Source: Caulobacter vibrioides
Lineage (GTDB): Bacteria > Pseudomonadota > Alphaproteobacteria > Caulobacterales > Caulobacteraceae
DNA length: 64,000 nt
Assembly: GCA_001449105.1 (NCBI GenBank)
Contig: LNIY01000095.1
Span: 1 to 64,000, forward strand
Direction of reading: 5' to 3'
A model generated the notes under the pieces. That model had not been told where the DNA came from. It worked only from the letters and a program-made list of their open reading frames with translations, and ran no database searches. The position numbers were made by a program, and so were the translations under genes. The stretch's first letter is position 1, and every line of letters begins with the position of its first letter. This document shows positions 1 through 64,000 of the stretch, one piece after another.

Positions 1-1067
1 GGGAGCGGGTCGATCGCCGCCGGCTCGCGGCTGAACAGGATCGGGGTGCCGACGATCTCGTTGCCGTCGGCGTCGCGCGACAGCATGCCCCGTGCGGCCA
101 TGGCCGGATCGTCGAAGGCTTCCTTCAAGGTGCGCACCGGCGCGAAGCAGACGTCGCGGCCTTCGAACCAGGCTTCCCATTCCGCCCGCGTCCTGGTGAT
201 GAACGCCTCGCGCAGGAAGGCTCGCAGCGGCTCCTGGCCGGGACCGGGCTGAAGCTCGGCATAGGGCAGCAGGTCCAGGCGATCCAGGCCCGCCAGAAGG
301 TTGCGGGCGAACTTCACCTCCGAGCCGCCCAGGCAGATCCACTGGCCGTCGGCGCATTCGTAGAGGCCGTACATGGCGTTGCCGCCCCACGAGCGCTCGT
401 CCTTCGGGACGTGAGCCTCGCCGGTGGCGAAGACCTTGCCTGTGACGTTGGGCGTCCAGGCCAGCACGCTGTCGTACATGGCCACGTCCACGTAGTCGCC
501 CAGGCCCGTCTTCTCCCGCCGCAGCAGGGCCATAAGCACGCCCGAGAGGGCGGTGAGGCTGGCCAGGGCGTCGGCCACGGGCATGTTCGGCGGGGTCGGC
601 TTGCCGTCGAAGCCTTCGCTGAGGCTCACCATGCCGGCCAACGCCTGGACGGCGATGTCGTGAGCGGGGCGGTCGCGATAGGGGCCGGTCTGGCCGAAGG
701 CCGAGATCGCCACATAGACGATGCCGGGATTGCGCGCCTTCACGGCCTCGTAGTCGAAACCCAGCCGCTGGATGACGCCGGGCCGGAAGGCCTCGACCAC
801 CACGTCGGCCTCGGCGGCCAGGTCGAGCAGCAGGGCGCGACCCTCGGCGGACTTCAGATCCACCTGCAGGCTGCGCTTGCCGCGGCTGGTGTTGCGGAAC
901 CAGACGCTCGTCCCGTTCTTGCGATAGCCGATCTCGCGGGCCGGATCGCCTTCGCCGGGCGGCTCGATCTTCAGCACGTCGGCGCCGTGGTCGGCCATCA
1001 TCAGGGTCAGCATCGGCCCCGGCAGGAAGAACGACAGGTCGAGGACGCGGACGCCTTCCAGCTTCAC
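1..1067 (-). CDS. CaiB/BaiF family CoA transferase (3' end cut by window edge)
   Basis: A class III CoA transferase that moves CoA between carboxylic acids. The reading frame starts with GTG (VKLEGVRVLDLSFFLPGP), typical of the family N-terminus, and stays open to base 1, so the C-terminus lies outside the window. A VAD motif about 175 residues in fits the position of the family's catalytic aspartate. The GTG overlaps the TGA of the upstream CoA transferase by 4 bases, so the two are probably translationally coupled and could form a heteromer, as some paired CaiB-type transferases do. It is the last visible gene of a six-gene operon. Substrate is not known; branched C5 dicarboxylates are an inference from the neighbours. 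Confidence 0.9.
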   Translation of the reverse strand, partial: MKLEGVRVLDLSFFLPGPMLTLMMADHGADVLKIEPPGEGDPAREIGYRKNGTSVWFRNTSRGKRSLQVDLKSAEGRALLLDLAAEADVVVEAFRPGVIQRLGFDYEAVKARNPGIVYVAISAFGQTGPYRDRPAHDIAVQALAGMVSLSEGFDGKPTPPNMPVADALASLTALSGVLMALLRREKTGLGDYVDVAMYDSVLAWTPNVTGKVFATGEAHVPKDERSWGGNAMYGLYECADGQWICLGGSEVKFARNLLAGLDRLDLLPYAELQPGPGQEPLRAFLREAFITRTRAEWEAWFEGRDVCFAPVRTLKEAFDDPAMAARGMLSRDADGNEIVGTPILFSREPAAIDPL

Positions 1068-2218
1068 GAGATCGCTCCCAGAATGTCGTCGGTATGCTCG
1101 CCGAGCTTGGGCGCCCGGGCTCCCGGCATCCGCTCGCCGTCGATCTTCACGGGGCAGGCCAGCATGGCCAAGCCTTCCGCTCGGTCAGGATGGGCGACGA
1201 CGTCGCGCATGCCCACCTCGGCCACGAACGGATTGTCCAGCGCGTCCATCATCTCGAGGATCGGCGCGAACGGGACCTTGCCGCCCAGCAGGGCGGTCCA
1301 CTCGGCCGTGGTCCGCGTCCCGAACAGCACGTCCATGGCTTCGCTCAGCGCCGGGCGGTTGGCGTGGCGGCTGGGGATGTCGGAAAAGCGCGGGTCGGCC
1401 TTCAACTCGGCGGCGCCGGCCAGATCGCACAGCGCCTCCCAGAACTTCGGGGTCTGGCACATGACCAGGCCCCAGCCGTCGGCCGTCTTCACCGCCTGCG
1501 ACGGCGCGATCGACGGGTGGGCGCCGCGCGGCAGACGCTGGACCTTGTAGCCCTCGTTCATCGCCCATACGGCCGGATAGGACAGCTGGTGCAAGGCCAC
1601 GTCGAACAGCGAGACGTCGACGTCGCAGCCTTGCCCCGTCGTGCGCGCCGAGAGCAGGGCGCTGACCACGCCGAAGGCCAGCATGGTTCCGGTCATGAAA
1701 TCGACCATCGACACGCCCAGCCGCGCCGGCGGCGCGTCCGGCTCGCCGGTCAGGCTCATCAGCCCGGCCTCGGCCTGCATCAGGTAATCGTAGCCCGGCC
1801 AGCCGGCCCGGCTGTTGCCGCGCCCGTAAGCGGAAAGGTGGCCGCAGACGATGGCGGGGTTCACGCCCTTCAGGTCGTCGTAGGTCAGACGAAGCTTGCC
1901 CGGCTGGTCGCCGCGCAGGTTGTCGACGACCATGTCGGCCTCGGCAGCCAGGCTCTCGAAGGCCGCGCGGCCCTCGGGGGTCTTGATGTCCAGAGCGATG
2001 GACTTCTTCGACCGCGAGAAGGTCTGGAAGAACTGGCTGTCAGCCTTTCCCAGAAAGAACGGGCCGGTGGCGCGGCTGACGTCGCCGCCCATGGCCGGGG
2101 CCTCGATCTTGACGACCTCGGCGCCCAGTTCGGCCATCAGCTGGGTGGCGTAGGGGCCGGCGCCGTACTGCTCGACGGCCAGCACCTTGATCCCCGCCAG
2201 GGGGCGACGAGCCGTCAT
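1064..2218 (-). CDS. CaiB/BaiF family CoA transferase
   Basis: A second class III CoA transferase of 384 residues, close to the usual family length of about 400. The N-terminus (MTARRPLAGIKVLAVEQYGAG) and the SMVDFMTG segment with D173 as probable catalytic aspartate are characteristic. I chose the ATG at 2218 because it overlaps the TGA of the acyl-CoA dehydrogenase by one base and begins at the conserved family start; an upstream in-frame ATG at 2293 would add 25 arginine-rich residues read out of the neighbouring gene. It is only distantly similar to the following transferase, so the pair does not look like a recent duplication. Confidence 0.93.
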   Translation of the reverse strand: MTARRPLAGIKVLAVEQYGAGPYATQLMAELGAEVVKIEAPAMGGDVSRATGPFFLGKADSQFFQTFSRSKKSIALDIKTPEGRAAFESLAAEADMVVDNLRGDQPGKLRLTYDDLKGVNPAIVCGHLSAYGRGNSRAGWPGYDYLMQAEAGLMSLTGEPDAPPARLGVSMVDFMTGTMLAFGVVSALLSARTTGQGCDVDVSLFDVALHQLSYPAVWAMNEGYKVQRLPRGAHPSIAPSQAVKTADGWGLVMCQTPKFWEALCDLAGAAELKADPRFSDIPSRHANRPALSEAMDVLFGTRTTAEWTALLGGKVPFAPILEMMDALDNPFVAEVGMRDVVAHPDRAEGLAMLACPVKIDGERMPGARAPKLGEHTDDILGAIS

Positions 2219-3399
2219 CAGACCGGGTTCCGGGCCACGAGCTGGCGGGCGATGATGATCCGCTGCATCTCGTTGGTGCCTTCGCCGATGCACATCAGCG
2301 GCGCGTCGCGGAACAACCGCTCGATCGGATACTCCTTCGAATAGCCGTAGGCGCCGTGGATGCGCATGGCTTCGGTGGCCACTTCCAGCGCCGTCTCCGA
2401 TGCGAAGTACTTGGCCATGCCGGCTTCCATGTCGACGCGCTCGCCGCGGTCGTAGGCCTTGGCGGCGTCCTCGACGAGCAGTTCCGAGGCGCGGGTCTTG
2501 GCCCCCATCTCGCCGAGCTTCAGCTGGATGGCCTGGTGCTGGGCGATCGGCTTGCCCATGGTCTTGCGGACCTGGGCGTACTTGACGCTTTCGAGCAGCG
2601 CGCGCTTGGCGATGCCGACCGAGCGGGCGGCGACGTTGATACGGCCGATCTCAAGGCCGCCGGTGGCCATGACGAAGCCCTGGCCTTCCTCGCCGCCGAC
2701 CAGGCACAGCTCGGCGTCGCAGCGATAGTCCTCGAAGATGAACTCGCCGCTGTCGATGCCCTTGTAGCCGAGCTTCTCCAGCTTGCGGCCATTCGTGACG
2801 CCGGCGATGGGGGCGCGGGTCTCCGGATCGATCTTCGGGGTGATGAGCATGCTCATCCCCTTGTGGCGCGGCTGGGCTTCCGGATCGGTCTTCACCAGCA
2901 GGGCCGAGACATGGCCCTCGATGGCGTTGGTGATCCAGGTCTTGGTTCCGTTGACCACGTAGTCGCCGCCGTCACGACGCGCGACCGTGCGGATGCCCTG
3001 CAGGTCGGTGCCGGCGTCGGGTTCGGTGAGGCCGAGGCACCCGCGCATCTCGCCGCTGGCGAAGCGGGGCAGCCAGAAGTCCTTCTGCTTCTGCGTGCCG
3101 AACTTCTGGACGACCATGGCCATCATCAGGTGCGAGTTGAAGACGCCCGTCAGGCTCATCCACTCGGCGCTGATCTTGGTGACGATCCGCGAATAGGTCA
3201 GGGCCGACAGGCCAAGGCCGCCGTATTCGGGGTCGATCAGCGCCCCGAACAGACCCAGTTCCTTCATGTCCTCGACCAGGGCATGGGGATATTCGTCGTC
3301 GTGCTCGAGCTGCATCGCCACGGGGGCGACCTTCTTCTCCAGCCACTTGTCGATGGCGTCGAGGATGGCGCGTTCGTCGGCTTCCGAGATATCGCTCAT
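2218..3399 (-). CDS. Acyl-CoA dehydrogenase
   Basis: FAD-dependent alpha,beta-dehydrogenation of an acyl-CoA thioester, passing electrons to ETF. At 393 residues it has the standard three-domain length. Visible family marks are GLTEPDAGTD in the FAD/substrate region, the RIHGAYGYSKEYP motif, and IGEGTNEMQR, which carries the usual catalytic glutamate. It is followed one base later by a CoA transferase and preceded two bases earlier by a MaoC hydratase, so it is co-transcribed with them. Similar dehydrogenases sit in itaconate/methylsuccinate-type gene clusters, but short-chain or glutaryl-CoA-like substrates cannot be excluded from sequence alone. Confidence 0.94.
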   Translation of the reverse strand: MSDISEADERAILDAIDKWLEKKVAPVAMQLEHDDEYPHALVEDMKELGLFGALIDPEYGGLGLSALTYSRIVTKISAEWMSLTGVFNSHLMMAMVVQKFGTQKQKDFWLPRFASGEMRGCLGLTEPDAGTDLQGIRTVARRDGGDYVVNGTKTWITNAIEGHVSALLVKTDPEAQPRHKGMSMLITPKIDPETRAPIAGVTNGRKLEKLGYKGIDSGEFIFEDYRCDAELCLVGGEEGQGFVMATGGLEIGRINVAARSVGIAKRALLESVKYAQVRKTMGKPIAQHQAIQLKLGEMGAKTRASELLVEDAAKAYDRGERVDMEAGMAKYFASETALEVATEAMRIHGAYGYSKEYPIERLFRDAPLMCIGEGTNEMQRIIIARQLVARNPV

Positions 3400-3400
3400 C

Positions 3401-3922
3401 CTAGTAGTTCCCGACCTTGTCCTCGACGGCGTGGCCGCGCGCCGGGATCAGCATGTTGCGCTTGAAGGTGCAGACGACCGTGCCGTCCTGGTTGACGCCC
3501 GTCGTCAGGATCGTGACGATCCCCTGGCCGGGCCGCGACTTGCTCTCGCGCTTGGCCAGCACCTCGCTCTCGCCATAGATCGTGTCGCCGGCGAACACCG
3601 GAGCGCTGAACTTCACCTCGTCCATGCCGAGGTTGGCGATGGCCTTCTGCGAGACGTCGGTCACGCTCATGCCGATCAGCAGGGCCAGGGTGTAGGGGCT
3701 GACCACCAGGTTCTTCTTGAACTCCGAAGCCTTGGCGAACTCGGCGTCGAAGTGCATCGGGTGGGTGTTCAGCGTCAGCAGCGTGAACAGGTGGTTGTCG
3801 TACTCGGTCACCGTCTTGCCGGGGCGGTGCTCGTAGACGTCGCCGACGATGAAGTCCTCGAAATAGCGGCCGAAGGTCTCGCGGTAGCGCTGAGGACCGA
3901 CCTCTTTCCAGTTCTGCGACAC
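3401..3922 (-). CDS. MaoC family (R)-specific enoyl-CoA hydratase
   Basis: Hotdog-fold hydratase of 173 residues adding water to a 2-enoyl-CoA. The hydratase-2 signature appears as LNTHPMHFDAEFA, where an asparagine stands in for the more common aspartate before the catalytic histidine; this variant occurs in hydratases acting on dicarboxylic enoyl-CoAs such as mesaconyl- or itaconyl-CoA. The start is GTG at 3922, supported by AGGAG six bases upstream. It sits between a CitE-like lyase and an acyl-CoA dehydrogenase, the combination expected for hydration of an unsaturated acyl-CoA to a hydroxyacyl-CoA and its later cleavage. Substrate assignment is inference. Confidence 0.9.
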   Translation of the reverse strand: MSQNWKEVGPQRYRETFGRYFEDFIVGDVYEHRPGKTVTEYDNHLFTLLTLNTHPMHFDAEFAKASEFKKNLVVSPYTLALLIGMSVTDVSQKAIANLGMDEVKFSAPVFAGDTIYGESEVLAKRESKSRPGQGIVTILTTGVNQDGTVVCTFKRNMLIPARGHAVEDKVGNY

Positions 3923-3937
3923 GGTATTCTCCTAAGA

Positions 3938-4738
3938 CTAGGTGCGGTCGAGCACGCGGCGAGCCGCGCGGATGACCGGCAGTTCGATCAGCTTGCCGTC
4001 CAGCAGGGCGGCGGCCCCGCCGGCGGCGTCGAAAGCCTCGACCACGCGCCGGGCGCGCTCGATCTCGGCGGGCGAGGGGGTGTAGGCGGCGTTCACCGCG
4101 GCCACCTGGGCCGGATGGATGCAAGACCGGCCGGTGAAGCCCAGGGCCTTGGCCCGCAGGGTCGAGGCGGTCAGGTCCTCGGGATCGGCGATGTTCAGGT
4201 GCGGCACGTCCAGCGAGGCGACGCCGGCGCGGCCGCAGGCGGCGACCAACGTGCCGCGTCCCAGCAGCAGGGCGTCCCAGTCCATGGTCGAGCCGAGGTC
4301 GGCCGACAGGTCCGCCCCGCCGAACAGGGCGCCGGTGACGCCGCTTGCGGCGCAGATATCGAAGGCTCGGCGCAGGCCTTCGGCCGACTCGACCACCGGC
4401 CATAGCGGCAGGCCAGGCAAGAGCTCGCCGGCCGTCAGCAGGTCTTCCGGCGCGGCGACCTTGGGGATCATCAGGAAGTCGGGTCGCGTCTGGCTCTCGG
4501 CCAGGGTCACCAGGTCCTTCAGGCCCTCCAGCGTGCGAACGCCGTTGATCCGCAGGCCGACGACGGAAGTACGTGGCTCGGCGAGGAAGGCGAGGGCGGA
4601 AGCGCGCGCCTCGCCCTTGCCGGCCGGCGGCACGGCGTCCTCCAGATCGATGCAGACGGCGTCGGCGCCGGCGTCGAGCGCCTTGCCGAAGCGATCCGGG
4701 CGCGTCCCGGGTACGAAGAGCAGCGAGCGAAAGGTCAT
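3938..4738 (-). CDS. CitE/HpcH-HpaI family lyase (citramalyl-/malyl-CoA lyase-like)
   Basis: TIM-barrel C-C lyase that splits 3-hydroxyacyl-CoA thioesters such as malyl-CoA or citramalyl-CoA. The start FRSLLFVPGTRPDRFGKAL, the metal-binding CIDLEDAV motif and GFTGRSCIHPAQV near the C-terminus are all classical. I use ATG at 4738 (266 residues), which begins close to the conserved family start; an upstream TTG at 4747 overlapping the previous stop by 4 bases would add three residues. Placed with a MaoC hydratase and CoA transferases it fits the ict-ich-ccl type route ending in acetyl-CoA plus pyruvate or glyoxylate. Confidence 0.9.
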   Translation of the reverse strand: MTFRSLLFVPGTRPDRFGKALDAGADAVCIDLEDAVPPAGKGEARASALAFLAEPRTSVVGLRINGVRTLEGLKDLVTLAESQTRPDFLMIPKVAAPEDLLTAGELLPGLPLWPVVESAEGLRRAFDICAASGVTGALFGGADLSADLGSTMDWDALLLGRGTLVAACGRAGVASLDVPHLNIADPEDLTASTLRAKALGFTGRSCIHPAQVAAVNAAYTPSPAEIERARRVVEAFDAAGGAAALLDGKLIELPVIRAARRVLDRT

Positions 4739-4743
4739 AGGCG

Positions 4744-5643
4744 TCAATCGCCTATCGGCACGGCCTCAGCGAACGCCTGGGCGATTTTTCTCCGACAGGC
4801 GATCCAAACGCCGTCCTGGGCGGTGACGTGGCCCAGGAACTTGCGGAACGCCCCGATACGGCCCGGACGGCCGATGATCCTCAGGTGCAGCCCGAGACTC
4901 ATCATTCGCGCACCGACTTCCTGGCTTTCGGCGTGCAGCTCGTCGAAGGTGGCCACGGCGTAGTCCAGCCAATCCTTGGCGGTCAGTGACGGGGCCAGCC
5001 AGAACTTCATGTCGTTGGAGTCCATGGCGTAGGGCAGGATGACCATCGGCTTGCTCTGGCCGTCCGCCGTCTCGACCCGGTCCCAGAACGGGAAGTCGTC
5101 GGAATAGTCGTCCATGTGATAGCTGAAGCCCGCTTCGGCGATCAGGCGGCGGGTGTTGTCGGTGTGCAGGTAGCGCGACAGCCAGCCCGACGGGCGCGTG
5201 CCGATCGTCCGTTCGATGCTATCGGCGGCCTTGGTGATGAACTCGCGCTCCTTGGCCTCGTCCATCCAGAACTGGTGGGTCCAGCGATAGCCGTGGGCGG
5301 CCACCTCGTCGCCGCGGGCGCGGATGGCGGCGGCCAGCTCGGGCGCGCGCTCCAGAGCCAGCGCCGCGGCGGTCCAGGTCGCCTCGATTCCGTGCTGGTC
5401 GAGGATCCTCAGGATGCGCGGTGCGCCAGCCTTGATCCCGTACAGGTAGTTGCTCTCGCTGCCGTGCATCCGCATCGGTTTCTTGGGAACCGCGCCCAGT
5501 TCGTCGACCGGCTCGGGGCCCTTGTCGCCGTCGCGGATGTTGTGCTCGGCGCCTTCCTCGACATTGACGACGATCGACAGGGCCAGGCGCGAGCCGTCCG
5601 GCCAGCGGAAGTCGGCCCTGGGATCTTTGGGGGCGGCGGGCAT
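4744..5643 (-). CDS. Polysaccharide deacetylase family protein (PuuE-like)
   Basis: NodB-fold hydrolase of 299 residues, closest in style to the PuuE allantoinase/deacetylase subgroup and not to signal-peptide-bearing chitin deacetylases: no export signal is present, and the zinc-site region reads EVAAHGYRWTHQF. Members hydrolyse C-N bonds in small cytosolic substrates. The ATG at 5643 has GGAG nine bases upstream. It is the first gene of the operon that continues into the CitE lyase, so its product may prepare a substrate for that pathway, but its real reaction is unknown. The 121 bases before it are shared with a divergent gene and should contain both promoters. Confidence 0.85.
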   Translation of the reverse strand: MPAAPKDPRADFRWPDGSRLALSIVVNVEEGAEHNIRDGDKGPEPVDELGAVPKKPMRMHGSESNYLYGIKAGAPRILRILDQHGIEATWTAAALALERAPELAAAIRARGDEVAAHGYRWTHQFWMDEAKEREFITKAADSIERTIGTRPSGWLSRYLHTDNTRRLIAEAGFSYHMDDYSDDFPFWDRVETADGQSKPMVILPYAMDSNDMKFWLAPSLTAKDWLDYAVATFDELHAESQEVGARMMSLGLHLRIIGRPGRIGAFRKFLGHVTAQDGVWIACRRKIAQAFAEAVPIGD

Positions 5644-5764
5644 GGGGCTTTCTCCAGTAGGCGGTCACTTCGCTCGCGGCGCTCGCGCCTTGCGGTGCGG
5701 CGATCCAGCGTGCGGCCTCCAAATCTTCACGGCGGCATGGGAGCCGCAACGGAGGGAGCGCCTG

Positions 5765-6079
5765 ATGGCCGTCACGCGGATTGTCGCCCTGTTCAACCTG
5801 AAGCCCGGCGTCTCGGTCGCCGACTACGAGGCCTGGGCCAAGGAACGCGACCTGCCGACCGTCAACGGCCTGAAGTCCATCGACAAGTTCGAGGTCTTCC
5901 GCTCGGCCGCCCTGCTCGGCACCGACGCTGCGCCGCCCTATCAGTACGTGGAGATCATCGACGTCGCCGACATGGACGCCTTCGGGGCCGACGTGGCGAG
6001 CGAAACGATGCAGGCGATCGCCGCCGAGTTCCAGGCCCTGGCCGACACCACCTTCATCGTCACCGAGAAGGTGGGTTGA
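5765..6079 (+). CDS. REDY-like HapK family protein
   Basis: A 104-residue protein with a dimeric alpha/beta-barrel-like pattern: VTRIVALFNLKPGVSVADYEAW, then ERDLPTVNGLKSIDKFEVF. This resembles the RedY/HapK group, small proteins first noted near prodiginine-type pathways and now seen beside short-chain dehydrogenases in catabolic clusters; their biochemical role is poorly defined. The start at 5765 is preceded by GGAGGGAG. The stop is two bases before the SDR start, so both are one transcription unit reading away from the acyl-CoA operon. Confidence 0.72.
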   Translation: MAVTRIVALFNLKPGVSVADYEAWAKERDLPTVNGLKSIDKFEVFRSAALLGTDAAPPYQYVEIIDVADMDAFGADVASETMQAIAAEFQALADTTFIVTEKVG

Positions 6080-6081
6080 GC

Positions 6082-6921
6082 ATGGCGGGACGCTTTGAAG
6101 GCAAGACGGCGGTCGTCACCGGGTCCGGTCGGCGCGGAGGCCTGGGGGAGGCCATCGCACGACGCCTGGCGCAGGAGGGAGCGGCGGTGGTCGTCTCCGA
6201 CATCGGTCGCTCCGTCGATCCTTCTACGCCTGCCGGCATGATCGGCGGGACCGAGGAGATGGAGGCGATCGCCGCCGATCTGCGCCAGTACGGCGGGTCG
6301 GCCAGCGTCCGCCCCTGCGACGTTCGTCGCTGGGACGAGGTCCGGGCGCTGGCCGACCATGCCGTGGAGGCCCACGGCTCGCTCGACATCTGGGTCAACA
6401 ACGCCGGCATCGGCTACATCATGAAGCCGCTGATGGAGGTCCGTCCGGAGGACTGGTCGGCGGTCATCGACGTCAACCTGACCGGCTGCTTCTTCGGACT
6501 GAAGGCCGCCGCCGAGGTGATGATTCCGCAGGGCAAGGGCGGCCGCATCGTCAATATCGCCAGCCAGGCGGCCAAGTCGGGCTTTCCGCACGCCCAGGCC
6601 TACACCGCCTCCAAGCACGGCCTCGTCGGCCTGACCCGCTCGGCCGCGATCGAGCTGGGCGCGCACCAGATCACCGTCAACAACGTCTGCCCCAACCACG
6701 TCACGACGGGTCTCGGCGCCTGGCAGAACGAATACTTCGCCAAGGTCACGGGCGCGGCCTCGGTCGAGGCCTATCTGGCCGCCATGGCCGCCCGCATCCC
6801 GCTGGGCCGCCCCGGCAAGCCGGAAGACACCGCCGACGCGGTGGCCTTCCTGTGCTCGGACGAGGCCAAGTACATCACCGCCGAGAGCATGAATGTCTCC
6901 GGCGGCGAGGAGCCGCACTAA
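6082..6921 (+). CDS. SDR family NAD(P)-dependent oxidoreductase
   Basis: Classical short-chain dehydrogenase of 279 residues, oxidising or reducing a hydroxyl/keto group. The cofactor motif is TGSGRRGGLG (residues about 12-21), followed by NNAGIG, catalytic serine in NIASQAAKSG, and YTASK holding the catalytic Tyr and Lys. The C-terminal FLCSDEAKYITAESMNVSGG is standard. The start at 6082 lies two bases after the HapK-like gene. Substrate is not predictable; co-location with the acyl-CoA operon suggests a hydroxyacyl substrate. Confidence 0.93.
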   Translation: MAGRFEGKTAVVTGSGRRGGLGEAIARRLAQEGAAVVVSDIGRSVDPSTPAGMIGGTEEMEAIAADLRQYGGSASVRPCDVRRWDEVRALADHAVEAHGSLDIWVNNAGIGYIMKPLMEVRPEDWSAVIDVNLTGCFFGLKAAAEVMIPQGKGGRIVNIASQAAKSGFPHAQAYTASKHGLVGLTRSAAIELGAHQITVNNVCPNHVTTGLGAWQNEYFAKVTGAASVEAYLAAMAARIPLGRPGKPEDTADAVAFLCSDEAKYITAESMNVSGGEEPH

Positions 6922-7035
6922 GTGCGTCATTCCTCCGGCAGGCGGATGTCCGCGACGTGGCGGGGGCTTGGCCCCTGTCCTGACCGCTAGGGTCCGGCCA
7001 GAGTCCCCAATCCGGGGCGCCGGAGCGTATCGATC

Positions 7036-8037
7036 ATGACCAAGACCCTGGAAGTCGTCCTTCAACGCGTGATCGAGGACGTGCCCGTCGCCGCCGATTT
7101 CGAGGTGGTCGAGCGCGTCGCCCCGACCAGCGCCCCGGCCGGCCAGCTGCTGGTGCGGGTGCTGTACCTGTCGCTGGACCCCTATCTCGGTTCGCGCCTG
7201 CGCGGCCGGCACATGGGCGAGCCGCGCCCGGCGCCGGGCGAGACCCTGCCGGGCTCTGCCGTGGCTGAAGTCATCGCCTCCGGCCATCCGGACTTCGCGC
7301 CCGGCGACCACGTGATCGGCGAGGCCGGCTGGGCCCAGATCGGCCTGATGGACGCCAAGTTCGCCCGCAAGGTTGACCCGTCGTTGGGGGTCTCCAATCA
7401 CCTGGGCGTGCTGGGCATGCCGGGCCTGACCGCCTGGGCGGGCGTGACGCAGCTGGCCAAGGTGGGGCAGGGCGACGTCTTCACGGTGGATGCGGCCGCC
7501 GGCAGCGTCGGCGGCACGGCCGGCCAGATCGCCAGGATCCTCGGCGCCAAGGCCGTCGGCATCGCCGGCGGCGCCGACAAGGTGGCCCAGGTGGTCGAGC
7601 GCTACGGCTTCGACGCCGCCGTCGACTATCGCAACGAAGGCTGGGTCGACGAGCTGAAGGCCCTGACCGACGGCGGCCCGACCGTTCACTTCGAGAACGT
7701 CGGCCTGCCGATCCTCAATCCGGTGTTCGGCCTGCTGAAGACCTACGGCCGCGTGGTGATCTGCGGCCTGTCGGCCCACTACCACGCCGACGGCCCGCCG
7801 CCGCAGTTCGGCCTGGGTCCCATCGTCGGCAAGCGCGCCAGCGTCATGGGACTGGTGGTCTACGACTTCTATCCGCGCTGGAACGAGTGGGTGAAGACCG
7901 CCGAGCCCTGGCTCAAGGAAGGTCGCCTCGTGCAGGTCGAGGACCTGGGCGAAGGCCTCGAGTCGGCTCCGGCCCAGTTCGAACGCCTGATGAAGGGCGC
8001 CAACACCGGCAAGACGCTGGTGAAGGTGGGCGGGTAA
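7036..8037 (+). CDS. NADP-dependent oxidoreductase, MDR superfamily (CurA-like)
   Basis: Zinc-independent medium-chain reductase of 333 residues of the alkenal/curcumin reductase (leukotriene B4 12-hydroxydehydrogenase) group. The sequence LSLDPYLGSRLRG near residues 47-59 and the Rossmann part VDAAAGSVGGTAGQIA are diagnostic; no structural zinc cysteines are present. Members reduce the C=C bond of alpha,beta-unsaturated ketones or aldehydes. It is 114 bases downstream of the SDR on the same strand and ends before a strong tandem hairpin, so it probably has its own promoter but shares the terminator. Confidence 0.92.
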   Translation: MTKTLEVVLQRVIEDVPVAADFEVVERVAPTSAPAGQLLVRVLYLSLDPYLGSRLRGRHMGEPRPAPGETLPGSAVAEVIASGHPDFAPGDHVIGEAGWAQIGLMDAKFARKVDPSLGVSNHLGVLGMPGLTAWAGVTQLAKVGQGDVFTVDAAAGSVGGTAGQIARILGAKAVGIAGGADKVAQVVERYGFDAAVDYRNEGWVDELKALTDGGPTVHFENVGLPILNPVFGLLKTYGRVVICGLSAHYHADGPPPQFGLGPIVGKRASVMGLVVYDFYPRWNEWVKTAEPWLKEGRLVQVEDLGEGLESAPAQFERLMKGANTGKTLVKVGG

Positions 8038-8052
8038 CTACCCCACTCGTCA

Positions 8053-8111
8053 TCCCGGAAGCCGCGCAGCGGCTATCCGGGACCTAGGGGCCGGCGCACT
8101 GCGCCGGCCCC
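8053..8111. terminator. Tandem hairpins between convergent genes (probable terminator/intergenic palindrome)
   Basis: Two stem-loops lie back to back. The first (8053-8082) pairs TCCCGGAAGCCGC with GCGGCTATCCGGGA around a three-base loop with one bulge. The second (8087-8111) is a perfect 11-bp stem GGGGCCGGCGC/GCGCCGGCCCC with loop ACT, followed by TGTTCGTTTG. The position between the ends of the CurA-like gene and the MFS gene fits a bidirectional terminator. The CATCCCGG...CCGGGA type also recurs as dispersed intergenic palindromes in alphaproteobacteria. Confidence 0.7.
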
Positions 8112-8200
8112 TGTTCGTTTGCGAGCCCGAGCGCCGAGCCCAGTCGCCTGGCTCCCGGCTCCGCGCTGCTTTCCGGCCGGGATCACGAACTTGGGTGGGT

Positions 8201-9532
8201 CTACGCCTTCCCGAACCGCGCATACAGCGCCGCCGCCGCCAGGTTGAACGCCGCCGGGGCGTAGGCGAAGGCCACGGCCACGCCGACCAGGGCCGAGCCC
8301 GGCTGGGCCGCGCCGGTCACCGCCAGGGCGCTGGAGAAGCCGAAGGCAGACAGGACCAGGCCAGTCAGCAGGGTGCCGCCCAGGGCGAAGCCGATCTTGT
8401 CGGCCCCGGTCCACAGCGCCGAGAACACGCCGGCCCGGCTTTCGCCATGCTCGGCCTCGTCCTGCGCGATGACGTCCGACAGCAGGCTGTAGCCCATCAG
8501 GCTCCAGCCGGAATTGAAGAGCGCGAAAAGCACCACGACGCCGTAGATCGCCCCCAGCGGCGCGCCGGCCATCACGCCCCAGAGAGCCTGGACGACGGCG
8601 TGGCCCAGGGCGGCGGCGATGTAGATCCGCTTGCGGCCGAAGGCGGCCGACAGCTTGATCCAGAGCGGCTGGGCCGCGATCACCACGGCGCTCATCACCA
8701 GCACGATGAGGCCGATCTGGGTCAGGGCGTCCTTGCGGCCCATGTTGTAGCTGAGGAAGTAGATCATCGCCGCGTAGCCGAGGCCCGAGCCCACCAGCTG
8801 CAGCAGGTAGGCGCCCAGCAGCGGGCGGAACGCCTTGTCGGTCAGGGCGCTGAGAATCGCCTTCAGGCGCATGGCCGGCTGGGCGACGGCCTGGACCACG
8901 GGACGCGGCGAGGCGAGGAAGGCGATCAGCAGACTGACCGCGCAGACCCCCGCCAGCACCAGCGACATCTGCGAATAGGCCGGACGGCCGCCGCCCCAGG
9001 TCTGCACCAGCACCGGCGCGAGGGCGTTGCCGACCAGAAGGCCGATGGCCGAGAAGCCCATACGCCAGGCCATGACCACCGTGCGTTCCTTCGGATCGTC
9101 CGACAGCTCCGTGCCGATCGCCAGGTACGGCACCGAGAAGGCGCCGAACACGATCATGTAGAGGCTGAAGGCGCCGGCCACGTAGGTGGCGCTGGCGGTC
9201 GGCGAGCCCTCCGGCACGTGGAACAGCAGAATCAGCGCCAGCGGCGCCAGCACGGCCCCGGCCAGCAGCCACAGGCGGCGCGGGATCTTCGCCTTCCAGC
9301 GGTCGGAGATCAGACCGACGCTCAGGTCGGAGATCAGTCCCCAGAACAGCTTGGGAAAGAAGATCGCCGCCCCGGCCAGCGCCGGCTCCACGCCCAGCGC
9401 GTTGGTCATGAAGAACAGCAGCAGCAGCGACGGAGCGTCGCGGAACACCTGGCCGGCGATCTGGCCCGCGCCGTAGCCGGCGTGGACGAGCAGGGGCAGG
9501 CGGTGGGGCGAGGGCGGCTTGGCGGCGGTCAT
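8201..9532 (-). CDS. MFS transporter, GPH (glycoside-pentoside-hexuronide) symporter type
   Basis: Inner-membrane cation:sugar-type symporter of 443 residues with about twelve hydrophobic segments. The early motif GYGAGQIAGQVFRDAP and the FFPKLFWGLISDLSVGLISD loop match the GPH/MelB family. I start at ATG 9532 (MTAAKPPSPHRLPLLVHAGYG), which gives the usual family length; the frame is open for 50 more codons upstream, but that stretch looks like non-coding read-through. The gene stands alone between the CurA-like terminator and a tRNA-Lys; the substrate is unknown. Confidence 0.88.
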   Translation of the reverse strand: MTAAKPPSPHRLPLLVHAGYGAGQIAGQVFRDAPSLLLLFFMTNALGVEPALAGAAIFFPKLFWGLISDLSVGLISDRWKAKIPRRLWLLAGAVLAPLALILLFHVPEGSPTASATYVAGAFSLYMIVFGAFSVPYLAIGTELSDDPKERTVVMAWRMGFSAIGLLVGNALAPVLVQTWGGGRPAYSQMSLVLAGVCAVSLLIAFLASPRPVVQAVAQPAMRLKAILSALTDKAFRPLLGAYLLQLVGSGLGYAAMIYFLSYNMGRKDALTQIGLIVLVMSAVVIAAQPLWIKLSAAFGRKRIYIAAALGHAVVQALWGVMAGAPLGAIYGVVVLFALFNSGWSLMGYSLLSDVIAQDEAEHGESRAGVFSALWTGADKIGFALGGTLLTGLVLSAFGFSSALAVTGAAQPGSALVGVAVAFAYAPAAFNLAAAALYARFGKA

Positions 9533-9713
9533 GGCGCGGATCCATTGCGAAGGATCCGCGACGCTAGGCGCGAAAAGACCGCCCAAGCGGCCGTGCATGA
9601 CGGCGCCCGACAGTCGGACAATCCATGATTGAAGTAAGGTGCGGATGCGCGAAGCAGCGGCGCCGGCCGCTTTCGCGGCCATCCGGCTTCAGATCAATAA
9701 ATCGAAGAGAGAA

Positions 9714-9789
<76 letters not shown>

Positions 9790-9833
9790 GTTCGCGTTTC
9801 GAAGTCGCTTTCGCGTCCCCGACGGCGAGGCGC

Positions 9834-9863
9834 GATACATACCCCAAGACGCGGGGAGTGCAA
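9834..9863 (-). promoter_or_regulatory. Probable promoter of tRNA-Lys copy 1
   Basis: Read on the minus strand this 30-base block begins TTGCACTC and ends GGTATGTATC, about 45 bases before the tRNA. The same layout (TTGCGCTC ... CGTATGTTCC, same spacing) precedes the second copy while the bases between differ. This matches the alphaproteobacterial sigma-70 style with a TTGC-type -35 element. Confidence 0.65.
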
Positions 9864-9976
9864 TCCAATTTAGACAAGAAGGTGTGGATATATTCGTCGC
9901 ACCCGGACGAAACGCACATGCGCAAAAGCGCCTCCCCGGGAGGGGAAGTTCTTAGCGGTTCAAGTATTGAGGAGAA

Positions 9977-10052
<76 letters not shown>

Positions 10053-10095
10053 ATTCGCGATTCCGAAGCGCTGAAGCGTCCCGGCGGCGAGGCGC

Positions 10096-10125
10096 GGAAC
10101 ATACGCAATGAATTTGAGAGCGCAA
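10096..10125 (-). promoter_or_regulatory. Probable promoter of tRNA-Lys copy 2
   Basis: On the minus strand it reads TTGCGCTC at the -35 side and CGTATGTTCC at the -10 side, spaced exactly as in copy 1. It lies just upstream of the divergent Hpt gene start at 10137, so the intergenic region serves both. Confidence 0.62.
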
Positions 10126-10136
10126 GGACTTTTTCG

Positions 10137-10475
10137 ATGGCCAGGCGAGATATCAGCGGAGCCGTGGATTTCGCCTACCTGGAAGGGTTCGCGATGGGCG
10201 ACGCGACGGTGATCGAGGAGGTGCTGGCCCTCTTTCGCGAACAGGCCGCGCTGTGGACCCCGATGCTGGATCCGGGTCACCCCGGCTGGCGCGATGCGGT
10301 CCATACGGTCAAGGGCGCCGCGCGCGGCGTCGGCGCCAATGCTCTGGGCGGGGTCTGCCAACGCGCCGAGGACGGCCAGGCCAGTCTCGACGAAGTGAAG
10401 ACCGCTCTCGACCAGGCGCTGCTCGACATCGCCGCCTACGTCCACGAGCAGGCGCTGCGGTCGCTGAAGGGCTAG
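10137..10475 (+). CDS. Hpt (histidine phosphotransfer) domain protein
   Basis: Single-domain phosphotransfer protein of 112 residues. The motif HTVKGAARGVGA contains the phospho-accepting histidine and the lysine-glycine typical of Hpt four-helix bundles; the rest is predicted helical. It would relay phosphate between receiver domains. No kinase is adjacent, so its partners are elsewhere. The ATG at 10137 follows the tRNA promoter region; longer in-frame extensions run through the tRNA and are not credible. It converges tail to tail, with no gap, with the AraC-type regulator. Confidence 0.85.
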   Translation: MARRDISGAVDFAYLEGFAMGDATVIEEVLALFREQAALWTPMLDPGHPGWRDAVHTVKGAARGVGANALGGVCQRAEDGQASLDEVKTALDQALLDIAAYVHEQALRSLKG

Positions 10476-11288
10476 TCAGCCGCGCGCCGGGTGCCGCTCG
10501 GCCATGTAGCGACCGGGGGAGGCGCCCAGCGCCTTGCGGAACATGGTCACGAAGCTGGGCGTGCTCTCATAGCCCAGGTCGGCGGCGACGCTCTGGATCG
10601 AGGCGCCGGCCGCCAGCCACTTGACGGCCAGCACCACGCCCAGCTGCTGGCGCCAGCGCCCGAAGCTCATGCCGGTCTCGCGATCGATGAGCCGCATCAG
10701 GGTGCGCTCGCTCATGCCCGCACGTTTGGCCCAGGCGGCAAGGCTGCCTCGCGCCGCGGGCGCAGCCATCATCTCGTCTACTATCCTGCGCAGGCGCGGA
10801 TCGGCAGGCATGGGCAGGTGCAGGTCCTCCACCTGCGCCGCGGCCACCTCGTCGAGCAGCACCGAAACCAGGCGCGAATTGGCGCCGTCTTCCTCGTAGA
10901 GGTAGGGCAGGTGAGCCGCGCGCGCCAGGAGCTCGCGCAGCAGCGGCGTCACCGACACCGCGCAACAGGTCTTGGGCAGGTCGGCGCCCACCCGCGGATC
11001 GATGAAGGCGTTGTAGCCCTCAAGCGAGCCGCTGGCCTTGATCGCGTGCAGCGCGCCGCCGGGAATCCAGATGGCGCTGCGGGGCGGGACGACCCACAGC
11101 CCGCCCTCGACCTCGCAGCTCAGCGCGCCGCGCTGCACCAGGATGATCTGGCCCTTCCGGTGACGGTGCAGGTCCAGCTCGATGTCGCCGACCTCTTCCA
11201 TCATCGCGCCGAACACCACGATCGGCCGGGGGACCTCGTCGGGCTCGATCCAGTCCGCCTTCGCCGTCAGGTCGCTGATGATGGGCAA
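10476..11288 (-). CDS. AraC family transcriptional regulator
   Basis: A 270-residue regulator with an N-terminal cupin sensor (VPPRSAIWIPGGALHAIKASG) and a C-terminal double helix-turn-helix (residues about 165-260: SLAAWAKRAGMSERTLMRL, LGYESTPSFVTMFRKALG). The best start is TTG at 11288, because GGAG lies six bases upstream and the cupin domain is then complete. It is divergent from a siderophore-interacting-type flavoprotein gene across 144 bases, a common arrangement for a local regulator and its target. Confidence 0.9.
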   Translation of the reverse strand: MPIISDLTAKADWIEPDEVPRPIVVFGAMMEEVGDIELDLHRHRKGQIILVQRGALSCEVEGGLWVVPPRSAIWIPGGALHAIKASGSLEGYNAFIDPRVGADLPKTCCAVSVTPLLRELLARAAHLPYLYEEDGANSRLVSVLLDEVAAAQVEDLHLPMPADPRLRRIVDEMMAAPAARGSLAAWAKRAGMSERTLMRLIDRETGMSFGRWRQQLGVVLAVKWLAAGASIQSVAADLGYESTPSFVTMFRKALGASPGRYMAERHPARG

Positions 11289-11432
11289 GGATCACTCCGG
11301 GCAAGGGTGGCGGAATTCGATAATATTCTGGCGATCCTTCGGAATGACGCCACCCCCGCTTCTGGCTATCCGATCACTGGAGCCAAGTCGAGATCGCCTC
11401 GGCTGGGCATTCGAGAAGGAGCCGCCCCGGCC

Positions 11433-12167
11433 ATGACGATCAACGCGCGCACGGACCCGCCGACGGGAGGCCTTGGCCGCACCCTTATCCGCCTGATGAT
11501 GCGGCCGGCCTGGATCGCCGCCTGCGAGCCTCTAGGCGACCGCTTCCGGCTGGTCACGCTGGAGGGGGCGGCTTTGCGGGGCGTCTCCTGGACGCCGGGG
11601 CAGAAGGTCCAGATCGCGATGGGCTCGGCCTTCGTGGCCCGCACCTATACGCCGATGGATTGGGACGCCGTTCAGGGGCGGACCCGCTTTCTGGGCTACG
11701 CGCACGGCGAGGGCCCCGGCAGCGACTGGTTGCGATCGCTGGCGCCGGGGGCGCAGTGCGACGTCTTCGGCCCCCGAGCCTCGCTGAACGCGACTCATCT
11801 GGCCGGGCCGCTGGTGGTGTTCGGCGACGAGACCTCGATGGGCCTGGCCTGCGCGCTGGCCGCGCAGGATCCGACGCGAAGCCTCGCCTGCGTCTTCGAG
11901 GTGGCCGATCTGGAAGCTGCCGAGGCCGTCACGGCGAGGTTGGGGCTCTCGAGAGCCGCCCTGTTCCGGAAAGCGACCGACGAGGCCCACCTGGATACGA
12001 TCGGCGAGGCGCTGTCGTCGTTGGCCGGAGCGGGGGCGTCTTTTGTCCTGACGGGCAGGGCGGCGGCCATTCAGAAGGTTCGCGGCGAGCTGAAGCGGCG
12101 CGCGGTCGCGCCCAGGCGCATCCTCACCAAGGCCTACTGGGCCAAGGGCAAGGCGGGGCTGGATTGA
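11433..12167 (+). CDS. Siderophore-interacting protein (SIP) family ferric-chelate reductase
   Basis: FAD-binding reductase of 244 residues. The FAD-binding motif RTYTPMDWD and the GPGSDWLRSLAPGAQCDVFGP segment match the siderophore-interacting/ferredoxin-reductase-like beta barrel; the second half (VVFGDETSMGLACAL) is the NAD(P)H-binding lobe, here compact. Members reduce Fe(III)-siderophores or act as general flavin reductases. The divergent AraC gene is the likely regulator. No other iron-uptake gene is next to it, so the iron role is family-based inference. Confidence 0.82.
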   Translation: MTINARTDPPTGGLGRTLIRLMMRPAWIAACEPLGDRFRLVTLEGAALRGVSWTPGQKVQIAMGSAFVARTYTPMDWDAVQGRTRFLGYAHGEGPGSDWLRSLAPGAQCDVFGPRASLNATHLAGPLVVFGDETSMGLACALAAQDPTRSLACVFEVADLEAAEAVTARLGLSRAALFRKATDEAHLDTIGEALSSLAGAGASFVLTGRAAAIQKVRGELKRRAVAPRRILTKAYWAKGKAGLD

Positions 12168-12257
12168 TGTCGATCACCTGGCGCACCGTCGGGCTCTTCC
12201 AGGCGGATGAAGGCGCGCGGCGAAGCGACCGCCGGGAAGGCGGCCTGGCCGGTGATT

Positions 12258-12542
12258 CTAGATCGGATTCGGGATCGATTCCGTCAGGTCCTCGAACGCC
12301 CCGACCTCGAGCCCTGCCGTCTCCTTGCGAGTAAGGACGCGGGTGTCGTACTCGCGGCCGACGAACACCCGGATCCCGCGGTAGCGCTGGCCGCGAACGG
12401 CCGAGACGGTCTCGGTGCGGATCTGCGTGCCGTACAGCCGGGCGTTCAGATAGAGCAGCCCAGGGCGCAGGTCGTCGTCGCCCTTGGCCACGGCCTCGGC
12501 GGCCATGTCGTCCAGGAGCTTGTCGATCTCTTCCTTGGTCAC
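12258..12542 (-). CDS. Hypothetical protein, coupled to chorismate mutase
   Basis: A 94-residue protein I do not recognise. It starts with GTG at 12542, which overlaps the TGA of the chorismate mutase gene by 4 bases, indicating translational coupling. It has a helical N-terminus (TKEEIDKLLDDMAAEAVAKG) and a beta-rich remainder (YGTQIRTETVSAVRGQRYRG, IRVFVGREYD). No signal peptide, membrane segment or cysteine is seen. A longer start at 12611 would run inside the mutase gene and is unlikely. Confidence 0.7.
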   Translation of the reverse strand: MTKEEIDKLLDDMAAEAVAKGDDDLRPGLLYLNARLYGTQIRTETVSAVRGQRYRGIRVFVGREYDTRVLTRKETAGLEVGAFEDLTESIPNPI

Positions 12543-12874
12543 GCCTCGCCCTTGGTCCGGTCCCAGCTGTCGTATTCGTAGGCGATGCAGCGGTCGATCA
12601 GGGTGCGCCACACCGGCTCGGCGATGGCTTCCGACAGGCCGGCCTCGCGGGCGGCGGCCTTGACCTTGTCGACCACGTCCTCGATGCGGGCGCGGTCGAA
12701 CACCTTGGAGCGGTCGGCCTTGATGCGGGCGGCGGCGTCCATGTAGCCCTGGCGCTCGGTCAGCAGGGCCACCAGGGCCCGGTCCAGAGCGTCCACGCCC
12801 TGGCGGACGTCGAGCATGGTCTGGCAGTCGGCGGGAGCGAGGCGCTCGTCGACGGTGAGAGTCGTCTTGATCAT
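12539..12874 (-). CDS. Chorismate mutase (AroQ type)
   Basis: Short helical chorismate mutase of 111 residues converting chorismate to prephenate for Phe/Tyr synthesis or a secondary pathway. The helix-1 pattern QGVDALDRALVALLTERQGY and the downstream ARIKADRSKVFDRARIEDVV carry the expected Arg and Lys residues of the AroQ active site. It stands alone without prephenate dehydratase, overlapping a hypothetical gene. PchB-like isochorismate-pyruvate lyases have the same fold and cannot be fully excluded. Confidence 0.86.
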   Translation of the reverse strand: MIKTTLTVDERLAPADCQTMLDVRQGVDALDRALVALLTERQGYMDAAARIKADRSKVFDRARIEDVVDKVKAAAREAGLSEAIAEPVWRTLIDRCIAYEYDSWDRTKGEA

Positions 12875-12911
12875 GCGCCCCTTTAAGCCGGTTTGGCTGC
12901 GCCGTTCCAGC

Positions 12912-13868
12912 CTAGATGCCGGCCCCGTTGTCGATCGTCAGGAGGGCCGCTTCATGGGCGGCGGCCTCGTCCTTCAGCCAGCCGACGAAGGCCTTCACCT
13001 GCGGCAGGCGGCCCTTGGCCTTGGGGTGGACGACGTAATAGGCGAAGTCGACCGAAGTGGCGATGTCGAACGGGATCACCAGGCGGCCGGCGTCCAGATC
13101 GGCCTGGGCCAGGGTGCGCTTGGCCAGGGCGATGCCGCGGCCGTTGGCGGCGGCCTCGATCACCAGGCTCGACTGGTTGAAGCGCGGGCCGCGAGCGCCG
13201 TCGACGCCCTTGATGCCGCGAGCGGCCAGCCACATGGCCCAGTCGGGGCACGAATCGTCGGCGTCCGGCGAGCCGTCGTGCAGCAGGATGTGCCGCGACA
13301 GATCCTCGGGCGATTCCAAGGGGTTATCGGCCAGAAGTTCAGGGCTGGCGACCGGCACCACCGTCTCGTTCAACAGGCGGGTGACTTCCAGGCCAGGATA
13401 GCGGCCCGAACCGTAGCGGATGGCCAGGTCCACCTCGCCGGCGGCGAAGTCGACGACCTCCATGCCGGCCGACAGCCAGACGTCGACCTGCGGCTGAGCC
13501 TGCTCGAACTTGCCCAGGCGCGGCACCAGCCACTTGGCGGCGAACGAGGGGGCGGCGGTCAGGGTCAGGCGGCGACCGTCGACGGCGGCTGTGAGCAGGG
13601 ACGCGGCCTCGGCCAGGCGGTCGAAGGCCTCGCGCAGGGCGGGCAGGGCGGTCTGCGCCGCGTCGGTCAGCAGCAGGCCCTTGGGCGTGCGCTTGAACAG
13701 GGCCGCGCCGACATAGTCCTCGAGGTTCTGGATCTGCTGGCTGACGGCGCCGGGCGTCACCGACAATTCGTCGGCGGCGCGGCTGAAGTTCAGGTGACGG
13801 GCCGCGGCCTCGAAAGCCCGCAGGGCGTTGAGAGGCGGAAGGCGGCGCCGTTCGGTCTGTCGTTCCAT
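12912..13868 (-). CDS. LysR family transcriptional regulator (GcvA-like)
   Basis: A 318-residue regulator. The N-terminal winged helix (LRAFEAAARHLNFSRAADEL, TPGAVSQQIQNLEDYVG) is followed by a type 2 periplasmic-binding-like sensor with the GcvA-subgroup string EVDLAIRYGSGRYPGLE. The ATG at 13868 places the HTH at the usual distance from the N-terminus; the longer frame to 14006 adds 46 atypical residues. It diverges from the sulfate-assimilation operon across 217 bases, so control of that operon is plausible, although it is not a CysB orthologue by sequence style. Confidence 0.9.
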   Translation of the reverse strand: MERQTERRRLPPLNALRAFEAAARHLNFSRAADELSVTPGAVSQQIQNLEDYVGAALFKRTPKGLLLTDAAQTALPALREAFDRLAEAASLLTAAVDGRRLTLTAAPSFAAKWLVPRLGKFEQAQPQVDVWLSAGMEVVDFAAGEVDLAIRYGSGRYPGLEVTRLLNETVVPVASPELLADNPLESPEDLSRHILLHDGSPDADDSCPDWAMWLAARGIKGVDGARGPRFNQSSLVIEAAANGRGIALAKRTLAQADLDAGRLVIPFDIATSVDFAYYVVHPKAKGRLPQVKAFVGWLKDEAAAHEAALLTIDNGAGI

Positions 13869-14085
13869 GAGTTTTACTGAACGCCCCGGCAGAAGTCCTT
13901 GTTTGCGAATTGGCCTGCCCGCGCCCAGTTTGCAAGCGTTCGCTGATGGATTGGCCCTTTTCATCGGTGAGCGCGAGGCGGGGCGGGCCCTAGGTTCGTC
14001 CCGCATTTCGTTTGGATTTCACGGCCGGGCCGTTTAGGCCCGCGCCGCTTTCGCGCGTCCATCGCGCTCTGTTAGAGGACCTGGG
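13869..14085. promoter_or_regulatory. Divergent control region between lysR-type gene and sulfur operon
   Basis: No gene is seen in these 217 bases. They hold two related nonamers, GTTTGCGAA (13901-13909) and GTTTGCAAG (13928-13936), about 30-60 bases before the LysR start, which could be regulator half-sites. A purine-rich AGAGGAC lies just before the ATG at 14086 and serves as its ribosome binding site. Confidence 0.4.
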
Positions 14086-14931
14086 ATGGCGTCTTCGCCG
14101 GACCGCATCGTCGCCAATCGTCTCGTCGCGCTCAGCGGCGGCGAGGCCGTGCGCGCCGTCGGTCGCGTGACCCTGGTCGGCGCCGGTCCCGGCGATCCCG
14201 ACCTGCTGACCATCAAGGCGCTGAAGGCCCTGCAGGCCGCCGACGTGCTGGTGCATGACGGCCTGGTCTCGGCCGAGATCCTCGACTTGGCGCCCCAGGC
14301 CCGCCGCATCGACGTGGCCAAGCGCAAGTCGCGCCACACCCTGCCGCAGGACGACATCAACCAGCTGCTGGTGGCCCTGGCCCGCGAAGGGCTGGAGGTC
14401 GTGCGCCTGAAGGGCGGCGACCCCTTCCTGTTCGGCCGTGGCGGCGAGGAGCTGTCGGCCTGTCGCGAAGCCGGCATCGCCTGCACCGTCGTTCCCGGCG
14501 TCACCGCCGCCTTGGCCGCCAGCGCCGGCGCCGGCGCGCCCCTGACCCATCGCGGCAGCGCCCAGGCCGTCACCTTCGTTACCGGCCATGCGGCTCACGG
14601 CGAGCCCGACCTGGACTGGGCGGCTCTTGCGCGTCCCAACCAGACCGTCGTCGTCTACATGGGCGTCTCGACCGCCGGCTTCATCGCCCAGCGCCTGACG
14701 GCGGCCGGTCGCGCCGGTGCGACGCCGGCCCTGGTCGTCGAGAACGCCAGCCGCGCCGACGAGCGCCGCATCCTCACCACCCTGGCCGGCCTCGCCAGCG
14801 CCGCCGAGGGGTTGAAGGGACCGGCCCTGCTGATGGTCGGCGAGGCCATGGCCATGGCCGACATTCAAACTCCCGGCGACGCCGCAACCGTCGCCGTCTT
14901 CGAAGTTCAAAACGTGAGTTCGGGCCAATGA
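14086..14931 (+). CDS. cobA: Uroporphyrinogen-III C-methyltransferase
   Basis: SAM-dependent methyltransferase of 281 residues making precorrin-2, the precursor of siroheme. Motifs are VTLVGAGPGDPDLLTIKAL at residues about 28-45, VVRLKGGDPFLFGRGGEEL, and VVPGVTAALAA. It lacks the CysG dehydrogenase/ferrochelatase half, so siroheme completion must be done elsewhere. As first gene of an operon leading into a siroheme-containing sulfite reductase, its role is to supply that cofactor. The TGA overlaps the next ATG by 4 bases. Confidence 0.93.
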   Translation: MASSPDRIVANRLVALSGGEAVRAVGRVTLVGAGPGDPDLLTIKALKALQAADVLVHDGLVSAEILDLAPQARRIDVAKRKSRHTLPQDDINQLLVALAREGLEVVRLKGGDPFLFGRGGEELSACREAGIACTVVPGVTAALAASAGAGAPLTHRGSAQAVTFVTGHAAHGEPDLDWAALARPNQTVVVYMGVSTAGFIAQRLTAAGRAGATPALVVENASRADERRILTTLAGLASAAEGLKGPALLMVGEAMAMADIQTPGDAATVAVFEVQNVSSGQ

Positions 14932-15296
14932 AAGCCGTGACCGCCAATCGCCTGATCGACGGGGAGGTCGTCTTCTGGAAGGAAGGCGCGTGGGTGGACG
15001 GCTTCGGCGACGCCCAGCTGTTCGACGATGAGCAAGGCGAGCAGGTCGAGGCCGCCGTGGCCGCCGGCAAGGCCGCGCCGACCGTGATCGTCGATCCCTA
15101 TCCGATCGATCTCGTCACCGTGGAAGGCCTGGGCCTGGCCCCGGTCAGCTACCGCGAGCGCATCCGCGCCCTGGGCCCGACCAACGAGCTTCTCCACGGC
15201 AAGCAGGCCGAAGGCGGCGCCGTCGTCGAGGCCATCCGTCACGCATCCGGCGCCGCCCGCTCCACGGGCCGCGTCGACCTGATCCGCCGCAAGTAG
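14928..15296 (+). CDS. DUF2849 domain protein
   Basis: A 122-residue protein of a small family found next to sulfite reductase genes in alphaproteobacteria. It begins MKAVTANRLIDGEVVFWKEG and has the conserved PYPIDLV stretch in the middle. No catalytic motif, signal peptide or membrane helix is visible. The invariable position between the siroheme methyltransferase and cysI suggests a helper role in sulfite reductase assembly or electron transfer, but this is inference only. Confidence 0.85.
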   Translation: MKAVTANRLIDGEVVFWKEGAWVDGFGDAQLFDDEQGEQVEAAVAAGKAAPTVIVDPYPIDLVTVEGLGLAPVSYRERIRALGPTNELLHGKQAEGGAVVEAIRHASGAARSTGRVDLIRRK

Positions 15297-15305
15297 GCCG
15301 ACCGA

Positions 15306-16964
15306 ATGTACCAGTACGACGTCATCGACCGCGAATTCCTGACGGACCGCTCCAACGAGTTCCGCCACCAGGTCACGCGCCGCCTGGCCGGCGACCTGAC
15401 CGAGGACCAGTTCAAGCCGCTGCGCCTGATGAACGGCCTCTACCTGCAGCTTCACGCCTACATGCTGCGGGTCGCCATTCCGTACGGCTCGCTCAATTCC
15501 CGCCAGGCCCGCCGCCTGGCCTGGGTCGCCCGCACCTACGACAAGGGCTACGGGCACATGACCACGCGTCAGAACGTCCAGTTCAACTGGATCAAGCTGA
15601 AGGACGCGCCGGACATCCTGGACGCCCTGGCCGAGGTCGACCTGCACGCCATCCAGACCAGCGGCAACTGCATTCGCAACACCACGGCCGACCCTTACGC
15701 CGGGGCCACCGCCGAGGAGATCGACGATCCGCGCGTGTGGTCGGAGGTGATCCGCCAGTGGTCGACCCTGCACCCGGAATTCTCGTTCCTGCCGCGCAAG
15801 TTCAAGATCGCCATCACCGGCGCCCTGACCGACCGCGCCGCGGTGAAGGTGCATGACATCGGCCTGATCCTGCGCCGGGCCCGCGACGGCTCGCTGGGCT
15901 TCGAGGTCATCGTCGGCGGCGGCCAGGGGCGCACGCCCTATGTCGGCCCGACCATCAAGCATCACCTGCCGGCCGGCAGCCTGCTGAGCTACCTGGAAGC
16001 CGTCCTGCGCGTCTACAACCGCCACGGCCGCCGCGACAACATCTACAAGGCCCGCATCAAGATCCTAGTCGCCGCCCTCGGCGCCGAGGAGTTCGGCCGC
16101 CAGGTCGAGGAAGAGTGGGCCAAGATCGATCAAGGCCGCGCCGACCTTGGCGACGTGGAGCTGGCCCGCATTCGCGGCGCCTTCGCCCAGACGCCTTTCG
16201 AAACCCTGCCGGCCCGCTCGGAAGCCTTCGAGGCCGCCAAGGCCGCCAGCCCGTCGCTGGCCCGCTTCGCGCGCAACAACGTCAAGCCGCACAAGAAGCC
16301 CGGCTACGCCATCGTCGAGGTCTCGCTGAAGGCCGTCGGCCAGACGCCGGGCGACGCCACGGCCGACCAGCTGGACGTCGCGGCCGATCTCGCCGAGCGC
16401 TACAGCCTGGATGACCTGCGCGTGACCCACGCCCAGAACCTCGTCCTGCCGCACGTCAAGCTCGACGACCTGCCGGCCGTGCACGCGGCGCTGGAGGCGG
16501 CCGGCCTTGCCACGGCCAATATCGACCTGATCAGCGACATCATCGCCTGCCCGGGCCTCGACTACTGCGCCCTGGCCAACGCGCGCGCCATCCCGATCGC
16601 CCAGGACATCGCCAAGACGTTCGCCGACCCCGACCGGGCCGAGACGATCGGCGAACTGAAGATCAAGATCAGCGGCTGCATCAACGCCTGCGGTCACCAC
16701 CACGTGGCCCACATCGGCATCCTGGGCGTCGACAAGAAAGGCGAGGAATTCTACCAGCTCTCGCTCGGCGGTTCGGGCGCGGAAGACGCCTCGATCGGCA
16801 AGATCCTGGGCCCGGCCCTGCCGGCCGACCGCGTCGCCCCCGCCATCGACACCCTGGTCGACACCTATCTGGCCGCGCGCCAGGGCGAGGAACGCTTCCT
16901 CGACACCTATCGCCGCGTCGGTCTCGAACCCTTCAAGGAAGCGGTCTATGCCCAAGCTGATTAA
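15306..16964 (+). CDS. cysI: Assimilatory sulfite (nitrite/sulfite) reductase hemoprotein
   Basis: Six-electron reductase of 552 residues turning sulfite into sulfide. The siroheme/4Fe-4S ligands are seen as IIACPGLDYCALA and SGCINACGHHHVAHIG; the ferredoxin-like half-domains are repeated at the N-terminus (GLYLQLHAYMLRVAIPYGS) and middle. No CysJ flavoprotein is present in the operon, so electrons probably come from ferredoxin or another donor. The stop lies inside the next gene (17-base overlap), giving tight coupling with the DUF934 gene. Confidence 0.94.
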   Translation: MYQYDVIDREFLTDRSNEFRHQVTRRLAGDLTEDQFKPLRLMNGLYLQLHAYMLRVAIPYGSLNSRQARRLAWVARTYDKGYGHMTTRQNVQFNWIKLKDAPDILDALAEVDLHAIQTSGNCIRNTTADPYAGATAEEIDDPRVWSEVIRQWSTLHPEFSFLPRKFKIAITGALTDRAAVKVHDIGLILRRARDGSLGFEVIVGGGQGRTPYVGPTIKHHLPAGSLLSYLEAVLRVYNRHGRRDNIYKARIKILVAALGAEEFGRQVEEEWAKIDQGRADLGDVELARIRGAFAQTPFETLPARSEAFEAAKAASPSLARFARNNVKPHKKPGYAIVEVSLKAVGQTPGDATADQLDVAADLAERYSLDDLRVTHAQNLVLPHVKLDDLPAVHAALEAAGLATANIDLISDIIACPGLDYCALANARAIPIAQDIAKTFADPDRAETIGELKIKISGCINACGHHHVAHIGILGVDKKGEEFYQLSLGGSGAEDASIGKILGPALPADRVAPAIDTLVDTYLAARQGEERFLDTYRRVGLEPFKEAVYAQAD

Positions 16965-17472
16965 GCTGTCGGGCGCCGAGGCCCAGTGGGCCGACGACGC
17001 CTTCGTTCACGTCGCAGACGAGGACGCCATTCCGGAAGCCGGCGACGTCATCCTGTCGCTGACCCGCTTCCAGGCCGAGGGCGACACGCTGCTGTCGTCC
17101 AACAGCCGTCGCGTCGGCGTTCGCATCGAGCCGGCCGAGGAGGTCGAGGCCCTGGCCTATGATCTGCCGCGCCTGTCGGTGGTGGCCCTGGCCTTCCCGA
17201 AGTATCGCGACGGCCGCGCCTACACCTCGGCCCGCCTGCTGCGCGAGCGCTTCGCCTATCAGGGCGAGGTCCGCGCCGTCGGCGACGTGCTGCAGGAGCA
17301 GGCCGGCTTCATGGTCCGCTGCGGCTTTGACGCCTTCGAGCCCAACGACGGCGCCACGCCGGAGGCCTGGACCAAGGCCGCCAACCGCTTCCGTCACGTC
17401 TATCAGCGCGCCGTCGACGCCCGTCCGATCGCCGCCGACGAGCGGGCGCAGGCCCGGGAAGGCGCGCTCTGA
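16948..17472 (+). CDS. DUF934 domain protein of the sulfite reductase operon
   Basis: A 174-residue protein of the DUF934 family, regularly encoded between cysI and cysH. Conserved features include VGVRIEPAEEVEAL, LAFPKYRDGRAYTSARLLRE and FAYQGEVRAVGDVL. It has no transmembrane segment. Roles as an accessory or electron-transfer partner of CysI have been proposed for the family, but no reaction is established. It overlaps cysI by 17 bases and cysH by 1. Confidence 0.88.
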   Translation: MPKLIKLSGAEAQWADDAFVHVADEDAIPEAGDVILSLTRFQAEGDTLLSSNSRRVGVRIEPAEEVEALAYDLPRLSVVALAFPKYRDGRAYTSARLLRERFAYQGEVRAVGDVLQEQAGFMVRCGFDAFEPNDGATPEAWTKAANRFRHVYQRAVDARPIAADERAQAREGAL

Positions 17473-18215
17473 TGGCCTACGACCAGACCGACGCCGCGCC
17501 GACCCTGGCGGCGCGGCTGGACGCCGAGTTGCGCGACGCCCATCCGCTGACCATCCTGCGCAAGGCTTACGAGACCTTCGGCGACAAGCTGGCCCTGGTC
17601 AGCTCGTTCGGCGCGGAGTCCGCGGTGCTGCTGCACCTGGCCTCGCAGGTCTCCAAGGATATCCCGGTGCTGTTCCTCGACACCGGCATGCTGTTCGGCC
17701 AGACGCTGGACTACCGAAAGAGCCTGGCCGCCAGTCTGGGCCTGACCGACGTGCGCGACCTGCGGCCGGCCTTCGCCGACCTCGCCGTGACCGATCCCAA
17801 GTCGGACCTCTGGCGCACCGACACCGACGCCTGCTGCCATATCCGCAAGGTGCTGCCGCTGGACCGGGCGCTGGAAGGCTTCACCGCCTGGTGCACGGGG
17901 CGCAAGCGCTTCCACGGCGGCGACCGCCTGCGCCTAGCCGTGGTCGAGCAGGCCGACGGCCAGATCAAGTTCAATCCGCTGGCCAACTGGAGCAAGGACG
18001 AGCTGGCCGCCTACGCGGCCGAGCACGACCTGCCGGCCCACCCGCTGGTGGCGCAGGGCTTCCCGTCGCTGGGCTGCTGGCCGTGCACCAAGCCGGTGGA
18101 CGACCCCAACGCCGACGTCCGCGCCGGTCGCTGGCAGGGGCAAGACAAGACCGAGTGCGGCATCCACGTCGCCCGCGCGCCCGGAGCCGCGCCGAACATG
18201 GGCGGCGACATCTAG
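17472..18215 (+). CDS. cysH: Phosphoadenylyl-/adenylyl-sulfate reductase
   Basis: Thioredoxin-dependent reductase of 247 residues releasing sulfite from activated sulfate. The PP-loop region SSFGAESAVLLHLA binds the nucleotide. Two cysteine pairs, CCHIRKVLPL and GCWPCT, are the ligands of a 4Fe-4S cluster, and the C-terminal ECGIH holds the catalytic cysteine. The cluster indicates preference for APS (adenylyl sulfate) instead of PAPS. Last gene of the operon; it converges on the glycosyltransferase gene 11 bases away. Confidence 0.94.
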   Translation: MAYDQTDAAPTLAARLDAELRDAHPLTILRKAYETFGDKLALVSSFGAESAVLLHLASQVSKDIPVLFLDTGMLFGQTLDYRKSLAASLGLTDVRDLRPAFADLAVTDPKSDLWRTDTDACCHIRKVLPLDRALEGFTAWCTGRKRFHGGDRLRLAVVEQADGQIKFNPLANWSKDELAAYAAEHDLPAHPLVAQGFPSLGCWPCTKPVDDPNADVRAGRWQGQDKTECGIHVARAPGAAPNMGGDI

Positions 18216-18226
18216 GCTTTTCGGCC

Positions 18227-19657
18227 TCAGGCCTGGGACGAGAACCCCTTGCGGGTCATCTTGCCCCAGCCTTGGGCGCCGGTCAGGAACTGCCAGGTTC
18301 CGCGCAGCCGCCAGAAGTTGTTGATCTGGCGATAGCCGAAGTTCTCCAGGATCGCCGCGCCCATCAGCACGGCCAGGCTGCGCGCGTTGGGAAACCGGCG
18401 CAGTTCCGTCTCTTCCAGAGCCAACGCGCCGACGCTGATGACGATGCCGAAGCCGAAGGTCACCGCCAGCAGGGCCCAAAGGTACTCGATGTCGAGTACG
18501 CCCAGCAGCCAGAAGGCCGGGATCAGCACATAGCCGAAGATCTCGATGATCGGCCCCAGCACATCGACCACCAGTATGTGGCCGAAGCCGACCACGCCGA
18601 TGCGGCCGTAGCGCGGGTTCAGGATCATGTCCCGGTGCCGGAAGAAGGTTTCCAGCGCGCCGCGGTGCCAGCGGGCTCGCTGGCGCGACAGCACGGCCAT
18701 CGTCTCCGGCGCTTCGGTCCAGCACACGGGCTCGGGCGTGAAGGCGATGCGATAGGGCTTGCCCAGGCGGCGGTAGTGCTTGTGCAGCTTGACCACCAGC
18801 TCCATGTCCTCGCCGACCGTGCCGTGGCTGTAGCCGCCCACGTCGAGCACCGCTTGGCGCCGGAACAGGCCGAAGGCGCCGGAGATGATCGTCAGGGCCG
18901 AGATCCGGCTCCAGGCCAGGCGGGCCATCAGGAAGGCGCGCAGGTACTCGATGGTCTGCAGGCGGGCCAGCATGTTCTTGGGCACGCCCACCTCGACCAC
19001 CCGCCCGAACGATATCTTGCAGCCGTTGGCGATGCGGATGGTGCCGCCGACGGCGACCGTCCGCTCGGGGTCCTCGACGAACGGCGCCACGGCGCGCAGC
19101 AGGGCGTCGACCTCCAGCAGCGAGTCGGCGTCCATCGAGCAGACGATCGGCGAGCGCGACAGGTTGATGGCCGCGTTCAGGGCGTCGGCCTTGCCGCCGT
19201 TGACCTTGTCGACCACCAGCAGGCGCGGCTGGTTGGCGGCCGCGTATAGCCCTCGGATCGGCTGGCAGGCGGCGGCCAGGTCGTAGTGCCGCTCGACCGG
19301 ATGCAGCTCGAAGGCGTCGATCAGCACCTGCAGCGTCTCGTCCTTGGAGCCGTCGTTGACCACCACGACCTCGAAGTGAGGGTACTGCAGGGCCAGCAGC
19401 GAGCGCACGCTCTCGACGATCGTCAGGGCTTCGTTGTAGGCCGGGGCCATCAGGGTGATCGGCGGGGCGGCCTCGGCGTAGCGGCGCCACAGCAGGGCGG
19501 CCTGGTTGACCGGCGGGGCTTGAGACAGCGCCCGGGCCGCCAGGATCAGCTGGTAGAGATAGAGCACGTTCTGGGCCAGGCCCGTGGCGATCACGGCCCA
19601 GGCGATGGTCTCTGCGAAGCGCACGACGGCCAGCGCCAGGATTTGCAGGTCGGGCAC
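18227..19657 (-). CDS. Membrane-bound family 2 glycosyltransferase (PgaC/BcsA-like)
   Basis: Processive-type glycosyltransferase of 476 residues. An N-terminal membrane segment is followed by a GT-A domain with APAYNEALTIVESV, the DAD sugar-nucleotide/metal site in SMDADSLLEVDAL, GED in THE GTVGEDMELVV region, and QRARW, the signature of processive synthases such as PgaC and cellulose synthase. About four C-terminal membrane helices form the export channel part. The start is GTG at 19657, two bases after the HEAT gene stop. It is last in a four-gene unit with HEAT, YaiO-like and receiver proteins, pointing to a secreted polysaccharide. No PilZ domain is fused. Confidence 0.9.
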   Translation of the reverse strand: MPDLQILALAVVRFAETIAWAVIATGLAQNVLYLYQLILAARALSQAPPVNQAALLWRRYAEAAPPITLMAPAYNEALTIVESVRSLLALQYPHFEVVVVNDGSKDETLQVLIDAFELHPVERHYDLAAACQPIRGLYAAANQPRLLVVDKVNGGKADALNAAINLSRSPIVCSMDADSLLEVDALLRAVAPFVEDPERTVAVGGTIRIANGCKISFGRVVEVGVPKNMLARLQTIEYLRAFLMARLAWSRISALTIISGAFGLFRRQAVLDVGGYSHGTVGEDMELVVKLHKHYRRLGKPYRIAFTPEPVCWTEAPETMAVLSRQRARWHRGALETFFRHRDMILNPRYGRIGVVGFGHILVVDVLGPIIEIFGYVLIPAFWLLGVLDIEYLWALLAVTFGFGIVISVGALALEETELRRFPNARSLAVLMGAAILENFGYRQINNFWRLRGTWQFLTGAQGWGKMTRKGFSSQA

Positions 19658-19659
19658 GG

Positions 19660-20703
19660 CTAGCCTCCCTCGGCCAGGGCGCGCTCGGCGGCCCTTTGCG
19701 CAACGGGTCGGCTGTCGTCGGCGGCGACGGCTTCCAGGTGGCCAAGACCCGGCTTGCCCAGTCGCCGCAGCGCGTCGCCGGCCCGAAAGCGCACCCACCA
19801 TTCCGGATCGTTCAGCAGGGTCGCGACCTGGGGCGCGAGGCGCGCCAGGCCGGCCGCCCCGACGGCCTCGGCGCCGGCCGAGCGGACGGTCCATGTCGGA
19901 TCGACGAGGGCGGCGGCCAAGGGGCCCGCGGCGGCCGGGTGTTGCAGGCGCCCCAGGCCGCGGACCGCGGCCGTCCGCACCTCGGGGTCGAGGTCCCCGG
20001 CGGCGGCGGCCAGGGCCGGAACCGCCTCGTAGGACCCCGAGCGCCCGAGCGCGTCGAGCAGGATCGCTCGCATCAGCGGGTGCAGGTCCTGCCTTTGCAA
20101 GGCCAGAAGGCCCTCGGACGGCGCCGCGGCCACGGCCTGGCGCATCACCTCGGCATAGACCCGCGACGGCGCCAGCTCGCCCGTTCCGACATAGTCGAGC
20201 AGGCGCGAAGGCGTCGGCGGCGCTCCGGCGTCGGCCAGGCCCTTGATCGCGGCCATGCGGACGTTCGGGTCCTTGGAGCCCATAGCCCGGCGCAGCGCCG
20301 ACTTGACCGCCTCGCCGCCCAGCGCGGCCAGGGCCTCGACGCTGGTCAGGCGCTCGTCGCGCGAGCCATGGATGGTGCGTTGTTCGAGGGCCTCCACGAG
20401 ACCGAGTTCCCTCAAGGCGCTCATGGCGCGCTCCTGGTCCGCGCCGCGGATCAGGCCCTGGAAGTCCAGGATCGCCTCGGCCAGCACCTCGGGCCGCCGC
20501 ACGAACGGCAGAAGGGCCATGGCCATGTCGGTGTGGCCGCGAAGCAGCCCCGAAAGCGATTGGATGATGATCTTGCGGTCGTCCGCGCGATCGGAGGCGC
20601 GGGCTTCCTTGACGAAGCGCGCGACGATCAGCGCGCTCATCCAGGTCAGCGCGCCGCCGATCAGGACGAGGGCGATGACCCAGATCAGCGTCAGCGACGA
20701 CAT
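19660..20703 (-). CDS. Membrane-anchored HEAT-repeat protein
   Basis: A 347-residue protein with one N-terminal membrane helix (LIWVIALVLIGGALTWMSAL) and a long array of HEAT-like helical repeats, for example DPEVRTAAVRGLGRLQHPAA and DPTWTVRSAGAEAVGAAGLA, spaced about 30 residues. Such arrays act as protein scaffolds. It abuts the YaiO-like gene with no gap and the glycosyltransferase gene two bases later, so it probably organises the polysaccharide machine at the inner membrane. Confidence 0.86.
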   Translation of the reverse strand: MSSLTLIWVIALVLIGGALTWMSALIVARFVKEARASDRADDRKIIIQSLSGLLRGHTDMAMALLPFVRRPEVLAEAILDFQGLIRGADQERAMSALRELGLVEALEQRTIHGSRDERLTSVEALAALGGEAVKSALRRAMGSKDPNVRMAAIKGLADAGAPPTPSRLLDYVGTGELAPSRVYAEVMRQAVAAAPSEGLLALQRQDLHPLMRAILLDALGRSGSYEAVPALAAAAGDLDPEVRTAAVRGLGRLQHPAAAGPLAAALVDPTWTVRSAGAEAVGAAGLARLAPQVATLLNDPEWWVRFRAGDALRRLGKPGLGHLEAVAADDSRPVAQRAAERALAEGG

Positions 20704-21786
20704 CTAGAACCGTCGCGTGACGGTGACCCCGACCTCGTCGCGGTCATAGGCGGTGCGTTTCTCGTGCGCGCCGACCACCTGCACGGTCCAGCGCGGGGTC
20801 AGGTCGTAGGCGATGCCGCCCGACACGGCCTCGACCGGCACGGTGTTGCCGTCGGCGCTTTCCGGAGCGTCGGCATAGCCCAGGCGTAGCCGCAGCCGCT
20901 CCGTGGCCGACCACTCGCCGTTTACGGTGTAGCCGGATTGATGCTTGCCGCGCTCGTCCTCGGTGTTGATCGAGCGGCCGGTGAGCGAAACGGGACCCGC
21001 CGCCAGGGTCAGGTAGGGCTGCAGGCTCTTGACCTCGCCGACGGCGTAGCGCGACCACACGGCGTCCAGGCCCAGCCGCGCGCGCCAGGCGCCGGTCGTT
21101 CGCAGGCCGGCCGATCCGCCGGCGCGGATGGAGAGTTCGGGCCGATAATCCGCGTCCGGCGCGCCGCCGACGGCGATGAAGCCGTCCAGGCGCGGGCCGA
21201 ACCTGCGGGCGGCCAGCACCTCGCCATAGGTGTCCGAGACGCCGAAGCGCTCGGTGTGCTCGATGGAGCCGCCCAGCGTCGTGTCGGGATCGATCCGGCG
21301 CGACAGGGCCAGCGTCGTCGAACTCCAGTGGCCGAGGTCCTGGGTCAGTTCGCTGCGGGCGTAGGCGACGTCCAGGCGCCATGTCGGCTCGCCCGGCATG
21401 GCCAGGGTGGCGGCGATCTGCTGGTCGAGGGCCTTGGCCTCGGCGTCGTCCGGCGCGGTCGCGAGCAGCGGCGCGAGGCGACGGCGGGCGAGGTCGGGTC
21501 GGCCGGCGAACAGAGCCGAACGGGCATAGGCGATGCGGGCGTCGCGATAGCCGGGCGCCAGGGACAGGGTGGTCTCGAAGGCGCGGTCGGCCTCGGTGTA
21601 GCGCTGAGCGGCCATCCGCGAGAGGCCCAGGTTCAGCCAGACGTCAGGGTCCTTGGGACGCTGCCTGGCCAGCAGGTCGAAGGCGGCGATCGCCTCGGCG
21701 GTGCGGCCGGCCTGTCTTGCCTGCACGGCGGCGGCATAGGCCGGGTCGGCCGTCTCCGGCGCCTGGACCGCGGCCGCCTCGATCAT
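20704..21786 (-). CDS. TPR plus YaiO-type outer-membrane beta-barrel protein
   Basis: A 360-residue protein. Residues about 15-130 form TPR-like repeats (DPDVWLNLGLSRMAAQRYTEAD, cut here for length). The remaining 230 residues alternate in beta strands and end VTVTRRF with terminal phenylalanine, as in outer-membrane barrels of the YaiO family. No clear signal peptide begins at this ATG, so either an unusual N-terminus or a missed upstream start is possible. With the glycosyltransferase it could form the export pore of an exopolysaccharide. Its ATG overlaps the receiver gene stop by 4 bases. Confidence 0.8.
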   Translation of the reverse strand: MIEAAAVQAPETADPAYAAAVQARQAGRTAEAIAAFDLLARQRPKDPDVWLNLGLSRMAAQRYTEADRAFETTLSLAPGYRDARIAYARSALFAGRPDLARRRLAPLLATAPDDAEAKALDQQIAATLAMPGEPTWRLDVAYARSELTQDLGHWSSTTLALSRRIDPDTTLGGSIEHTERFGVSDTYGEVLAARRFGPRLDGFIAVGGAPDADYRPELSIRAGGSAGLRTTGAWRARLGLDAVWSRYAVGEVKSLQPYLTLAAGPVSLTGRSINTEDERGKHQSGYTVNGEWSATERLRLRLGYADAPESADGNTVPVEAVSGGIAYDLTPRWTVQVVGAHEKRTAYDRDEVGVTVTRRF

Positions 21787-22190
21787 GCGGCCACCGGGGC
21801 GATGCGGAACAGGCGGGCCAGGAGTTCGTCGGGATCGAACGGCTTGGGCAGATAGTCGGCGGCCCCTAGGTTCAGGGCCGTGACGATGTCGTTGCGGCCC
21901 TTAAGGGCGGTCAGCATGACCACGGGGATGTCGCGCAGGGCGTCGTCGCCCTTCATGCGCCGCAACACCTCGAAGCCGTCGATGATCGGCATCATGCCGT
22001 CCAGCACCACGACCTGCGGCTGGCTGGCGCGTGCGGCTTCCAGAACGGCGCGGCCGTCCTCGAAGACCGTCACCTCGTAGCCGGCCATGGTCAGCTTGTG
22101 CTCGAGGATCTCGCGAAGCAGGGCGTCGTCGTCCGCGACAAGCACCGAAGGCGAGGAAGCAGGGTTACTGTCGAACCGCCGGGGCGCCAT
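21783..22190 (-). CDS. Single-domain response regulator receiver protein
   Basis: CheY-like receiver of 135 residues with no output domain. Acidic pocket VADDDALL, phospho-acceptor Asp in VVVLDGMMPIIDGFEVL, Thr in VVMLTALKGRND and Lys in YLPKPFDPDELLAR are all present. It heads the glycosyltransferase operon and so may act post-translationally on that machine, or through the HEAT scaffold. The cognate kinase is not in the window. Confidence 0.92.
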   Translation of the reverse strand: MAPRRFDSNPASSPSVLVADDDALLREILEHKLTMAGYEVTVFEDGRAVLEAARASQPQVVVLDGMMPIIDGFEVLRRMKGDDALRDIPVVMLTALKGRNDIVTALNLGAADYLPKPFDPDELLARLFRIAPVAA

Positions 22191-22308
22191 GTCTCGCCTG
22201 CAAGCTGGAGCTTCAAGGGAGTCGAAAACACCTATTCAGAGTGGTGCAGAAATCCCACCGAGGCCAGTGCGAACATCGCGTGCTTGGTTAACTACCCGAC
22301 ATTGCCCG

Positions 22309-22338
22309 CAAAAAGCGAAACGGCCGCTTTCGCGGCCG
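22309..22338 (-). terminator. Intrinsic terminator of the 3D-domain gene
   Basis: Read on the minus strand, a perfect 7-bp stem CGGCCGC/GCGGCCG with a four-base loop is followed by TTTCGCTTTTT. It lies 43 bases after the stop of the gene at 22381-22875. Confidence 0.8.
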
Positions 22339-22380
22339 CCTGTCGTTGGATCTGGTTGGTGAGACAGGAGAGGGGCGGTC

Positions 22381-22875
22381 CTAGTCGGGCGGGCAGCCCT
22401 TGAACTCGCCGACCTTGGTCACCGACAGGTGAGCGAGGTTCAGGCCCGCCAGAGGCTTCATCGACTTGGCGCCCTGGCCGCTGAACATGTCGATCTTGTT
22501 GCCCTTGATCGCGCCGCCGATGTCGGACGCGTACCAGTAGCCGTCGTGGGTCTCGCCGTTGGGCATGGGCAGGCCGACGGTCTCCTTGATGAAGACGATG
22601 GTGCGGCGCGGGATCACCTTGGTGTCCACGGCGAGCGTTCGCATCGCCACCACCTTGCAGCCCAGGCTGTCGAGGGCGCGAATGCCCTTGGCGCCGGCGT
22701 GGTACAGGGTGGCCTTCATCTTGTATTCGATGGAGCCGGGGATCGAGCCGGTCAGAGCCCCGGCGATCAGTTCGCCCAGCGGATCGCTGGCGCGTTCGGA
22801 GTCGGGGCCCGCGGCGGCGGGAAGGGCGGCGAACATGGCCATGAAGGCCAAAATTCCGGCGAGCGTGCGTCGCAT
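22381..22875 (-). CDS. Secreted 3D-domain (double-psi beta-barrel) protein
   Basis: A 164-residue exported protein. The N-terminus MRRTLAGILAFMAMFAALPA is a signal peptide ending near AAAG. The C-terminal half contains the three conserved aspartates of the 3D domain, seen as LAVDTKVIP, YASDIGGAIKG and KIDMFSG, as in the catalytic barrel of MltA-type lytic transglycosylases and actinobacterial Rpf-like proteins. A role in cell-wall turnover is likely. It is monocistronic, with its own terminator. Confidence 0.87.
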   Translation of the reverse strand: MRRTLAGILAFMAMFAALPAAAGPDSERASDPLGELIAGALTGSIPGSIEYKMKATLYHAGAKGIRALDSLGCKVVAMRTLAVDTKVIPRRTIVFIKETVGLPMPNGETHDGYWYASDIGGAIKGNKIDMFSGQGAKSMKPLAGLNLAHLSVTKVGEFKGCPPD

Positions 22876-23064
22876 CGAGGGGGTCCTCTTATCGGCGTAT
22901 CTGTCGGTTCGGGCCGTTCCTTAAGCCGATCACGGCTCCGTGACAACCCGCTTAGAGTCGCCCGAATAGGGCGGAATCGGATGAAAACTTGCGGTCAAGC
23001 TCGGAACTCGGGTGAAAATTCAATCGTTTAGCGCGCCATTTGAAAAATGGGAGAGGGCGACGGA

Positions 23065-23652
23065 ATGACGCTGCGGATCTTCGGCGACGGCAAGTCGGGC
23101 AACTGCCTGAAGGTGAAGTGGACGGCCCAGCGCCTGAGCCTGCCCTTCGAGTGGATCGAGGTCGACATCCTGAAGGGCGAGTCCCGCACCGCCGACTTCC
23201 TGGCCTTGAATCCGGCCGGGCAGGTGCCGGCGGTGATCCTCGAGGACGGCCGCGCCCTGGCTCAGTCCAACGCCATTATGCTGCACTTGGCCGAAGGTTC
23301 GGTGCTGATCCCGAGCGATCCCTATCTCAAGGCCAAGATGTACGAATGGTTGTTCTGGGAGCAGTACAGCCATGAGCCCTACGTCGCCGTGGCCCGCTTC
23401 CAGGTCGCCTACATGGGCAAGCCGGTGGAAAGCCTCGACGGCAAGCTGGTCGAGCGGGGTCACGCGGCCCTGGCGCGCCTCGAAAACGGGCTCTCCGACA
23501 GCGGCTTCCTGGTCGGCGATCGCCTGACCCTGGCGGACGTCGCGCTGGTGGCCTACACCCGTGTCGCCCACGAGGGCGGTTTCGATCTGGCGCGCTATCC
23601 GGCCGTGAAGGCCTGGGTCAGGCGCGTCGAGACGGCCCTCGGCATCGATTAA
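23065..23652 (+). CDS. Glutathione S-transferase family protein
   Basis: A 195-residue GST: thioredoxin-like N-terminal domain (MTLRIFGDGKSGNCLKVKWT, with PAVILEDG and QSNAIMLHLA binding glutathione) and an all-helical C-terminal domain (FLVGDRLTLADVALVAYTRV). I start at ATG 23065 since GGGAGAGGG precedes it; an ATG 18 bases upstream would add six residues. Substrate is unknown. It precedes the nuclease gene by 15 bases. Confidence 0.9.
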   Translation: MTLRIFGDGKSGNCLKVKWTAQRLSLPFEWIEVDILKGESRTADFLALNPAGQVPAVILEDGRALAQSNAIMLHLAEGSVLIPSDPYLKAKMYEWLFWEQYSHEPYVAVARFQVAYMGKPVESLDGKLVERGHAALARLENGLSDSGFLVGDRLTLADVALVAYTRVAHEGGFDLARYPAVKAWVRRVETALGID

Positions 23653-23667
23653 GTCTTCGGAGCGCGC

Positions 23668-24699
23668 ATGAAGTCGCCGTCGTCCTGTTTGAAGGTTCTC
23701 GTCCTCGCCGCCGCCGTCGCCGCGCCGGCCCAGTCGGCCCTGGCCTGGGGCGCCTCCGGCCACCGGATGATCGGCGTGCTCGGCGCCTCGACCCTGCCGG
23801 ACGACGTGCCGGCCTTCGTGCGCAGCCCCTACGGCGTGGCCGCCATCGGCGAGTACGCCCGCGAGCCCGACCGCTGGAAGGGCTCGGGCAAGGTCCACGA
23901 TCACGATCGCGACGCCGCCCACTTCCTCGACCTCGACGACGAGGGCCGCATGTTCGGCGGTCCGAAGTTCACGGTCGAGACCCTGCCGGCCACTCGCGCC
24001 GACTACGCTACGGCCTTGCGCGCCGTCGGCCAGGACGAGTGGAAGGCTGGCTATCTGCCGTACGCCATGATCGACGGCTATCAGCAGCTGGTGAAGGACT
24101 TCACCTACTGGCGCGTGCTGGTGGCGGCCGAGAAGCAGACCACCGACGCCCAGAAGAAGGCCTGGTACGCCGCCGACCTCAAGCGTCGCGAGGAACTGCT
24201 GCTGCGCGACCTGGGCGTCTGGGCCCACTACATCGGCGACGGCAGCCAGCCGCTGCACATGAGCGTGCACTACAACGGCTGGGGCGACTATCCGAACCCC
24301 AACGGCTACACCCAGAGCCGCGGCACCCACGGCGCCTTCGAAGGTCCGCTGGTCAAGGCGGTGGCGAAGGACGACGAGGTCAAGGCCCTGATGCCGGCGT
24401 TGCGCGACTGCGCCTGCAGCTACGAGACCCGCATGGTCGGCTACCTGACCACGACCTGGAAACTGACCGAGCCGCTGTACAAGCTGGAGAAGTCGGGCGG
24501 CATGGTCGCCACCGACCCGCGCGCCAAGGCCTTCGTCGACGAGCGCCTGGCCGCCGGCGCGGCCGAGCTGCGCGACATGGTCGCCATGGCCTGGAAGGCC
24601 AGCGCCGACGGCAAGATCGGCTATCGCCCCGAGATCAGCGTCGCCGATGTCGAAAGCGGCAAGGCCGATCCGTGGAACGACCTGTTCGGCAAGGACTGA
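23668..24699 (+). CDS. Secreted S1/P1-type nuclease
   Basis: Exported zinc-dependent nuclease of 343 residues. A signal peptide ends after ALA26, leaving W27 as the first mature residue; this tryptophan and H32 (WGASGHRMIG) are zinc ligands in the S1/P1 family. Further ligands appear in HDHDRDAAHFLDLD and LGVWAHYIGDGSQPLHMSVH. It would degrade extracellular single-stranded DNA/RNA, perhaps for phosphate or nucleotide scavenging. It is longer than plant P1 nucleases by about 50 residues, mostly in the C-terminal half. Confidence 0.9.
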   Translation: MKSPSSCLKVLVLAAAVAAPAQSALAWGASGHRMIGVLGASTLPDDVPAFVRSPYGVAAIGEYAREPDRWKGSGKVHDHDRDAAHFLDLDDEGRMFGGPKFTVETLPATRADYATALRAVGQDEWKAGYLPYAMIDGYQQLVKDFTYWRVLVAAEKQTTDAQKKAWYAADLKRREELLLRDLGVWAHYIGDGSQPLHMSVHYNGWGDYPNPNGYTQSRGTHGAFEGPLVKAVAKDDEVKALMPALRDCACSYETRMVGYLTTTWKLTEPLYKLEKSGGMVATDPRAKAFVDERLAAGAAELRDMVAMAWKASADGKIGYRPEISVADVESGKADPWNDLFGKD

Positions 24700-24703
24700 T
24701 CGC

Positions 24704-25150
24704 TTGATCGCGTTCTACGCCCCCGACGTGTCCCTCAACTACATGGAGCGTCACGCCGCCTTTGGCATAGCCGAGGACGCGCGGGGGCAAATCGCGCTGG
24801 TGGAGGTCGCCAAGCCCGGCAAGGCGCCGTACTTCGACCTGCCGGGCGGCGCCGTCGACGGCGAGGAGACCGAAAGCCAGGCTCTCGTTCGCGAGTTTGG
24901 CGAGGAGACCGGCCTGGTGGTCGAGGTCGGCGCCCATGTCGTCGACGTCTCCCAGCCATTCCTGAAGTCCGACGGGCAGGCGGTCCGCAACTACGGCGGC
25001 GTCTACGCCGTGGAACTGGTCGGCGAGCGTCCGGAGCTCAAGGTCGAGGACGACCACAAGCTGGTCTGGCTCGATCCGCGCGATGCGGTCGTGGCGCTGC
25101 GCCACGACGCTCACTCCTGGGCCGTCGCGGCGTGGATGCGCAAGGGCTAG
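24704..25150 (+). CDS. NUDIX hydrolase
   Basis: A nucleoside-diphosphate-X hydrolase of 148 residues. The NUDIX box runs from GGAVDGEE through REFGEETGL with all the expected Gly, Glu and Arg residues. The start is uncertain: TTG at 24704 follows the nuclease stop by four bases and gives a complete domain, and I prefer it over an ATG at 24647 that lies within the nuclease gene. The substrate (sugar nucleotide, oxidised nucleotide, dinucleotide) is not predictable. Confidence 0.85.
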   Translation: MIAFYAPDVSLNYMERHAAFGIAEDARGQIALVEVAKPGKAPYFDLPGGAVDGEETESQALVREFGEETGLVVEVGAHVVDVSQPFLKSDGQAVRNYGGVYAVELVGERPELKVEDDHKLVWLDPRDAVVALRHDAHSWAVAAWMRKG

Positions 25151-25156
25151 CGAAAT

Positions 25157-25241
25157 CCTCGCCCTTCGACAGGCTCAGGGTGAGGATTTCTCACTGCGAA
25201 GCCTGCCCTGGGCCTCATCCTGAGCTTGTCGAAGGACGAGG
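25157..25241. repeat. Long imperfect inverted repeat between convergent genes
   Basis: Two 29-base arms, 25157-25185 and 25213-25241, pair with about 26 of 29 matches around a 27-base spacer. The core CCTTCGACARGCTCAGG resembles a dispersed palindromic repeat common in alphaproteobacterial intergenic spaces. Lying between the ends of the NUDIX gene and the 109-residue gene it may also stop transcription in both directions. Confidence 0.8.
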
Positions 25242-25251
25242 ACCACGCAAT

Positions 25252-25581
25252 CTAGTTCGATTTCGTCTTCAGCATCGCCTTGGCCTCGGCCGGGGCGACC
25301 TGGTCGAACAGCATCGACAGGTGCTGGTCCTTGGCGTGGTCGTTGTGCAGGTCCCAGGCCAACGAGATGGGCAGGCGCAGGCGGCCGCCGTCGGGCAGGC
25401 GGGCCACCAGCACGCGCCAGCTGAAGCCGTCGCCAGGATCGCCCAGCGGGCCGAACTCCAGCGGCGCCGGATCGCGCAGGCGGAACGCGCGGTCGGCCTT
25501 GGCGGCGAACCAGGCCAGGTCCTCGGCGGCGGTCGGGTCGGCGGCGGGCTGGACGAGCTTGCCCTTGAGATTGCGGACCAT
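25252..25581 (-). CDS. Hypothetical protein
   Basis: A 109-residue soluble protein I do not recognise. It begins MVRNLKGKLVQPAADPTAAE, has a helical segment with two tryptophans and a beta-rich centre (FSWRVLVARLPDGGRLRLPI). The C-terminus is charged. No signal peptide, metal motif or membrane segment is seen. It diverges from the ferredoxin-like gene at 25638 and converges on the inverted repeat. Coding support rests on the full open frame and strong third-position G/C bias. Confidence 0.72.
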   Translation of the reverse strand: MVRNLKGKLVQPAADPTAAEDLAWFAAKADRAFRLRDPAPLEFGPLGDPGDGFSWRVLVARLPDGGRLRLPISLAWDLHNDHAKDQHLSMLFDQVAPAEAKAMLKTKSN

Positions 25582-25637
25582 TGCGGCCTCCGAAGCGTTG
25601 AAGCGGGCGTCTCTAGCACTTCGGGGCTCGACTTCCC

Positions 25638-26027
25638 ATGTCGAAGCCTCGGGCTGGGCGTCCGAAACGCAAAGAGGCTCGGGTGAGCAAGGACAGGCCG
25701 ATCAAGCGCGTGCGCGCCGACTGGAACGAGGTGGTGCTCGTCTGCCGCAAGTGCTCGCGCAAGCTGGACGGCGGTTTCGGCAAGGATGGCGAGCAGAGCT
25801 TCGCCAAGGCCCTGCGCAAGGCTTCCGGCGGCGGCAAGGGCAAGGACCGAAAGGCGCCTTTGGCCGTCATCGAGGTCGACTGCTTCGACGTCTGCCCGAA
25901 GGACGCCGTGGTGGTCGTCAACGCCTCCAAGCCCCGCGAATGGGTCGTGGTGCCGCGCGGCGCGTCGATACAGGCCGCCGTGGCGCGCCTGGGTCTGGCC
26001 GCCGCCAACGACGCCGAGGCGGCGTAG
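25638..26027 (+). CDS. (2Fe-2S) ferredoxin-like (thioredoxin-fold) protein
   Basis: A 129-residue protein whose four cysteines, in LVCRKCSRKL and DCFDVCPKDAVV, are arranged as in thioredoxin-fold 2Fe-2S ferredoxins. The N-terminus is rich in Arg and Lys (MSKPRAGRPKRKEARVSK). The start is uncertain: GTG at 25683 has AGAGG five bases upstream and would remove the basic extension, while ATG 25638 keeps it. The next gene, a TlyA-type methyltransferase, starts 25 bases downstream. The electron partner is unknown. Confidence 0.75.
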   Translation: MSKPRAGRPKRKEARVSKDRPIKRVRADWNEVVLVCRKCSRKLDGGFGKDGEQSFAKALRKASGGGKGKDRKAPLAVIEVDCFDVCPKDAVVVVNASKPREWVVVPRGASIQAAVARLGLAAANDAEAA

Positions 26028-26052
26028 GCGCGAGTCTGTTATCAGCGGCTCC

Positions 26053-26784
26053 ATGAGCCGCAAACGCGCCGACATTCTGCTGGTCGAGAAAGGCCTGTTC
26101 GACAGCCGCGCCAAGGCGCGCGCCGCCATCGAGGCCGGCCGGGTCATGGCCGGCGGCAAGGTCGTGGCCAAGGCCTCCGAAACGATCGACGAGGCGGCCG
26201 AGATTGTCGCCGAGGCCGCCCATCCCTGGGTGGGGCGCGGGGCGTTGAAGCTGGTGCGGGCGCTGGAGCTGTGGCCCGTCGCCGTCGAAGGACGGATCGC
26301 CATCGACGTCGGGGCCTCCACGGGCGGCTTCACCGAGGTGCTGCTCTCGAAGGGCGCGGCCCGCGTGCTGGCCGTCGATGTCGGTCGCGATCAGCTCCAT
26401 CACAGCCTGAAGGCCGATACGCGCGTGGAGGACCTGTCGCCGCTCGACGCCCGCGCGCTCGCCGCCGAGCATGCGCCGGACGGCGTCGATCTGGTGGTCA
26501 CGGACGTCAGCTTCATCTCGCTGGAGAAGGCGCTGCCGGCGGCCCTGGCGCTCGCGCATCCGGGCGCTGATCTCGTGGCGCTGGTGAAGCCGCAGTTCGA
26601 GGCCGGCCGCGAGAACGTCGGCAAGGGCGGCCTCGTCAAGGATCCCGAAGTCATCGCCGCCTGCGTCGAGCGGGTTTCGGCCTTCCTGGAGGTCTCTGGC
26701 TGGACCGTCCGCGAGCACGCCGACAGCCCCATCGCCGGCGGCGAGGGGCAGGTCGAGAAGCTGCTCTGGGCGGTGAAGGCCTAG
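26053..26784 (+). CDS. tlyA: TlyA family rRNA 2'-O-methyltransferase
   Basis: RNA methyltransferase of 243 residues. An N-terminal S4 RNA-binding domain (RADILLVEKGLFDSRAKARA) is followed by an FtsJ-like SAM domain with IDVGASTGGFTEVLL and VTDVSFISLEKAL; the later VKPQFEAG segment supplies another conserved lysine. TlyA methylates 16S/23S rRNA cytidines and its absence gives capreomycin resistance in some species; older annotations call it hemolysin. The start at 26053 begins exactly at the S4 domain. Its stop overlaps the stop of the convergent phhA by four bases. Confidence 0.92.
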   Translation: MSRKRADILLVEKGLFDSRAKARAAIEAGRVMAGGKVVAKASETIDEAAEIVAEAAHPWVGRGALKLVRALELWPVAVEGRIAIDVGASTGGFTEVLLSKGAARVLAVDVGRDQLHHSLKADTRVEDLSPLDARALAAEHAPDGVDLVVTDVSFISLEKALPAALALAHPGADLVALVKPQFEAGRENVGKGGLVKDPEVIAACVERVSAFLEVSGWTVREHADSPIAGGEGQVEKLLWAVKA

Positions 26785-27653
26785 GCGCCCAGCCGGCCGC
26801 CGGCCTCAGCATAGGTCTGACTGCCGCGGGTCAGCACCTGGTCGGCGCTCACGATCCCGGTGATGCCGATGTCGCCGGCGCCCGCCAGCCGTTCGTACAG
26901 CGCGGAGAAATCGCGCAGCGTGACCTCCTGCAGGGTCTGGATCGACGGGATCACGAAATAGACCTGCTGGAAGTCGTCGATGCGGTAGGGCGTGCGCATC
27001 ACCCGTTCGAGGTCGAAGCCGATGCGATTGGGGGAGGGGTCTTCGAGGGCGAAGATCGACTCCGTCCGCGACGAGACGATGCCCGCGCCATAGATGCGCA
27101 GGCCCGCGGGCGTCGCCATCAGGCCGAACTCGACGGTGTACCAGTAGAGACGCGCCAGGTTGGCCAGGCGTCCCAGGCCCAGGGCCCGCTGGCCGCCCTT
27201 GCCATAGGCCTGCATGTAGTCGGCGAACACCGGATCGGTCAGCATCGGCACGTGGCCGAACACGTCGTGGAAGACGTCCGGTTCCTGCAGGTAGTCCAGC
27301 TCGTGCGGCTTGCGGATGAACTGGCCGGCCGGGAAGCGGCGATTGGCCAGGTGGTCGAAGAAGACGTCGTCGGGCACCAGGCCCGGCACGGCCACCACGC
27401 TCCAGCCGGTCAGGCGCTGGAGTTCCTCGTTGATCCGATTGAAGTCGGGGATGCCCGTGCGGTGCAGGTCCAGCGCGTCCAGGCCGCGCAGGAACTCGTC
27501 GCAGGCGCGGTTCTGCAGGACTTCGGCCTGGCGTTCGTAAAGCGTGATCCAGACGTCGTGCTCGGTCTGGCTATAGGCTTCCCAGCCCTGGTCGATCGTC
27601 CAATCGGGCCGTGCCCCGGGGGGCGGCCCGCCGCTGAAACCGTCTGCGCTCAT
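26781..27653 (-). CDS. phhA: Phenylalanine 4-monooxygenase
   Basis: Non-haem iron, tetrahydrobiopterin-dependent hydroxylase of 290 residues converting phenylalanine to tyrosine. The iron ligands are H129 and H134 in FHDVFGHVPML and E175 in YWYTVEFGL. It corresponds to the monomeric bacterial catalytic domain without the ACT regulatory domain of animal enzymes. No pterin dehydratase (phhB) is adjacent. It has its own promoter region of about 80 bases upstream. Confidence 0.96.
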   Translation of the reverse strand: MSADGFSGGPPPGARPDWTIDQGWEAYSQTEHDVWITLYERQAEVLQNRACDEFLRGLDALDLHRTGIPDFNRINEELQRLTGWSVVAVPGLVPDDVFFDHLANRRFPAGQFIRKPHELDYLQEPDVFHDVFGHVPMLTDPVFADYMQAYGKGGQRALGLGRLANLARLYWYTVEFGLMATPAGLRIYGAGIVSSRTESIFALEDPSPNRIGFDLERVMRTPYRIDDFQQVYFVIPSIQTLQEVTLRDFSALYERLAGAGDIGITGIVSADQVLTRGSQTYAEAGGRLGA

Positions 27654-27734
27654 GAAACGACGTTACGCCCGGCTTCGGGCAAGTTCCGTTCGATTTTTGC
27701 GCGCAACCGCAGAAGCGGCGGTCAGACCTTGCCG

Positions 27735-28064
27735 TCAGTGCGAGATCCGGGGGCGAAGCTTGTAGGCGCCGTGGTCGAAGGACTCGAAGATCAGCGCCGC
27801 CTGCGGGTGGTGCACCGGCTCGCCCGTGTCGTCGGCCAGCAGGTTCTGCTCGGAGACGTACGCGACGTAGGTGTTGTCGTCGTTCTCGGCCAGCAGGTGA
27901 TAGAACGGCTGGTCCTTGGACGGCCGGATGTCCTCGGGGATCGACTCCCACCACTCTTCCGTATTGGCGAACACCGGGTCGACGTCGAACACCACGCCCC
28001 GGAAGGGGAAGATGCGGTGCTTGACGATCTGGCCGATCGCGAATTTGGCGAGTCTCTCGTTCAT
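27735..28064 (-). CDS. hspQ: HspQ (YccV-type heat-shock / hemimethylated DNA-binding) protein
   Basis: A 109-residue protein: AKFAIGQIVKHRIFPFRGVV and EWWESIPEDIRPSKDQPFYH are the family signatures. HspQ in E. coli is a heat-inducible specificity factor for Lon protease and binds hemimethylated oriC DNA. I start at ATG 28064; the frame stays open 49 codons upstream but those residues run into the divergent promoter region. A divergent Ppx-type gene begins 159 bases away. Confidence 0.92.
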   Translation of the reverse strand: MNERLAKFAIGQIVKHRIFPFRGVVFDVDPVFANTEEWWESIPEDIRPSKDQPFYHLLAENDDNTYVAYVSEQNLLADDTGEPVHHPQAALIFESFDHGAYKLRPRISH

Positions 28065-28222
28065 GATGAAGATATTACGACGAGTCTCCTGACTGAATCC
28101 TGAACGTAAACGGCGTTCATTGTGAGGACACGCCGCCTTCCGGTGCATCGACACGGTTGCTATGGTCTTCATCGAAGTGAGGCGGTTCGTGACGAATCGC
28201 CTGCGAGACAAGGTGAAAGACC

Positions 28223-29344
28223 ATGTCGGAGGCGCCGAGAGCGCCCGGCGGAACCCGTGGCCAGGGAGGCCAGGGATCGCGCCGGTCTCCGGGCGAGCAG
28301 CCGTGCTATGCGGCGCTCGATCTCGGAACCAACAATTGCCGCCTGCTGGTGGCGACGCCTTCGCCGCGCGGCTTTCGCGTCGTCGAGGCCTATTCCCGTA
28401 TTGTCCGGCTCGGTGAGGGCCTGTCTCAGACCGGTGAGTTGTCCGACGCGGCGATGGAGCGGTCGATGGCCGCCCTCAAGGTCTGCGCCGAGAAGATCCG
28501 TCGCCGCAAGGCCATCCGGGTCAAGGCCGTGGCCACCCAGGCCTGCCGCGGGGCCAGCAACGGCACCGAGTTCGTCCGTCGGGTGGCCGAGGAGACCGGC
28601 CTGCGCCTGCAGATCATCACGCCGCGCGAGGAGGCCCAGCTTTCCGTCGCCGGCTGCATGAGCCTGTTCGACCGCGAGGCCGACGCGGCCCTGGTGGTCG
28701 ACGTCGGCGGCGGTTCGACCGAGCTGTCGTGGGTCGACCTGAAGGGCGGGGGGCTAGACGCCAAGCCGCGTCAGTTCGAGGCCTGGAAGCTGCCGATCCG
28801 CGCCTGGCTGTCCATTCCCATCGGCGTCGTCACCCTGGCCGAGCGCTTTCCCGAGGGCGAGCGCGCCGACGACGGCTGGTTCCGGGCCATGGTCGAGGAG
28901 GTGAAGTCGAAGATATCGGCGTTCCCCCACGCCGCGCCGATGCGCAAGACCTTCGACGCGGGCCGCGCGCACATGGTCGGCACCTCGGGCGCCATAACCA
29001 GCCTGGCGGGTCTGCACCTGGGCCTGCCGCGCTACGACCGCAACGTCGTCGACGGCCTCTGGATGCAGCGATCCGACTGCGAGGCGGCCGCCGGCCGGCT
29101 GCTTCAGCTGACTGCCAAGGAGCGGGCGCTGGAGCCTTGCATCGGGGCTGATCGCGCCGACCTGGTGCTCGCCGGCGCGGCCATTCTTCAAGCCGTTCAA
29201 GAGCTTTGGCCATGTTCTCGCGTGCGAGTCGCCGACCGAGGGCTTAGAGAGGGGCTTCTGATGTCTTTGATGTCGGATCGGCAGAAGCGCCCCCGCCGAA
29301 GGCGGCGCGGCGGGGCCGGTTCGGCCCAAACGGTGAACGCATGA
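28223..29344 (+). CDS. Ppx/GppA family exopolyphosphatase / pppGpp phosphohydrolase
   Basis: Actin-fold phosphatase of 373 residues. Motifs are YAALDLGTNNCRLLVA at residues about 30-45 and VVDVGGGSTELSW for the two phosphate-binding loops. It is the short alphaproteobacterial type, lacking the C-terminal HD domain of E. coli Ppx. It would degrade polyphosphate or convert pppGpp to ppGpp. A 4-base ATGA overlap couples it to rlmE, a frequent pairing in this group. Confidence 0.92.
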   Translation: MSEAPRAPGGTRGQGGQGSRRSPGEQPCYAALDLGTNNCRLLVATPSPRGFRVVEAYSRIVRLGEGLSQTGELSDAAMERSMAALKVCAEKIRRRKAIRVKAVATQACRGASNGTEFVRRVAEETGLRLQIITPREEAQLSVAGCMSLFDREADAALVVDVGGGSTELSWVDLKGGGLDAKPRQFEAWKLPIRAWLSIPIGVVTLAERFPEGERADDGWFRAMVEEVKSKISAFPHAAPMRKTFDAGRAHMVGTSGAITSLAGLHLGLPRYDRNVVDGLWMQRSDCEAAAGRLLQLTAKERALEPCIGADRADLVLAGAAILQAVQELWPCSRVRVADRGLREGLLMSLMSDRQKRPRRRRRGGAGSAQTVNA

Positions 29345-30048
29345 ACGACGAGCCCCCCAAGCGCCGCATGGTCAAGCCGCCGACCGGCGGCAACGCCGAC
29401 GGCCGCGCCAAGCCTGCGCGCCTTAAGACGGCCTATGGCCGCACGCCCAGCCAGCAGGCCTGGCTGGAGCGCCAGATCAACGACCCGTTCTCGGCCAAGG
29501 CCCGCGCTCTGGGCTATCGCAGCCGAGCGGCGTTCAAGATCAGCGAGATCGACGAGAAATTCCGCTTCTTCAAGAAGGGGGCGCGGGTCATCGACCTGGG
29601 CTGCGCCCCAGGCGGCTGGCTGCAGGTGGCGGTCGAGCGCGGCGTGACCCAACTGGTCGGGGTCGACCTGCTGCACGTCGATCCCGTCGAGCCGGCCCAC
29701 ATCGTCGAGATGGACTTCACCGACCCGGCCTGTCCGCCCAAGCTCATCGAGATGCTGGGCGGTGCGCCCGACCTGGTGATGTCCGACATGGCGCCCAACA
29801 CGGTCGGCCATCGCGAGACCGACCACCTGCGCATCGTCGGCCTGATCGAGATCGGCGCGGAGTTCGCCATCGAGACCCTGCGCCCCGGCGGCGCCTTCGT
29901 GGCCAAGGCCTTCCAGGGCGGCGAGACCTCGGAGGTCATCGCTCGCCTGAAGAAGCACTTCGAGAAGGTACAGCACTTCAAGCCCAAGGCCAGCCGTCAG
30001 GACAGCTCCGAGGTCTTCCTCGTGGCGACGGGGTTCAAGGGGCGATAG
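29341..30048 (+). CDS. rlmE: 23S rRNA (uridine-2'-O-)-methyltransferase RlmE
   Basis: FtsJ/RrmJ-type enzyme of 235 residues methylating U2552 of 23S rRNA. SAM motif VIDLGCAPGGWLQVA, catalytic Asp in VMSDMAPNTVG and later FVAKAFQGG with the catalytic lysine are intact. The N-terminal 45 residues are rich in Lys, Arg and Gly and likely help RNA binding. Translation is probably coupled to the upstream Ppx gene. Confidence 0.95.
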   Translation: MNDEPPKRRMVKPPTGGNADGRAKPARLKTAYGRTPSQQAWLERQINDPFSAKARALGYRSRAAFKISEIDEKFRFFKKGARVIDLGCAPGGWLQVAVERGVTQLVGVDLLHVDPVEPAHIVEMDFTDPACPPKLIEMLGGAPDLVMSDMAPNTVGHRETDHLRIVGLIEIGAEFAIETLRPGGAFVAKAFQGGETSEVIARLKKHFEKVQHFKPKASRQDSSEVFLVATGFKGR

Positions 30049-30051
30049 GGT

Positions 30052-30339
30052 CTACAGCTGCGCCGTGATGTCTTGCGCTCCGTCCAGGATGCGCAGAATT
30101 TCCACGCTGTCAGGCAGGACGCGATAGCAGATGGCGTAGCGGCCATGCGGCATCCGTCGCACGCCCTTGTCCTCGCGGCCGGCCAGCAATGGATAGGCGT
30201 AGGGGTGGTCGGAGAGGTTCAGGCAGGCCGCCTTCAACTTCGCGACGACCTTCCTCGCGGCGTTGGGCCTTTCGGCGGCTATCCAGCGGGCGATGTCCTT
30301 GAGGTCTCGGATGGAGAGCGGCGTGAACCGGGTCTTCAT
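30052..30339 (-). CDS. parE: ParE/RelE family toxin
   Basis: Toxin of a type II toxin-antitoxin pair, 95 residues. FTPLSIRDLKDIARWIAAE and YAICYRVLPDSVEILRILDG are typical of the ParE branch, which poisons gyrase; RelE-like mRNA cleavage is less likely since the family's C-terminal pattern is ParE-like. It is encoded after its antitoxin with a 4-base overlap and ends three bases from rlmE, so the pair seems inserted between rlmE and guaB. Confidence 0.9.
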   Translation of the reverse strand: MKTRFTPLSIRDLKDIARWIAAERPNAARKVVAKLKAACLNLSDHPYAYPLLAGREDKGVRRMPHGRYAICYRVLPDSVEILRILDGAQDITAQL

Positions 30340-30611
30340 TCCTCGGCGAAACCGGCCGGCCGAGCCAGCAGCAGATCAAGCTCCGCTTCGACCTGGCCGA
30401 AAGCCTCTTCCAGCGGAACCGTGAGGCCGGCTTCGGCCTCCGCCAGGCCCGCATCGATGGCCGCGTAGAACGCCGCCAGTTTCGCCTCGCGCTCCTGAAC
30501 CAGCCGAACGCCTTCGCGCAGCACCTCGCTCTTGGAGCCGTATCGTCCCTTTTCGATCAACTCGCCCACTATGGCTTCGAGTTGAGGGCCCAAATCGACG
30601 CTGATAGCCAT
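30336..30611 (-). CDS. parD: ParD-like antitoxin (ribbon-helix-helix)
   Basis: A 91-residue antitoxin: N-terminal ribbon-helix-helix (MAISVDLGPQLEAIVGELIE, then YGSKSEVLREGVRLVQ) for DNA binding and dimerisation, and an acidic C-terminal tail to bind the toxin. I start at ATG 30611, where the RHH fold begins; 34 extra upstream codons would cover the operator palindrome. The stop overlaps the parE start. Confidence 0.9.
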   Translation of the reverse strand: MAISVDLGPQLEAIVGELIEKGRYGSKSEVLREGVRLVQEREAKLAAFYAAIDAGLAEAEAGLTVPLEEAFGQVEAELDLLLARPAGFAEE

Positions 30612-30628
30612 CTGGTGCGCTCCTGCAT

Positions 30629-30649
30629 GACCAATATCTATTATTGGTC
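30629..30649. promoter_or_regulatory. Palindromic operator of the parDE operon
   Basis: Perfect inverted repeat GACCAATA-TCTAT-TATTGGTC, 8-base arms with a 5-base spacer, 17 bases before the parD start. The AT-rich core stands out from the GC-rich surroundings. ParD proteins autoregulate by binding such sites, so this is the likely operator, overlapping the promoter. Confidence 0.75.
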
Positions 30650-30689
30650 TACCTGCCGGGAATTGGAAGGAGACAGTGCGAACCGCTAA

Positions 30690-32222
<1,533 letters not shown>

Positions 32223-32225
32223 GCC

Positions 32226-32621
32226 ATGCAGATGGCCTTCGAGCTGCGGATGCTGGCGGTTTCGGTCGTCATCGGGCTGGTCCACCTTCTGTGGGCCAGC
32301 GCGGCGGCCCAGCCCCAGCGCGGCTTGAAGTGGAATGTCGGCTCGCGGGAGACGCCGGTCGTGCTGACCGGCATGGCGGGGCGGCTCGAAAGGGCCTTCG
32401 CCAACTTCCGCGAGACCTTCCCGTTCTTCGTCGCCGCCGTGCTGGTCGCCTATCTGGGCGGCCGGCTCGGCGCGCTGACCGCCATCGGAACCGCGCTCTA
32501 TGTCGGCGCCCGGGCGGTCTATGTCTTTCTCTATGCGTTCGGCGTGCCGGTCGTTCGCAGCTTGGTCTGGGTCGCCTCGATGGCGGGCCTGGGCCTGGTT
32601 CTCCTGGCCCTGGTGATATAG
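32226..32621 (+). CDS. MAPEG family membrane protein
   Basis: A 131-residue protein with four predicted membrane helices, including ELRMLAVSVVIGLVHLLWAS and FPFFVAAVLVAYLGG. The family name comes from membrane-associated proteins in eicosanoid and glutathione metabolism; bacterial members are mostly uncharacterised, some with glutathione transferase activity. It starts three bases after guaB and so is in the same transcript. Confidence 0.88.
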   Translation: MQMAFELRMLAVSVVIGLVHLLWASAAAQPQRGLKWNVGSRETPVVLTGMAGRLERAFANFRETFPFFVAAVLVAYLGGRLGALTAIGTALYVGARAVYVFLYAFGVPVVRSLVWVASMAGLGLVLLALVI

Positions 32622-32625
32622 CTCC

Positions 32626-33903
32626 ATGCGTGACGGAGGACGGGTTTCCGCGGCGATCGAGGTTCTGACCGAGATCGAGACGCGGCATTTTCCGGTGAAG
32701 ATGGCGCTCAAGCGCTGGGGCGAGGCCGCGCGCTACGCCGGCTCCAAGGACCGGGCCTTCGTCTCGGGGCTGGTGCTCGACGCCCTGCGGCGCAAGCGCT
32801 CGCTGGGCTGGATGATGGGCGAGGCTTCGGCGCGCGGCGTCGTGCTCGGCGTCCTGGCCTTCACCTGGAAGTGGCCGGTCGAGCGGATCGCCGAGGCCGC
32901 TTCCGAGGAGCATGGCTTCGGCGCCCTGACCGAGCCTGAACAGGCGCGCCTGAAGGATCCCGTCTCGCTGGACGGCGCGCCCGCGCCGGTGGCCGGCGAC
33001 TATCCCGACTGGCTGGAGCCGCACCTGGCCCGCGCCCTCGGCGCCGACCAGGCCGCGGAGATGGCCGCGCTGTCCGAACGCGCCCCGGTCGACCTGCGCA
33101 TCAACACCCTGAAGGCCGACGCCGAGCGCGGCGCCAAGGCCCTGGCTCCGATCAACGCGGCTCCGGCCGGCATCCTGCCCAACGCCTTCCGCATCCCGGC
33201 GCCCGCCGCCGCCGAGCGCACGCCGTCGGTCGAGGCCGTGCCGGCCTTTTCCAAGGGCTGGTTCGAGGTCCAGGACCTGGGCTCGCAGATCGCCGCGGCC
33301 GTGGCCGGCGAGGTCAAGGGCAAGCAGGTGCTCGACTTCTGCGCCGGCGGGGGCGGCAAGACGCTCGCGCTCGCCGCCGCCATGGGCAACAGCGGCCAGA
33401 TATTCGCCCACGACGCCGACGCCCGCCGCCTGGCCGACACCATTCGTCGCGGCCAGAGGGCAGGGGTCCGCAACCTGCAGATCCGCTCGCCGATCGAGGC
33501 CCAGCCGCTGAAGGGCCTGGAGGGCAAGATCGATGTCGTGTTCGTCGACGCCCCCTGTACGGGCGCCGGCACCTGGCGGCGCCATCCGGACGCCAAGTGG
33601 CGCCTGTCGCCCGACCAGCTGGCCAAGCGCCAGATCGAGCAGGACAGCGTCATGGAGGACGCCTCGACCTTCGTGAAGCCCGGCGGCCGCATGGTCTATG
33701 TCACCTGCTCGCTGCTGACCGAGGAGAACGAGGACCGCGTGGCGGCCTTCCTCGAACGCCACCCCGAATTCACCGCCAGGCCGATCGCCCTCGAAGGCGT
33801 CACGCACGTGACCCCGGAAGGCTACCTGCGCCTGACGCCGCACCGCGCCGGTACGGACGGCTTCTTCGCCGCCGTGCTCGAGCGCTCGACCTACGCACCC
33901 TGA
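32626..33903 (+). CDS. RsmB/NOP family RNA cytosine-5 methyltransferase
   Basis: A 425-residue RNA m5C methyltransferase. The SAM motif is [16 protein letters not shown]; motif IV has the release cysteine in [15 protein letters not shown] and motif VI the catalytic cysteine in [12 protein letters not shown]. The N-terminal helical part is shorter than E. coli RsmB (Sun) and lacks a clear NusB-like domain, so the exact rRNA target is not certain. It follows the MAPEG gene by four bases. Confidence 0.9.
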
Positions 33904-33935
33904 CCGCCGCACACGACCCGCTGGAGACCCGCCCG

Positions 33936-35498
<1,563 letters not shown>

Positions 35499-35829
35499 TG
35501 ATTAGAAAAATAAAAGTAAAAGCAATACCTTATATTAAATATTGGTGATCGGGGGCTGAGTTGTCAATGAGGCGAAGGGCTAGATTCAGTACCTAAAAGC
35601 ACTGATCTAGACCTTCCGGTGGCCCATATGGGGGGCATGTAAAAATTGTTTTGACGGCATTTGTGAGGATGGCCCACTAACTGGGGCGCTCCCATGTTCA
35701 GGCTAGAGACTCTGCCATTGTCGCGAAATTGAATATGCACGGGATCAATTAATTCACTAATCCCGCCAGATCAGTCGGCTGCTGGCGCTGAAGAGCTTGT
35801 GGAGACAACCGCGCAAACCAGCGGGCGGG
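35499..35829. other. AT-rich gene-free junction downstream of guaA
   Basis: In these 331 bases I see no credible gene. The first 50 are very AT-rich (AAAAATAAAAGTAAAAG, TATATTAAATATTGG), unlike anything nearby. A hairpin, CTAGATTCAGT (35580-35590) and ACTGATCTAG (35601-35610) with one bulged base and a ten-base loop, lies inside. The area separates guaA from the convergent accessory cassette and looks like an integration scar or degraded island edge. I found no integrase and no obvious copy of the guaA 3' end at the far side of the cassette. Confidence 0.6.
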
Positions 35830-38535
35830 CTATTTGCCCGAGGGGGGCATGTCAGCCTGAGCTACCGGTACGCTAACGGTGATCTCGACGCGCCGGTTCA
35901 ATGGTTCCTTATCGGGTTTGTCGGTGATCACAGCAGGATCGCGAGCTCCACGCGCTTCCTGCGCAATGATCCCCCTATCGACACCCAGCGCTACGAGCGC
36001 GCTCGTCACGGCCTGCGCCCGGTATTCGCTGATCCGGAGCGCGGCTGCTGAGGAGGCCAAGCCATCGTCATGTCCCACCACAAGAATACGGCTTGCTTTG
36101 GCCCTGTTCGCATAGGCGGCAGCTACGCTCACGAGACTCTGCGCTTCCGGCGTTAAGACGTATTGGTCAAACGGAAAAAACACCGTGAAGCCCCGGGCCT
36201 CGGTGTCCAGGCCTTCATCGGGTGTCGAATACCCCTGAATCTGGTTCTCGGTTGCCCGATCGATCCGGCGGATCGTCGCCAGGTCTCCCGTCCGCATGGC
36301 TTCTCGCAGAGCGTCGATGTCGGCTTGGTACACTGTACCCTCGCCCTCCTGCAGACGAGCTAGACGGTTGAGGGCGATCTGTCCCTCGATCCGGGCCAGT
36401 TTGAAAGTTGACGAGCTTCCGCCCGTGCTTGTGGCGCGGGCAGGGTCACTTGTTGTTGGCGAGGCGTCGCCGCCGACATGACCAACCGGTGTGCCGGGTA
36501 GACTTGGCGTTGAGGGGGACGTTGAGGAGGGTGTGGTGGTCGGGGATGAGGCGGTGTCGCTATAGAGCGGTTGGACCCACATCGCCACGGAGGCGGCGAG
36601 CACGGCGACGGCGATGCTGATCAGGGCGGGGCTGCGGGCGGCCTGGCGCAGTCTCTCGATGAGGCCGGGGGCCGCCGGCGTGGCCAGCTTGTCGGGCGCG
36701 CGGCCGTCGATGGCGTCAATCAGAAGCGGGTCATGCAGGTCGCTGTCTTCAGATTGGCGCAGCCAGTGGATGAGGAGGTCGGGGCGGCGCGGCGGCCGGC
36801 TGACATGGTGGCGCAGCGCCTCGGTGTCGGAGACCAGGAAGGCGTGAACCATCCGCACGGTGGCTCGCAGATCCTTGTGCGAGAGGTCGCGCGCGAGCCG
36901 CTCGCGCAATTGGTCGGGCATACGGCCGGCGCGCAACCAGGGCAGGCGCACGATCCGCAGCAGGGAGTCATCGTTGAGGAGGCAGCTGCGGCCGTCGGCG
37001 GTCTTCAGGGTCTTGCCGAGCGCCAGGGTCAGGGTGGGTTCAAGGCGGGGGAAGACGGCGAGAGCACGCAGCAGGCGCATCAGGTCCTCGCCCAGCCAAG
37101 TCTTCAAATCCTCCAGGAGGCCGTCGATCAAATCCTCGTCGAGGGGCTCGGCGCTGAGCAGCATGGCGCGGTGGCGGGACAGCTGAAACGGCAGGTCCAG
37201 CCGAGGCGGTTGGGATGGGGCGGTCGCGGGCGCTCCGCCGCCCACCATCAGCCAGTCTGCATAGCGGCGAACCCCGTCTGGGGTCGCCGGGAGCACCGCA
37301 AGGCCGGCACGGCGCAACGCCGCCTCGTCGCCTGCCCAATCGGACTCTGCCCGCGGATCGAGCACCGTGACCTGCCCGCCGATCGCCAGATCTTCCAGCC
37401 AGTCGACCGGTTCGCCGGTGGGCCGCACCAGTCGGTCGGTCTCGGCGAGCACCAGGGTGCGGGCGCCGCTGACGCCCGCCGTAAGCTCGGACAGAAGGGC
37501 CGGGCGCTCGGCGGGAGTGTCGAGGTTGGCCAACTGCCGTGGCCGACGGTTGAAGGCGTAGCGAGTGACCGCGGCGTGCTGGCGGCGCAGGCGACGCGCG
37601 AGCATTTCGCCCACCAGCGGCAGGTGGTCGCGTGGGCCCTCGCGGTCGATCAGCAGCAGATAGCCGGGTATCCTGGGGCGCGCGCCGAACCGCAGGGTCG
37701 GATATCCGGCGTTGCGCACCGTGGCGCGAAGACTGCGGCGAATGTTCAGGCGTGAGCCGGGAGCGCTGCTGTGGCGCGCCAGGCTGAGCATGGAGCGCAA
37801 CACTTCCTGGCCGCCGAAATAGTCGCCGAGCGCGGCGCCGAGCGCGACCGGGCGCGAGGTCTCGGGCGTCGGCCGGAAGGCGCGCTGCTCGCGCCGCAGC
37901 AGCAGGAGCAGGACGGCGCTCATCGTCAGGCCGAACAGGAGGGGGATCAGGCCCAGAAGCGCCCAGGGGCCAAGGTCGAACTTGAGAACCCAGCCGACAG
38001 GGTCGTGCCTTATGTCGATGAGGAGGCGCACCTGCGGCGTCGCGAGGTTTGGTGTCGGCGGCGGCGCGATCCCCGGCAGCGGAATTTCCCGACCGTTCAG
38101 GAGAAGGATGAGGAGGCCCAGCGCCACGAGGACGATCGCGCCGACCAAGCCGAGGACGAGGGCGTCGCGCCGGTCGCGCCGGAGATTCTCGTCAACCTCG
38201 GGCGTTGCCCGCCGGCGGGGCGGCGGAGGCTCGGATCTGGCGCGTCTGACCGACAGTCGCGGTGCGGGCGGAGCGACATCGGCCCTGAGTTCCTGGAACC
38301 GGGCCAGGAACTGGGCCTGTTCCTGAGGCGAGCTGCAGAAGACGGGCGACAGCCAGCGGGCGAAAGCCGCGTCGGTGGGAGCGATGCCGTGGTGATGCAA
38401 CGTCGCGCGAACCTCGTGCAACCGAAGCTGCTCGGCCGTTGAGAGCTCGAACTCCACGATCAGCCGCTCGACCAGGATCTCTTCCGGGGACGGCGGAGCC
38501 GGATCAGCTCCACTGACATTGGTGGCGACTGACAT
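35830..38535 (-). CDS. Three-pass membrane protein with vWA-like and periplasmic OmpA domains (MoxR partner)
   Basis: A 901-residue protein. Residues 1-120 are cytosolic (helical EILVERLIVEFELSTAEQLR, then a proline/arginine-rich stretch); membrane helices lie at about 125-146 and 190-213. Residues about 235-455 look like a von Willebrand A fold (GYLLLIDREGPRDHLPLVGE), but the DxSxS metal site is missing. A third helix at about 635-658 is followed by a Ser/Thr/Pro linker and an OmpA-like peptidoglycan-binding domain (FFPFDQYVLTPEAQ to LNRRVEITV). Topology would put the vWA part in the cytosol and OmpA in the periplasm. It starts 14 bases after the MoxR gene, so it is probably that ATPase's membrane partner. 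Confidence 0.82.
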   Translation of the reverse strand: MSVATNVSGADPAPPSPEEILVERLIVEFELSTAEQLRLHEVRATLHHHGIAPTDAAFARWLSPVFCSSPQEQAQFLARFQELRADVAPPAPRLSVRRARSEPPPPRRRATPEVDENLRRDRRDALVLGLVGAIVLVALGLLILLLNGREIPLPGIAPPPTPNLATPQVRLLIDIRHDPVGWVLKFDLGPWALLGLIPLLFGLTMSAVLLLLLRREQRAFRPTPETSRPVALGAALGDYFGGQEVLRSMLSLARHSSAPGSRLNIRRSLRATVRNAGYPTLRFGARPRIPGYLLLIDREGPRDHLPLVGEMLARRLRRQHAAVTRYAFNRRPRQLANLDTPAERPALLSELTAGVSGARTLVLAETDRLVRPTGEPVDWLEDLAIGGQVTVLDPRAESDWAGDEAALRRAGLAVLPATPDGVRRYADWLMVGGGAPATAPSQPPRLDLPFQLSRHRAMLLSAEPLDEDLIDGLLEDLKTWLGEDLMRLLRALAVFPRLEPTLTLALGKTLKTADGRSCLLNDDSLLRIVRLPWLRAGRMPDQLRERLARDLSHKDLRATVRMVHAFLVSDTEALRHHVSRPPRRPDLLIHWLRQSEDSDLHDPLLIDAIDGRAPDKLATPAAPGLIERLRQAARSPALISIAVAVLAASVAMWVQPLYSDTASSPTTTPSSTSPSTPSLPGTPVGHVGGDASPTTSDPARATSTGGSSSTFKLARIEGQIALNRLARLQEGEGTVYQADIDALREAMRTGDLATIRRIDRATENQIQGYSTPDEGLDTEARGFTVFFPFDQYVLTPEAQSLVSVAAAYANRAKASRILVVGHDDGLASSAAALRISEYRAQAVTSALVALGVDRGIIAQEARGARDPAVITDKPDKEPLNRRVEITVSVPVAQADMPPSGK

Positions 38536-38549
38536 TGGCCTAGTCCCGC

Positions 38550-39734
38550 TCAGCGCCAGCTTGGGCTGTCGGGCAAGGCGGCGCCCCTGGCTTCCCTGGG
38601 CCTGCCCCGCGCCCCCTCCATCCACTTCGTGATCATATCCAGGCCAGCCCTCTGGTCGTCGGCCTGCTTGAGCAGAGCCGTCAGGCTCTGGGCGAGCTGG
38701 TCGCGCTGCTTGCGGCCCCAGGCCTTCAATCCTGACCCCGCCCCTAGCCGGGCCAGCACCTCGGACCAGGCCAGCAGTTCGGCCGTACCCGGCTTGCGGT
38801 GGATGGCGTCCTGGCTGGAGTGCAGCAGGTCGGCCACCTCCACGACCTCGTTTATGAGGTTTTCGCTGACGGACCGGCCCTTCAGCGATCCTTGTAGGAT
38901 AGCCTTCAGGGTCTCGCCGCGGACGCGAGGGACGTCGAAATAGGCGCAGCGACGTAGAAACGGTTCGGGCAGCGGCTTTTCAGCATTGCTGGTGATCACC
39001 ACGATGGGACGCACCTTGCGGTCGGTCTTCACCCGCAGGCCCAACTCGGCGATCAGGAAGGTCATGTTCTCGACTTCCACGAGGAGGTCGTTGGGGGTGT
39101 CGCGCGGCGCCTTGTCGAGCTCGTCGATCAGCACCACGCGCACCTCGCGCCCGCGGAACGGCTGGCGGAAGTCAGCGTCGTCCGGAAACAGGTCGCACAC
39201 CCGCACCTCGTCGCCTGTCGGCTGCCAGCCGGGCCCGAAGGCGTCGTCCAGCAGCTTGCGGTGGCGCTGGATCACGTCGCCCCCCTTGAGCTCTTCGCCG
39301 CCCACCGTCCAGAGCACCGAGTTGGGTCCGGCGGCGCGCACGATGCCATAGCCGAGCGCGTTGAAGCGGAGATAGCGTACCAGTGGCTTCACATCGAATT
39401 GGGGCGTGCGCCCCGCAGCGGCGTCGCGGAAGCGGGCGACGTCGTCGAAGGCGTAGAGCAGGTCGGCGCCCAGCGTTGTGGACTTCACGTCGAAGCGAAG
39501 AACCTCGTTGGCGTTCAGATGATGGGCCAGCCACTTGGCGGCTTGGGTCTTGCCTGCGCCGGGCGCGCCGGTAAGCACGATAGGCTCGCCCAGCATCATG
39601 GCTACATCCACGGCCTCCTTGAGGCCCGGCGGCGGGTTGTAGTTGACCGGGTCGTCATGCCTAGCGGTCAGCGGCTCGCACAGCTTCAACGGGTCCGTTG
39701 ACTCGAGCGCGAGGAAATGGGGCGGTGATTGCAT
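38550..39734 (-). CDS. MoxR-type AAA+ ATPase
   Basis: A 394-residue AAA+ ATPase. Walker A GAPGAGKT at residues 56-63, Walker B VVLIDELDKAP at about 200-210, sensor 1 in VVITSNAEKP and arginines RR at 261-262. MoxR proteins work as chaperone-like or remodelling ATPases with vWA partners. The ATG at 39734 follows the trypsin-like gene stop by two bases; an upstream ATG at 39767 lies within that gene. Central enzyme of the four-gene accessory cassette. The C-terminal 100 residues are helical with an Arg-rich tail. Confidence 0.9.
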   Translation of the reverse strand: MQSPPHFLALESTDPLKLCEPLTARHDDPVNYNPPPGLKEAVDVAMMLGEPIVLTGAPGAGKTQAAKWLAHHLNANEVLRFDVKSTTLGADLLYAFDDVARFRDAAAGRTPQFDVKPLVRYLRFNALGYGIVRAAGPNSVLWTVGGEELKGGDVIQRHRKLLDDAFGPGWQPTGDEVRVCDLFPDDADFRQPFRGREVRVVLIDELDKAPRDTPNDLLVEVENMTFLIAELGLRVKTDRKVRPIVVITSNAEKPLPEPFLRRCAYFDVPRVRGETLKAILQGSLKGRSVSENLINEVVEVADLLHSSQDAIHRKPGTAELLAWSEVLARLGAGSGLKAWGRKQRDQLAQSLTALLKQADDQRAGLDMITKWMEGARGRPREARGAALPDSPSWR

Positions 39735-39736
39735 CA

Positions 39737-41305
39737 CTATTCCTGCGGGTTGAGTTGCGAGAGCCAATGGCGGAGCTGGTTGAGGCGCGGCATGGCGCCC
39801 GAGGCGAGGAGTTCGCTGGTGGCGCGGGTGTGCAGTTCAAAGACTTCAGTTTCCCGCAGCGGGACATGTTCTGCTACCTCCTCGAGCCAGTCCTGGAGGT
39901 CGCGATCGTCGACACAGGCGAGGAGGCCGGCATTGACGACCACCACCTGATCTCCGTGGCTAGCGAGGCTGGAGACGCGCTCGCGCAGAGCCTCCTCGTT
40001 GACAGGTCCGTTTTGCGAGGACGGCTTGACGCAGAGCAGGTGGACCAAGGCGCGGTTCAGAGGCTCTTCGGCGATCTGCGCCCAATAGGCTGACCAGCCC
40101 TTGAGCAACTCCACGTCCGGCGCGTCGAGCTGGTCCGCGAACAGTTCAGAGTACAGGGTCTTGGAGCAGGAGCTGGCGCGCAGGGCGGCGCGGACGTCCG
40201 ACGGCGCGGTGGATTCCGCATCGAGGGCCCGCATCAGCCGGCGCTTCAGGAATTTAAGCGCCTCGTCCGCGCTCTGTCCGGGCATGCGCCATGTCGCTTC
40301 CTCACGCTTCCACTTGGGCGGCAGCCGCACGATCTCGCCCCGGGTGTAGACGCCAGCCTCGACCAGGAAATGGCTCTGGAAACGGTCGAAGAGGTGTTCC
40401 GGCAAGTCGTCGTCCTGGCTGCCGAACACTCCAATCACCGGCTGCCGACCGGTGCGGCCGACGAAGGTCGCGTCCTCGAGAGGTTGAAAAACGTGGGTTC
40501 GGTCGCAGTTGTGCAGGTATCGCGCGAGGCGAGCACGGAGCGGCGTTCGCCGCCATTGGTCCTCGTCACCAATCACCGTGTTGCTTGGGGGGGCGTCCTG
40601 GCTCGCCAAGGTGCCCACGAGCGTTTTTGTCGGCGGCGGCAGCTGCCACGCTTCCGCGATCTTGGGCGCCCTCAGCAGCATGTCGATTGGGATGAACAGG
40701 CCGGTCTGCTTCTGCTGCCGCTCGGCCACCATGCCCAGCACGCCGTCGTCCGAGCGGACGCCCGCGCCCGAGCATCCCGGCACGATCTCATCGTCGTTGA
40801 CGAGCGCCCGGATAGTCATCCGGTTACCGACGACCGCGCCACGTACCCGGCCGTTGAAGTTGATCCCGCCTTGCTCGTCGGCCGAGACGCCGTTGCCCCA
40901 AACCTCTGTTCTAGACTCGGGCTTGGGACCACGGCGGGCAATGACCACGTCGGCGGGCGGGATGAAGGTCTCGGGAAGCAACTCAAGCAGCGCAACATCG
41001 TCCAGATCGGACCGGGCGCGAACCTCGCTGGATTGCGGCCACCAGGCGGCTATCCGGGCGGTGATCGGTTGAGGCCAGAGGTTACTAAAGGCGAAGGCGA
41101 GCGTGATCGGCGCCTGTGGGGGAGCGGGGTTGTCGATCCAGGCGTCCGTATCACCGAGGGACTCGGCCACCACGTGGGCGCAGGTCAGTACATGGCGAGG
41201 GCCGATGAGGAAGCCCATGCCGACCCGGACCCCCTCGACGTTCTCGGGGCTGCCCGCAAGCAGGATGTGGACATCGATCTCGTCGAAGCCTGGAAAGTCA
41301 CTCAC
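39737..41305 (-). CDS. Trypsin-like serine protease with C-terminal STAND-like region
   Basis: A 522-residue cytosolic protein without signal peptide. Residues 1-210 form a chymotrypsin-fold protease: H44 in VLTCAHVV, D102/D103 in LDDVALLELL and S179 in PGCSGAGV make a complete catalytic triad. The rest begins with HVFQPLEDATFVGRTGR and VIGVFGSQDDDLPEHLFDRF, resembling the inactive STAND (iSTAND) type regions described in predicted conflict systems, although no Walker A is visible. It is two bases from the MoxR gene. Inference: a protease effector gated by the MoxR ATPase. Confidence 0.8.
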   Translation of the reverse strand: MSDFPGFDEIDVHILLAGSPENVEGVRVGMGFLIGPRHVLTCAHVVAESLGDTDAWIDNPAPPQAPITLAFAFSNLWPQPITARIAAWWPQSSEVRARSDLDDVALLELLPETFIPPADVVIARRGPKPESRTEVWGNGVSADEQGGINFNGRVRGAVVGNRMTIRALVNDDEIVPGCSGAGVRSDDGVLGMVAERQQKQTGLFIPIDMLLRAPKIAEAWQLPPPTKTLVGTLASQDAPPSNTVIGDEDQWRRTPLRARLARYLHNCDRTHVFQPLEDATFVGRTGRQPVIGVFGSQDDDLPEHLFDRFQSHFLVEAGVYTRGEIVRLPPKWKREEATWRMPGQSADEALKFLKRRLMRALDAESTAPSDVRAALRASSCSKTLYSELFADQLDAPDVELLKGWSAYWAQIAEEPLNRALVHLLCVKPSSQNGPVNEEALRERVSSLASHGDQVVVVNAGLLACVDDRDLQDWLEEVAEHVPLRETEVFELHTRATSELLASGAMPRLNQLRHWLSQLNPQE

Positions 41306-41479
41306 CGCCCACCCTCAGACCGCCATGGAGACGCCGCGTAATGGACACTCAAACCGATCTGGCTACCCACGCCTTCGGGTCCAAGGCCAGGTCCATTATC
41401 GCCCCTTGAAGCCAAGGGTCGGTGCAATGGGTCAGGGTTGTCAATCCCGCTGAGCACCACCCTTGAGGGCGCTGGCCGG

Positions 41480-44400
41480 TCAGGTTTGCACTCGGGCATA
41501 GGGATGGCCGTAGACGCTGTAGGCAAGCCAGGTGGATTCGCCGTGGGCCTTGGCGGCCTCGCGCGCCGCCCTGGTCGCGTGGACCACGGCCTTCCCCGCC
41601 TTGAGCTGCTCGTAGAAGGTCCGCGAGAAGACCAGGGCGGTGTGGTCCGCCACCGACCAGAGCGTGCCGACGAACAGGCCCGCCCCCTGACGAACGAAAG
41701 CCTGCGCCAGCCCGCCAGCGCCGCTCAGACCATAGCCGCCGACGCCGGTTTGGCAGGCGTTCAGAAAGATGATCGGCTTCACCCCATCGCTGGCGAGGTT
41801 GGCGTAGCTGCGCACCGCCGCCAGTGACAGTTCCTCGCGCGCCACGCGGCCACCGCGCTGGAAGCCCTCGAGCAGCAGGCCGGAGTTCCAGATGCGGTCC
41901 GGATCTGCGCTTCCGTGGCAGGCGAAGTGAAGGATGTCGAAGTCCTGCCCGGAGGTGCGGCCGAGCGCCGAGAGAACCGGTTCAATGTGGGGGGCCACGG
42001 GCCGGGCGCCGAGCACTTCGCTCACCATGGCCACTTCGTCTGGCTGGCTGGGGAGGCTCAGATTCGGATCGAGATAGTCGGGGATGCAGTAGAGCGCACG
42101 ATCCTCGCGCAGGCGGAGACGGGCGGGCGCGACACCCACGTTGGTGATCCACCGGGTCAGGCCGAGCTCGGCCAGGAACTTACCCCCGGCCAGCGGCATG
42201 CTCCGCGAGTCCGGATCCAGTATCCAGGCGACCTCCCAGGGGATGGAGGGCTCTTGAGCGAAAACCTGCAGGCTGCCGATCTGGTCGCGGCGGTTCCAGA
42301 TCAGGCGCTGAAGGTCCCTGGGCAGGAGCCGGAACAGTTCTGCTCCCTCAGCGCGGATCAGCATCATCAGCGGCTCGAAATCTCCGCTGCTGTCGGTCCA
42401 ACTGTTCTCAAGGCGCTTGTAAAGGTCGCGGATATAGCTGGTCTTGTCGATGCGTTGCCAATCGGTCTCGTACTCGTCCTCGATGCCGAGCTCGGGTGCG
42501 CTGACCAGGAAACGCAGGCGCCACAGACCGTTGTCGCCGCCCTCCTCGAGGATGCGCAGGTCGACGATGGGAGGATCCAGATCCTGCGGAGTCATGGTGG
42601 CGCTGGCGGCGATGGCGCCGGTGGAGACGAACACCGGCTGGAGCACGACGCGGGTCAGCCGCCGATTGTCGAGGAAGACATCGGCCCAGACCTCGGCCAT
42701 GCCGGGCGCGACGCCCTGCACCTGGAAGCCCAAGACTTCCGGAGCGCCCGGCTTGGGGGCGTCGACCCAGGTGGCGTCGTCTCCGACAATCCGGCAGTTG
42801 ACCCGCGCGGCCACCCGCACGAGCAGTCGGGCCGCCTTGGCCACGGGGATGAGCGCCTCGGCGCGGACCTGACCCTCTACGGCGGCGATCTCCTCGCGCG
42901 ACAGGGTGACCTCAAGCATTGTGGGCCGCTCCAGGGCGGGCGTTTCCGGCATCGAGGCGGTCACATGGCATGGCGGGACGGTGGCCGGTGGCGGCGACTC
43001 GGCCTTCGTCAGTTCCAGCTCGGCTGCGCCGCTGTCGCCCGAGATCGCGGCGCTGGCGGCCATAGCCCTGAGATCGCGACCACGGGTGGTGCGCCGAGAC
43101 GAGCCTGTGACGTCCGCAAGATTGGCGCTGACCGCCCTGCGGGTCGAGCGAGCAAGGCGCGGCGTCGAGGGGGCGGACATGGCCGGGGGCGGCGACGTTT
43201 CGAAAGCCGACGGCGATTCCACCGGCCCGCGCGTGCGGCGCGGGACCACCAACTCGGCTGGCAGCGGCGGCAGGCCTAGCCAGGCGAGCAGTCGCTCGGA
43301 GGTCTCCGGCGCGGTGAAGTAGACCGTATGATAGATGGTCTCGACGTCGCCGAACGGGTAGGTGTCGGTCAGCCAGCCAGAGCGCTCTCCGAAGTTCGTC
43401 ATGGACTCGGTGTCGACCACCAAGTCGTTGGGCTGCCCCCCCCATAGATCGTTGGTGACCCGATCGAGCAGCACCTGGGCCAACTCCTTTGAGAGGCCGC
43501 GACGAAGCTCGAAGTGGGGAACGAAGTTCGAGGTGATCGCGTGATAGGCCGGCGCCGCGTCGCCGCGGAACGGGATCGCGCCCAGCCGGCGCACGGTCTC
43601 GCCATCGGGCTGCATGGAGGCCAGGCCTGGAACGCGGCGCTCGTTGATGGCCACCTGGGGCAGCATCTGGACGAACTCTCCCAGGGTCTTGACGCCCAGG
43701 CGCACCAGCGGGTCCAGCGGCGCACCGGCCAACAGGGTCACCGCCCGCGCCCCGGCCATGATGGCGTTGGTATAGAGGTCGGCCAAAGCCTCCCAGTTGG
43801 CCGGGCTGGACAGGTGTGTGCCGGCGTTCGTGCAGCCAACGAAGACGGCGCGGCCCAGGCGAAGGTCAGGGCGGCTGGCGGCGAAGATCTCGTCGAACAG
43901 CACCCGCAACACCAGGCCGCCGCGGCTGTAAGCGATGGCGTCCACCTGGGCGCCGGGCGGGAGGCCGGCGAGCGCGTCGGCCATCAGCTCGGCGTTGGCC
44001 TCCACGCTCTGGGCGAGAGTCTTGTGATCGAAGCCCAGCACGGCGTCATAGGCGTCGAGGGCGGCGTTCAGGAAGAACTGTCCTGCCGGATGTGCGCAAA
44101 GGTGGCCGAAGCTGCCGGAGGTGTTCGAGAAGGTCCCATGCACCAGCAGAAGTACGCGCATCGGCCGGTCTGCCGGCGCGACCGGAACGGTCGCCTGGCC
44201 GGGGCGCCAGGTTTTCGGATCGGCGGCGGTGACGCGCACCAGTCCGCCGGGGCTATCCCCCTCGATGCGCGCCATCACCGCGTCGATGGTTAGGCGGATG
44301 GCGAATTTCAGCACCACTGCGCGGATCGGCTTGGTGAGGCGGTCCACCACCCAACCGAGGGGGGAGCGAGTGACGCGCCCACGCGGAGGCGCCGCGCCAA

Positions 44401-44812
44401 TGGTGAAGGTTAGGGCTCCGGCCTCGGCGCTGCGGGTGACGCGACCTTCACCTGCCTCGTTGGCTTGCAGCCAAGCGTAGGTCCCTTCCTCGGTTTCCAC
44501 CAACACAACGGCGCTCTCGCCAGCGCCGACGGCGACGCTTACCCGGACAGCTTCATCGTCGCCTTCCGCGCGAACGGAGCGGCGTTCTGCGGCAGGAGGT
44601 TCCAGGCTCACGTCCGCGGCCACGGTGAGTCCCGAGGCGGCGAGCGCGGCGAGCATCACGTCGTCCCCGGGCGTTGCACCTTCCGCGCGGGTGCGCCGAC
44701 GGGTGCGACTGCCGGCATCATCGCTCGAGAGGATTCTGACTACTACGTCGTCCGGCGTCTCGAAGACCACTTCGCTAGAGCCGCCCGCGCCAACGGTCCG
44801 CACAGTCCGCAT
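41480..44812 (-). CDS. Alpha/beta-hydrolase - CHAT protease fusion protein
   Basis: A 1,110-residue protein joining two putative enzymes. Residues about 215-515 are a lipase-like alpha/beta hydrolase: oxyanion strand VLLLVHGTFSNTSG and nucleophile S296 in AIAYSRGGLVLR. A low-complexity Ser/Thr/Arg linker and a beta-rich central part follow. The C-terminus is a CHAT (caspase-HetF-associated) protease: H966 in DILHFACHGSAD and C1020 in FLNACQTGVGG form the dyad. I start at ATG 44812; a TTG 15 bases upstream is also possible. There is no signal peptide. It is first in the cassette, 174 bases before the trypsin-like gene. Confidence 0.85.
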   Translation of the reverse strand: MRTVRTVGAGGSSEVVFETPDDVVVRILSSDDAGSRTRRRTRAEGATPGDDVMLAALAASGLTVAADVSLEPPAAERRSVRAEGDDEAVRVSVAVGAGESAVVLVETEEGTYAWLQANEAGEGRVTRSAEAGALTFTIGAAPPRGRVTRSPLGWVVDRLTKPIRAVVLKFAIRLTIDAVMARIEGDSPGGLVRVTAADPKTWRPGQATVPVAPADRPMRVLLLVHGTFSNTSGSFGHLCAHPAGQFFLNAALDAYDAVLGFDHKTLAQSVEANAELMADALAGLPPGAQVDAIAYSRGGLVLRVLFDEIFAASRPDLRLGRAVFVGCTNAGTHLSSPANWEALADLYTNAIMAGARAVTLLAGAPLDPLVRLGVKTLGEFVQMLPQVAINERRVPGLASMQPDGETVRRLGAIPFRGDAAPAYHAITSNFVPHFELRRGLSKELAQVLLDRVTNDLWGGQPNDLVVDTESMTNFGERSGWLTDTYPFGDVETIYHTVYFTAPETSERLLAWLGLPPLPAELVVPRRTRGPVESPSAFETSPPPAMSAPSTPRLARSTRRAVSANLADVTGSSRRTTRGRDLRAMAASAAISGDSGAAELELTKAESPPPATVPPCHVTASMPETPALERPTMLEVTLSREEIAAVEGQVRAEALIPVAKAARLLVRVAARVNCRIVGDDATWVDAPKPGAPEVLGFQVQGVAPGMAEVWADVFLDNRRLTRVVLQPVFVSTGAIAASATMTPQDLDPPIVDLRILEEGGDNGLWRLRFLVSAPELGIEDEYETDWQRIDKTSYIRDLYKRLENSWTDSSGDFEPLMMLIRAEGAELFRLLPRDLQRLIWNRRDQIGSLQVFAQEPSIPWEVAWILDPDSRSMPLAGGKFLAELGLTRWITNVGVAPARLRLREDRALYCIPDYLDPNLSLPSQPDEVAMVSEVLGARPVAPHIEPVLSALGRTSGQDFDILHFACHGSADPDRIWNSGLLLEGFQRGGRVAREELSLAAVRSYANLASDGVKPIIFLNACQTGVGGYGLSGAGGLAQAFVRQGAGLFVGTLWSVADHTALVFSRTFYEQLKAGKAVVHATRAAREAAKAHGESTWLAYSVYGHPYARVQT

Positions 44813-44843
44813 CTCGCCCCCGCTCAACTAATCCGTGCTTCTT

Positions 44844-44872
44844 GATTTTTCACCAATCTAAGGTGAGTGCAA
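44844..44872 (-). promoter_or_regulatory. Putative promoter with small operator palindrome for the CHAT cassette
   Basis: On the minus strand TTGCACTC is followed by TTAGATTGGTGAAAAATC, a spacing like that of the two tRNA-Lys promoters in this window. Between the elements lies the inverted repeat TCACC-N7-GGTGA (44850-44866). It is about 35-60 bases before the CHAT start and could bring the four genes under one repressor. Confidence 0.4.
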
Positions 44873-45110
44873 CTTTAAATCGCCCACGCATTCAAGCTGT
44901 CTGCGGCTTTGCGATCTGCCTCGGTGTGCTGCGGCGCCGCTGTATGAAGAACGGCGGTGTTCGCAGGCCGGTCGCGGCGAGTGCAGGACGTGCACCATGG
45001 AGCACGGCGACCTGTGTGACGGCCCGACAGAGCGTTGAATCAAGCGCATCGCCAAAGCAGCGGTTCTTCAAGGGCGCTAGGCTGGGCGTCGTGTTTTTGG
45101 AGACAAGCCA

Positions 45111-45203
45111 ATGCCCGAACTTGGCGCTTACCTGACGGGGCGCCTTCTTTTTTGCCTGCGACGCGGGGGCTCCGCCGGGCGCGAGGCGGTTTTGTGCGGG
45201 TGA
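45111..45203 (+). CDS. Possible 30-codon leader peptide upstream of the ABC-F gene
   Basis: Short frame encoding MPELGAYLTGRLLFCLRRGG and ten more residues. GGAG lies eight bases before its ATG. It ends 72 bases before the ABC-F start and is followed by the small hairpin CCCGAT-C-ATCGGG (about 45208-45220). ABC-F genes are often controlled by leader-peptide attenuation, which makes the frame worth noting, yet its length is within chance. The rest of the 448-base gap (44828-45275) shows no gene. Confidence 0.3.
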   Translation: MPELGAYLTGRLLFCLRRGGSAGREAVLCG

Positions 45204-45275
45204 AGGCCCGATCATCGGGTCTGGAATTGGTTCTAGGGCTGGCGTTCCGTTCTCGCCCGAGCTAGCAGACCGCCC

Positions 45276-46904
45276 ATGATCCGCCTCGACAACATCTCCA
45301 AGCAAAACGGCCACCAGATCCTGTTCATCGAAGCTTCGATGGGCATCCAGAAGGGCGAAAAGGTCGGGCTCGTCGGCCCGAACGGCGCCGGCAAGACGAC
45401 GCTGTTCCGCATGATCACCAGCCAGGAGCAGCCCGACGACGGGCTGGTCGCGATCGATGCCGGAATGCGGATCGGCTACTTCAGCCAGGACGTCGGCGAG
45501 ATGTCGGGCCAGAGCGCGGTCGCCGCGGTGATGGACGGCGTCGGTCCCGTCAGCGCGCTGGCCGCCGAGATGGCCGCGCTGGAGGCCGCCATGGTCGATC
45601 CGGACCAGGCCGACCAGCTGGACGCCGTCATGGAACGCTATGGCGAGGTGCTGGAGCGCTTCCAGGAACTGGACGGCTATGCGTTGGAAGCGCGCGCCCG
45701 CGAGGTGCTGGCCGGCCTGAGCTTCAGCCAGGAGCGCATGGACGGCGACGTCGGCATGCTGTCCGGCGGCTGGAAGATGCGCGTGGCGCTGGCCCGCATC
45801 CTGCTGATGCGGCCCGACGGCATGCTGCTGGACGAACCCTCCAACCACCTGGACCTGGAGAGCCTGATCTGGCTCGAGGCGTTCCTCAAGAACTACGACG
45901 GCGCGCTGCTGATGACCTCGCACGACCGCGCCTTCATGAACCGCATCATCGGCAAGGTGGTGGAGATCGACGCCGGCTCGCTGATCACCTATTCGGGCGA
46001 TCTCGACTTCTACGACCAGCAGCGGGCGCTCGGCGAAGCCCAGCGCCAGGCGCAGTACGAGCGCCAGCAGGCGATGCTGGCCAAGGAAATCAAGTTCATC
46101 GAGAAGTTCAAGGCGCGCGCCTCGCACGCCGCCCAGGTCCAGAGCCGGGTGAAGAAGCTCGACAAGATCGAACGCGTCGAGGCTCCGCGCCGTCGCCAGG
46201 CCGTTCAGTTCGAGTTCCAGAGCCCGCCGCGGTCGGGCGAGGACGTGATCAGCCTGCGGGGCGTCCACAAGGGCTACAGCGACAAGCCGATCTACGAAGG
46301 CCTCGATTTCCTCGTGCGCCGCAAGGAGCGCTGGTGCGTGCTGGGCGCCAACGGCGCCGGCAAGTCGACCCTGCTGAAGCTGGTGGCCGGCGACGCCAAG
46401 CCCGACCAGGGCGCGGTCCACATCGGCGCCAGCGTCAAGATGGGCTACTTCGCCCAGCACTCCATGGACCTGCTGGACGGCGAGGAGACGATCTTCGAGT
46501 CGCTGGAACGCTCGTTCCCGCAGGCCGGCCAGGGCGCGCTGCGCACCCTGGCGGGCTGCTTCGGCTTCTCCGGAGACGACGTGGAAAAGCCTTGCCGCGT
46601 CCTGTCCGGCGGCGAGAAGGCGCGCCTGGTCATGGCCAAGATGCTGTTCGATCCGCCGAACCTGCTGGTGCTCGACGAACCGACCAACCACCTCGACATG
46701 GCGACCAAGGAGATGCTGGTCGCGGCCCTGGCGGACTTCGAGGGCACGATGCTCTTCGTCTCGCACGACCGCCATTTCCTGGCGGCCCTGAGCAACCGCG
46801 TGCTGGAGCTGACGCCCGAGGGCGTCCACCAGTACGGCGGCGGCTACACGGAATATGTCAGCCGCACCGGCCAGGAAGCGCCGGGGCTGCATCCGGGCGG
46901 CTAG
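45276..46904 (+). CDS. ABC-F family ATPase (translation factor type)
   Basis: Soluble tandem-ATPase protein of 542 residues without membrane domain. Walker A motifs GPNGAGKT at 34-41 and GANGAGKS at 357-364, signatures LSGGWKMRVALARIL and LSGGEKARLVMAKML, and Walker B MLLDEPSNHLD and VLDEPTNHLD. The interdomain linker is moderately long, helical and charged (residues about 235-315). The family acts on the ribosomal E site (EttA, Uup, YheS, antibiotic-resistance ABC-Fs); subgroup YheS/Uup-like is my best guess. It separates the two accessory blocks. Confidence 0.93.
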   Translation: MIRLDNISKQNGHQILFIEASMGIQKGEKVGLVGPNGAGKTTLFRMITSQEQPDDGLVAIDAGMRIGYFSQDVGEMSGQSAVAAVMDGVGPVSALAAEMAALEAAMVDPDQADQLDAVMERYGEVLERFQELDGYALEARAREVLAGLSFSQERMDGDVGMLSGGWKMRVALARILLMRPDGMLLDEPSNHLDLESLIWLEAFLKNYDGALLMTSHDRAFMNRIIGKVVEIDAGSLITYSGDLDFYDQQRALGEAQRQAQYERQQAMLAKEIKFIEKFKARASHAAQVQSRVKKLDKIERVEAPRRRQAVQFEFQSPPRSGEDVISLRGVHKGYSDKPIYEGLDFLVRRKERWCVLGANGAGKSTLLKLVAGDAKPDQGAVHIGASVKMGYFAQHSMDLLDGEETIFESLERSFPQAGQGALRTLAGCFGFSGDDVEKPCRVLSGGEKARLVMAKMLFDPPNLLVLDEPTNHLDMATKEMLVAALADFEGTMLFVSHDRHFLAALSNRVLELTPEGVHQYGGGYTEYVSRTGQEAPGLHPGG

Positions 46905-46942
46905 CGACGTAGACGCCTCAAGCCGCCGGGACGCAGGGGCCG

Positions 46943-47257
46943 CTAAGGCTTGGCGTTGTCGATGGGCGCGGCGCAGGCCTTGAGCGCGGCCTCCAGGACC
47001 TTCTCCCGGCCCTGCCGCTGCTCGCGGCCGATCAGCAGGAGCTTGACCTTCTGGTAGATATCGCCCGCCGCCTTCAGGGCGTCGGCGGTATCGGCATACT
47101 GAGGCGTGGGCGGAAGTTCGGGCTGGCAGGGCACCGGGATCTTCTCGACCACGGTCTTGATCTCGACCTGCTTGACGGGCGGCGGCTGGGTCGATGCGCA
47201 GGCGGCGGCGGACGCGGCGATCAGCACGATCGCCGCCAGGCGGGACAGGGTCACCAT
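46943..47257 (-). CDS. Phage Rz1-like lipoprotein (putative outer-membrane spanin)
   Basis: A 104-residue lipoprotein: MVTLSRLAAIVLIAASAAAC ends with a lipobox cysteine, followed by a proline-rich segment (STQPPPVKQVEI, KIPVPCQPELPPTPQY) and a helical tail with VLEAALKACAAP. This layout recurs in small lipoproteins of alphaproteobacterial phages encoded after an Rz-like gene. It starts 11 bases after the gene for the coiled-coil partner. The ATG at 47257 gives a proper signal peptide; a longer frame to 47314 does not. Confidence 0.7.
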   Translation of the reverse strand: MVTLSRLAAIVLIAASAAACASTQPPPVKQVEIKTVVEKIPVPCQPELPPTPQYADTADALKAAGDIYQKVKLLLIGREQRQGREKVLEAALKACAAPIDNAKP

Positions 47258-47268
47258 CGGGAGGTCCT

Positions 47269-47709
47269 TCACTGGGTTATGGCAAGGTCGATGGCCGCGT
47301 TCGCGGCGTCGCACCGGTTGACGCTCTTGGGCGGGTCGGCAAGCAGCTTGCGCAGCCTTTCCTCGCTGCGGGCAGCCTTCTCCAAGGCCTTCTGGACCGC
47401 GATCTGGGCCGCTTCGACCTGAGCTTCCGCAGCGACCTTGTACTTCTTGATGCTGATGTTCTGGGCGGCGATGGTCGCGTCGAGCTTCAGCCGGTTGGTC
47501 GAGCAGGTCGCAAGGTCGGTACGAAAGCGATCGCGATCGGCGCTCACCGCGGCGAGGGCCTTCTGGGCCTTGCCGGCCCTATGCTCGGCCCCGATCAGCT
47601 TGAAGCCCAGCACGACGACGGCGATCAGCAGCAGCGCCGAGACGACCGATCCGACGAGCCCCGCGATGGGCCCGCGCAGGAAGCCCAGAAGGGCTGACAA
47701 AGAGAGCAT
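47269..47709 (-). CDS. Phage Rz-like single-pass coiled-coil protein (putative inner-membrane spanin)
   Basis: A 146-residue protein with an N-terminal membrane helix (LVGSVVSALLLIAVVVLGFK) and a long alanine-rich coiled coil, ending in KSVNRCDAANAAIDLAI, a cysteine-containing tail like those of phage Rz proteins. With the lipoprotein gene directly downstream this is the standard order of i-spanin and o-spanin genes, which fuse the two membranes during lysis. No holin or endolysin is seen nearby. Start ATG 47709; an upstream ATG at 47775 adds 22 unlikely residues. Confidence 0.7.
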   Translation of the reverse strand: MLSLSALLGFLRGPIAGLVGSVVSALLLIAVVVLGFKLIGAEHRAGKAQKALAAVSADRDRFRTDLATCSTNRLKLDATIAAQNISIKKYKVAAEAQVEAAQIAVQKALEKAARSEERLRKLLADPPKSVNRCDAANAAIDLAITQ

Positions 47710-47829
47710 CGATTTCCCCCCGAAGGCTCCGAATGGAGCCGGACAGTGAACCAGCGGCGCCTCGCGGCATGGCAAGCGCGCCAGGAAGAGCGGCCCGGAC
47801 CGCCGCGCGGGGAGGTCCGAGTGATGGGC

Positions 47830-49149
47830 CTAGGCCGGCGGCGCGGGCGCCTGGACCCAGCCGTTCCAGTCGCCGCCCGGCCAGGCCTGGTCGATGGTCC
47901 AGACCCGGTCCTGGGCGTCGACAGCCGTCAGGGCGACGTTGCCGGTGTTCTGCAAGGCGGCCGCCAGCAGCCGCATCGGCGCCGGCTGGCCCAGGAAGCC
48001 CGGGCCCTCCCAGTTGCTCCACGGCCCGCCGGCGGTCAGCTGGTAGAGGGTCCATATCTGGCCGTCCTCGCCCAGCGCCCAGAGCTGGACGCCGCGCGAG
48101 CCGCGCTGTTCGGACGCCGTGATCTCGATGAACGGGCAGGGCTGGTTGGGAAAGTCCTGCCAGGCGTTCCAGTCGCCGCCCGGCCAAGCCTGGCCGATCC
48201 CCCACAACTTGGCTTGCAGGTCGAGAGACCAGAGCCAGACGCAGCCGTTGTTCTGCTGGGCCGCGGCGATCTTCTTCATCTGCCTCGGCTGATCCTTGAA
48301 GCCGGGTCCCTCCCAAGCGCTCCAGGGTCCATTGGGGGTCAGCTGGTAGAGGGTCCATATCCGGCCGACCGGATCGACGCCCCAGAGTTCGACGCCCCGG
48401 TCGCCGCCTTGCTGCGACGCGGCGATCTCCTGCATGGCCAAGGGCTGTGACGGGTTGGGCGCCTCCCAGGCGTTCCAGTCGCCGCCGGCCCAGCCCTGCG
48501 GGATCGACCAGACCCTTCCGCCGGTGTCGAGCGTGAACAGTCGCACGGTGGCGAAGCTCTGGTTGGAACCTCCCTCGGGCGGGGGGCCGTCGTTCTGCTG
48601 CGCGGCCGCCAGCTTCTGGAACACTTCGCCGCCGGGCTGGCCCTTGAAGCCGGGCCCCTCCCAACCGCTCCAGTCGGCGCCGGGCCGCGTCTGGTAGCGC
48701 GTGGAGATCTGACCGCTCGGCCCGACCACCCACAGCTCCACGCCGCGATCCCCGCCCTGCTGGGAAGCGGTGATCGCGGTGATCGCCGGCGGCTGTGGTT
48801 GAGGTTGCGGTTCAGGCTGAGGTTGGGGCTCCGGCTGGGGGTGGGGTTCCGGCTCAGGCTGCGGTTGCGGCTCCGGTTCCGGCTGGGGCGTGGGCGGGAA
48901 GCAGGCGTCGGCGGCGCCGGTGACGTCGGCCTCGCTGAACCGGCCGACGCCGCTCAGCAGGGCGACGAGGCCTTGGCGATCGGTGGCGGGAAAGGCCTGG
49001 GCGTCGAGCAGGCAGCCCGCCAGCCCGGTGGCGTCCAGCGTCGGGAAGGCGGCCGCCACGGCCGGCGCGACTTCCGCGGCCGGATAGCCGGCAGCGACCA
49101 GCGCGCGCGTGATGTCCAGCGGACTGGCGGGCGGAGGCGAATTGGGCAT
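47830..49149 (-). CDS. PLL-like beta-propeller lectin with helical-repeat head
   Basis: A 439-residue protein in three parts. Residues 1-84: a helical region (DITRALVAAGYPAAEVAPAV) like the repeats at the C-terminus of the giant neighbour. Residues 85-121: a Pro/Gln/Glu linker of alternating P. Residues 122-439: six blades of about 53 residues, alternating ITASQQGGDRGVELW type and IAAAQQNNGCVWLW type, each ending in GGDWNAW or GPWSAWEGPGF. This matches PLL/PHL-type bacterial propeller lectins, which bind fucosylated or O-methylated sugars. No signal peptide. It follows the giant gene by 13 bases. Confidence 0.78.
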   Translation of the reverse strand: MPNSPPPASPLDITRALVAAGYPAAEVAPAVAAAFPTLDATGLAGCLLDAQAFPATDRQGLVALLSGVGRFSEADVTGAADACFPPTPQPEPEPQPQPEPEPHPQPEPQPQPEPQPQPQPPAITAITASQQGGDRGVELWVVGPSGQISTRYQTRPGADWSGWEGPGFKGQPGGEVFQKLAAAQQNDGPPPEGGSNQSFATVRLFTLDTGGRVWSIPQGWAGGDWNAWEAPNPSQPLAMQEIAASQQGGDRGVELWGVDPVGRIWTLYQLTPNGPWSAWEGPGFKDQPRQMKKIAAAQQNNGCVWLWSLDLQAKLWGIGQAWPGGDWNAWQDFPNQPCPFIEITASEQRGSRGVQLWALGEDGQIWTLYQLTAGGPWSNWEGPGFLGQPAPMRLLAAALQNTGNVALTAVDAQDRVWTIDQAWPGGDWNGWVQAPAPPA

Positions 49150-49162
49150 CAGGCGATTTCCA

Positions 49163-52100
49163 TCAGGCTAGGGTGGCGATGAGGTCTTGGCCACGGGTCC
49201 AGGCGTCGGCGGCCGCGGCCGCGTCGACGCCGGAAACCAGGACCAGCAGGGCGGCTTCGACGTCGGCGCGGACCGCGCCTCCGGCGGACGCGGCGGCGGC
49301 CAGCAGCACGGGCTGCGAGGCCAGCGGGTCGTAGGCGCGGATCAGGACGACCATCCGTGCGCTCGCCGACAGGCCCTCGAAGGCCGGCAGGGCGGCGCGG
49401 GCCGCTGCGACCGGTGAGCCGGCCGCCTGCGACAGCGACGCCAGGGCCTCGACCGACCCCTGCGGCGCGAAGATCGCCAGCAGGGCCGAGGCGCGCTCGC
49501 CGGCGTCGGGGTCCAGGCCGAAGGCGATGTCGGCCAGTTCCGAAAGCTGGGTCGGCGCGACGCCGACGGCGGCGAGGGCCAGGGCGAGCTGCTCCCGTGT
49601 CGCCCGGCTCGGGCCGAAGGCCGCGCAGAGAGCCGGGACGGCGGCGCGGACGCCGGTCGCAGGGGTGTTCCAGGCGTTGACAAGGGCGGCGGCGAGCACC
49701 GTGGCGGTGATGGCTGGGCGACGGGCCTTGACCTGCTGGGCGGCCGCCGAAACGGTCGCCCCCCTGGCGCGGAGCAGCACCAGCGGCAGGGTCAGGCCGC
49801 TGCCGTCGTCGAGCGAGGTCTCCCCGCCCAGGTTGGCGACCCGCAACACGCGGCGTGCGGCCGCCGAGGCAGGAACGCCGGCCTGGGCCAGGGTCTCGGC
49901 GTAGCTCGTCGCCATCGCCGGGTCCTGGTAGGCGGCGACCAGGGCCGCGGCCATTTCGGTCGCGCCGATGTTCGGGTTCAGGGCCCGCAGCTGGACGGCC
50001 GCGTCGTTCAGGCCAAGGCCGGCGGCGCGGAAGGCGGTCAGCAGCGTCGCCATGCTGTCGCCGTCGGGCGCGGCGGCCTTGAGCGCGCCGGCCAGATCGG
50101 CGAGCGTCGCCGCCGGGAAGGCCGCCTTCAGGATCGCGGCCAGGGTGACGGTGTCGATGGGCTGACCGGCGGCGGCCAAGCCCTGACGGGCGGCGGCGGC
50201 CGCTTCGGCCATCGAGCTCGCCGTCGCGGCCAGGCTCGTGGCGAGGCCTTCTGCGTCATGAACCAGGGCGAACAGCGCCGCGGTCTGGCCGGCGGCCGGT
50301 TCGGCGCGGTCGAGCGCGGCGGCCAGGGCCAGTCGCGCCGCGTTGTCGCCCAGTCCGTCGACGAGGCTCAGCGCCATGCGCAGAGGCGGCGTGGTCTTGC
50401 TCCAGAGCGCGGGCGCTCCGGGCAGGGCCAGCGCCCAGTCGGCTGATAGAATCAGGGGCGTGGGAGCCGGCCATTGGTAGTCGAGCGGCGCTGCGATCAG
50501 GATCGGCGGCGAGATATCCTGCACGCTATAGGACAGGCGCCGGACGATGGCGGCCGAGCCGGTCAGGCTTTCGCTCCGCTCGGCCGCGAAGGCCGCGACG
50601 GGGACGGCGCCGAGCGGCTTGTCGGCGTCGCCGGGCGCCAGGGTGAAGCTGACCTGGTCGCCGGGCAGGACCTGGCTGATCTGGAACGAAAGACCGGCCG
50701 CCGACTGGCCCTCGGCCGGCGACGCCAGGCTGAAGCTCATCAGCGCGCCGGGGATCTTGACGTCGATGGTCTCGGACCACACCGCGCCGTCGCCGGCGGG
50801 CGGCAGGGTGGCGACGCGGGCGTGGACCGTGCGTCCGGCCTGACCGCCGGCGCTGGTCTTGGCGTTCAGCGCCGTTCCGGCCTCGACCGAGGAGATCGGG
50901 GCGCTGGCCGTCGCGTCGTCGAGCAGTTGCAGGCGATAGCCGCCGGCGCCCTGGACGGCGCCCCAGTTCGCGGCGATGTCGAAGGTGTCGCCGACGAACC
51001 GTGCGCCGGTGACGGTCGGCGCGGCCAGGTCCAGCACCGTCAGGGTGTTCGATCGGGTCGTATAGCGCACGCCGCCGACCACGGCCGTCGCCTGCAGTAT
51101 GGCTTGGCCCGTGGGCGAGGGCGGGGCGAGGCGGAGCTGATGGCGTCCATGGGCGCCGCCGCCGGCCAGCGCCGGAGCGGCTGGATCGGGAGCGATCACC
51201 CCGCCTTGGGCGTCGACCCACTGCAGGACGATCTGGCCTGCGGTCTCATTGCCCTCGATGACCGTCGCCGAGACCGACGCGCCGATCTGCTCGATCGTCA
51301 CCTGGGCGATCGCGGAGTCGGGCATGTGGACGACCGCCGAAGCGACGCCGTCGGCCTGGCCCGGGACGCTCATGTCCAGGCCGCCGGAGAACTGGGGCTG
51401 CGGCCGCATATGGACCGCCGACCCTTGGAACATCAGGCCGTCCAGCTGCATCAGGGCGGTGACCACGACCTGGTAGTTGGCGCCGGCCCTCAGCAGGTCG
51501 TAGGCGACCGTCAGACTGGGGGCGTCGTCGCCGTGGTTCCAGTCGACCCGGTTGGACTGGCCGTTGCGCGGCGGAATGGCGATCGGCGCGCCGCCGCCGG
51601 CCGGGATCTCGAACAGGTCGAAACGGTAGGTGCAGCCATCGCCCTCGACGATGGACGGGGGCGGGACGCAGCCCATGGTCATGCTGTCGGCGCTGGCCGC
51701 GGCGAGGGACGCCGACAGGGGCTTGGCCAGGTTGGCGATCGCCTGGACGGCGCGGGCGCGCTGCTGTTCCGCGCGTTCCTTCTTCTTCTTGTCCTCGCCG
51801 GTGATCGAATCCCAGATGCTTTCGAGGAACGAGATCACCGCGCCGGCGATCACGAAGCCCGCGGCGAAGGCGACCATGGCCTCGGCCCAGGCCTCGGCCG
51901 CGACCGCCGCCTCGCCGGCCGCGAGGGACGCCTCGGCGTCCGCCGCGCCGACCTCGGTCTGGCGGCAGATGAGGTTGCTGATGATGCTCGAGGCCACCTG
52001 CCGGGCGATCAGCATCTCGGCGAAGGTCTTCATCGCCTCGGGATCGGAGAACAGCGCCTTGACGATGTTCGGGCCGGCGTTGACCAGGGCGGTCAGCAGC

Positions 52101-55100
52101 GATCCGGCGACGCTGGAGAAGGTGAGGCCGCCGCTGGGGATCTCCAGCGACAGGAAATCGAGGTCAAGGCTCGCCTCGCGGATGACCCCCGTATAGCCGG
52201 CGACGTTGAGCTTGATCTTGTAGGTGATCTTCAGGCCGATATCGACGCTGGTGGGGGTGTCGCCGCTGGCCGGGGTCAGGTGCGGGAAGGCCAGCGAGCA
52301 ATCGAACGAGCACTGCACCGCGTCGGGGCCAAGGCCCAGGGCGCCCAGCACCTGGCAGGGGTCCTTCGGCAAGCCGGAGGCGGCCTGTTCGATCAGCTCG
52401 ACGAACCGCATGAACTGCTTGATCTGGTCCCAGGGCAGGGAAAGACCGTCCAGCTTGACGTCGAGGCCGCCGGATTCCGAATAGGTGCCGATCACGGTGG
52501 GACTGACGCTGCCCAGGTCGCCGAAGGAGATCTCGGTGGTGGCCGTGCCGGTGTAGACCGGGTCGCCGCTGGCCGGCTTGGCGTAGCTCAGCGTCAGGCC
52601 GATGTCGTGGTCGAGCAGGGTGACCACGCTTTCCAGCGACAGGATCTTGGATGCGTCGGTGGCGGTCAGCGAAGCCTTGGGGCCGGCGACCTTGGCTGGG
52701 CCCGACAGCTTCAGGAAGCCGAAGTCGATCGGATTGGCCAGGGCGGCAGAACCGGTGATCCCGACGCTCTTGGTCAGGGTGGCGTCGAACAGGAAGCCCA
52801 GCCCGATGATCGAGGCCTTGGCGTGCAGCGCGTAGGTCGGGTCGCCGCTCTGCGGCTTGATCCATTCCAGGCTGCCGTCGGAGAAGCTGAGGTCGGGAAC
52901 CAGGCCGTCCAGCCAGGACGCGCCCAGGCCGTCGACGAGCAGGGTCTTCAGGCTCAGGACGCTTGAGGCGGCGTCGCCGGCCGCACCCAGCGTCAGCACG
53001 ATGCGCTGGCGCGTCGCGTCCGACAGGTCGAGCATGGCGTTCAGCGTCAGGCTGGCCAGCGTCGCTGTCGCCGTCACGCTCAGCGAGGTGCGCCGCCACT
53101 CGCTTTGCGCGCCCTGCGTCGTCCATCCCATCTTGATCGAGGACAGGGTCAGCGAGACGTTCGGGATGCCGAAGAGCTCGGTCTCGCTGGCGGTGACCGC
53201 CGCGTCGAGGCTGGCGCTCTTGACGCTCTGGCTGGCGCCGGCGCCCTCGGTCGTGAAGGCGACCTGGCCGGTGAAGTTGATCGCGGGCACGCCCGGCAGT
53301 TGCAGCGAGCCGTCGCCGCCCAGCGACAGGTAGGGCGCCGGCGGCGGAGCCGGGGTCTGGGAGCCTCCGGAGCTCTCGGAACCGGAAGGGGCCGGCGGCG
53401 GGGGCGGCGAGGGCTGGTAGCGCACGCTGAGGCGCGAGAAGTGCAGGTAGCTCAGCAGGGTCGCGTCGGTCAGGTCGGCGACGAACAGGGTCTGGCCGGG
53501 GGCGTCCGGATCGATCCGGGCCTGGAGGACAAGGGTGGCGTCGCCCAGGTCGAGGACGTACTTGACCGCGCTCCACAGCGGGCCCTGGAAGCTGACCGAG
53601 CCGTAGACGTTGAGGCCACGGCCGATCCGGCTGGCCTGGGGCTTGGTGGGAACCGCCGGCGAGGCGCCGGCGGGCGTCTCGACTTCGGCCGCCTGGGTCG
53701 CCAGGTCGGCCAGCGGCGCGACGGGGTCGCCGTCGGTCACGTCGAACGAGCTGACCGCCAGGCTGACGCTGTCCAGCGTGACGACGTCGTCCAGCACCGA
53801 CAGGGCGCTGGCGATGTTGGCGAAGCGGAAGTCCTGGACGTTCAGGACGAAGGCGTAGCCGTAGGCCGCGGGAGCGTCGGCGGTCGCCGGCGGCAGCTTC
53901 TTGACCAGCAGGGCCGCCTGGGCGGCGCTGGTCCCGAAGGTCGCCGCGCCGTACAGCGCCATCACGTCCTGGGTCAGGTTCAGATAGAAGCCCGCCGAGC
54001 TCAGGCCGGGAGGCGAGAAGCCGGCCGGCACGGGCGCGCCCGCCCACGTGCCGTCGCCGGCCACGCCGTCGACGATCGACGACAGCGAGGCGCTGGTCAG
54101 CTGGTCGCTCGACACGGCGCCGGCGATGATGGTGTCGACCGCGGCCGAGCTGCCCAGCTGGACGAAGACGTCGATGTCGACGCCGCCGAGGGCCAGGCCG
54201 CCGACGACCCGGGCCCGCGCGGGATCGCCCGCGCTCTTGACCAGGATCTCGCCGCCGATGTGCTTGATCTCGAGGCTGGCCGCGCCGTAGCCGACCGTCC
54301 AATTGGTGAAGGTCGCCGCCCCGGCGAACCGGAAATAGCCGCTGTCGGGCGTGGCCTCGACTTCGGCGGTCGTCAGGGTGATCTGGCTTGGGAAGGCGCC
54401 GATGGCGGCGATGCCTTCGGGAAGCAGGTAGTCGCGCCCGTCCTGCAGGCTGCCGGCCGACGCGGCCAGGTCGATCGAGGCGGCTTGGACGAGCGACCCG
54501 CGGAAGCTCCAGGGCGAGGTGGTCGAAGGCTTGCTGGCGCTGAGCGCGACCGTGGCGCCGAACACCGTCAGCGAGCCGTACAGCGATCCCGTCCAGCTGT
54601 CGCTGGAGACCGGCATGGCGGTCGCCAGGCTGGCGCCGAGCGAGACGATCTCCAGCTTGCCCGGGATCAGGGTCCAGCCGAGGTCCAGCGAGAAGGCGAA
54701 CCGCAAGGCCTTCAGCGCGCCGTCGTCGGCGGCGAAGTTGAGCTGGACCGCGCCGATGGCGGCCGGACCGGTGAACGGGTTCGCCGCGCCCAGATAGCCG
54801 GCGATGCCGGTGGGCGACATCCAGCTGTCGAAGCTGGCGACGCCGCCGGCCGCGGCCACGGGCGAGGCGGCCTGGGCGTTCAGCACCCAGTCGGAGTCGG
54901 GCGTGTCGCGATAGAAGCGACCGCGGATCTCGGCGCCCAGCACCGTCACGGCGCCGCCGACGTCCAGGGTCAGGCTCTGGCCCGCGTTCGACAGGTCGAA
55001 GCGTCCGTAGACGTTGGAAAGCACCAGGGAGTCGGGACCGATCACGACCCAGTCGCCGGCCTGGACGACCGAGAACGCCACTTCGCGCAGGATCGGCGTC

Positions 55101-57907
55101 GCGGCGGGATCGAAACGGACCAGCAGCCCGTCGACCACCAGATTGCTGACCTCGTCGACGCCGCTGGGGGCATGATGCTCGGCGCCGCCGAACAGCGCCT
55201 TGAGGTCGGTGAGGTTGGGCAGGGTGATCTGCTGACCGTCCTCCAGCCGGACGGTCCAGGCCTGGCCCTCGGCCGGCGGAACCGGTCCGCTGGCGCGGAA
55301 GCTGACGGCGCTGTCGCCCGAGCCGAGCTGCACCGTGCCGCCGAACATGCCCCAGGCCGACAGCGGTGCAAGGTCGATATGGACCGCGAGCGTGGCGTTC
55401 TTCAGCGCGATGACATCGCCCAGAGACCAGTCCTCGGTCTGGGTGAAGACCACGTCGACCCCGGTCAGGCCCGTATCCGGACGACCGGTGATGACGATGT
55501 CGCTGAGCCCCACGCTGGCGACGGGACGAAGCGGCGAGGGCAGGCCGGCGAAAGCCGCCTCGCCGTCGAAGCCCGCCAGCGAGGCCAGCACAGGCAGGGT
55601 CACCGGCGGATCGGCGGCCAGCGAAAGTGTCCAGTCCTCGACCTCGCGCGCGACCAGTTCGGCGGCCACGCTGACGCCCTGGGCGGTCACCACGCCGGAC
55701 AGAACGACGGCCGACGGATTGAAGCCGGGGCTGATGTGCGCGGGGAAATGCAGCGTACGGACGAGAAGCTGGGCCTGGTCCAGCACGACGCTCCCGGCGA
55801 AGGTCCAGGGCTCGGCCAGGCCGGTGCGCAGTACGATCTCGGTCGGCTCGCCGCCGCTGGGATCGAAGCGCAGCGAAAGCTCGCCCACCGACCCGACGGC
55901 CAGGGCGCCAAAGGTGGTCTTGACGAAGGCGGGCACGGCGGTGATGTCGCCCACGCCGGCGATCGTCAGCAGCGAGCTCACCGATTGGGTCGCTGGCGAG
56001 GCGATGTCGAAGGTCAGGCCCAGGGTCGAGCCATAAAGGGTCGGCAGGTCGACGGCGCAGGCGACGCCGTCCGCCGTTCCGACGATCTGCAACCGGTCGA
56101 CCGGCGGCGTTCCCGCCGCGCCGGCGGTGCGGCTGAGCGCCAGCAGCCCGCCGGTGATCGTCCAGGCGCCGATGTCGGTCACGGAGGCCGTCACGTCCGC
56201 CAGGGGCGCGGCGGCGGTCAAGGTCAGCAGGGTCTCGCCGTCGGCGTCCTGCAGCGACCCCGAGACCGCGGCGCGCAGCACGTCGGCGGGGGCGTCGACG
56301 CCGCGTGTCAGGCGCGCGAGCTGCGGAGACACCAGAAGGTCCGCGGCCAGGTTGAAGCCTGCCCGCAGCGGCCCGCCCTCGGCGTCGTCCCGGCTGGCGA
56401 ACCGGATCTTCAGCTGCTCGAACGGCAGGTCGTCCCACGGCGTGCCTATCAGGGCGAAGCCGTCCGACAGCCGCCAGGCGGCGTCCGGGGTCAGGACGAG
56501 CTGCAACGCCAGAAGTCCGTCGCGGACGGTGAACACCGCCTGGGCGGGCATCGCCGTGGCGCCCAGAACGTCCGCCGCGCCGTCGAGGGTCAGGCTGGCG
56601 TCGGTGAGCACGGGTTCGGCGGCGTCGGCCAGGGCCAGCGTCAGGTCGGCGCCGAGGCCGGCGGTCAGCGTCTGCCGGATAGCGCCAGGATCGCCGGCGG
56701 CGGCGTCGGGCAGCACGGCGGCGTCGAAGATCACCGCGCCGGCGCTGCGCTGGGCGACGATCCGGTCGCGCAGGGCTTGCAGCAGTTCCTGGGCGGTGGG
56801 CAGGCGCAGGGCGGTCGCCGCGCTCCACGGGCCCTTGGATGCTCCGGCCAGAGACCGGGCCTTGACCTCGTAGTCGACGCCGGGCGCCAGGCCGTCCGTC
56901 GGACCCAGGTCCACCGGACCCGCCGAAATGCCGGAACGGTCGACTAGGGGGGCTCCGCCGGCCGACGGCGCCACGCGCAGTCCATAGGCGGTGGCGTGCT
57001 CCACCGGCGGCCAGTCGAGTCGCGCGCCGGCGCCGATCAGCGAGACCGTGATCACCGGCGCGGCCAGGGTCGCGAAGGCCACGTCCGTGGTGTCGGCCGG
57101 CCCGGCCAACTGCACCCGCAGCGAATAGGTCGCGCCGTCGGTCGGCGTAAATTGCGGGTCGTTGAGCGCTATGGGGCCAGCCTGGGCTTCGGCCGCCGTC
57201 GCCTGGCGCCGCAGCACCACGGCGCCCGTCGCATCCAGGACCTCGATCGCATAGGCGGTCGCGTATGGCGACGCCGAGAGCTGGACGGTCAGGACGCCGT
57301 CTTCGAACCAGGCGTCCGCGGTTACGTCCAGCGCCTCGGCCGGATCGGCGTAGAGCTCGACGGCGAACAGGCTGGTTTGACCGTTCGCGACGGTCGGGCC
57401 GCCCCGGATCAGCAGGCCCGTCAGGGCCGTGAGCAGGGTTTCGAGGTCGCCGGCGGCGAGGGGCTGTCCGGTCGCCAGGTCGACCCACGAGGCTCGCGCG
57501 TCAAGGCCGGCGTGGCCGACCGCCAGGCCCGGCGTCGCAGGCGCGGGCAGCCGCAGGCCCGCCGACCGCTCGGGAGACTGCAGCACGACATCCGGCGCCT
57601 CGGTGACGCCGGATCCAGGGGCTGGAGGCGCGGCGTCGGTCACGAAGGCGATCAAACCGCCGGCCAGGGACCGCGTCGCCTCGATGATCGCCGCGGGGGC
57701 GGCGAAGAACCAGAGGCCGGCGTCAGCCGGCGGCGCGTATCGGCAGGCGCCGGTGATGTCCAGTGCGGCCGCCGCGTCGTCCACCGCCGCCCAGGTCGGG
57801 CTCGTCGAAGCCGACGTCGCGTCGAGCCCGCGTACGGTCCAGCCTTCGACATCGTTGCGGAAACGCGCCGTCAGCGCGGGGCCCGGAAAGGTGTTGCGCA
57901 GCGTCAT
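49163..57907 (-). CDS. Giant multidomain beta-rich protein of unknown function
   Basis: A single uninterrupted 2,914-residue frame with host-like codon use. The first 370 residues include fibronectin-III-like strands (SPYATAYAIEVLDATGAVVL, ATAYGLRVAPSAGG). A long region to about residue 1950 repeats strands with phrases such as WTFAGSVVLDQAQLLVRTL and WTLSLAADPP, alternating W, G and D as in stacked beta modules. A proline/serine hinge lies near 1500. A hydrophobic helix (VAFAAGFVIAGAVISFLESI) is near 2010, followed by a lysine-rich patch. From about 2570 to the end are alanine-rich helical repeats. No signal peptide, no enzyme motif recognised. Its ATG overlaps the stop of the 455-residue gene. 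Confidence 0.85.
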   Translation of the reverse strand: MTLRNTFPGPALTARFRNDVEGWTVRGLDATSASTSPTWAAVDDAAAALDITGACRYAPPADAGLWFFAAPAAIIEATRSLAGGLIAFVTDAAPPAPGSGVTEAPDVVLQSPERSAGLRLPAPATPGLAVGHAGLDARASWVDLATGQPLAAGDLETLLTALTGLLIRGGPTVANGQTSLFAVELYADPAEALDVTADAWFEDGVLTVQLSASPYATAYAIEVLDATGAVVLRRQATAAEAQAGPIALNDPQFTPTDGATYSLRVQLAGPADTTDVAFATLAAPVITVSLIGAGARLDWPPVEHATAYGLRVAPSAGGAPLVDRSGISAGPVDLGPTDGLAPGVDYEVKARSLAGASKGPWSAATALRLPTAQELLQALRDRIVAQRSAGAVIFDAAVLPDAAAGDPGAIRQTLTAGLGADLTLALADAAEPVLTDASLTLDGAADVLGATAMPAQAVFTVRDGLLALQLVLTPDAAWRLSDGFALIGTPWDDLPFEQLKIRFASRDDAEGGPLRAGFNLAADLLVSPQLARLTRGVDAPADVLRAAVSGSLQDADGETLLTLTAAAPLADVTASVTDIGAWTITGGLLALSRTAGAAGTPPVDRLQIVGTADGVACAVDLPTLYGSTLGLTFDIASPATQSVSSLLTIAGVGDITAVPAFVKTTFGALAVGSVGELSLRFDPSGGEPTEIVLRTGLAEPWTFAGSVVLDQAQLLVRTLHFPAHISPGFNPSAVVLSGVVTAQGVSVAAELVAREVEDWTLSLAADPPVTLPVLASLAGFDGEAAFAGLPSPLRPVASVGLSDIVITGRPDTGLTGVDVVFTQTEDWSLGDVIALKNATLAVHIDLAPLSAWGMFGGTVQLGSGDSAVSFRASGPVPPAEGQAWTVRLEDGQQITLPNLTDLKALFGGAEHHAPSGVDEVSNLVVDGLLVRFDPAATPILREVAFSVVQAGDWVVIGPDSLVLSNVYGRFDLSNAGQSLTLDVGGAVTVLGAEIRGRFYRDTPDSDWVLNAQAASPVAAAGGVASFDSWMSPTGIAGYLGAANPFTGPAAIGAVQLNFAADDGALKALRFAFSLDLGWTLIPGKLEIVSLGASLATAMPVSSDSWTGSLYGSLTVFGATVALSASKPSTTSPWSFRGSLVQAASIDLAASAGSLQDGRDYLLPEGIAAIGAFPSQITLTTAEVEATPDSGYFRFAGAATFTNWTVGYGAASLEIKHIGGEILVKSAGDPARARVVGGLALGGVDIDVFVQLGSSAAVDTIIAGAVSSDQLTSASLSSIVDGVAGDGTWAGAPVPAGFSPPGLSSAGFYLNLTQDVMALYGAATFGTSAAQAALLVKKLPPATADAPAAYGYAFVLNVQDFRFANIASALSVLDDVVTLDSVSLAVSSFDVTDGDPVAPLADLATQAAEVETPAGASPAVPTKPQASRIGRGLNVYGSVSFQGPLWSAVKYVLDLGDATLVLQARIDPDAPGQTLFVADLTDATLLSYLHFSRLSVRYQPSPPPPPAPSGSESSGGSQTPAPPPAPYLSLGGDGSLQLPGVPAINFTGQVAFTTEGAGASQSVKSASLDAAVTASETELFGIPNVSLTLSSIKMGWTTQGAQSEWRRTSLSVTATATLASLTLNAMLDLSDATRQRIVLTLGAAGDAASSVLSLKTLLVDGLGASWLDGLVPDLSFSDGSLEWIKPQSGDPTYALHAKASIIGLGFLFDATLTKSVGITGSAALANPIDFGFLKLSGPAKVAGPKASLTATDASKILSLESVVTLLDHDIGLTLSYAKPASGDPVYTGTATTEISFGDLGSVSPTVIGTYSESGGLDVKLDGLSLPWDQIKQFMRFVELIEQAASGLPKDPCQVLGALGLGPDAVQCSFDCSLAFPHLTPASGDTPTSVDIGLKITYKIKLNVAGYTGVIREASLDLDFLSLEIPSGGLTFSSVAGSLLTALVNAGPNIVKALFSDPEAMKTFAEMLIARQVASSIISNLICRQTEVGAADAEASLAAGEAAVAAEAWAEAMVAFAAGFVIAGAVISFLESIWDSITGEDKKKKERAEQQRARAVQAIANLAKPLSASLAAASADSMTMGCVPPPSIVEGDGCTYRFDLFEIPAGGGAPIAIPPRNGQSNRVDWNHGDDAPSLTVAYDLLRAGANYQVVVTALMQLDGLMFQGSAVHMRPQPQFSGGLDMSVPGQADGVASAVVHMPDSAIAQVTIEQIGASVSATVIEGNETAGQIVLQWVDAQGGVIAPDPAAPALAGGGAHGRHQLRLAPPSPTGQAILQATAVVGGVRYTTRSNTLTVLDLAAPTVTGARFVGDTFDIAANWGAVQGAGGYRLQLLDDATASAPISSVEAGTALNAKTSAGGQAGRTVHARVATLPPAGDGAVWSETIDVKIPGALMSFSLASPAEGQSAAGLSFQISQVLPGDQVSFTLAPGDADKPLGAVPVAAFAAERSESLTGSAAIVRRLSYSVQDISPPILIAAPLDYQWPAPTPLILSADWALALPGAPALWSKTTPPLRMALSLVDGLGDNAARLALAAALDRAEPAAGQTAALFALVHDAEGLATSLAATASSMAEAAAAARQGLAAAGQPIDTVTLAAILKAAFPAATLADLAGALKAAAPDGDSMATLLTAFRAAGLGLNDAAVQLRALNPNIGATEMAAALVAAYQDPAMATSYAETLAQAGVPASAAARRVLRVANLGGETSLDDGSGLTLPLVLLRARGATVSAAAQQVKARRPAITATVLAAALVNAWNTPATGVRAAVPALCAAFGPSRATREQLALALAAVGVAPTQLSELADIAFGLDPDAGERASALLAIFAPQGSVEALASLSQAAGSPVAAARAALPAFEGLSASARMVVLIRAYDPLASQPVLLAAAASAGGAVRADVEAALLVLVSGVDAAAAADAWTRGQDLIATLA

Positions 57908-59271
57908 GCGGTTTTCGGAGCCTTGGGAGCGTTGTCGAGCCAGGGCGCGGCGGCCAGTGTGAACGGCGACGTATCGGCGAGATCCTGTGGCGGCTTCTTG
58001 CTGCCGAGCAGGGCCTGATACTGACTCCAGTGCTGGCCGATGTTGGCGGGCACCGGGGTGGCCTCAGGCTTGTGAACCACGACGATCAGATCCTCGTCGG
58101 TGGGATCGTAGGTCCAGTCGATGCGTGTCTTGATGCTGGATACGGGGGAGAATTGGGTGTGCGGTAGATGTCTCGTGGTGCGTGTTTGCCATCGGCCCGC
58201 CGTGGCCGTGAAGATCAGGGAAAAGGTGGGGACGTCCTTGGCGCGGCCGATCATGGGGATCGGCTTCACCCCTCCCGTGCCACGCCCCGTCGGGATGTCC
58301 CGGAAGGCGACTTTCGTGGACTGGTACCGATCGCCGTAGGCCGCTTGTACGGCGCTAAGCGCGTTTATCGCCGCGTCTCGCTCTATGCGCTCGAACGAGT
58401 CGTGGTCGATCTCCCAGATCGTGAGGACGAAGGCGCCGTTCACCCGATCGATACGTGCGACGAAAGCGTCGCGCTCGGCGGTCAGCAGGATGAGATAGGA
58501 CCCCGCCGCGAGGGCGTCGGCGATCGTGAGCGGCTGGTCCAGCGTGTCCTTGTAGATCTCCCGGACCAAGTCATACAGGGACGTGGACATCTTCTCGACC
58601 GGGACCACGGTGCGCACGGTCGCTGCGTCATCAATGCAGATCTCGGCGATCTGGGATTCCGCCACCAGAAAGGGTCGCACGACCGACCGCAGGGAGGCTA
58701 CCTGCGACACCTTGGCCCCATCGGCCGGGATGCTTTTCGGGTCCACAAATTCCGAGACGCCCGGCCGCATCGAGCCGTTGGGCATGGGATGCCAGAAGAC
58801 GTTCTGAAATTGCGGGTTGGGCAATCGGAGAAAGGCGTTGAACGGATAGAAAGGCGCGTCGGCCCTGGCGTCTCCGTCGCCCAACGCTCCCCCGAAGCGC
58901 GCGATGGCGTCGGTCTGCCCCATGAAATCCAGCGCCGTGTCGGGTTCCAGGGGAAGCGTATAGATGCCGAGACGGCTGAGGCCCGGCAACTGCTTCGGCG
59001 CGATCTTCGCCCCCAGGCACAGCGCCGATATGGTCTGCACGTAGCCCACGCGGTAGGGGGCGTATGGTTGAGAATCCAGCCCGTCGAAGAACGCCCGCAG
59101 GATGACCGTGGACGGGCTGGGCTGATAGGCCCCGGCGTAGTGCAGGCTGTTGTTGGAGACGATTTGCGCCGAAGTGGCCGCCGGTCCCACCGCGTCCACC
59201 GAGCCGGTGCCGGTCACGCCCGCGACGAACATCCATCCGTCGGCGTCGATAGCGCTTTGAAGTCTAGGCAT
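57904..59271 (-). CDS. Hypothetical protein of the giant-protein operon
   Basis: A 455-residue protein I do not recognise. It is soluble, without signal peptide or membrane helix. Aromatic, proline-rich segments (PFYPFNAFLRLPNPQFQNVF) are followed by a mixed alpha/beta half with VFVLTIWEIDHDSFER-like strands and a C-terminal KIKTRIDWTYD-like strand. It lies 10 bases after the metallo-hydrolase gene and overlaps the giant gene by 4 bases, so the three are surely co-translated. It may be a chaperone or base component for the giant protein, but nothing in the sequence proves that. Confidence 0.75.
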   Translation of the reverse strand: MPRLQSAIDADGWMFVAGVTGTGSVDAVGPAATSAQIVSNNSLHYAGAYQPSPSTVILRAFFDGLDSQPYAPYRVGYVQTISALCLGAKIAPKQLPGLSRLGIYTLPLEPDTALDFMGQTDAIARFGGALGDGDARADAPFYPFNAFLRLPNPQFQNVFWHPMPNGSMRPGVSEFVDPKSIPADGAKVSQVASLRSVVRPFLVAESQIAEICIDDAATVRTVVPVEKMSTSLYDLVREIYKDTLDQPLTIADALAAGSYLILLTAERDAFVARIDRVNGAFVLTIWEIDHDSFERIERDAAINALSAVQAAYGDRYQSTKVAFRDIPTGRGTGGVKPIPMIGRAKDVPTFSLIFTATAGRWQTRTTRHLPHTQFSPVSSIKTRIDWTYDPTDEDLIVVVHKPEATPVPANIGQHWSQYQALLGSKKPPQDLADTSPFTLAAAPWLDNAPKAPKTA

Positions 59272-59281
59272 GGCGGTCCCC

Positions 59282-60805
59282 CTAGTGCCCGTCGCAGACG
59301 GTTTCGAACGGTGCGATGGGATAGATCGGAAAGCCTGGAGCGCCCGCCGTCGGGGTCGGCTCGCCGGCGCGCAGGGCGTATCGAGAATCGCTGGGATCCA
59401 CCCAGCTGAAGTCGCCCGATCCGTAGATCTGCAAGGTGACCCTGGAATCCCACGTTCCGGTCGTGGTGAGGCGCGGGCGCACGGTCTCGTCGACGGGGCG
59501 CAGCACGATGTCGCCCATGACCTTCACGTTCAGGCCCGTATCGGGATCGAAAGCCTTGCCCTTGCCGACCGAGGCGATCTCCGTCGCCAGGATGTGCGAC
59601 AGGGTCGTGCCCATGGCGGTCGGATTCTGCCCCGCCCAGGTGGCCCCGGGCTTCATCCGGTTGATGTTCTCGGCGGTCGGGTGGCCGTGGAAATATTGGC
59701 GAAAGCCGGTGGAGGCGAGGGCGACCTTCGGCTGGAGCACACGCAGCAGCTGGTCGGTGTTGGAGTGACGCGAGCCGTGGTGGCTGAGCTTGGTGCTGCA
59801 GCAATGGCTGGGCGCGGTCGTGGCGCGGTAGTTCGGTATCAAGGGCAGCATGGTCGGCAGGACGGTGGCCAGTTTGCCCTCCACGTCGGCCTCGATCGTG
59901 CAGGTCGAGCCGCCGATGTCGCCCCCGAGGAAGTGACGGAACGAGCCGTACTGGACCATCAGCACGACGGAGCGGTCGTTCTCGCTGGAGGGGCGTCCCT
60001 TCTTCGGGTTCTTGTTGGGGATGTCCTCCTTCGTCCGGCCGTCAACGGCGTAGGCCTGATCGCTGGCGAGGACGAACACGTCGATCGGTTGGCTCGCGGC
60101 GTCGACGCCGAGATGGATCACCGAGCGCTGGAGGCCGTTGGTGCCGCCCATCGGGATGGGCAGGACGCTGGTCTTGGGGATCTGGCCCGTGGTGTAGGAG
60201 GTGGGCTGGTTGTTGAGCTCCGCCAGCATCGCCGGGAACAGACCCGTCGAGCGGTCACGGAAGGCTTTCGGATCGACCGTCTTGTCGTGTGGCGCGGGGC
60301 GAAAGAACCGGGCGGGCCGTACGGCCTCGACCGTGGTCTCCACATGGCCGGCGCCGACCTGGGCCGCCGCTTGCTTGGCCAGCTTTAGCTTGTTCGGATC
60401 CATCGGATCGCGCATCAGCGAGCGCAGGCCGTCCTGATGGTCGTCGTGATAGTGGGTCGCCAGCAGCGAGAGTTGCGGCTGATAAAGGCCGGGAACGATC
60501 GCCCCGACCTTCAGCAGGTAGGCGCGCACGTCCGGGCCGTAGCCGTCGTTCCCGGCGTCGACCAGGAGGGCCGCCTTGACGGTGTCTTTCAGGCTCAGCT
60601 TTGCGTGGATGCAGTACGGCAGGTAGTTGAGCGGATCGCTGTTGAGGACATCGGTCGCCAACGCCCTGTCATTGGCGTTGCTGGCGTTCTTGGCCCGATC
60701 CTCGACGATCGCTTTCAGCTTGGCCTGGTCACGGTTCAGCACCAGCGTGCAGTCGCCCTGGCTGACGTTGATCTGGTGGATTTCGAGTGAGGCGCTCTTG
60801 GTCAC
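59282..60805 (-). CDS. Stand-alone ComEC/Rec2-like metallo-beta-lactamase-fold hydrolase
   Basis: A 507-residue metallo-hydrolase. It opens with EIHQINVSQGDCTLVL, as in the C-terminal domain of ComEC, and has the metal site H118-x-H120-x-D122-H123 (THYHDDHQDG), GGD at about 295-297 (FLGGDIGG) and HHG at 343-345 (KLSHHGSRHS). No membrane domain is attached, and a roughly 60-residue insertion sits after the first strands. Relatives are nucleases or phosphodiesterases. The start is GTG at 60805. It is first of the six-gene block, so it could be an effector, a processing enzyme or an immunity component. Confidence 0.85.
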   Translation of the reverse strand: MTKSASLEIHQINVSQGDCTLVLNRDQAKLKAIVEDRAKNASNANDRALATDVLNSDPLNYLPYCIHAKLSLKDTVKAALLVDAGNDGYGPDVRAYLLKVGAIVPGLYQPQLSLLATHYHDDHQDGLRSLMRDPMDPNKLKLAKQAAAQVGAGHVETTVEAVRPARFFRPAPHDKTVDPKAFRDRSTGLFPAMLAELNNQPTSYTTGQIPKTSVLPIPMGGTNGLQRSVIHLGVDAASQPIDVFVLASDQAYAVDGRTKEDIPNKNPKKGRPSSENDRSVVLMVQYGSFRHFLGGDIGGSTCTIEADVEGKLATVLPTMLPLIPNYRATTAPSHCCSTKLSHHGSRHSNTDQLLRVLQPKVALASTGFRQYFHGHPTAENINRMKPGATWAGQNPTAMGTTLSHILATEIASVGKGKAFDPDTGLNVKVMGDIVLRPVDETVRPRLTTTGTWDSRVTLQIYGSGDFSWVDPSDSRYALRAGEPTPTAGAPGFPIYPIAPFETVCDGH

Positions 60806-61219
60806 GCGTCTATCCTGGGATCTGTGTCGCGCGCAGCCCGGCGATGCACGACAGGCGTCGCGCCGCGGAGCTCGCTGGAGGCTTTGGGCCGAGGTTCGGG
60901 TTCAGGCGTACCGGCTCGGACGGCGCTACGCCGATCGCGCCAAGGCGCCGCGTGAGGCGCCGGTCAGGCCGGAGCCTTCCATGGTCGAAGTGTCTTGCTG
61001 CAACTGTCGCCCCCCCGAGCTCCGCCTTGCGAGAGGGCGGAATTGTTCAGCTATCGAAGCAGGCTTAACAGCGGCGGTCGGGCGCGCATGTGCTTTAGCG
61101 CACACTGTTCGATTTGCTTGATGCGTGGTTCGGCGGGCGTCGGCGAGGGGGCGATGACCCATTTCGGAAATCGACGTTTTGCCGGATAGATTGCGGGCGG
61201 CGAAGCTTGGCGCGCGGCG
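60806..61219. other. Gene-free region between the giant-protein operon and the TonB receptor
   Basis: In 414 bases I see no convincing gene; frames are short or lack start signals. It must contain the promoter of the minus-strand operon on the left and that of the receptor on the right. A small palindrome TGTGC-TTTAGC-GCACA lies at about 61089-61104. No riboswitch fold was recognised by eye. Confidence 0.5.
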
Positions 61220-63409
61220 ATGTCTTGCCGGGGAGGGCGGTCGGTGTCGGTCTCTAGCGGGTTGTCTCTGCTCCAGGCGATGTTCGCGCCATTGGGGGCT
61301 GCGGATTGCGCTCCCCGGACCGGCGAGCCGGCGGCGCATGCGCCGGCGGAAGAGGTCATCGTCACCGCTCAGCGGCGCCGCGAGCGTCATATGGACGTGC
61401 CGATCGCCCTGTCCGTGGCGGGCCGGGAGGAGTTGGCGCGCCGCGGCGCTCGCGACCTGTCCGATCTGGTCGGCGCCGTGCCTGGCCTGTCGATCGCCGG
61501 CTTCACCGGGGGCAACGCCAGCAACCTGGTCTCGATCCGCGGCGTCGCCGGCCAGGTGCTGCCGATCGGCTCGGGGCAACCGGTCGCGATCTATCTCGAC
61601 GGCGTCTACCTGTCGCGACCGGACGCGGCGTTCTTCGGGCTCGACGACGTGGAGCGGATCGAGGTGCTGCGCGGGCCGCAGGGCGCGCTCTACGGGCGCA
61701 ACGCCACCGCCGGGGCGATCAACATCATCACGCGCACGCCCGGAGCCGAGCTCCAAGGCGGCGGCGAGATCAGGCTCGGCAACCTGGAAGCGGTCTCGGC
61801 GCGAGGCTCGGTCGGCGGGCCCTTGTCGGCGAGGCTGTCCGCCGGCCTGTCGGGGAGCTACCTCCGCCATGACGGCGCGATACGCAACACCGTCACCGGC
61901 GATCGCCTGAACGGCCGCGACGCGCGCACCGTTCGCGGCCAGCTTCGCTATCGATCGGCGGACCGCCGTTTCGAGGCGGTCCTCTCGGGCGACCTCACGC
62001 GGGATCGCGCGACGCCCGTCTTCAAGAACGGCTACGCCTCCTCGGGCGCCTTCGTCGGGATCGGCGAGGCGGACGTGTTCGCCAGCGATGCGGCCAGCCA
62101 GGCCCGCACGGCTCGTCGAACGGCCAACGACGGCCTGGCCCTGACCCTGACCCACCGCCTGCTGGAGGCGCTGGAGCTGGTCTCGATCACCGGCTGGCGC
62201 GACCTCGACTCGACCGTGGCCTACGACGCCGATGCGTCGGCCGCGCCCTCGCTGCTGACGGGCGCGACCAATCACAGCGCCACCTTCAGCCAGGAGGTCC
62301 GGGGCGTCTTCACGGGCCGCCGCGTCCGCATCACGGCCGGCGCCAGCGTCTTCACCGAGCGAGCCCGCTACGGGCTCTCCACCGGCGCGCCGGCTGCGCC
62401 GCCCAGCTTCACCCATCTGGTCGACCGCAGCGAGTTGACGGCCTGGGCCGCCTTCGGCCAGTTCGAGGCGGACCTCTCTGATCGGCTGACGCTGGTCACG
62501 GGTCTGCGCCACGACCACGAGCGCCGCGACTTCACGATCGACTATCGTCGGGCGCCCGTTCCAGGACGGCTGCTGTCGGGCAGGGTCTGGGACTCCGTCC
62601 TGATCCCGAGCATCGGCCTGACCTATCGCGCCGGGGCCGACCTGCTGGTCTACGCCAAGGCCAGTCGCGGCTATCAGCCGCCCGGCTTCAATTTCGCGCC
62701 GGGCGCGTCGGCCACGGCGGCCAACATCTTCCGGCGCGAGACGCTTTGGGCCTATGAGGCGGGCGTCAAGGCCGGGCTTGCGGACCGCCGCGTGGCCTTC
62801 GACGCCGCCGCCTTCGTCTACGACTACAGCGACATCCAGATCCGCAGCACGATCGGCCTGGGACTGACGCGGGTGGACAACGCCGCCTCGGCGCGCCTGG
62901 CCGGGGTGGAGGCGAGCCTCGCCGCCAGACTGTCCCATGGTTTCTCGCTCCGGGCCCGGGGCGCCTATCTGCACGCGCGCTATCGCACCTTCTGCCAGGC
63001 GATCAGCGCCGGGGATCCTCAAGGCGCCGACCCGCCGTGCGGGCCGGGGCGGGCCGATCGCTCCGGCAACCGCCTGAACCTCGCGCCCCGCTGGTCGGGC
63101 GGCCTGGGCCTGGAGTACGCCCGGACACTGCCCGCCGGCCGCCTGTCGGCCAGCCTTTCCTATGAGGTCTCCAGCAGCGTCTTCTACGTCGGCGCGGCCA
63201 ACGAGCCGCAACTGAGCGGTCGCGCCTGGCGCATGCTCGGCGGCGAGGCGGGATTCCAGGTCGAGAGCGGCCCGGAGGTGTTCGTCTATGGCCGCAACCT
63301 GACCGACGAGGGGTTCCTGTCGTTCGCCGCCCGGGTCGCGCCCGCGTCCGCCTTCCTGGTGATCAACGACCCCAGGACCTATGGCGCGGGGATTCGATAT
63401 CGCTTCTGA
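61220..63409 (+). CDS. TonB-dependent outer-membrane receptor
   Basis: Receptor of 729 residues. After a weak signal sequence (SSGLSLLQAMFAPLGAA) comes EEVIVTAQRRRE at the start of the plug, then VRIEVLRGPQGALYGRNATA-type plug end (around residue 150), and a 22-strand barrel ending in GIRYRF with terminal phenylalanine. It is of the FecA/CirA-like group common in Caulobacter for sugars, siderophores or aromatics. A GTG at 61244 with a strong GGGGAGGG site is an alternative start, but ATG 61220 gives a better charged signal peptide. The downstream regulator starts 15 bases later. Confidence 0.92.
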   Translation: MSCRGGRSVSVSSGLSLLQAMFAPLGAADCAPRTGEPAAHAPAEEVIVTAQRRRERHMDVPIALSVAGREELARRGARDLSDLVGAVPGLSIAGFTGGNASNLVSIRGVAGQVLPIGSGQPVAIYLDGVYLSRPDAAFFGLDDVERIEVLRGPQGALYGRNATAGAINIITRTPGAELQGGGEIRLGNLEAVSARGSVGGPLSARLSAGLSGSYLRHDGAIRNTVTGDRLNGRDARTVRGQLRYRSADRRFEAVLSGDLTRDRATPVFKNGYASSGAFVGIGEADVFASDAASQARTARRTANDGLALTLTHRLLEALELVSITGWRDLDSTVAYDADASAAPSLLTGATNHSATFSQEVRGVFTGRRVRITAGASVFTERARYGLSTGAPAAPPSFTHLVDRSELTAWAAFGQFEADLSDRLTLVTGLRHDHERRDFTIDYRRAPVPGRLLSGRVWDSVLIPSIGLTYRAGADLLVYAKASRGYQPPGFNFAPGASATAANIFRRETLWAYEAGVKAGLADRRVAFDAAAFVYDYSDIQIRSTIGLGLTRVDNAASARLAGVEASLAARLSHGFSLRARGAYLHARYRTFCQAISAGDPQGADPPCGPGRADRSGNRLNLAPRWSGGLGLEYARTLPAGRLSASLSYEVSSSVFYVGAANEPQLSGRAWRMLGGEAGFQVESGPEVFVYGRNLTDEGFLSFAARVAPASAFLVINDPRTYGAGIRYRF

Positions 63410-63424
63410 ACGGGATTACGGTAG

Positions 63425-64000
<576 letters not shown>

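Follow-up and report, generated by a model that had tools for sequence, protein, structure and literature searches.

A putative accessory MoxR-vWA ternary conflict system, of the iSTAND class, next to guaA in Caulobacter vibrioides

We analysed a 64,000-nucleotide stretch of Caulobacter vibrioides DNA (contig LNIY01000095.1; "the window" hereafter means this whole stretch) and found four neighbouring genes that probably constitute an accessory conflict system of the inactive STAND (iSTAND) MoxR-vWA ternary class, with a CHAT-hydrolase fusion as second effector. A four-gene, MoxR-centred conflict system had been proposed in the first-pass annotation, and this proposal was supported because the gene order is conserved in distant relatives, the distribution is accessory and the cluster lies at an integration hotspot; the hydrolase-CHAT gene is a putative member. 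The cluster comprised four long minus-strand ORFs (35830-38625, 38550-39767, 39737-41305 and 41480-44827). With ATG starts at 44812, 39734 and 38535, ORF calling reproduced the one-strand layout described earlier, with intergenic gaps of 174, 2 and 14 bases. A promoter and terminator scan gave about as many sites as shuffled sequences did. The features were as follows:

41480..44812, minus strand: alpha/beta-hydrolase (DUF7379)-DUF7363-CHAT fusion, 1110 aa (Pfam, motifs)
39737..41305, minus strand: trypsin-like protease-iSTAND fusion (iSTAND predicted), the third component
38550..39734, minus strand: MoxR-family AAA+ ATPase, 394 aa from ATG 39734 (AAA_5; 50% identity to Azospirillum MoxR)
35830..38535, minus strand: anchor protein (TM, vWA-like, OmpA), 901 aa (OmpA, hydropathy, vWA relatives, predicted fold)
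35499..35829, no strand: junction, likely island boundary (DNA similarity to relatives ends at the guaA stop codon, 35498)

An alignment search with the vWA core recovered 42 loci, seven of which had less than 2.5 kb of upstream sequence and were left out of the scoring. MoxR was present at most 1.5 kb upstream in 33 of the 35 scorable vWA-found loci, so the homologues are not scattered, and the third component was found by BLAST in 27 of them. The closest relative was a plasmid locus of Azospirillum lipoferum 4B (AZOLI_RS19150-19135, L033), with the order trypco2, trypsin-iSTAND, MoxR, vWA. It shares the trypsin-iSTAND protein, MoxR, the vWA protein (33% identity) and the gene order with the window, but Trypco2 replaces the hydrolase-CHAT protein, and the Azospirillum vWA protein has, judged by eye, a long hydrophobic stretch at its C-terminus in place of OmpA.

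The cluster is accessory and does not belong to the core genome, an alternative that had been raised with the original proposal. The vWA core was present in one of 101 genomes of the genus and order and in one of 385 genomes of the class, each count including its own genome; the class and phylum scans scored at most three candidates per genome and may miss divergent copies. The cluster begins right after guaA, whose stop codon (35498) is the point where DNA similarity to relatives ends; 18 of 19 relative loci extend past guaA. A tyrosine integrase was found at the guaA site in 5 out of 10 sister genomes, one of which also carried GajA/GajB (Gabija) there. The cluster's own contig showed no integrase, and the guaA end shared no word of 14 or more bases with the rest of the window that could be an attachment repeat. 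Among viral contigs, 53 pattern matches were obtained and none was confirmed. The guaA side is an integration hotspot, and the junction likely an island boundary.

The MoxR gene adjoins the gene of the vWA component. Its product matched AAA_5 (3.7e-07) and contained GAPGAGKT and VVLIDE, in agreement with the intact Walker motifs reported before. A housekeeping MoxR was considered and rejected: 98 of the 101 genomes (own included) had some MoxR match, and those listed outside the own locus were partial, at 32-48% identity.

The third component consists of a trypsin part (approximately residues 1-222) and a putative divergent iSTAND domain (approximately 250-522), and no TM segment was detected in the hydropathy scan. 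The iSTAND class has a peptidase or another signalling domain at the N-terminus of this component, found here as Trypsin_2 (3.4e-08), with the motifs AHV, DVALL and GCSGAG placing the triad at H44, D103 and S179. Both protease active sites described earlier, this one and that of the CHAT part, were thus present by motif. In the fold search with the model of this protein, the matches listed were trypsin-fold proteins. The protein itself had no match to the Pfam iSTAND family PF19995, which matched six relatives, and its C-terminus alone aligned weakly with a profile of 24 iSTAND proteins (hhalign probability 1.2-1.4%). An HMM built from three relatives scored this C-terminus at 18.6 bits (200 shuffles reached at most 4.9), and the profile of the same three relatives matched the 24 iSTAND proteins locally with an hhalign probability of 97.3%. 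No GK[ST] was seen by eye after the first strand of the domain. The third component thus appears to carry an inactive STAND domain, visible solely via intermediate relatives. This domain had been overlooked in the first reading. A scan of genome contigs with the trypsin protein alone gave 21 pattern matches and zero relatives.

The anchor protein comprises, in order, an N-terminal four-helix region, two TM segments, a vWA-like domain, a helical linker, a third TM segment, a Pro/Ser/Thr-rich linker and OmpA. The hydropathy scan detected three hydrophobic segments, the third at 632-659, followed by the OmpA domain at approximately residues 786-881 (Pfam, 1.5e-14), which bears out the membrane protein with a peptidoglycan-binding-type domain of the first-pass annotation. 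The predicted topology places the vWA-like domain and the helical linker in the cytosol and OmpA in the periplasm. The vWA-like region had no Pfam vWA match, and inspection by eye showed no metal-binding DxSxS motif, but it was homologous to the vWA proteins of loci that match PF19995, and the predicted fold pointed the same way. For the latter (pLDDT 76.7), Foldseek ranked three entries for chain G of NorQD highest (probability 0.99-1.00, E 7.4e-4 to 1.9e-3), although the matches were partial, with a by-query TM-score of 0.16-0.17 and an rmsd of 11-12, and in VIA-align the response regulators and receiver domains were level with the vWA chains (Z 5.7-7.3 to vWA). We take chain G to be NorD, the vWA partner of the MoxR-family NorQ. 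From its relatives and its predicted fold, the MoxR partner thus appears to have a vWA-fold domain.

NorQ-NorD assembles or repairs its enzyme, and both this fold match and the wall-binding-type domain would suit an envelope maintenance or chaperone module, in which MoxR and the vWA protein assemble or repair an envelope complex and the proteases serve turnover. We consider such a role improbable, since the cluster is missing from nearly all sampled relatives and is therefore not housekeeping, and it has an island position; to our knowledge, no known maturation system fits two proteases together with an iSTAND domain.

Four N-terminal helices were predicted in the anchor protein (17-28, 33-48, 56-66 and 70-87), in a region common to the relatives; in the iSTAND class, the vWA protein has a CoxE-type four-helix N-terminal domain. 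No OmpA match was found at the C-terminus of the vWA protein in any of the 42 relative loci. In the available sections of Kaur et al. (PMC7159879), vWA C-terminal domains are named as effectors, the third component being the sensor, and proteolytic release is predicted for some systems; here, a peptidase would cut the vWA protein and free OmpA as the effector. This seems unlikely to us, given that OmpA lies beyond the third TM segment, by hydropathy on the opposite side of the membrane from the TM-less trypsin; a cytosolic cut before TM3 would be possible, yet OmpA would stay in the membrane. A periplasmic location of OmpA, as predicted, is more in keeping with an anchor or sensor than with an effector set free by cleavage. 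For VMAP systems, the accessible text of a 2024 PNAS paper (PMC10907252) disagrees with this model and has the vWA C-terminus as the sensor, and the predicted wall-binding C-terminus, in the periplasm and beyond the cytosolic protease, would favour this assignment. The compact cluster is well suited to deciding which end of MoxR-vWA systems senses.

The first gene of the cluster lies directly upstream of the other three, on the same strand. Its product matched DUF7379 (2.9e-54), DUF7363 (1.6e-18) and the caspase-like CHAT (9.5e-26), the latter part also matching the PADLOC models SAVED_CHAT (1.7e-07) and BovA (4.5e-07). The hydrolase part contains the Ser elbow AYSRGG, and the CHAT part the motifs HFACHG and NACQTG, whose second His and Cys (H966/C1020, numbered from ATG 44812) are presumably the catalytic pair. 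No sequence match to solved structures was obtained at E 0.01. The same slot is occupied by Trypco in several trypsin-type relatives and by a caspase-family gene in some. A Trypco hidden in the 174-base gap was rejected, the longest minus-strand ORF across it having 74 codons versus 106-119 aa for the Trypco-type ORFs of relatives; none was found in the gap or among the four proteins.

It is quite conceivable, though the less probable reading, that the triad of trypsin-iSTAND, MoxR and vWA-OmpA alone is the system and that the hydrolase-CHAT gene encodes an unrelated effector which inserted into the same island at guaA. The 174-base gap, when the triad genes are only 2 and 14 bases apart, is in line with this, as is the guaA site being an insertion hotspot. 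A triad-adjacent hydrolase-CHAT fusion was absent from every sampled relative, and the hydrolase part had no match in the ORFs of the 42 loci or of four further genome regions (a fifth, L171, duplicates L066, and L172 ends at a contig edge). Plasmids of Ruegeria, Paracoccus and Azotobacter do encode hydrolase-CHAT proteins, with no MoxR or vWA gene annotated beside them in gene tables that are incomplete. Against a separate gene stand its strand, its place directly upstream and its slot; in addition, some loci (L041, L046 and L047 by Pfam; L054 and L070 by BLAST) have CHAT proteins of other design upstream of their triad. For VMAP systems, the portion of Kaur et al. at hand (PMC7159879) also links caspase-like domains with an alpha/beta-hydrolase encoded nearby. 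Judged from sequence, the hydrolase-CHAT protein is likely a member of the system and a candidate second peptidase or effector.

For this four-gene system, the domains, gene order, hydropathy topology, class relationship and accessory distribution have computational support, and we infer the docking, trigger, activation order, CHAT-hydrolase effector role and outcome. The vWA protein would cross the inner membrane, its OmpA domain probably gripping peptidoglycan, and its cytosolic vWA domain would dock both MoxR and the trypsin-iSTAND protein. The trigger may be a disturbance of the envelope perceived through OmpA, or else a molecule of the invader that binds to iSTAND; MoxR would then use ATP to remodel the complex, which would turn the trypsin on. 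The hydrolase-CHAT protein would act as a second protease or hydrolase effector, its activation either depending on the trypsin or coinciding with it, and the infected cell would be stopped or killed. More tentatively, the cluster could be a peptidoglycan-tethered tripwire, in which OmpA would detect a breach of the wall or the entry of a phage and MoxR would relay the signal via the membrane-anchored complex; the trypsin would act first and the CHAT protease second, the latter freeing its fused lipase-like hydrolase, and the cell would die. This would make it a wall-sensing iSTAND version, with trypsin and hydrolase-caspase in series despite their "mutually exclusive" label. The cluster is one in which these parts may work in series.

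Among known systems, NorQ-NorD (CoxD-CoxE type) combines a MoxR-family ATPase with a vWA partner, and the anchor fold matches NorQD chain G; the window's vWA protein differs in being membrane-bound with OmpA, and proteases are added. The Zorya protein ZorB would resemble the anchor protein in its way of working, and both are OmpA-type membrane proteins (PADLOC ZorB3, 0.00088, OmpA part only), but no ZorA, ZorC or ZorD match was found among the four proteins, and the window has two proteases and MoxR. Zorya and Ietas were rejected, the PADLOC matches being weak and local. The VMAP MoxR-vWA ternary systems likewise have MoxR with a partner of vWA type, and a third component fused to trypsin; this class was rejected too, as neither VMAP-C nor VMAP-M was found in the window's trypsin protein, whereas a Nostoc protein matched both in the same library (VMAP-C 7.8e-33). 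The gene set had initially been described as not recognisable as an experimentally named system, but trypsin-iSTAND, MoxR and vWA-TM-OmpA match the published, sequence-predicted iSTAND ternary class, of which they look like a divergent member. The accessible text of that work (Kaur 2020, PMC7159879) already lists an N-terminal trypsin on the third component, MoxR, and a vWA protein with a TM-preceded C-terminal OmpA; the literature, as far as available, holds predictions of such systems, and no experiment was found in it, protection against phage or invaders included. The window differs in an iSTAND too divergent for Pfam, in having no Trypco found and in the hydrolase-CHAT gene upstream. A figure legend of the same paper (PMC7159879), in the part available, gives the Trypco-trypsin and hydrolase-caspase pairings as mutually exclusive; less usual in the window are a hydrolase-CHAT in the Trypco slot and a trypsin that adjoins a hydrolase-caspase.

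An ORF scan of the window bore out the four ORFs that the first-pass annotation had placed on a single strand, and their spacings of 174, 2 and 14 bases hold given the ATG starts 44812, 39734 and 38535. The domains found in a Pfam search were the following:

41480..44812, minus strand: first gene, hydrolase-CHAT fusion (DUF7379, DUF7363 and CHAT)
39737..41305, minus strand: second gene, trypsin protein with a candidate inactive STAND (iSTAND) domain (Trypsin_2)
38550..39734, minus strand: third gene, MoxR ATPase (AAA_5)
35830..38535, minus strand: fourth gene, vWA protein with transmembrane segments and a C-terminal OmpA domain (OmpA)

The catalytic and Walker motifs named in that annotation were all found in the proteins, and the hydrolase part of the first protein retained a serine elbow (AYSRGG). 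Hydropathy of the fourth protein gave 3 hydrophobic segments (122-153, 188-206 and 632-659, numbered from ATG 38535), the third of them followed by the OmpA domain. A basic stretch past the second segment would face the cytosol, and thus the vWA part is predicted to be cytosolic and the OmpA domain periplasmic, based on hydropathy and charge.

The fourth protein matched 8 plasmid records by tblastn: in 5 the match was limited to the OmpA end, while the other 3 (Azospirillum lipoferum, Nostoc edaphicum and Cylindrospermopsis curvispora) covered the middle. On all three plasmids the vWA gene comes after a MoxR gene, with identities to the window proteins of 50%, 35% and 36%, respectively, for MoxR and 33%, 27% and 24% for the vWA region. 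The Azospirillum order was trypco2, trypsin protein, MoxR and vWA gene; Nostoc edaphicum and Cylindrospermopsis had a hypothetical protein ahead of MoxR, preceded in Nostoc by a caspase-family gene. On the Nostoc plasmid, the vWA component corresponded to a 765-aa ORF (L034:5019-7316) without an entry in the distributed gene table. Aligned together and used as a query, the four vWA regions picked out 42 loci, spanning cyanobacteria, several proteobacterial groups, Acidobacteria, Bacteroidota and others. In the 35 loci whose upstream flank measured 2.5 kb or more (the 7 shortened ones were left unscored), MoxR lay within 1.5 kb upstream of vWA in 33, and the third component of the class was detectable by BLAST in 27. 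Since MoxR was absent from the query, its adjacency is independent evidence. A further MoxR-vWA cluster of the same class was observed at L173:1098-9908 (genome G778), with an upstream neighbour of 585 aa and a downstream one of 1075 aa.

The Pfam iSTAND model did not match the window trypsin protein; it matched all six candidate proteins scanned (Nostoc edaphicum, Cylindrospermopsis, Azospirillum and loci L039, L067 and L042). The window C-terminus scored 18.6 bits against an HMM of the C-terminal parts from Azospirillum, L042 and L068 (200 shuffles, at most 4.9), and 19.5 against a combined iSTAND HMM (4.3 for shuffles). In profile comparisons, these three relatives reached 97.3% against 24 iSTAND proteins, the window plus Azospirillum 95.6% against iSTAND proteins, and the window alone 60.8% against the three relatives and just 1.2-1.4% against the 24 iSTAND proteins, with reversed controls below 1%. 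Given these scores through relatives and the poor direct score, the protein probably carries a real, far-diverged iSTAND domain. Its predicted model was modest (pLDDT 64.8), and fold searches with it returned trypsin folds, which bear on the N-terminal half alone. A seventh protein scanned, a trypsin protein from Nostoc sp. UHCC 0926, is a VMAP protein instead.

A phmmer search over the ORFs at the 42 loci did not find the hydrolase part, nor did a BLAST search of additional regions from five phylum genomes (L171 duplicates L066 and L172 is cut off by a contig end); no vWA protein in either set ended in OmpA. CHAT proteins of other designs were present upstream of the triad formed by genes two to four in L041, L046 and L047 (Pfam, ten chosen ORFs) and in L054 and L070 (BLAST). 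Plasmids of Ruegeria, Paracoccus and Azotobacter encode hydrolase-CHAT proteins, with no MoxR or vWA gene annotated beside them in gene tables that are incomplete. We lean modestly towards counting the hydrolase-CHAT gene as a member of the system.

The vWA profile was found in 1 of 101 genus and order genomes, 1 of 385 class genomes and 6 of 398 phylum genomes, each count including the window's own genome; the trypsin protein occurred in 1 of the 385 class genomes, and CHAT once in the own genome. Domains, gene order, relationship and distribution all rest on computed results.

The cluster adjoins guaA, whose stop codon is at 35498. DNA similarity to relatives ended at or before 35500 in 19 out of 19 guaA loci, 18 of which extend beyond the gene (L143 only slightly). 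A tyrosine integrase domain starts about 0.93-0.97 kb past guaA in 5 of 10 relatives. Two scans covered 10 chosen ORFs in six relatives: in G012, genes near the integrase matched GajA (5.3e-202) and GajB (5.7e-165); in G007, a HEPN-RES protein lay close to it; G001 had a peptidase, a TonB receptor and a transporter; and the others were a DNA polymerase, an RHS-repeat protein, a PAS-histidine kinase and one ORF without a match. The GajA/GajB matches lie at 9739-12874 of locus L156, downstream of guaA. Based on these integrases and GajA/GajB genes, the cluster occupies an insertion hotspot where at least one relative carries anti-phage genes. The own genome had four tyrosine integrase matches, none on the cluster contig, and no att repeat was found within the window. 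On the other side of the cluster we observed:

45276-46904, plus strand: ABC-F type ATPase, present at 92-98% identity in 15 further genus genomes
46943-47775, minus strand: two small overlapping genes matching phage families phrog_3580 and phrog_3774
47830-49149, minus strand: 439-aa repeat-rich protein
49163-57907, minus strand: 2914-aa ORF, no Pfam match at E 0.01
57904-59271, minus strand: 455-aa protein without Pfam match

DNA similarity to relatives stops just outside the ABC-F gene, which in G010 lies about 105 kb away from guaA. One of the overlapping genes encodes, by eye, a lipoprotein-like product and the other a membrane protein; our guess is that they are perhaps a lysis or spanin-type pair. 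The last three belong to a GC-rich run of minus-strand genes.

Regarding mechanism, the passages seen of Kaur et al. 2020 (PMC7159879) give the third component the expected role of coordinating sensing and treat the vWA C-terminus as payload, and those of a 2024 PNAS paper (PMC10907252) propose, for VMAP systems, the vWA C-terminus as sensor and the peptidase as actor. A cytosolic trypsin cannot free a periplasmic wall-binding domain, so OmpA is better read as an anchor or sensor. We therefore propose a wall-held complex, all of whose activation steps we infer: OmpA would keep it at the wall, MoxR and vWA would set the threshold, and trypsin would be the first enzyme turned on, followed by the CHAT-hydrolase protein.

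The titles and abstracts searched, a coverage outside which most subscription papers fall, contained no experiment on an iSTAND ternary system or on the window combination, and the passages seen on these and related MoxR-vWA systems give predictions. As described in passages of PMC7159879, iSTAND ternary systems combine MoxR, a vWA protein and an iSTAND protein. The vWA protein tends to have a four-helix N-terminus, with N-terminal TM segments in ~28%, and its C-terminal domains include PEGA, OmpA, PASTA and Sel1, typically with a TM ahead; the iSTAND protein carries trypsin, caspase or other N-termini. Judged by its predicted domains, the window cluster fits this description. According to the same source, Trypco often accompanies trypsin in VMAP systems and an alpha/beta-hydrolase gene accompanies caspase; the legend of a figure on MoxR-vWA systems describes these pairings as "mutually exclusive". 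In contrast, the window trypsin has no Trypco in the gap and stands directly behind a hydrolase-CHAT fusion. The cluster would thus be a variant of an already predicted class, with the variation itself apparently new.
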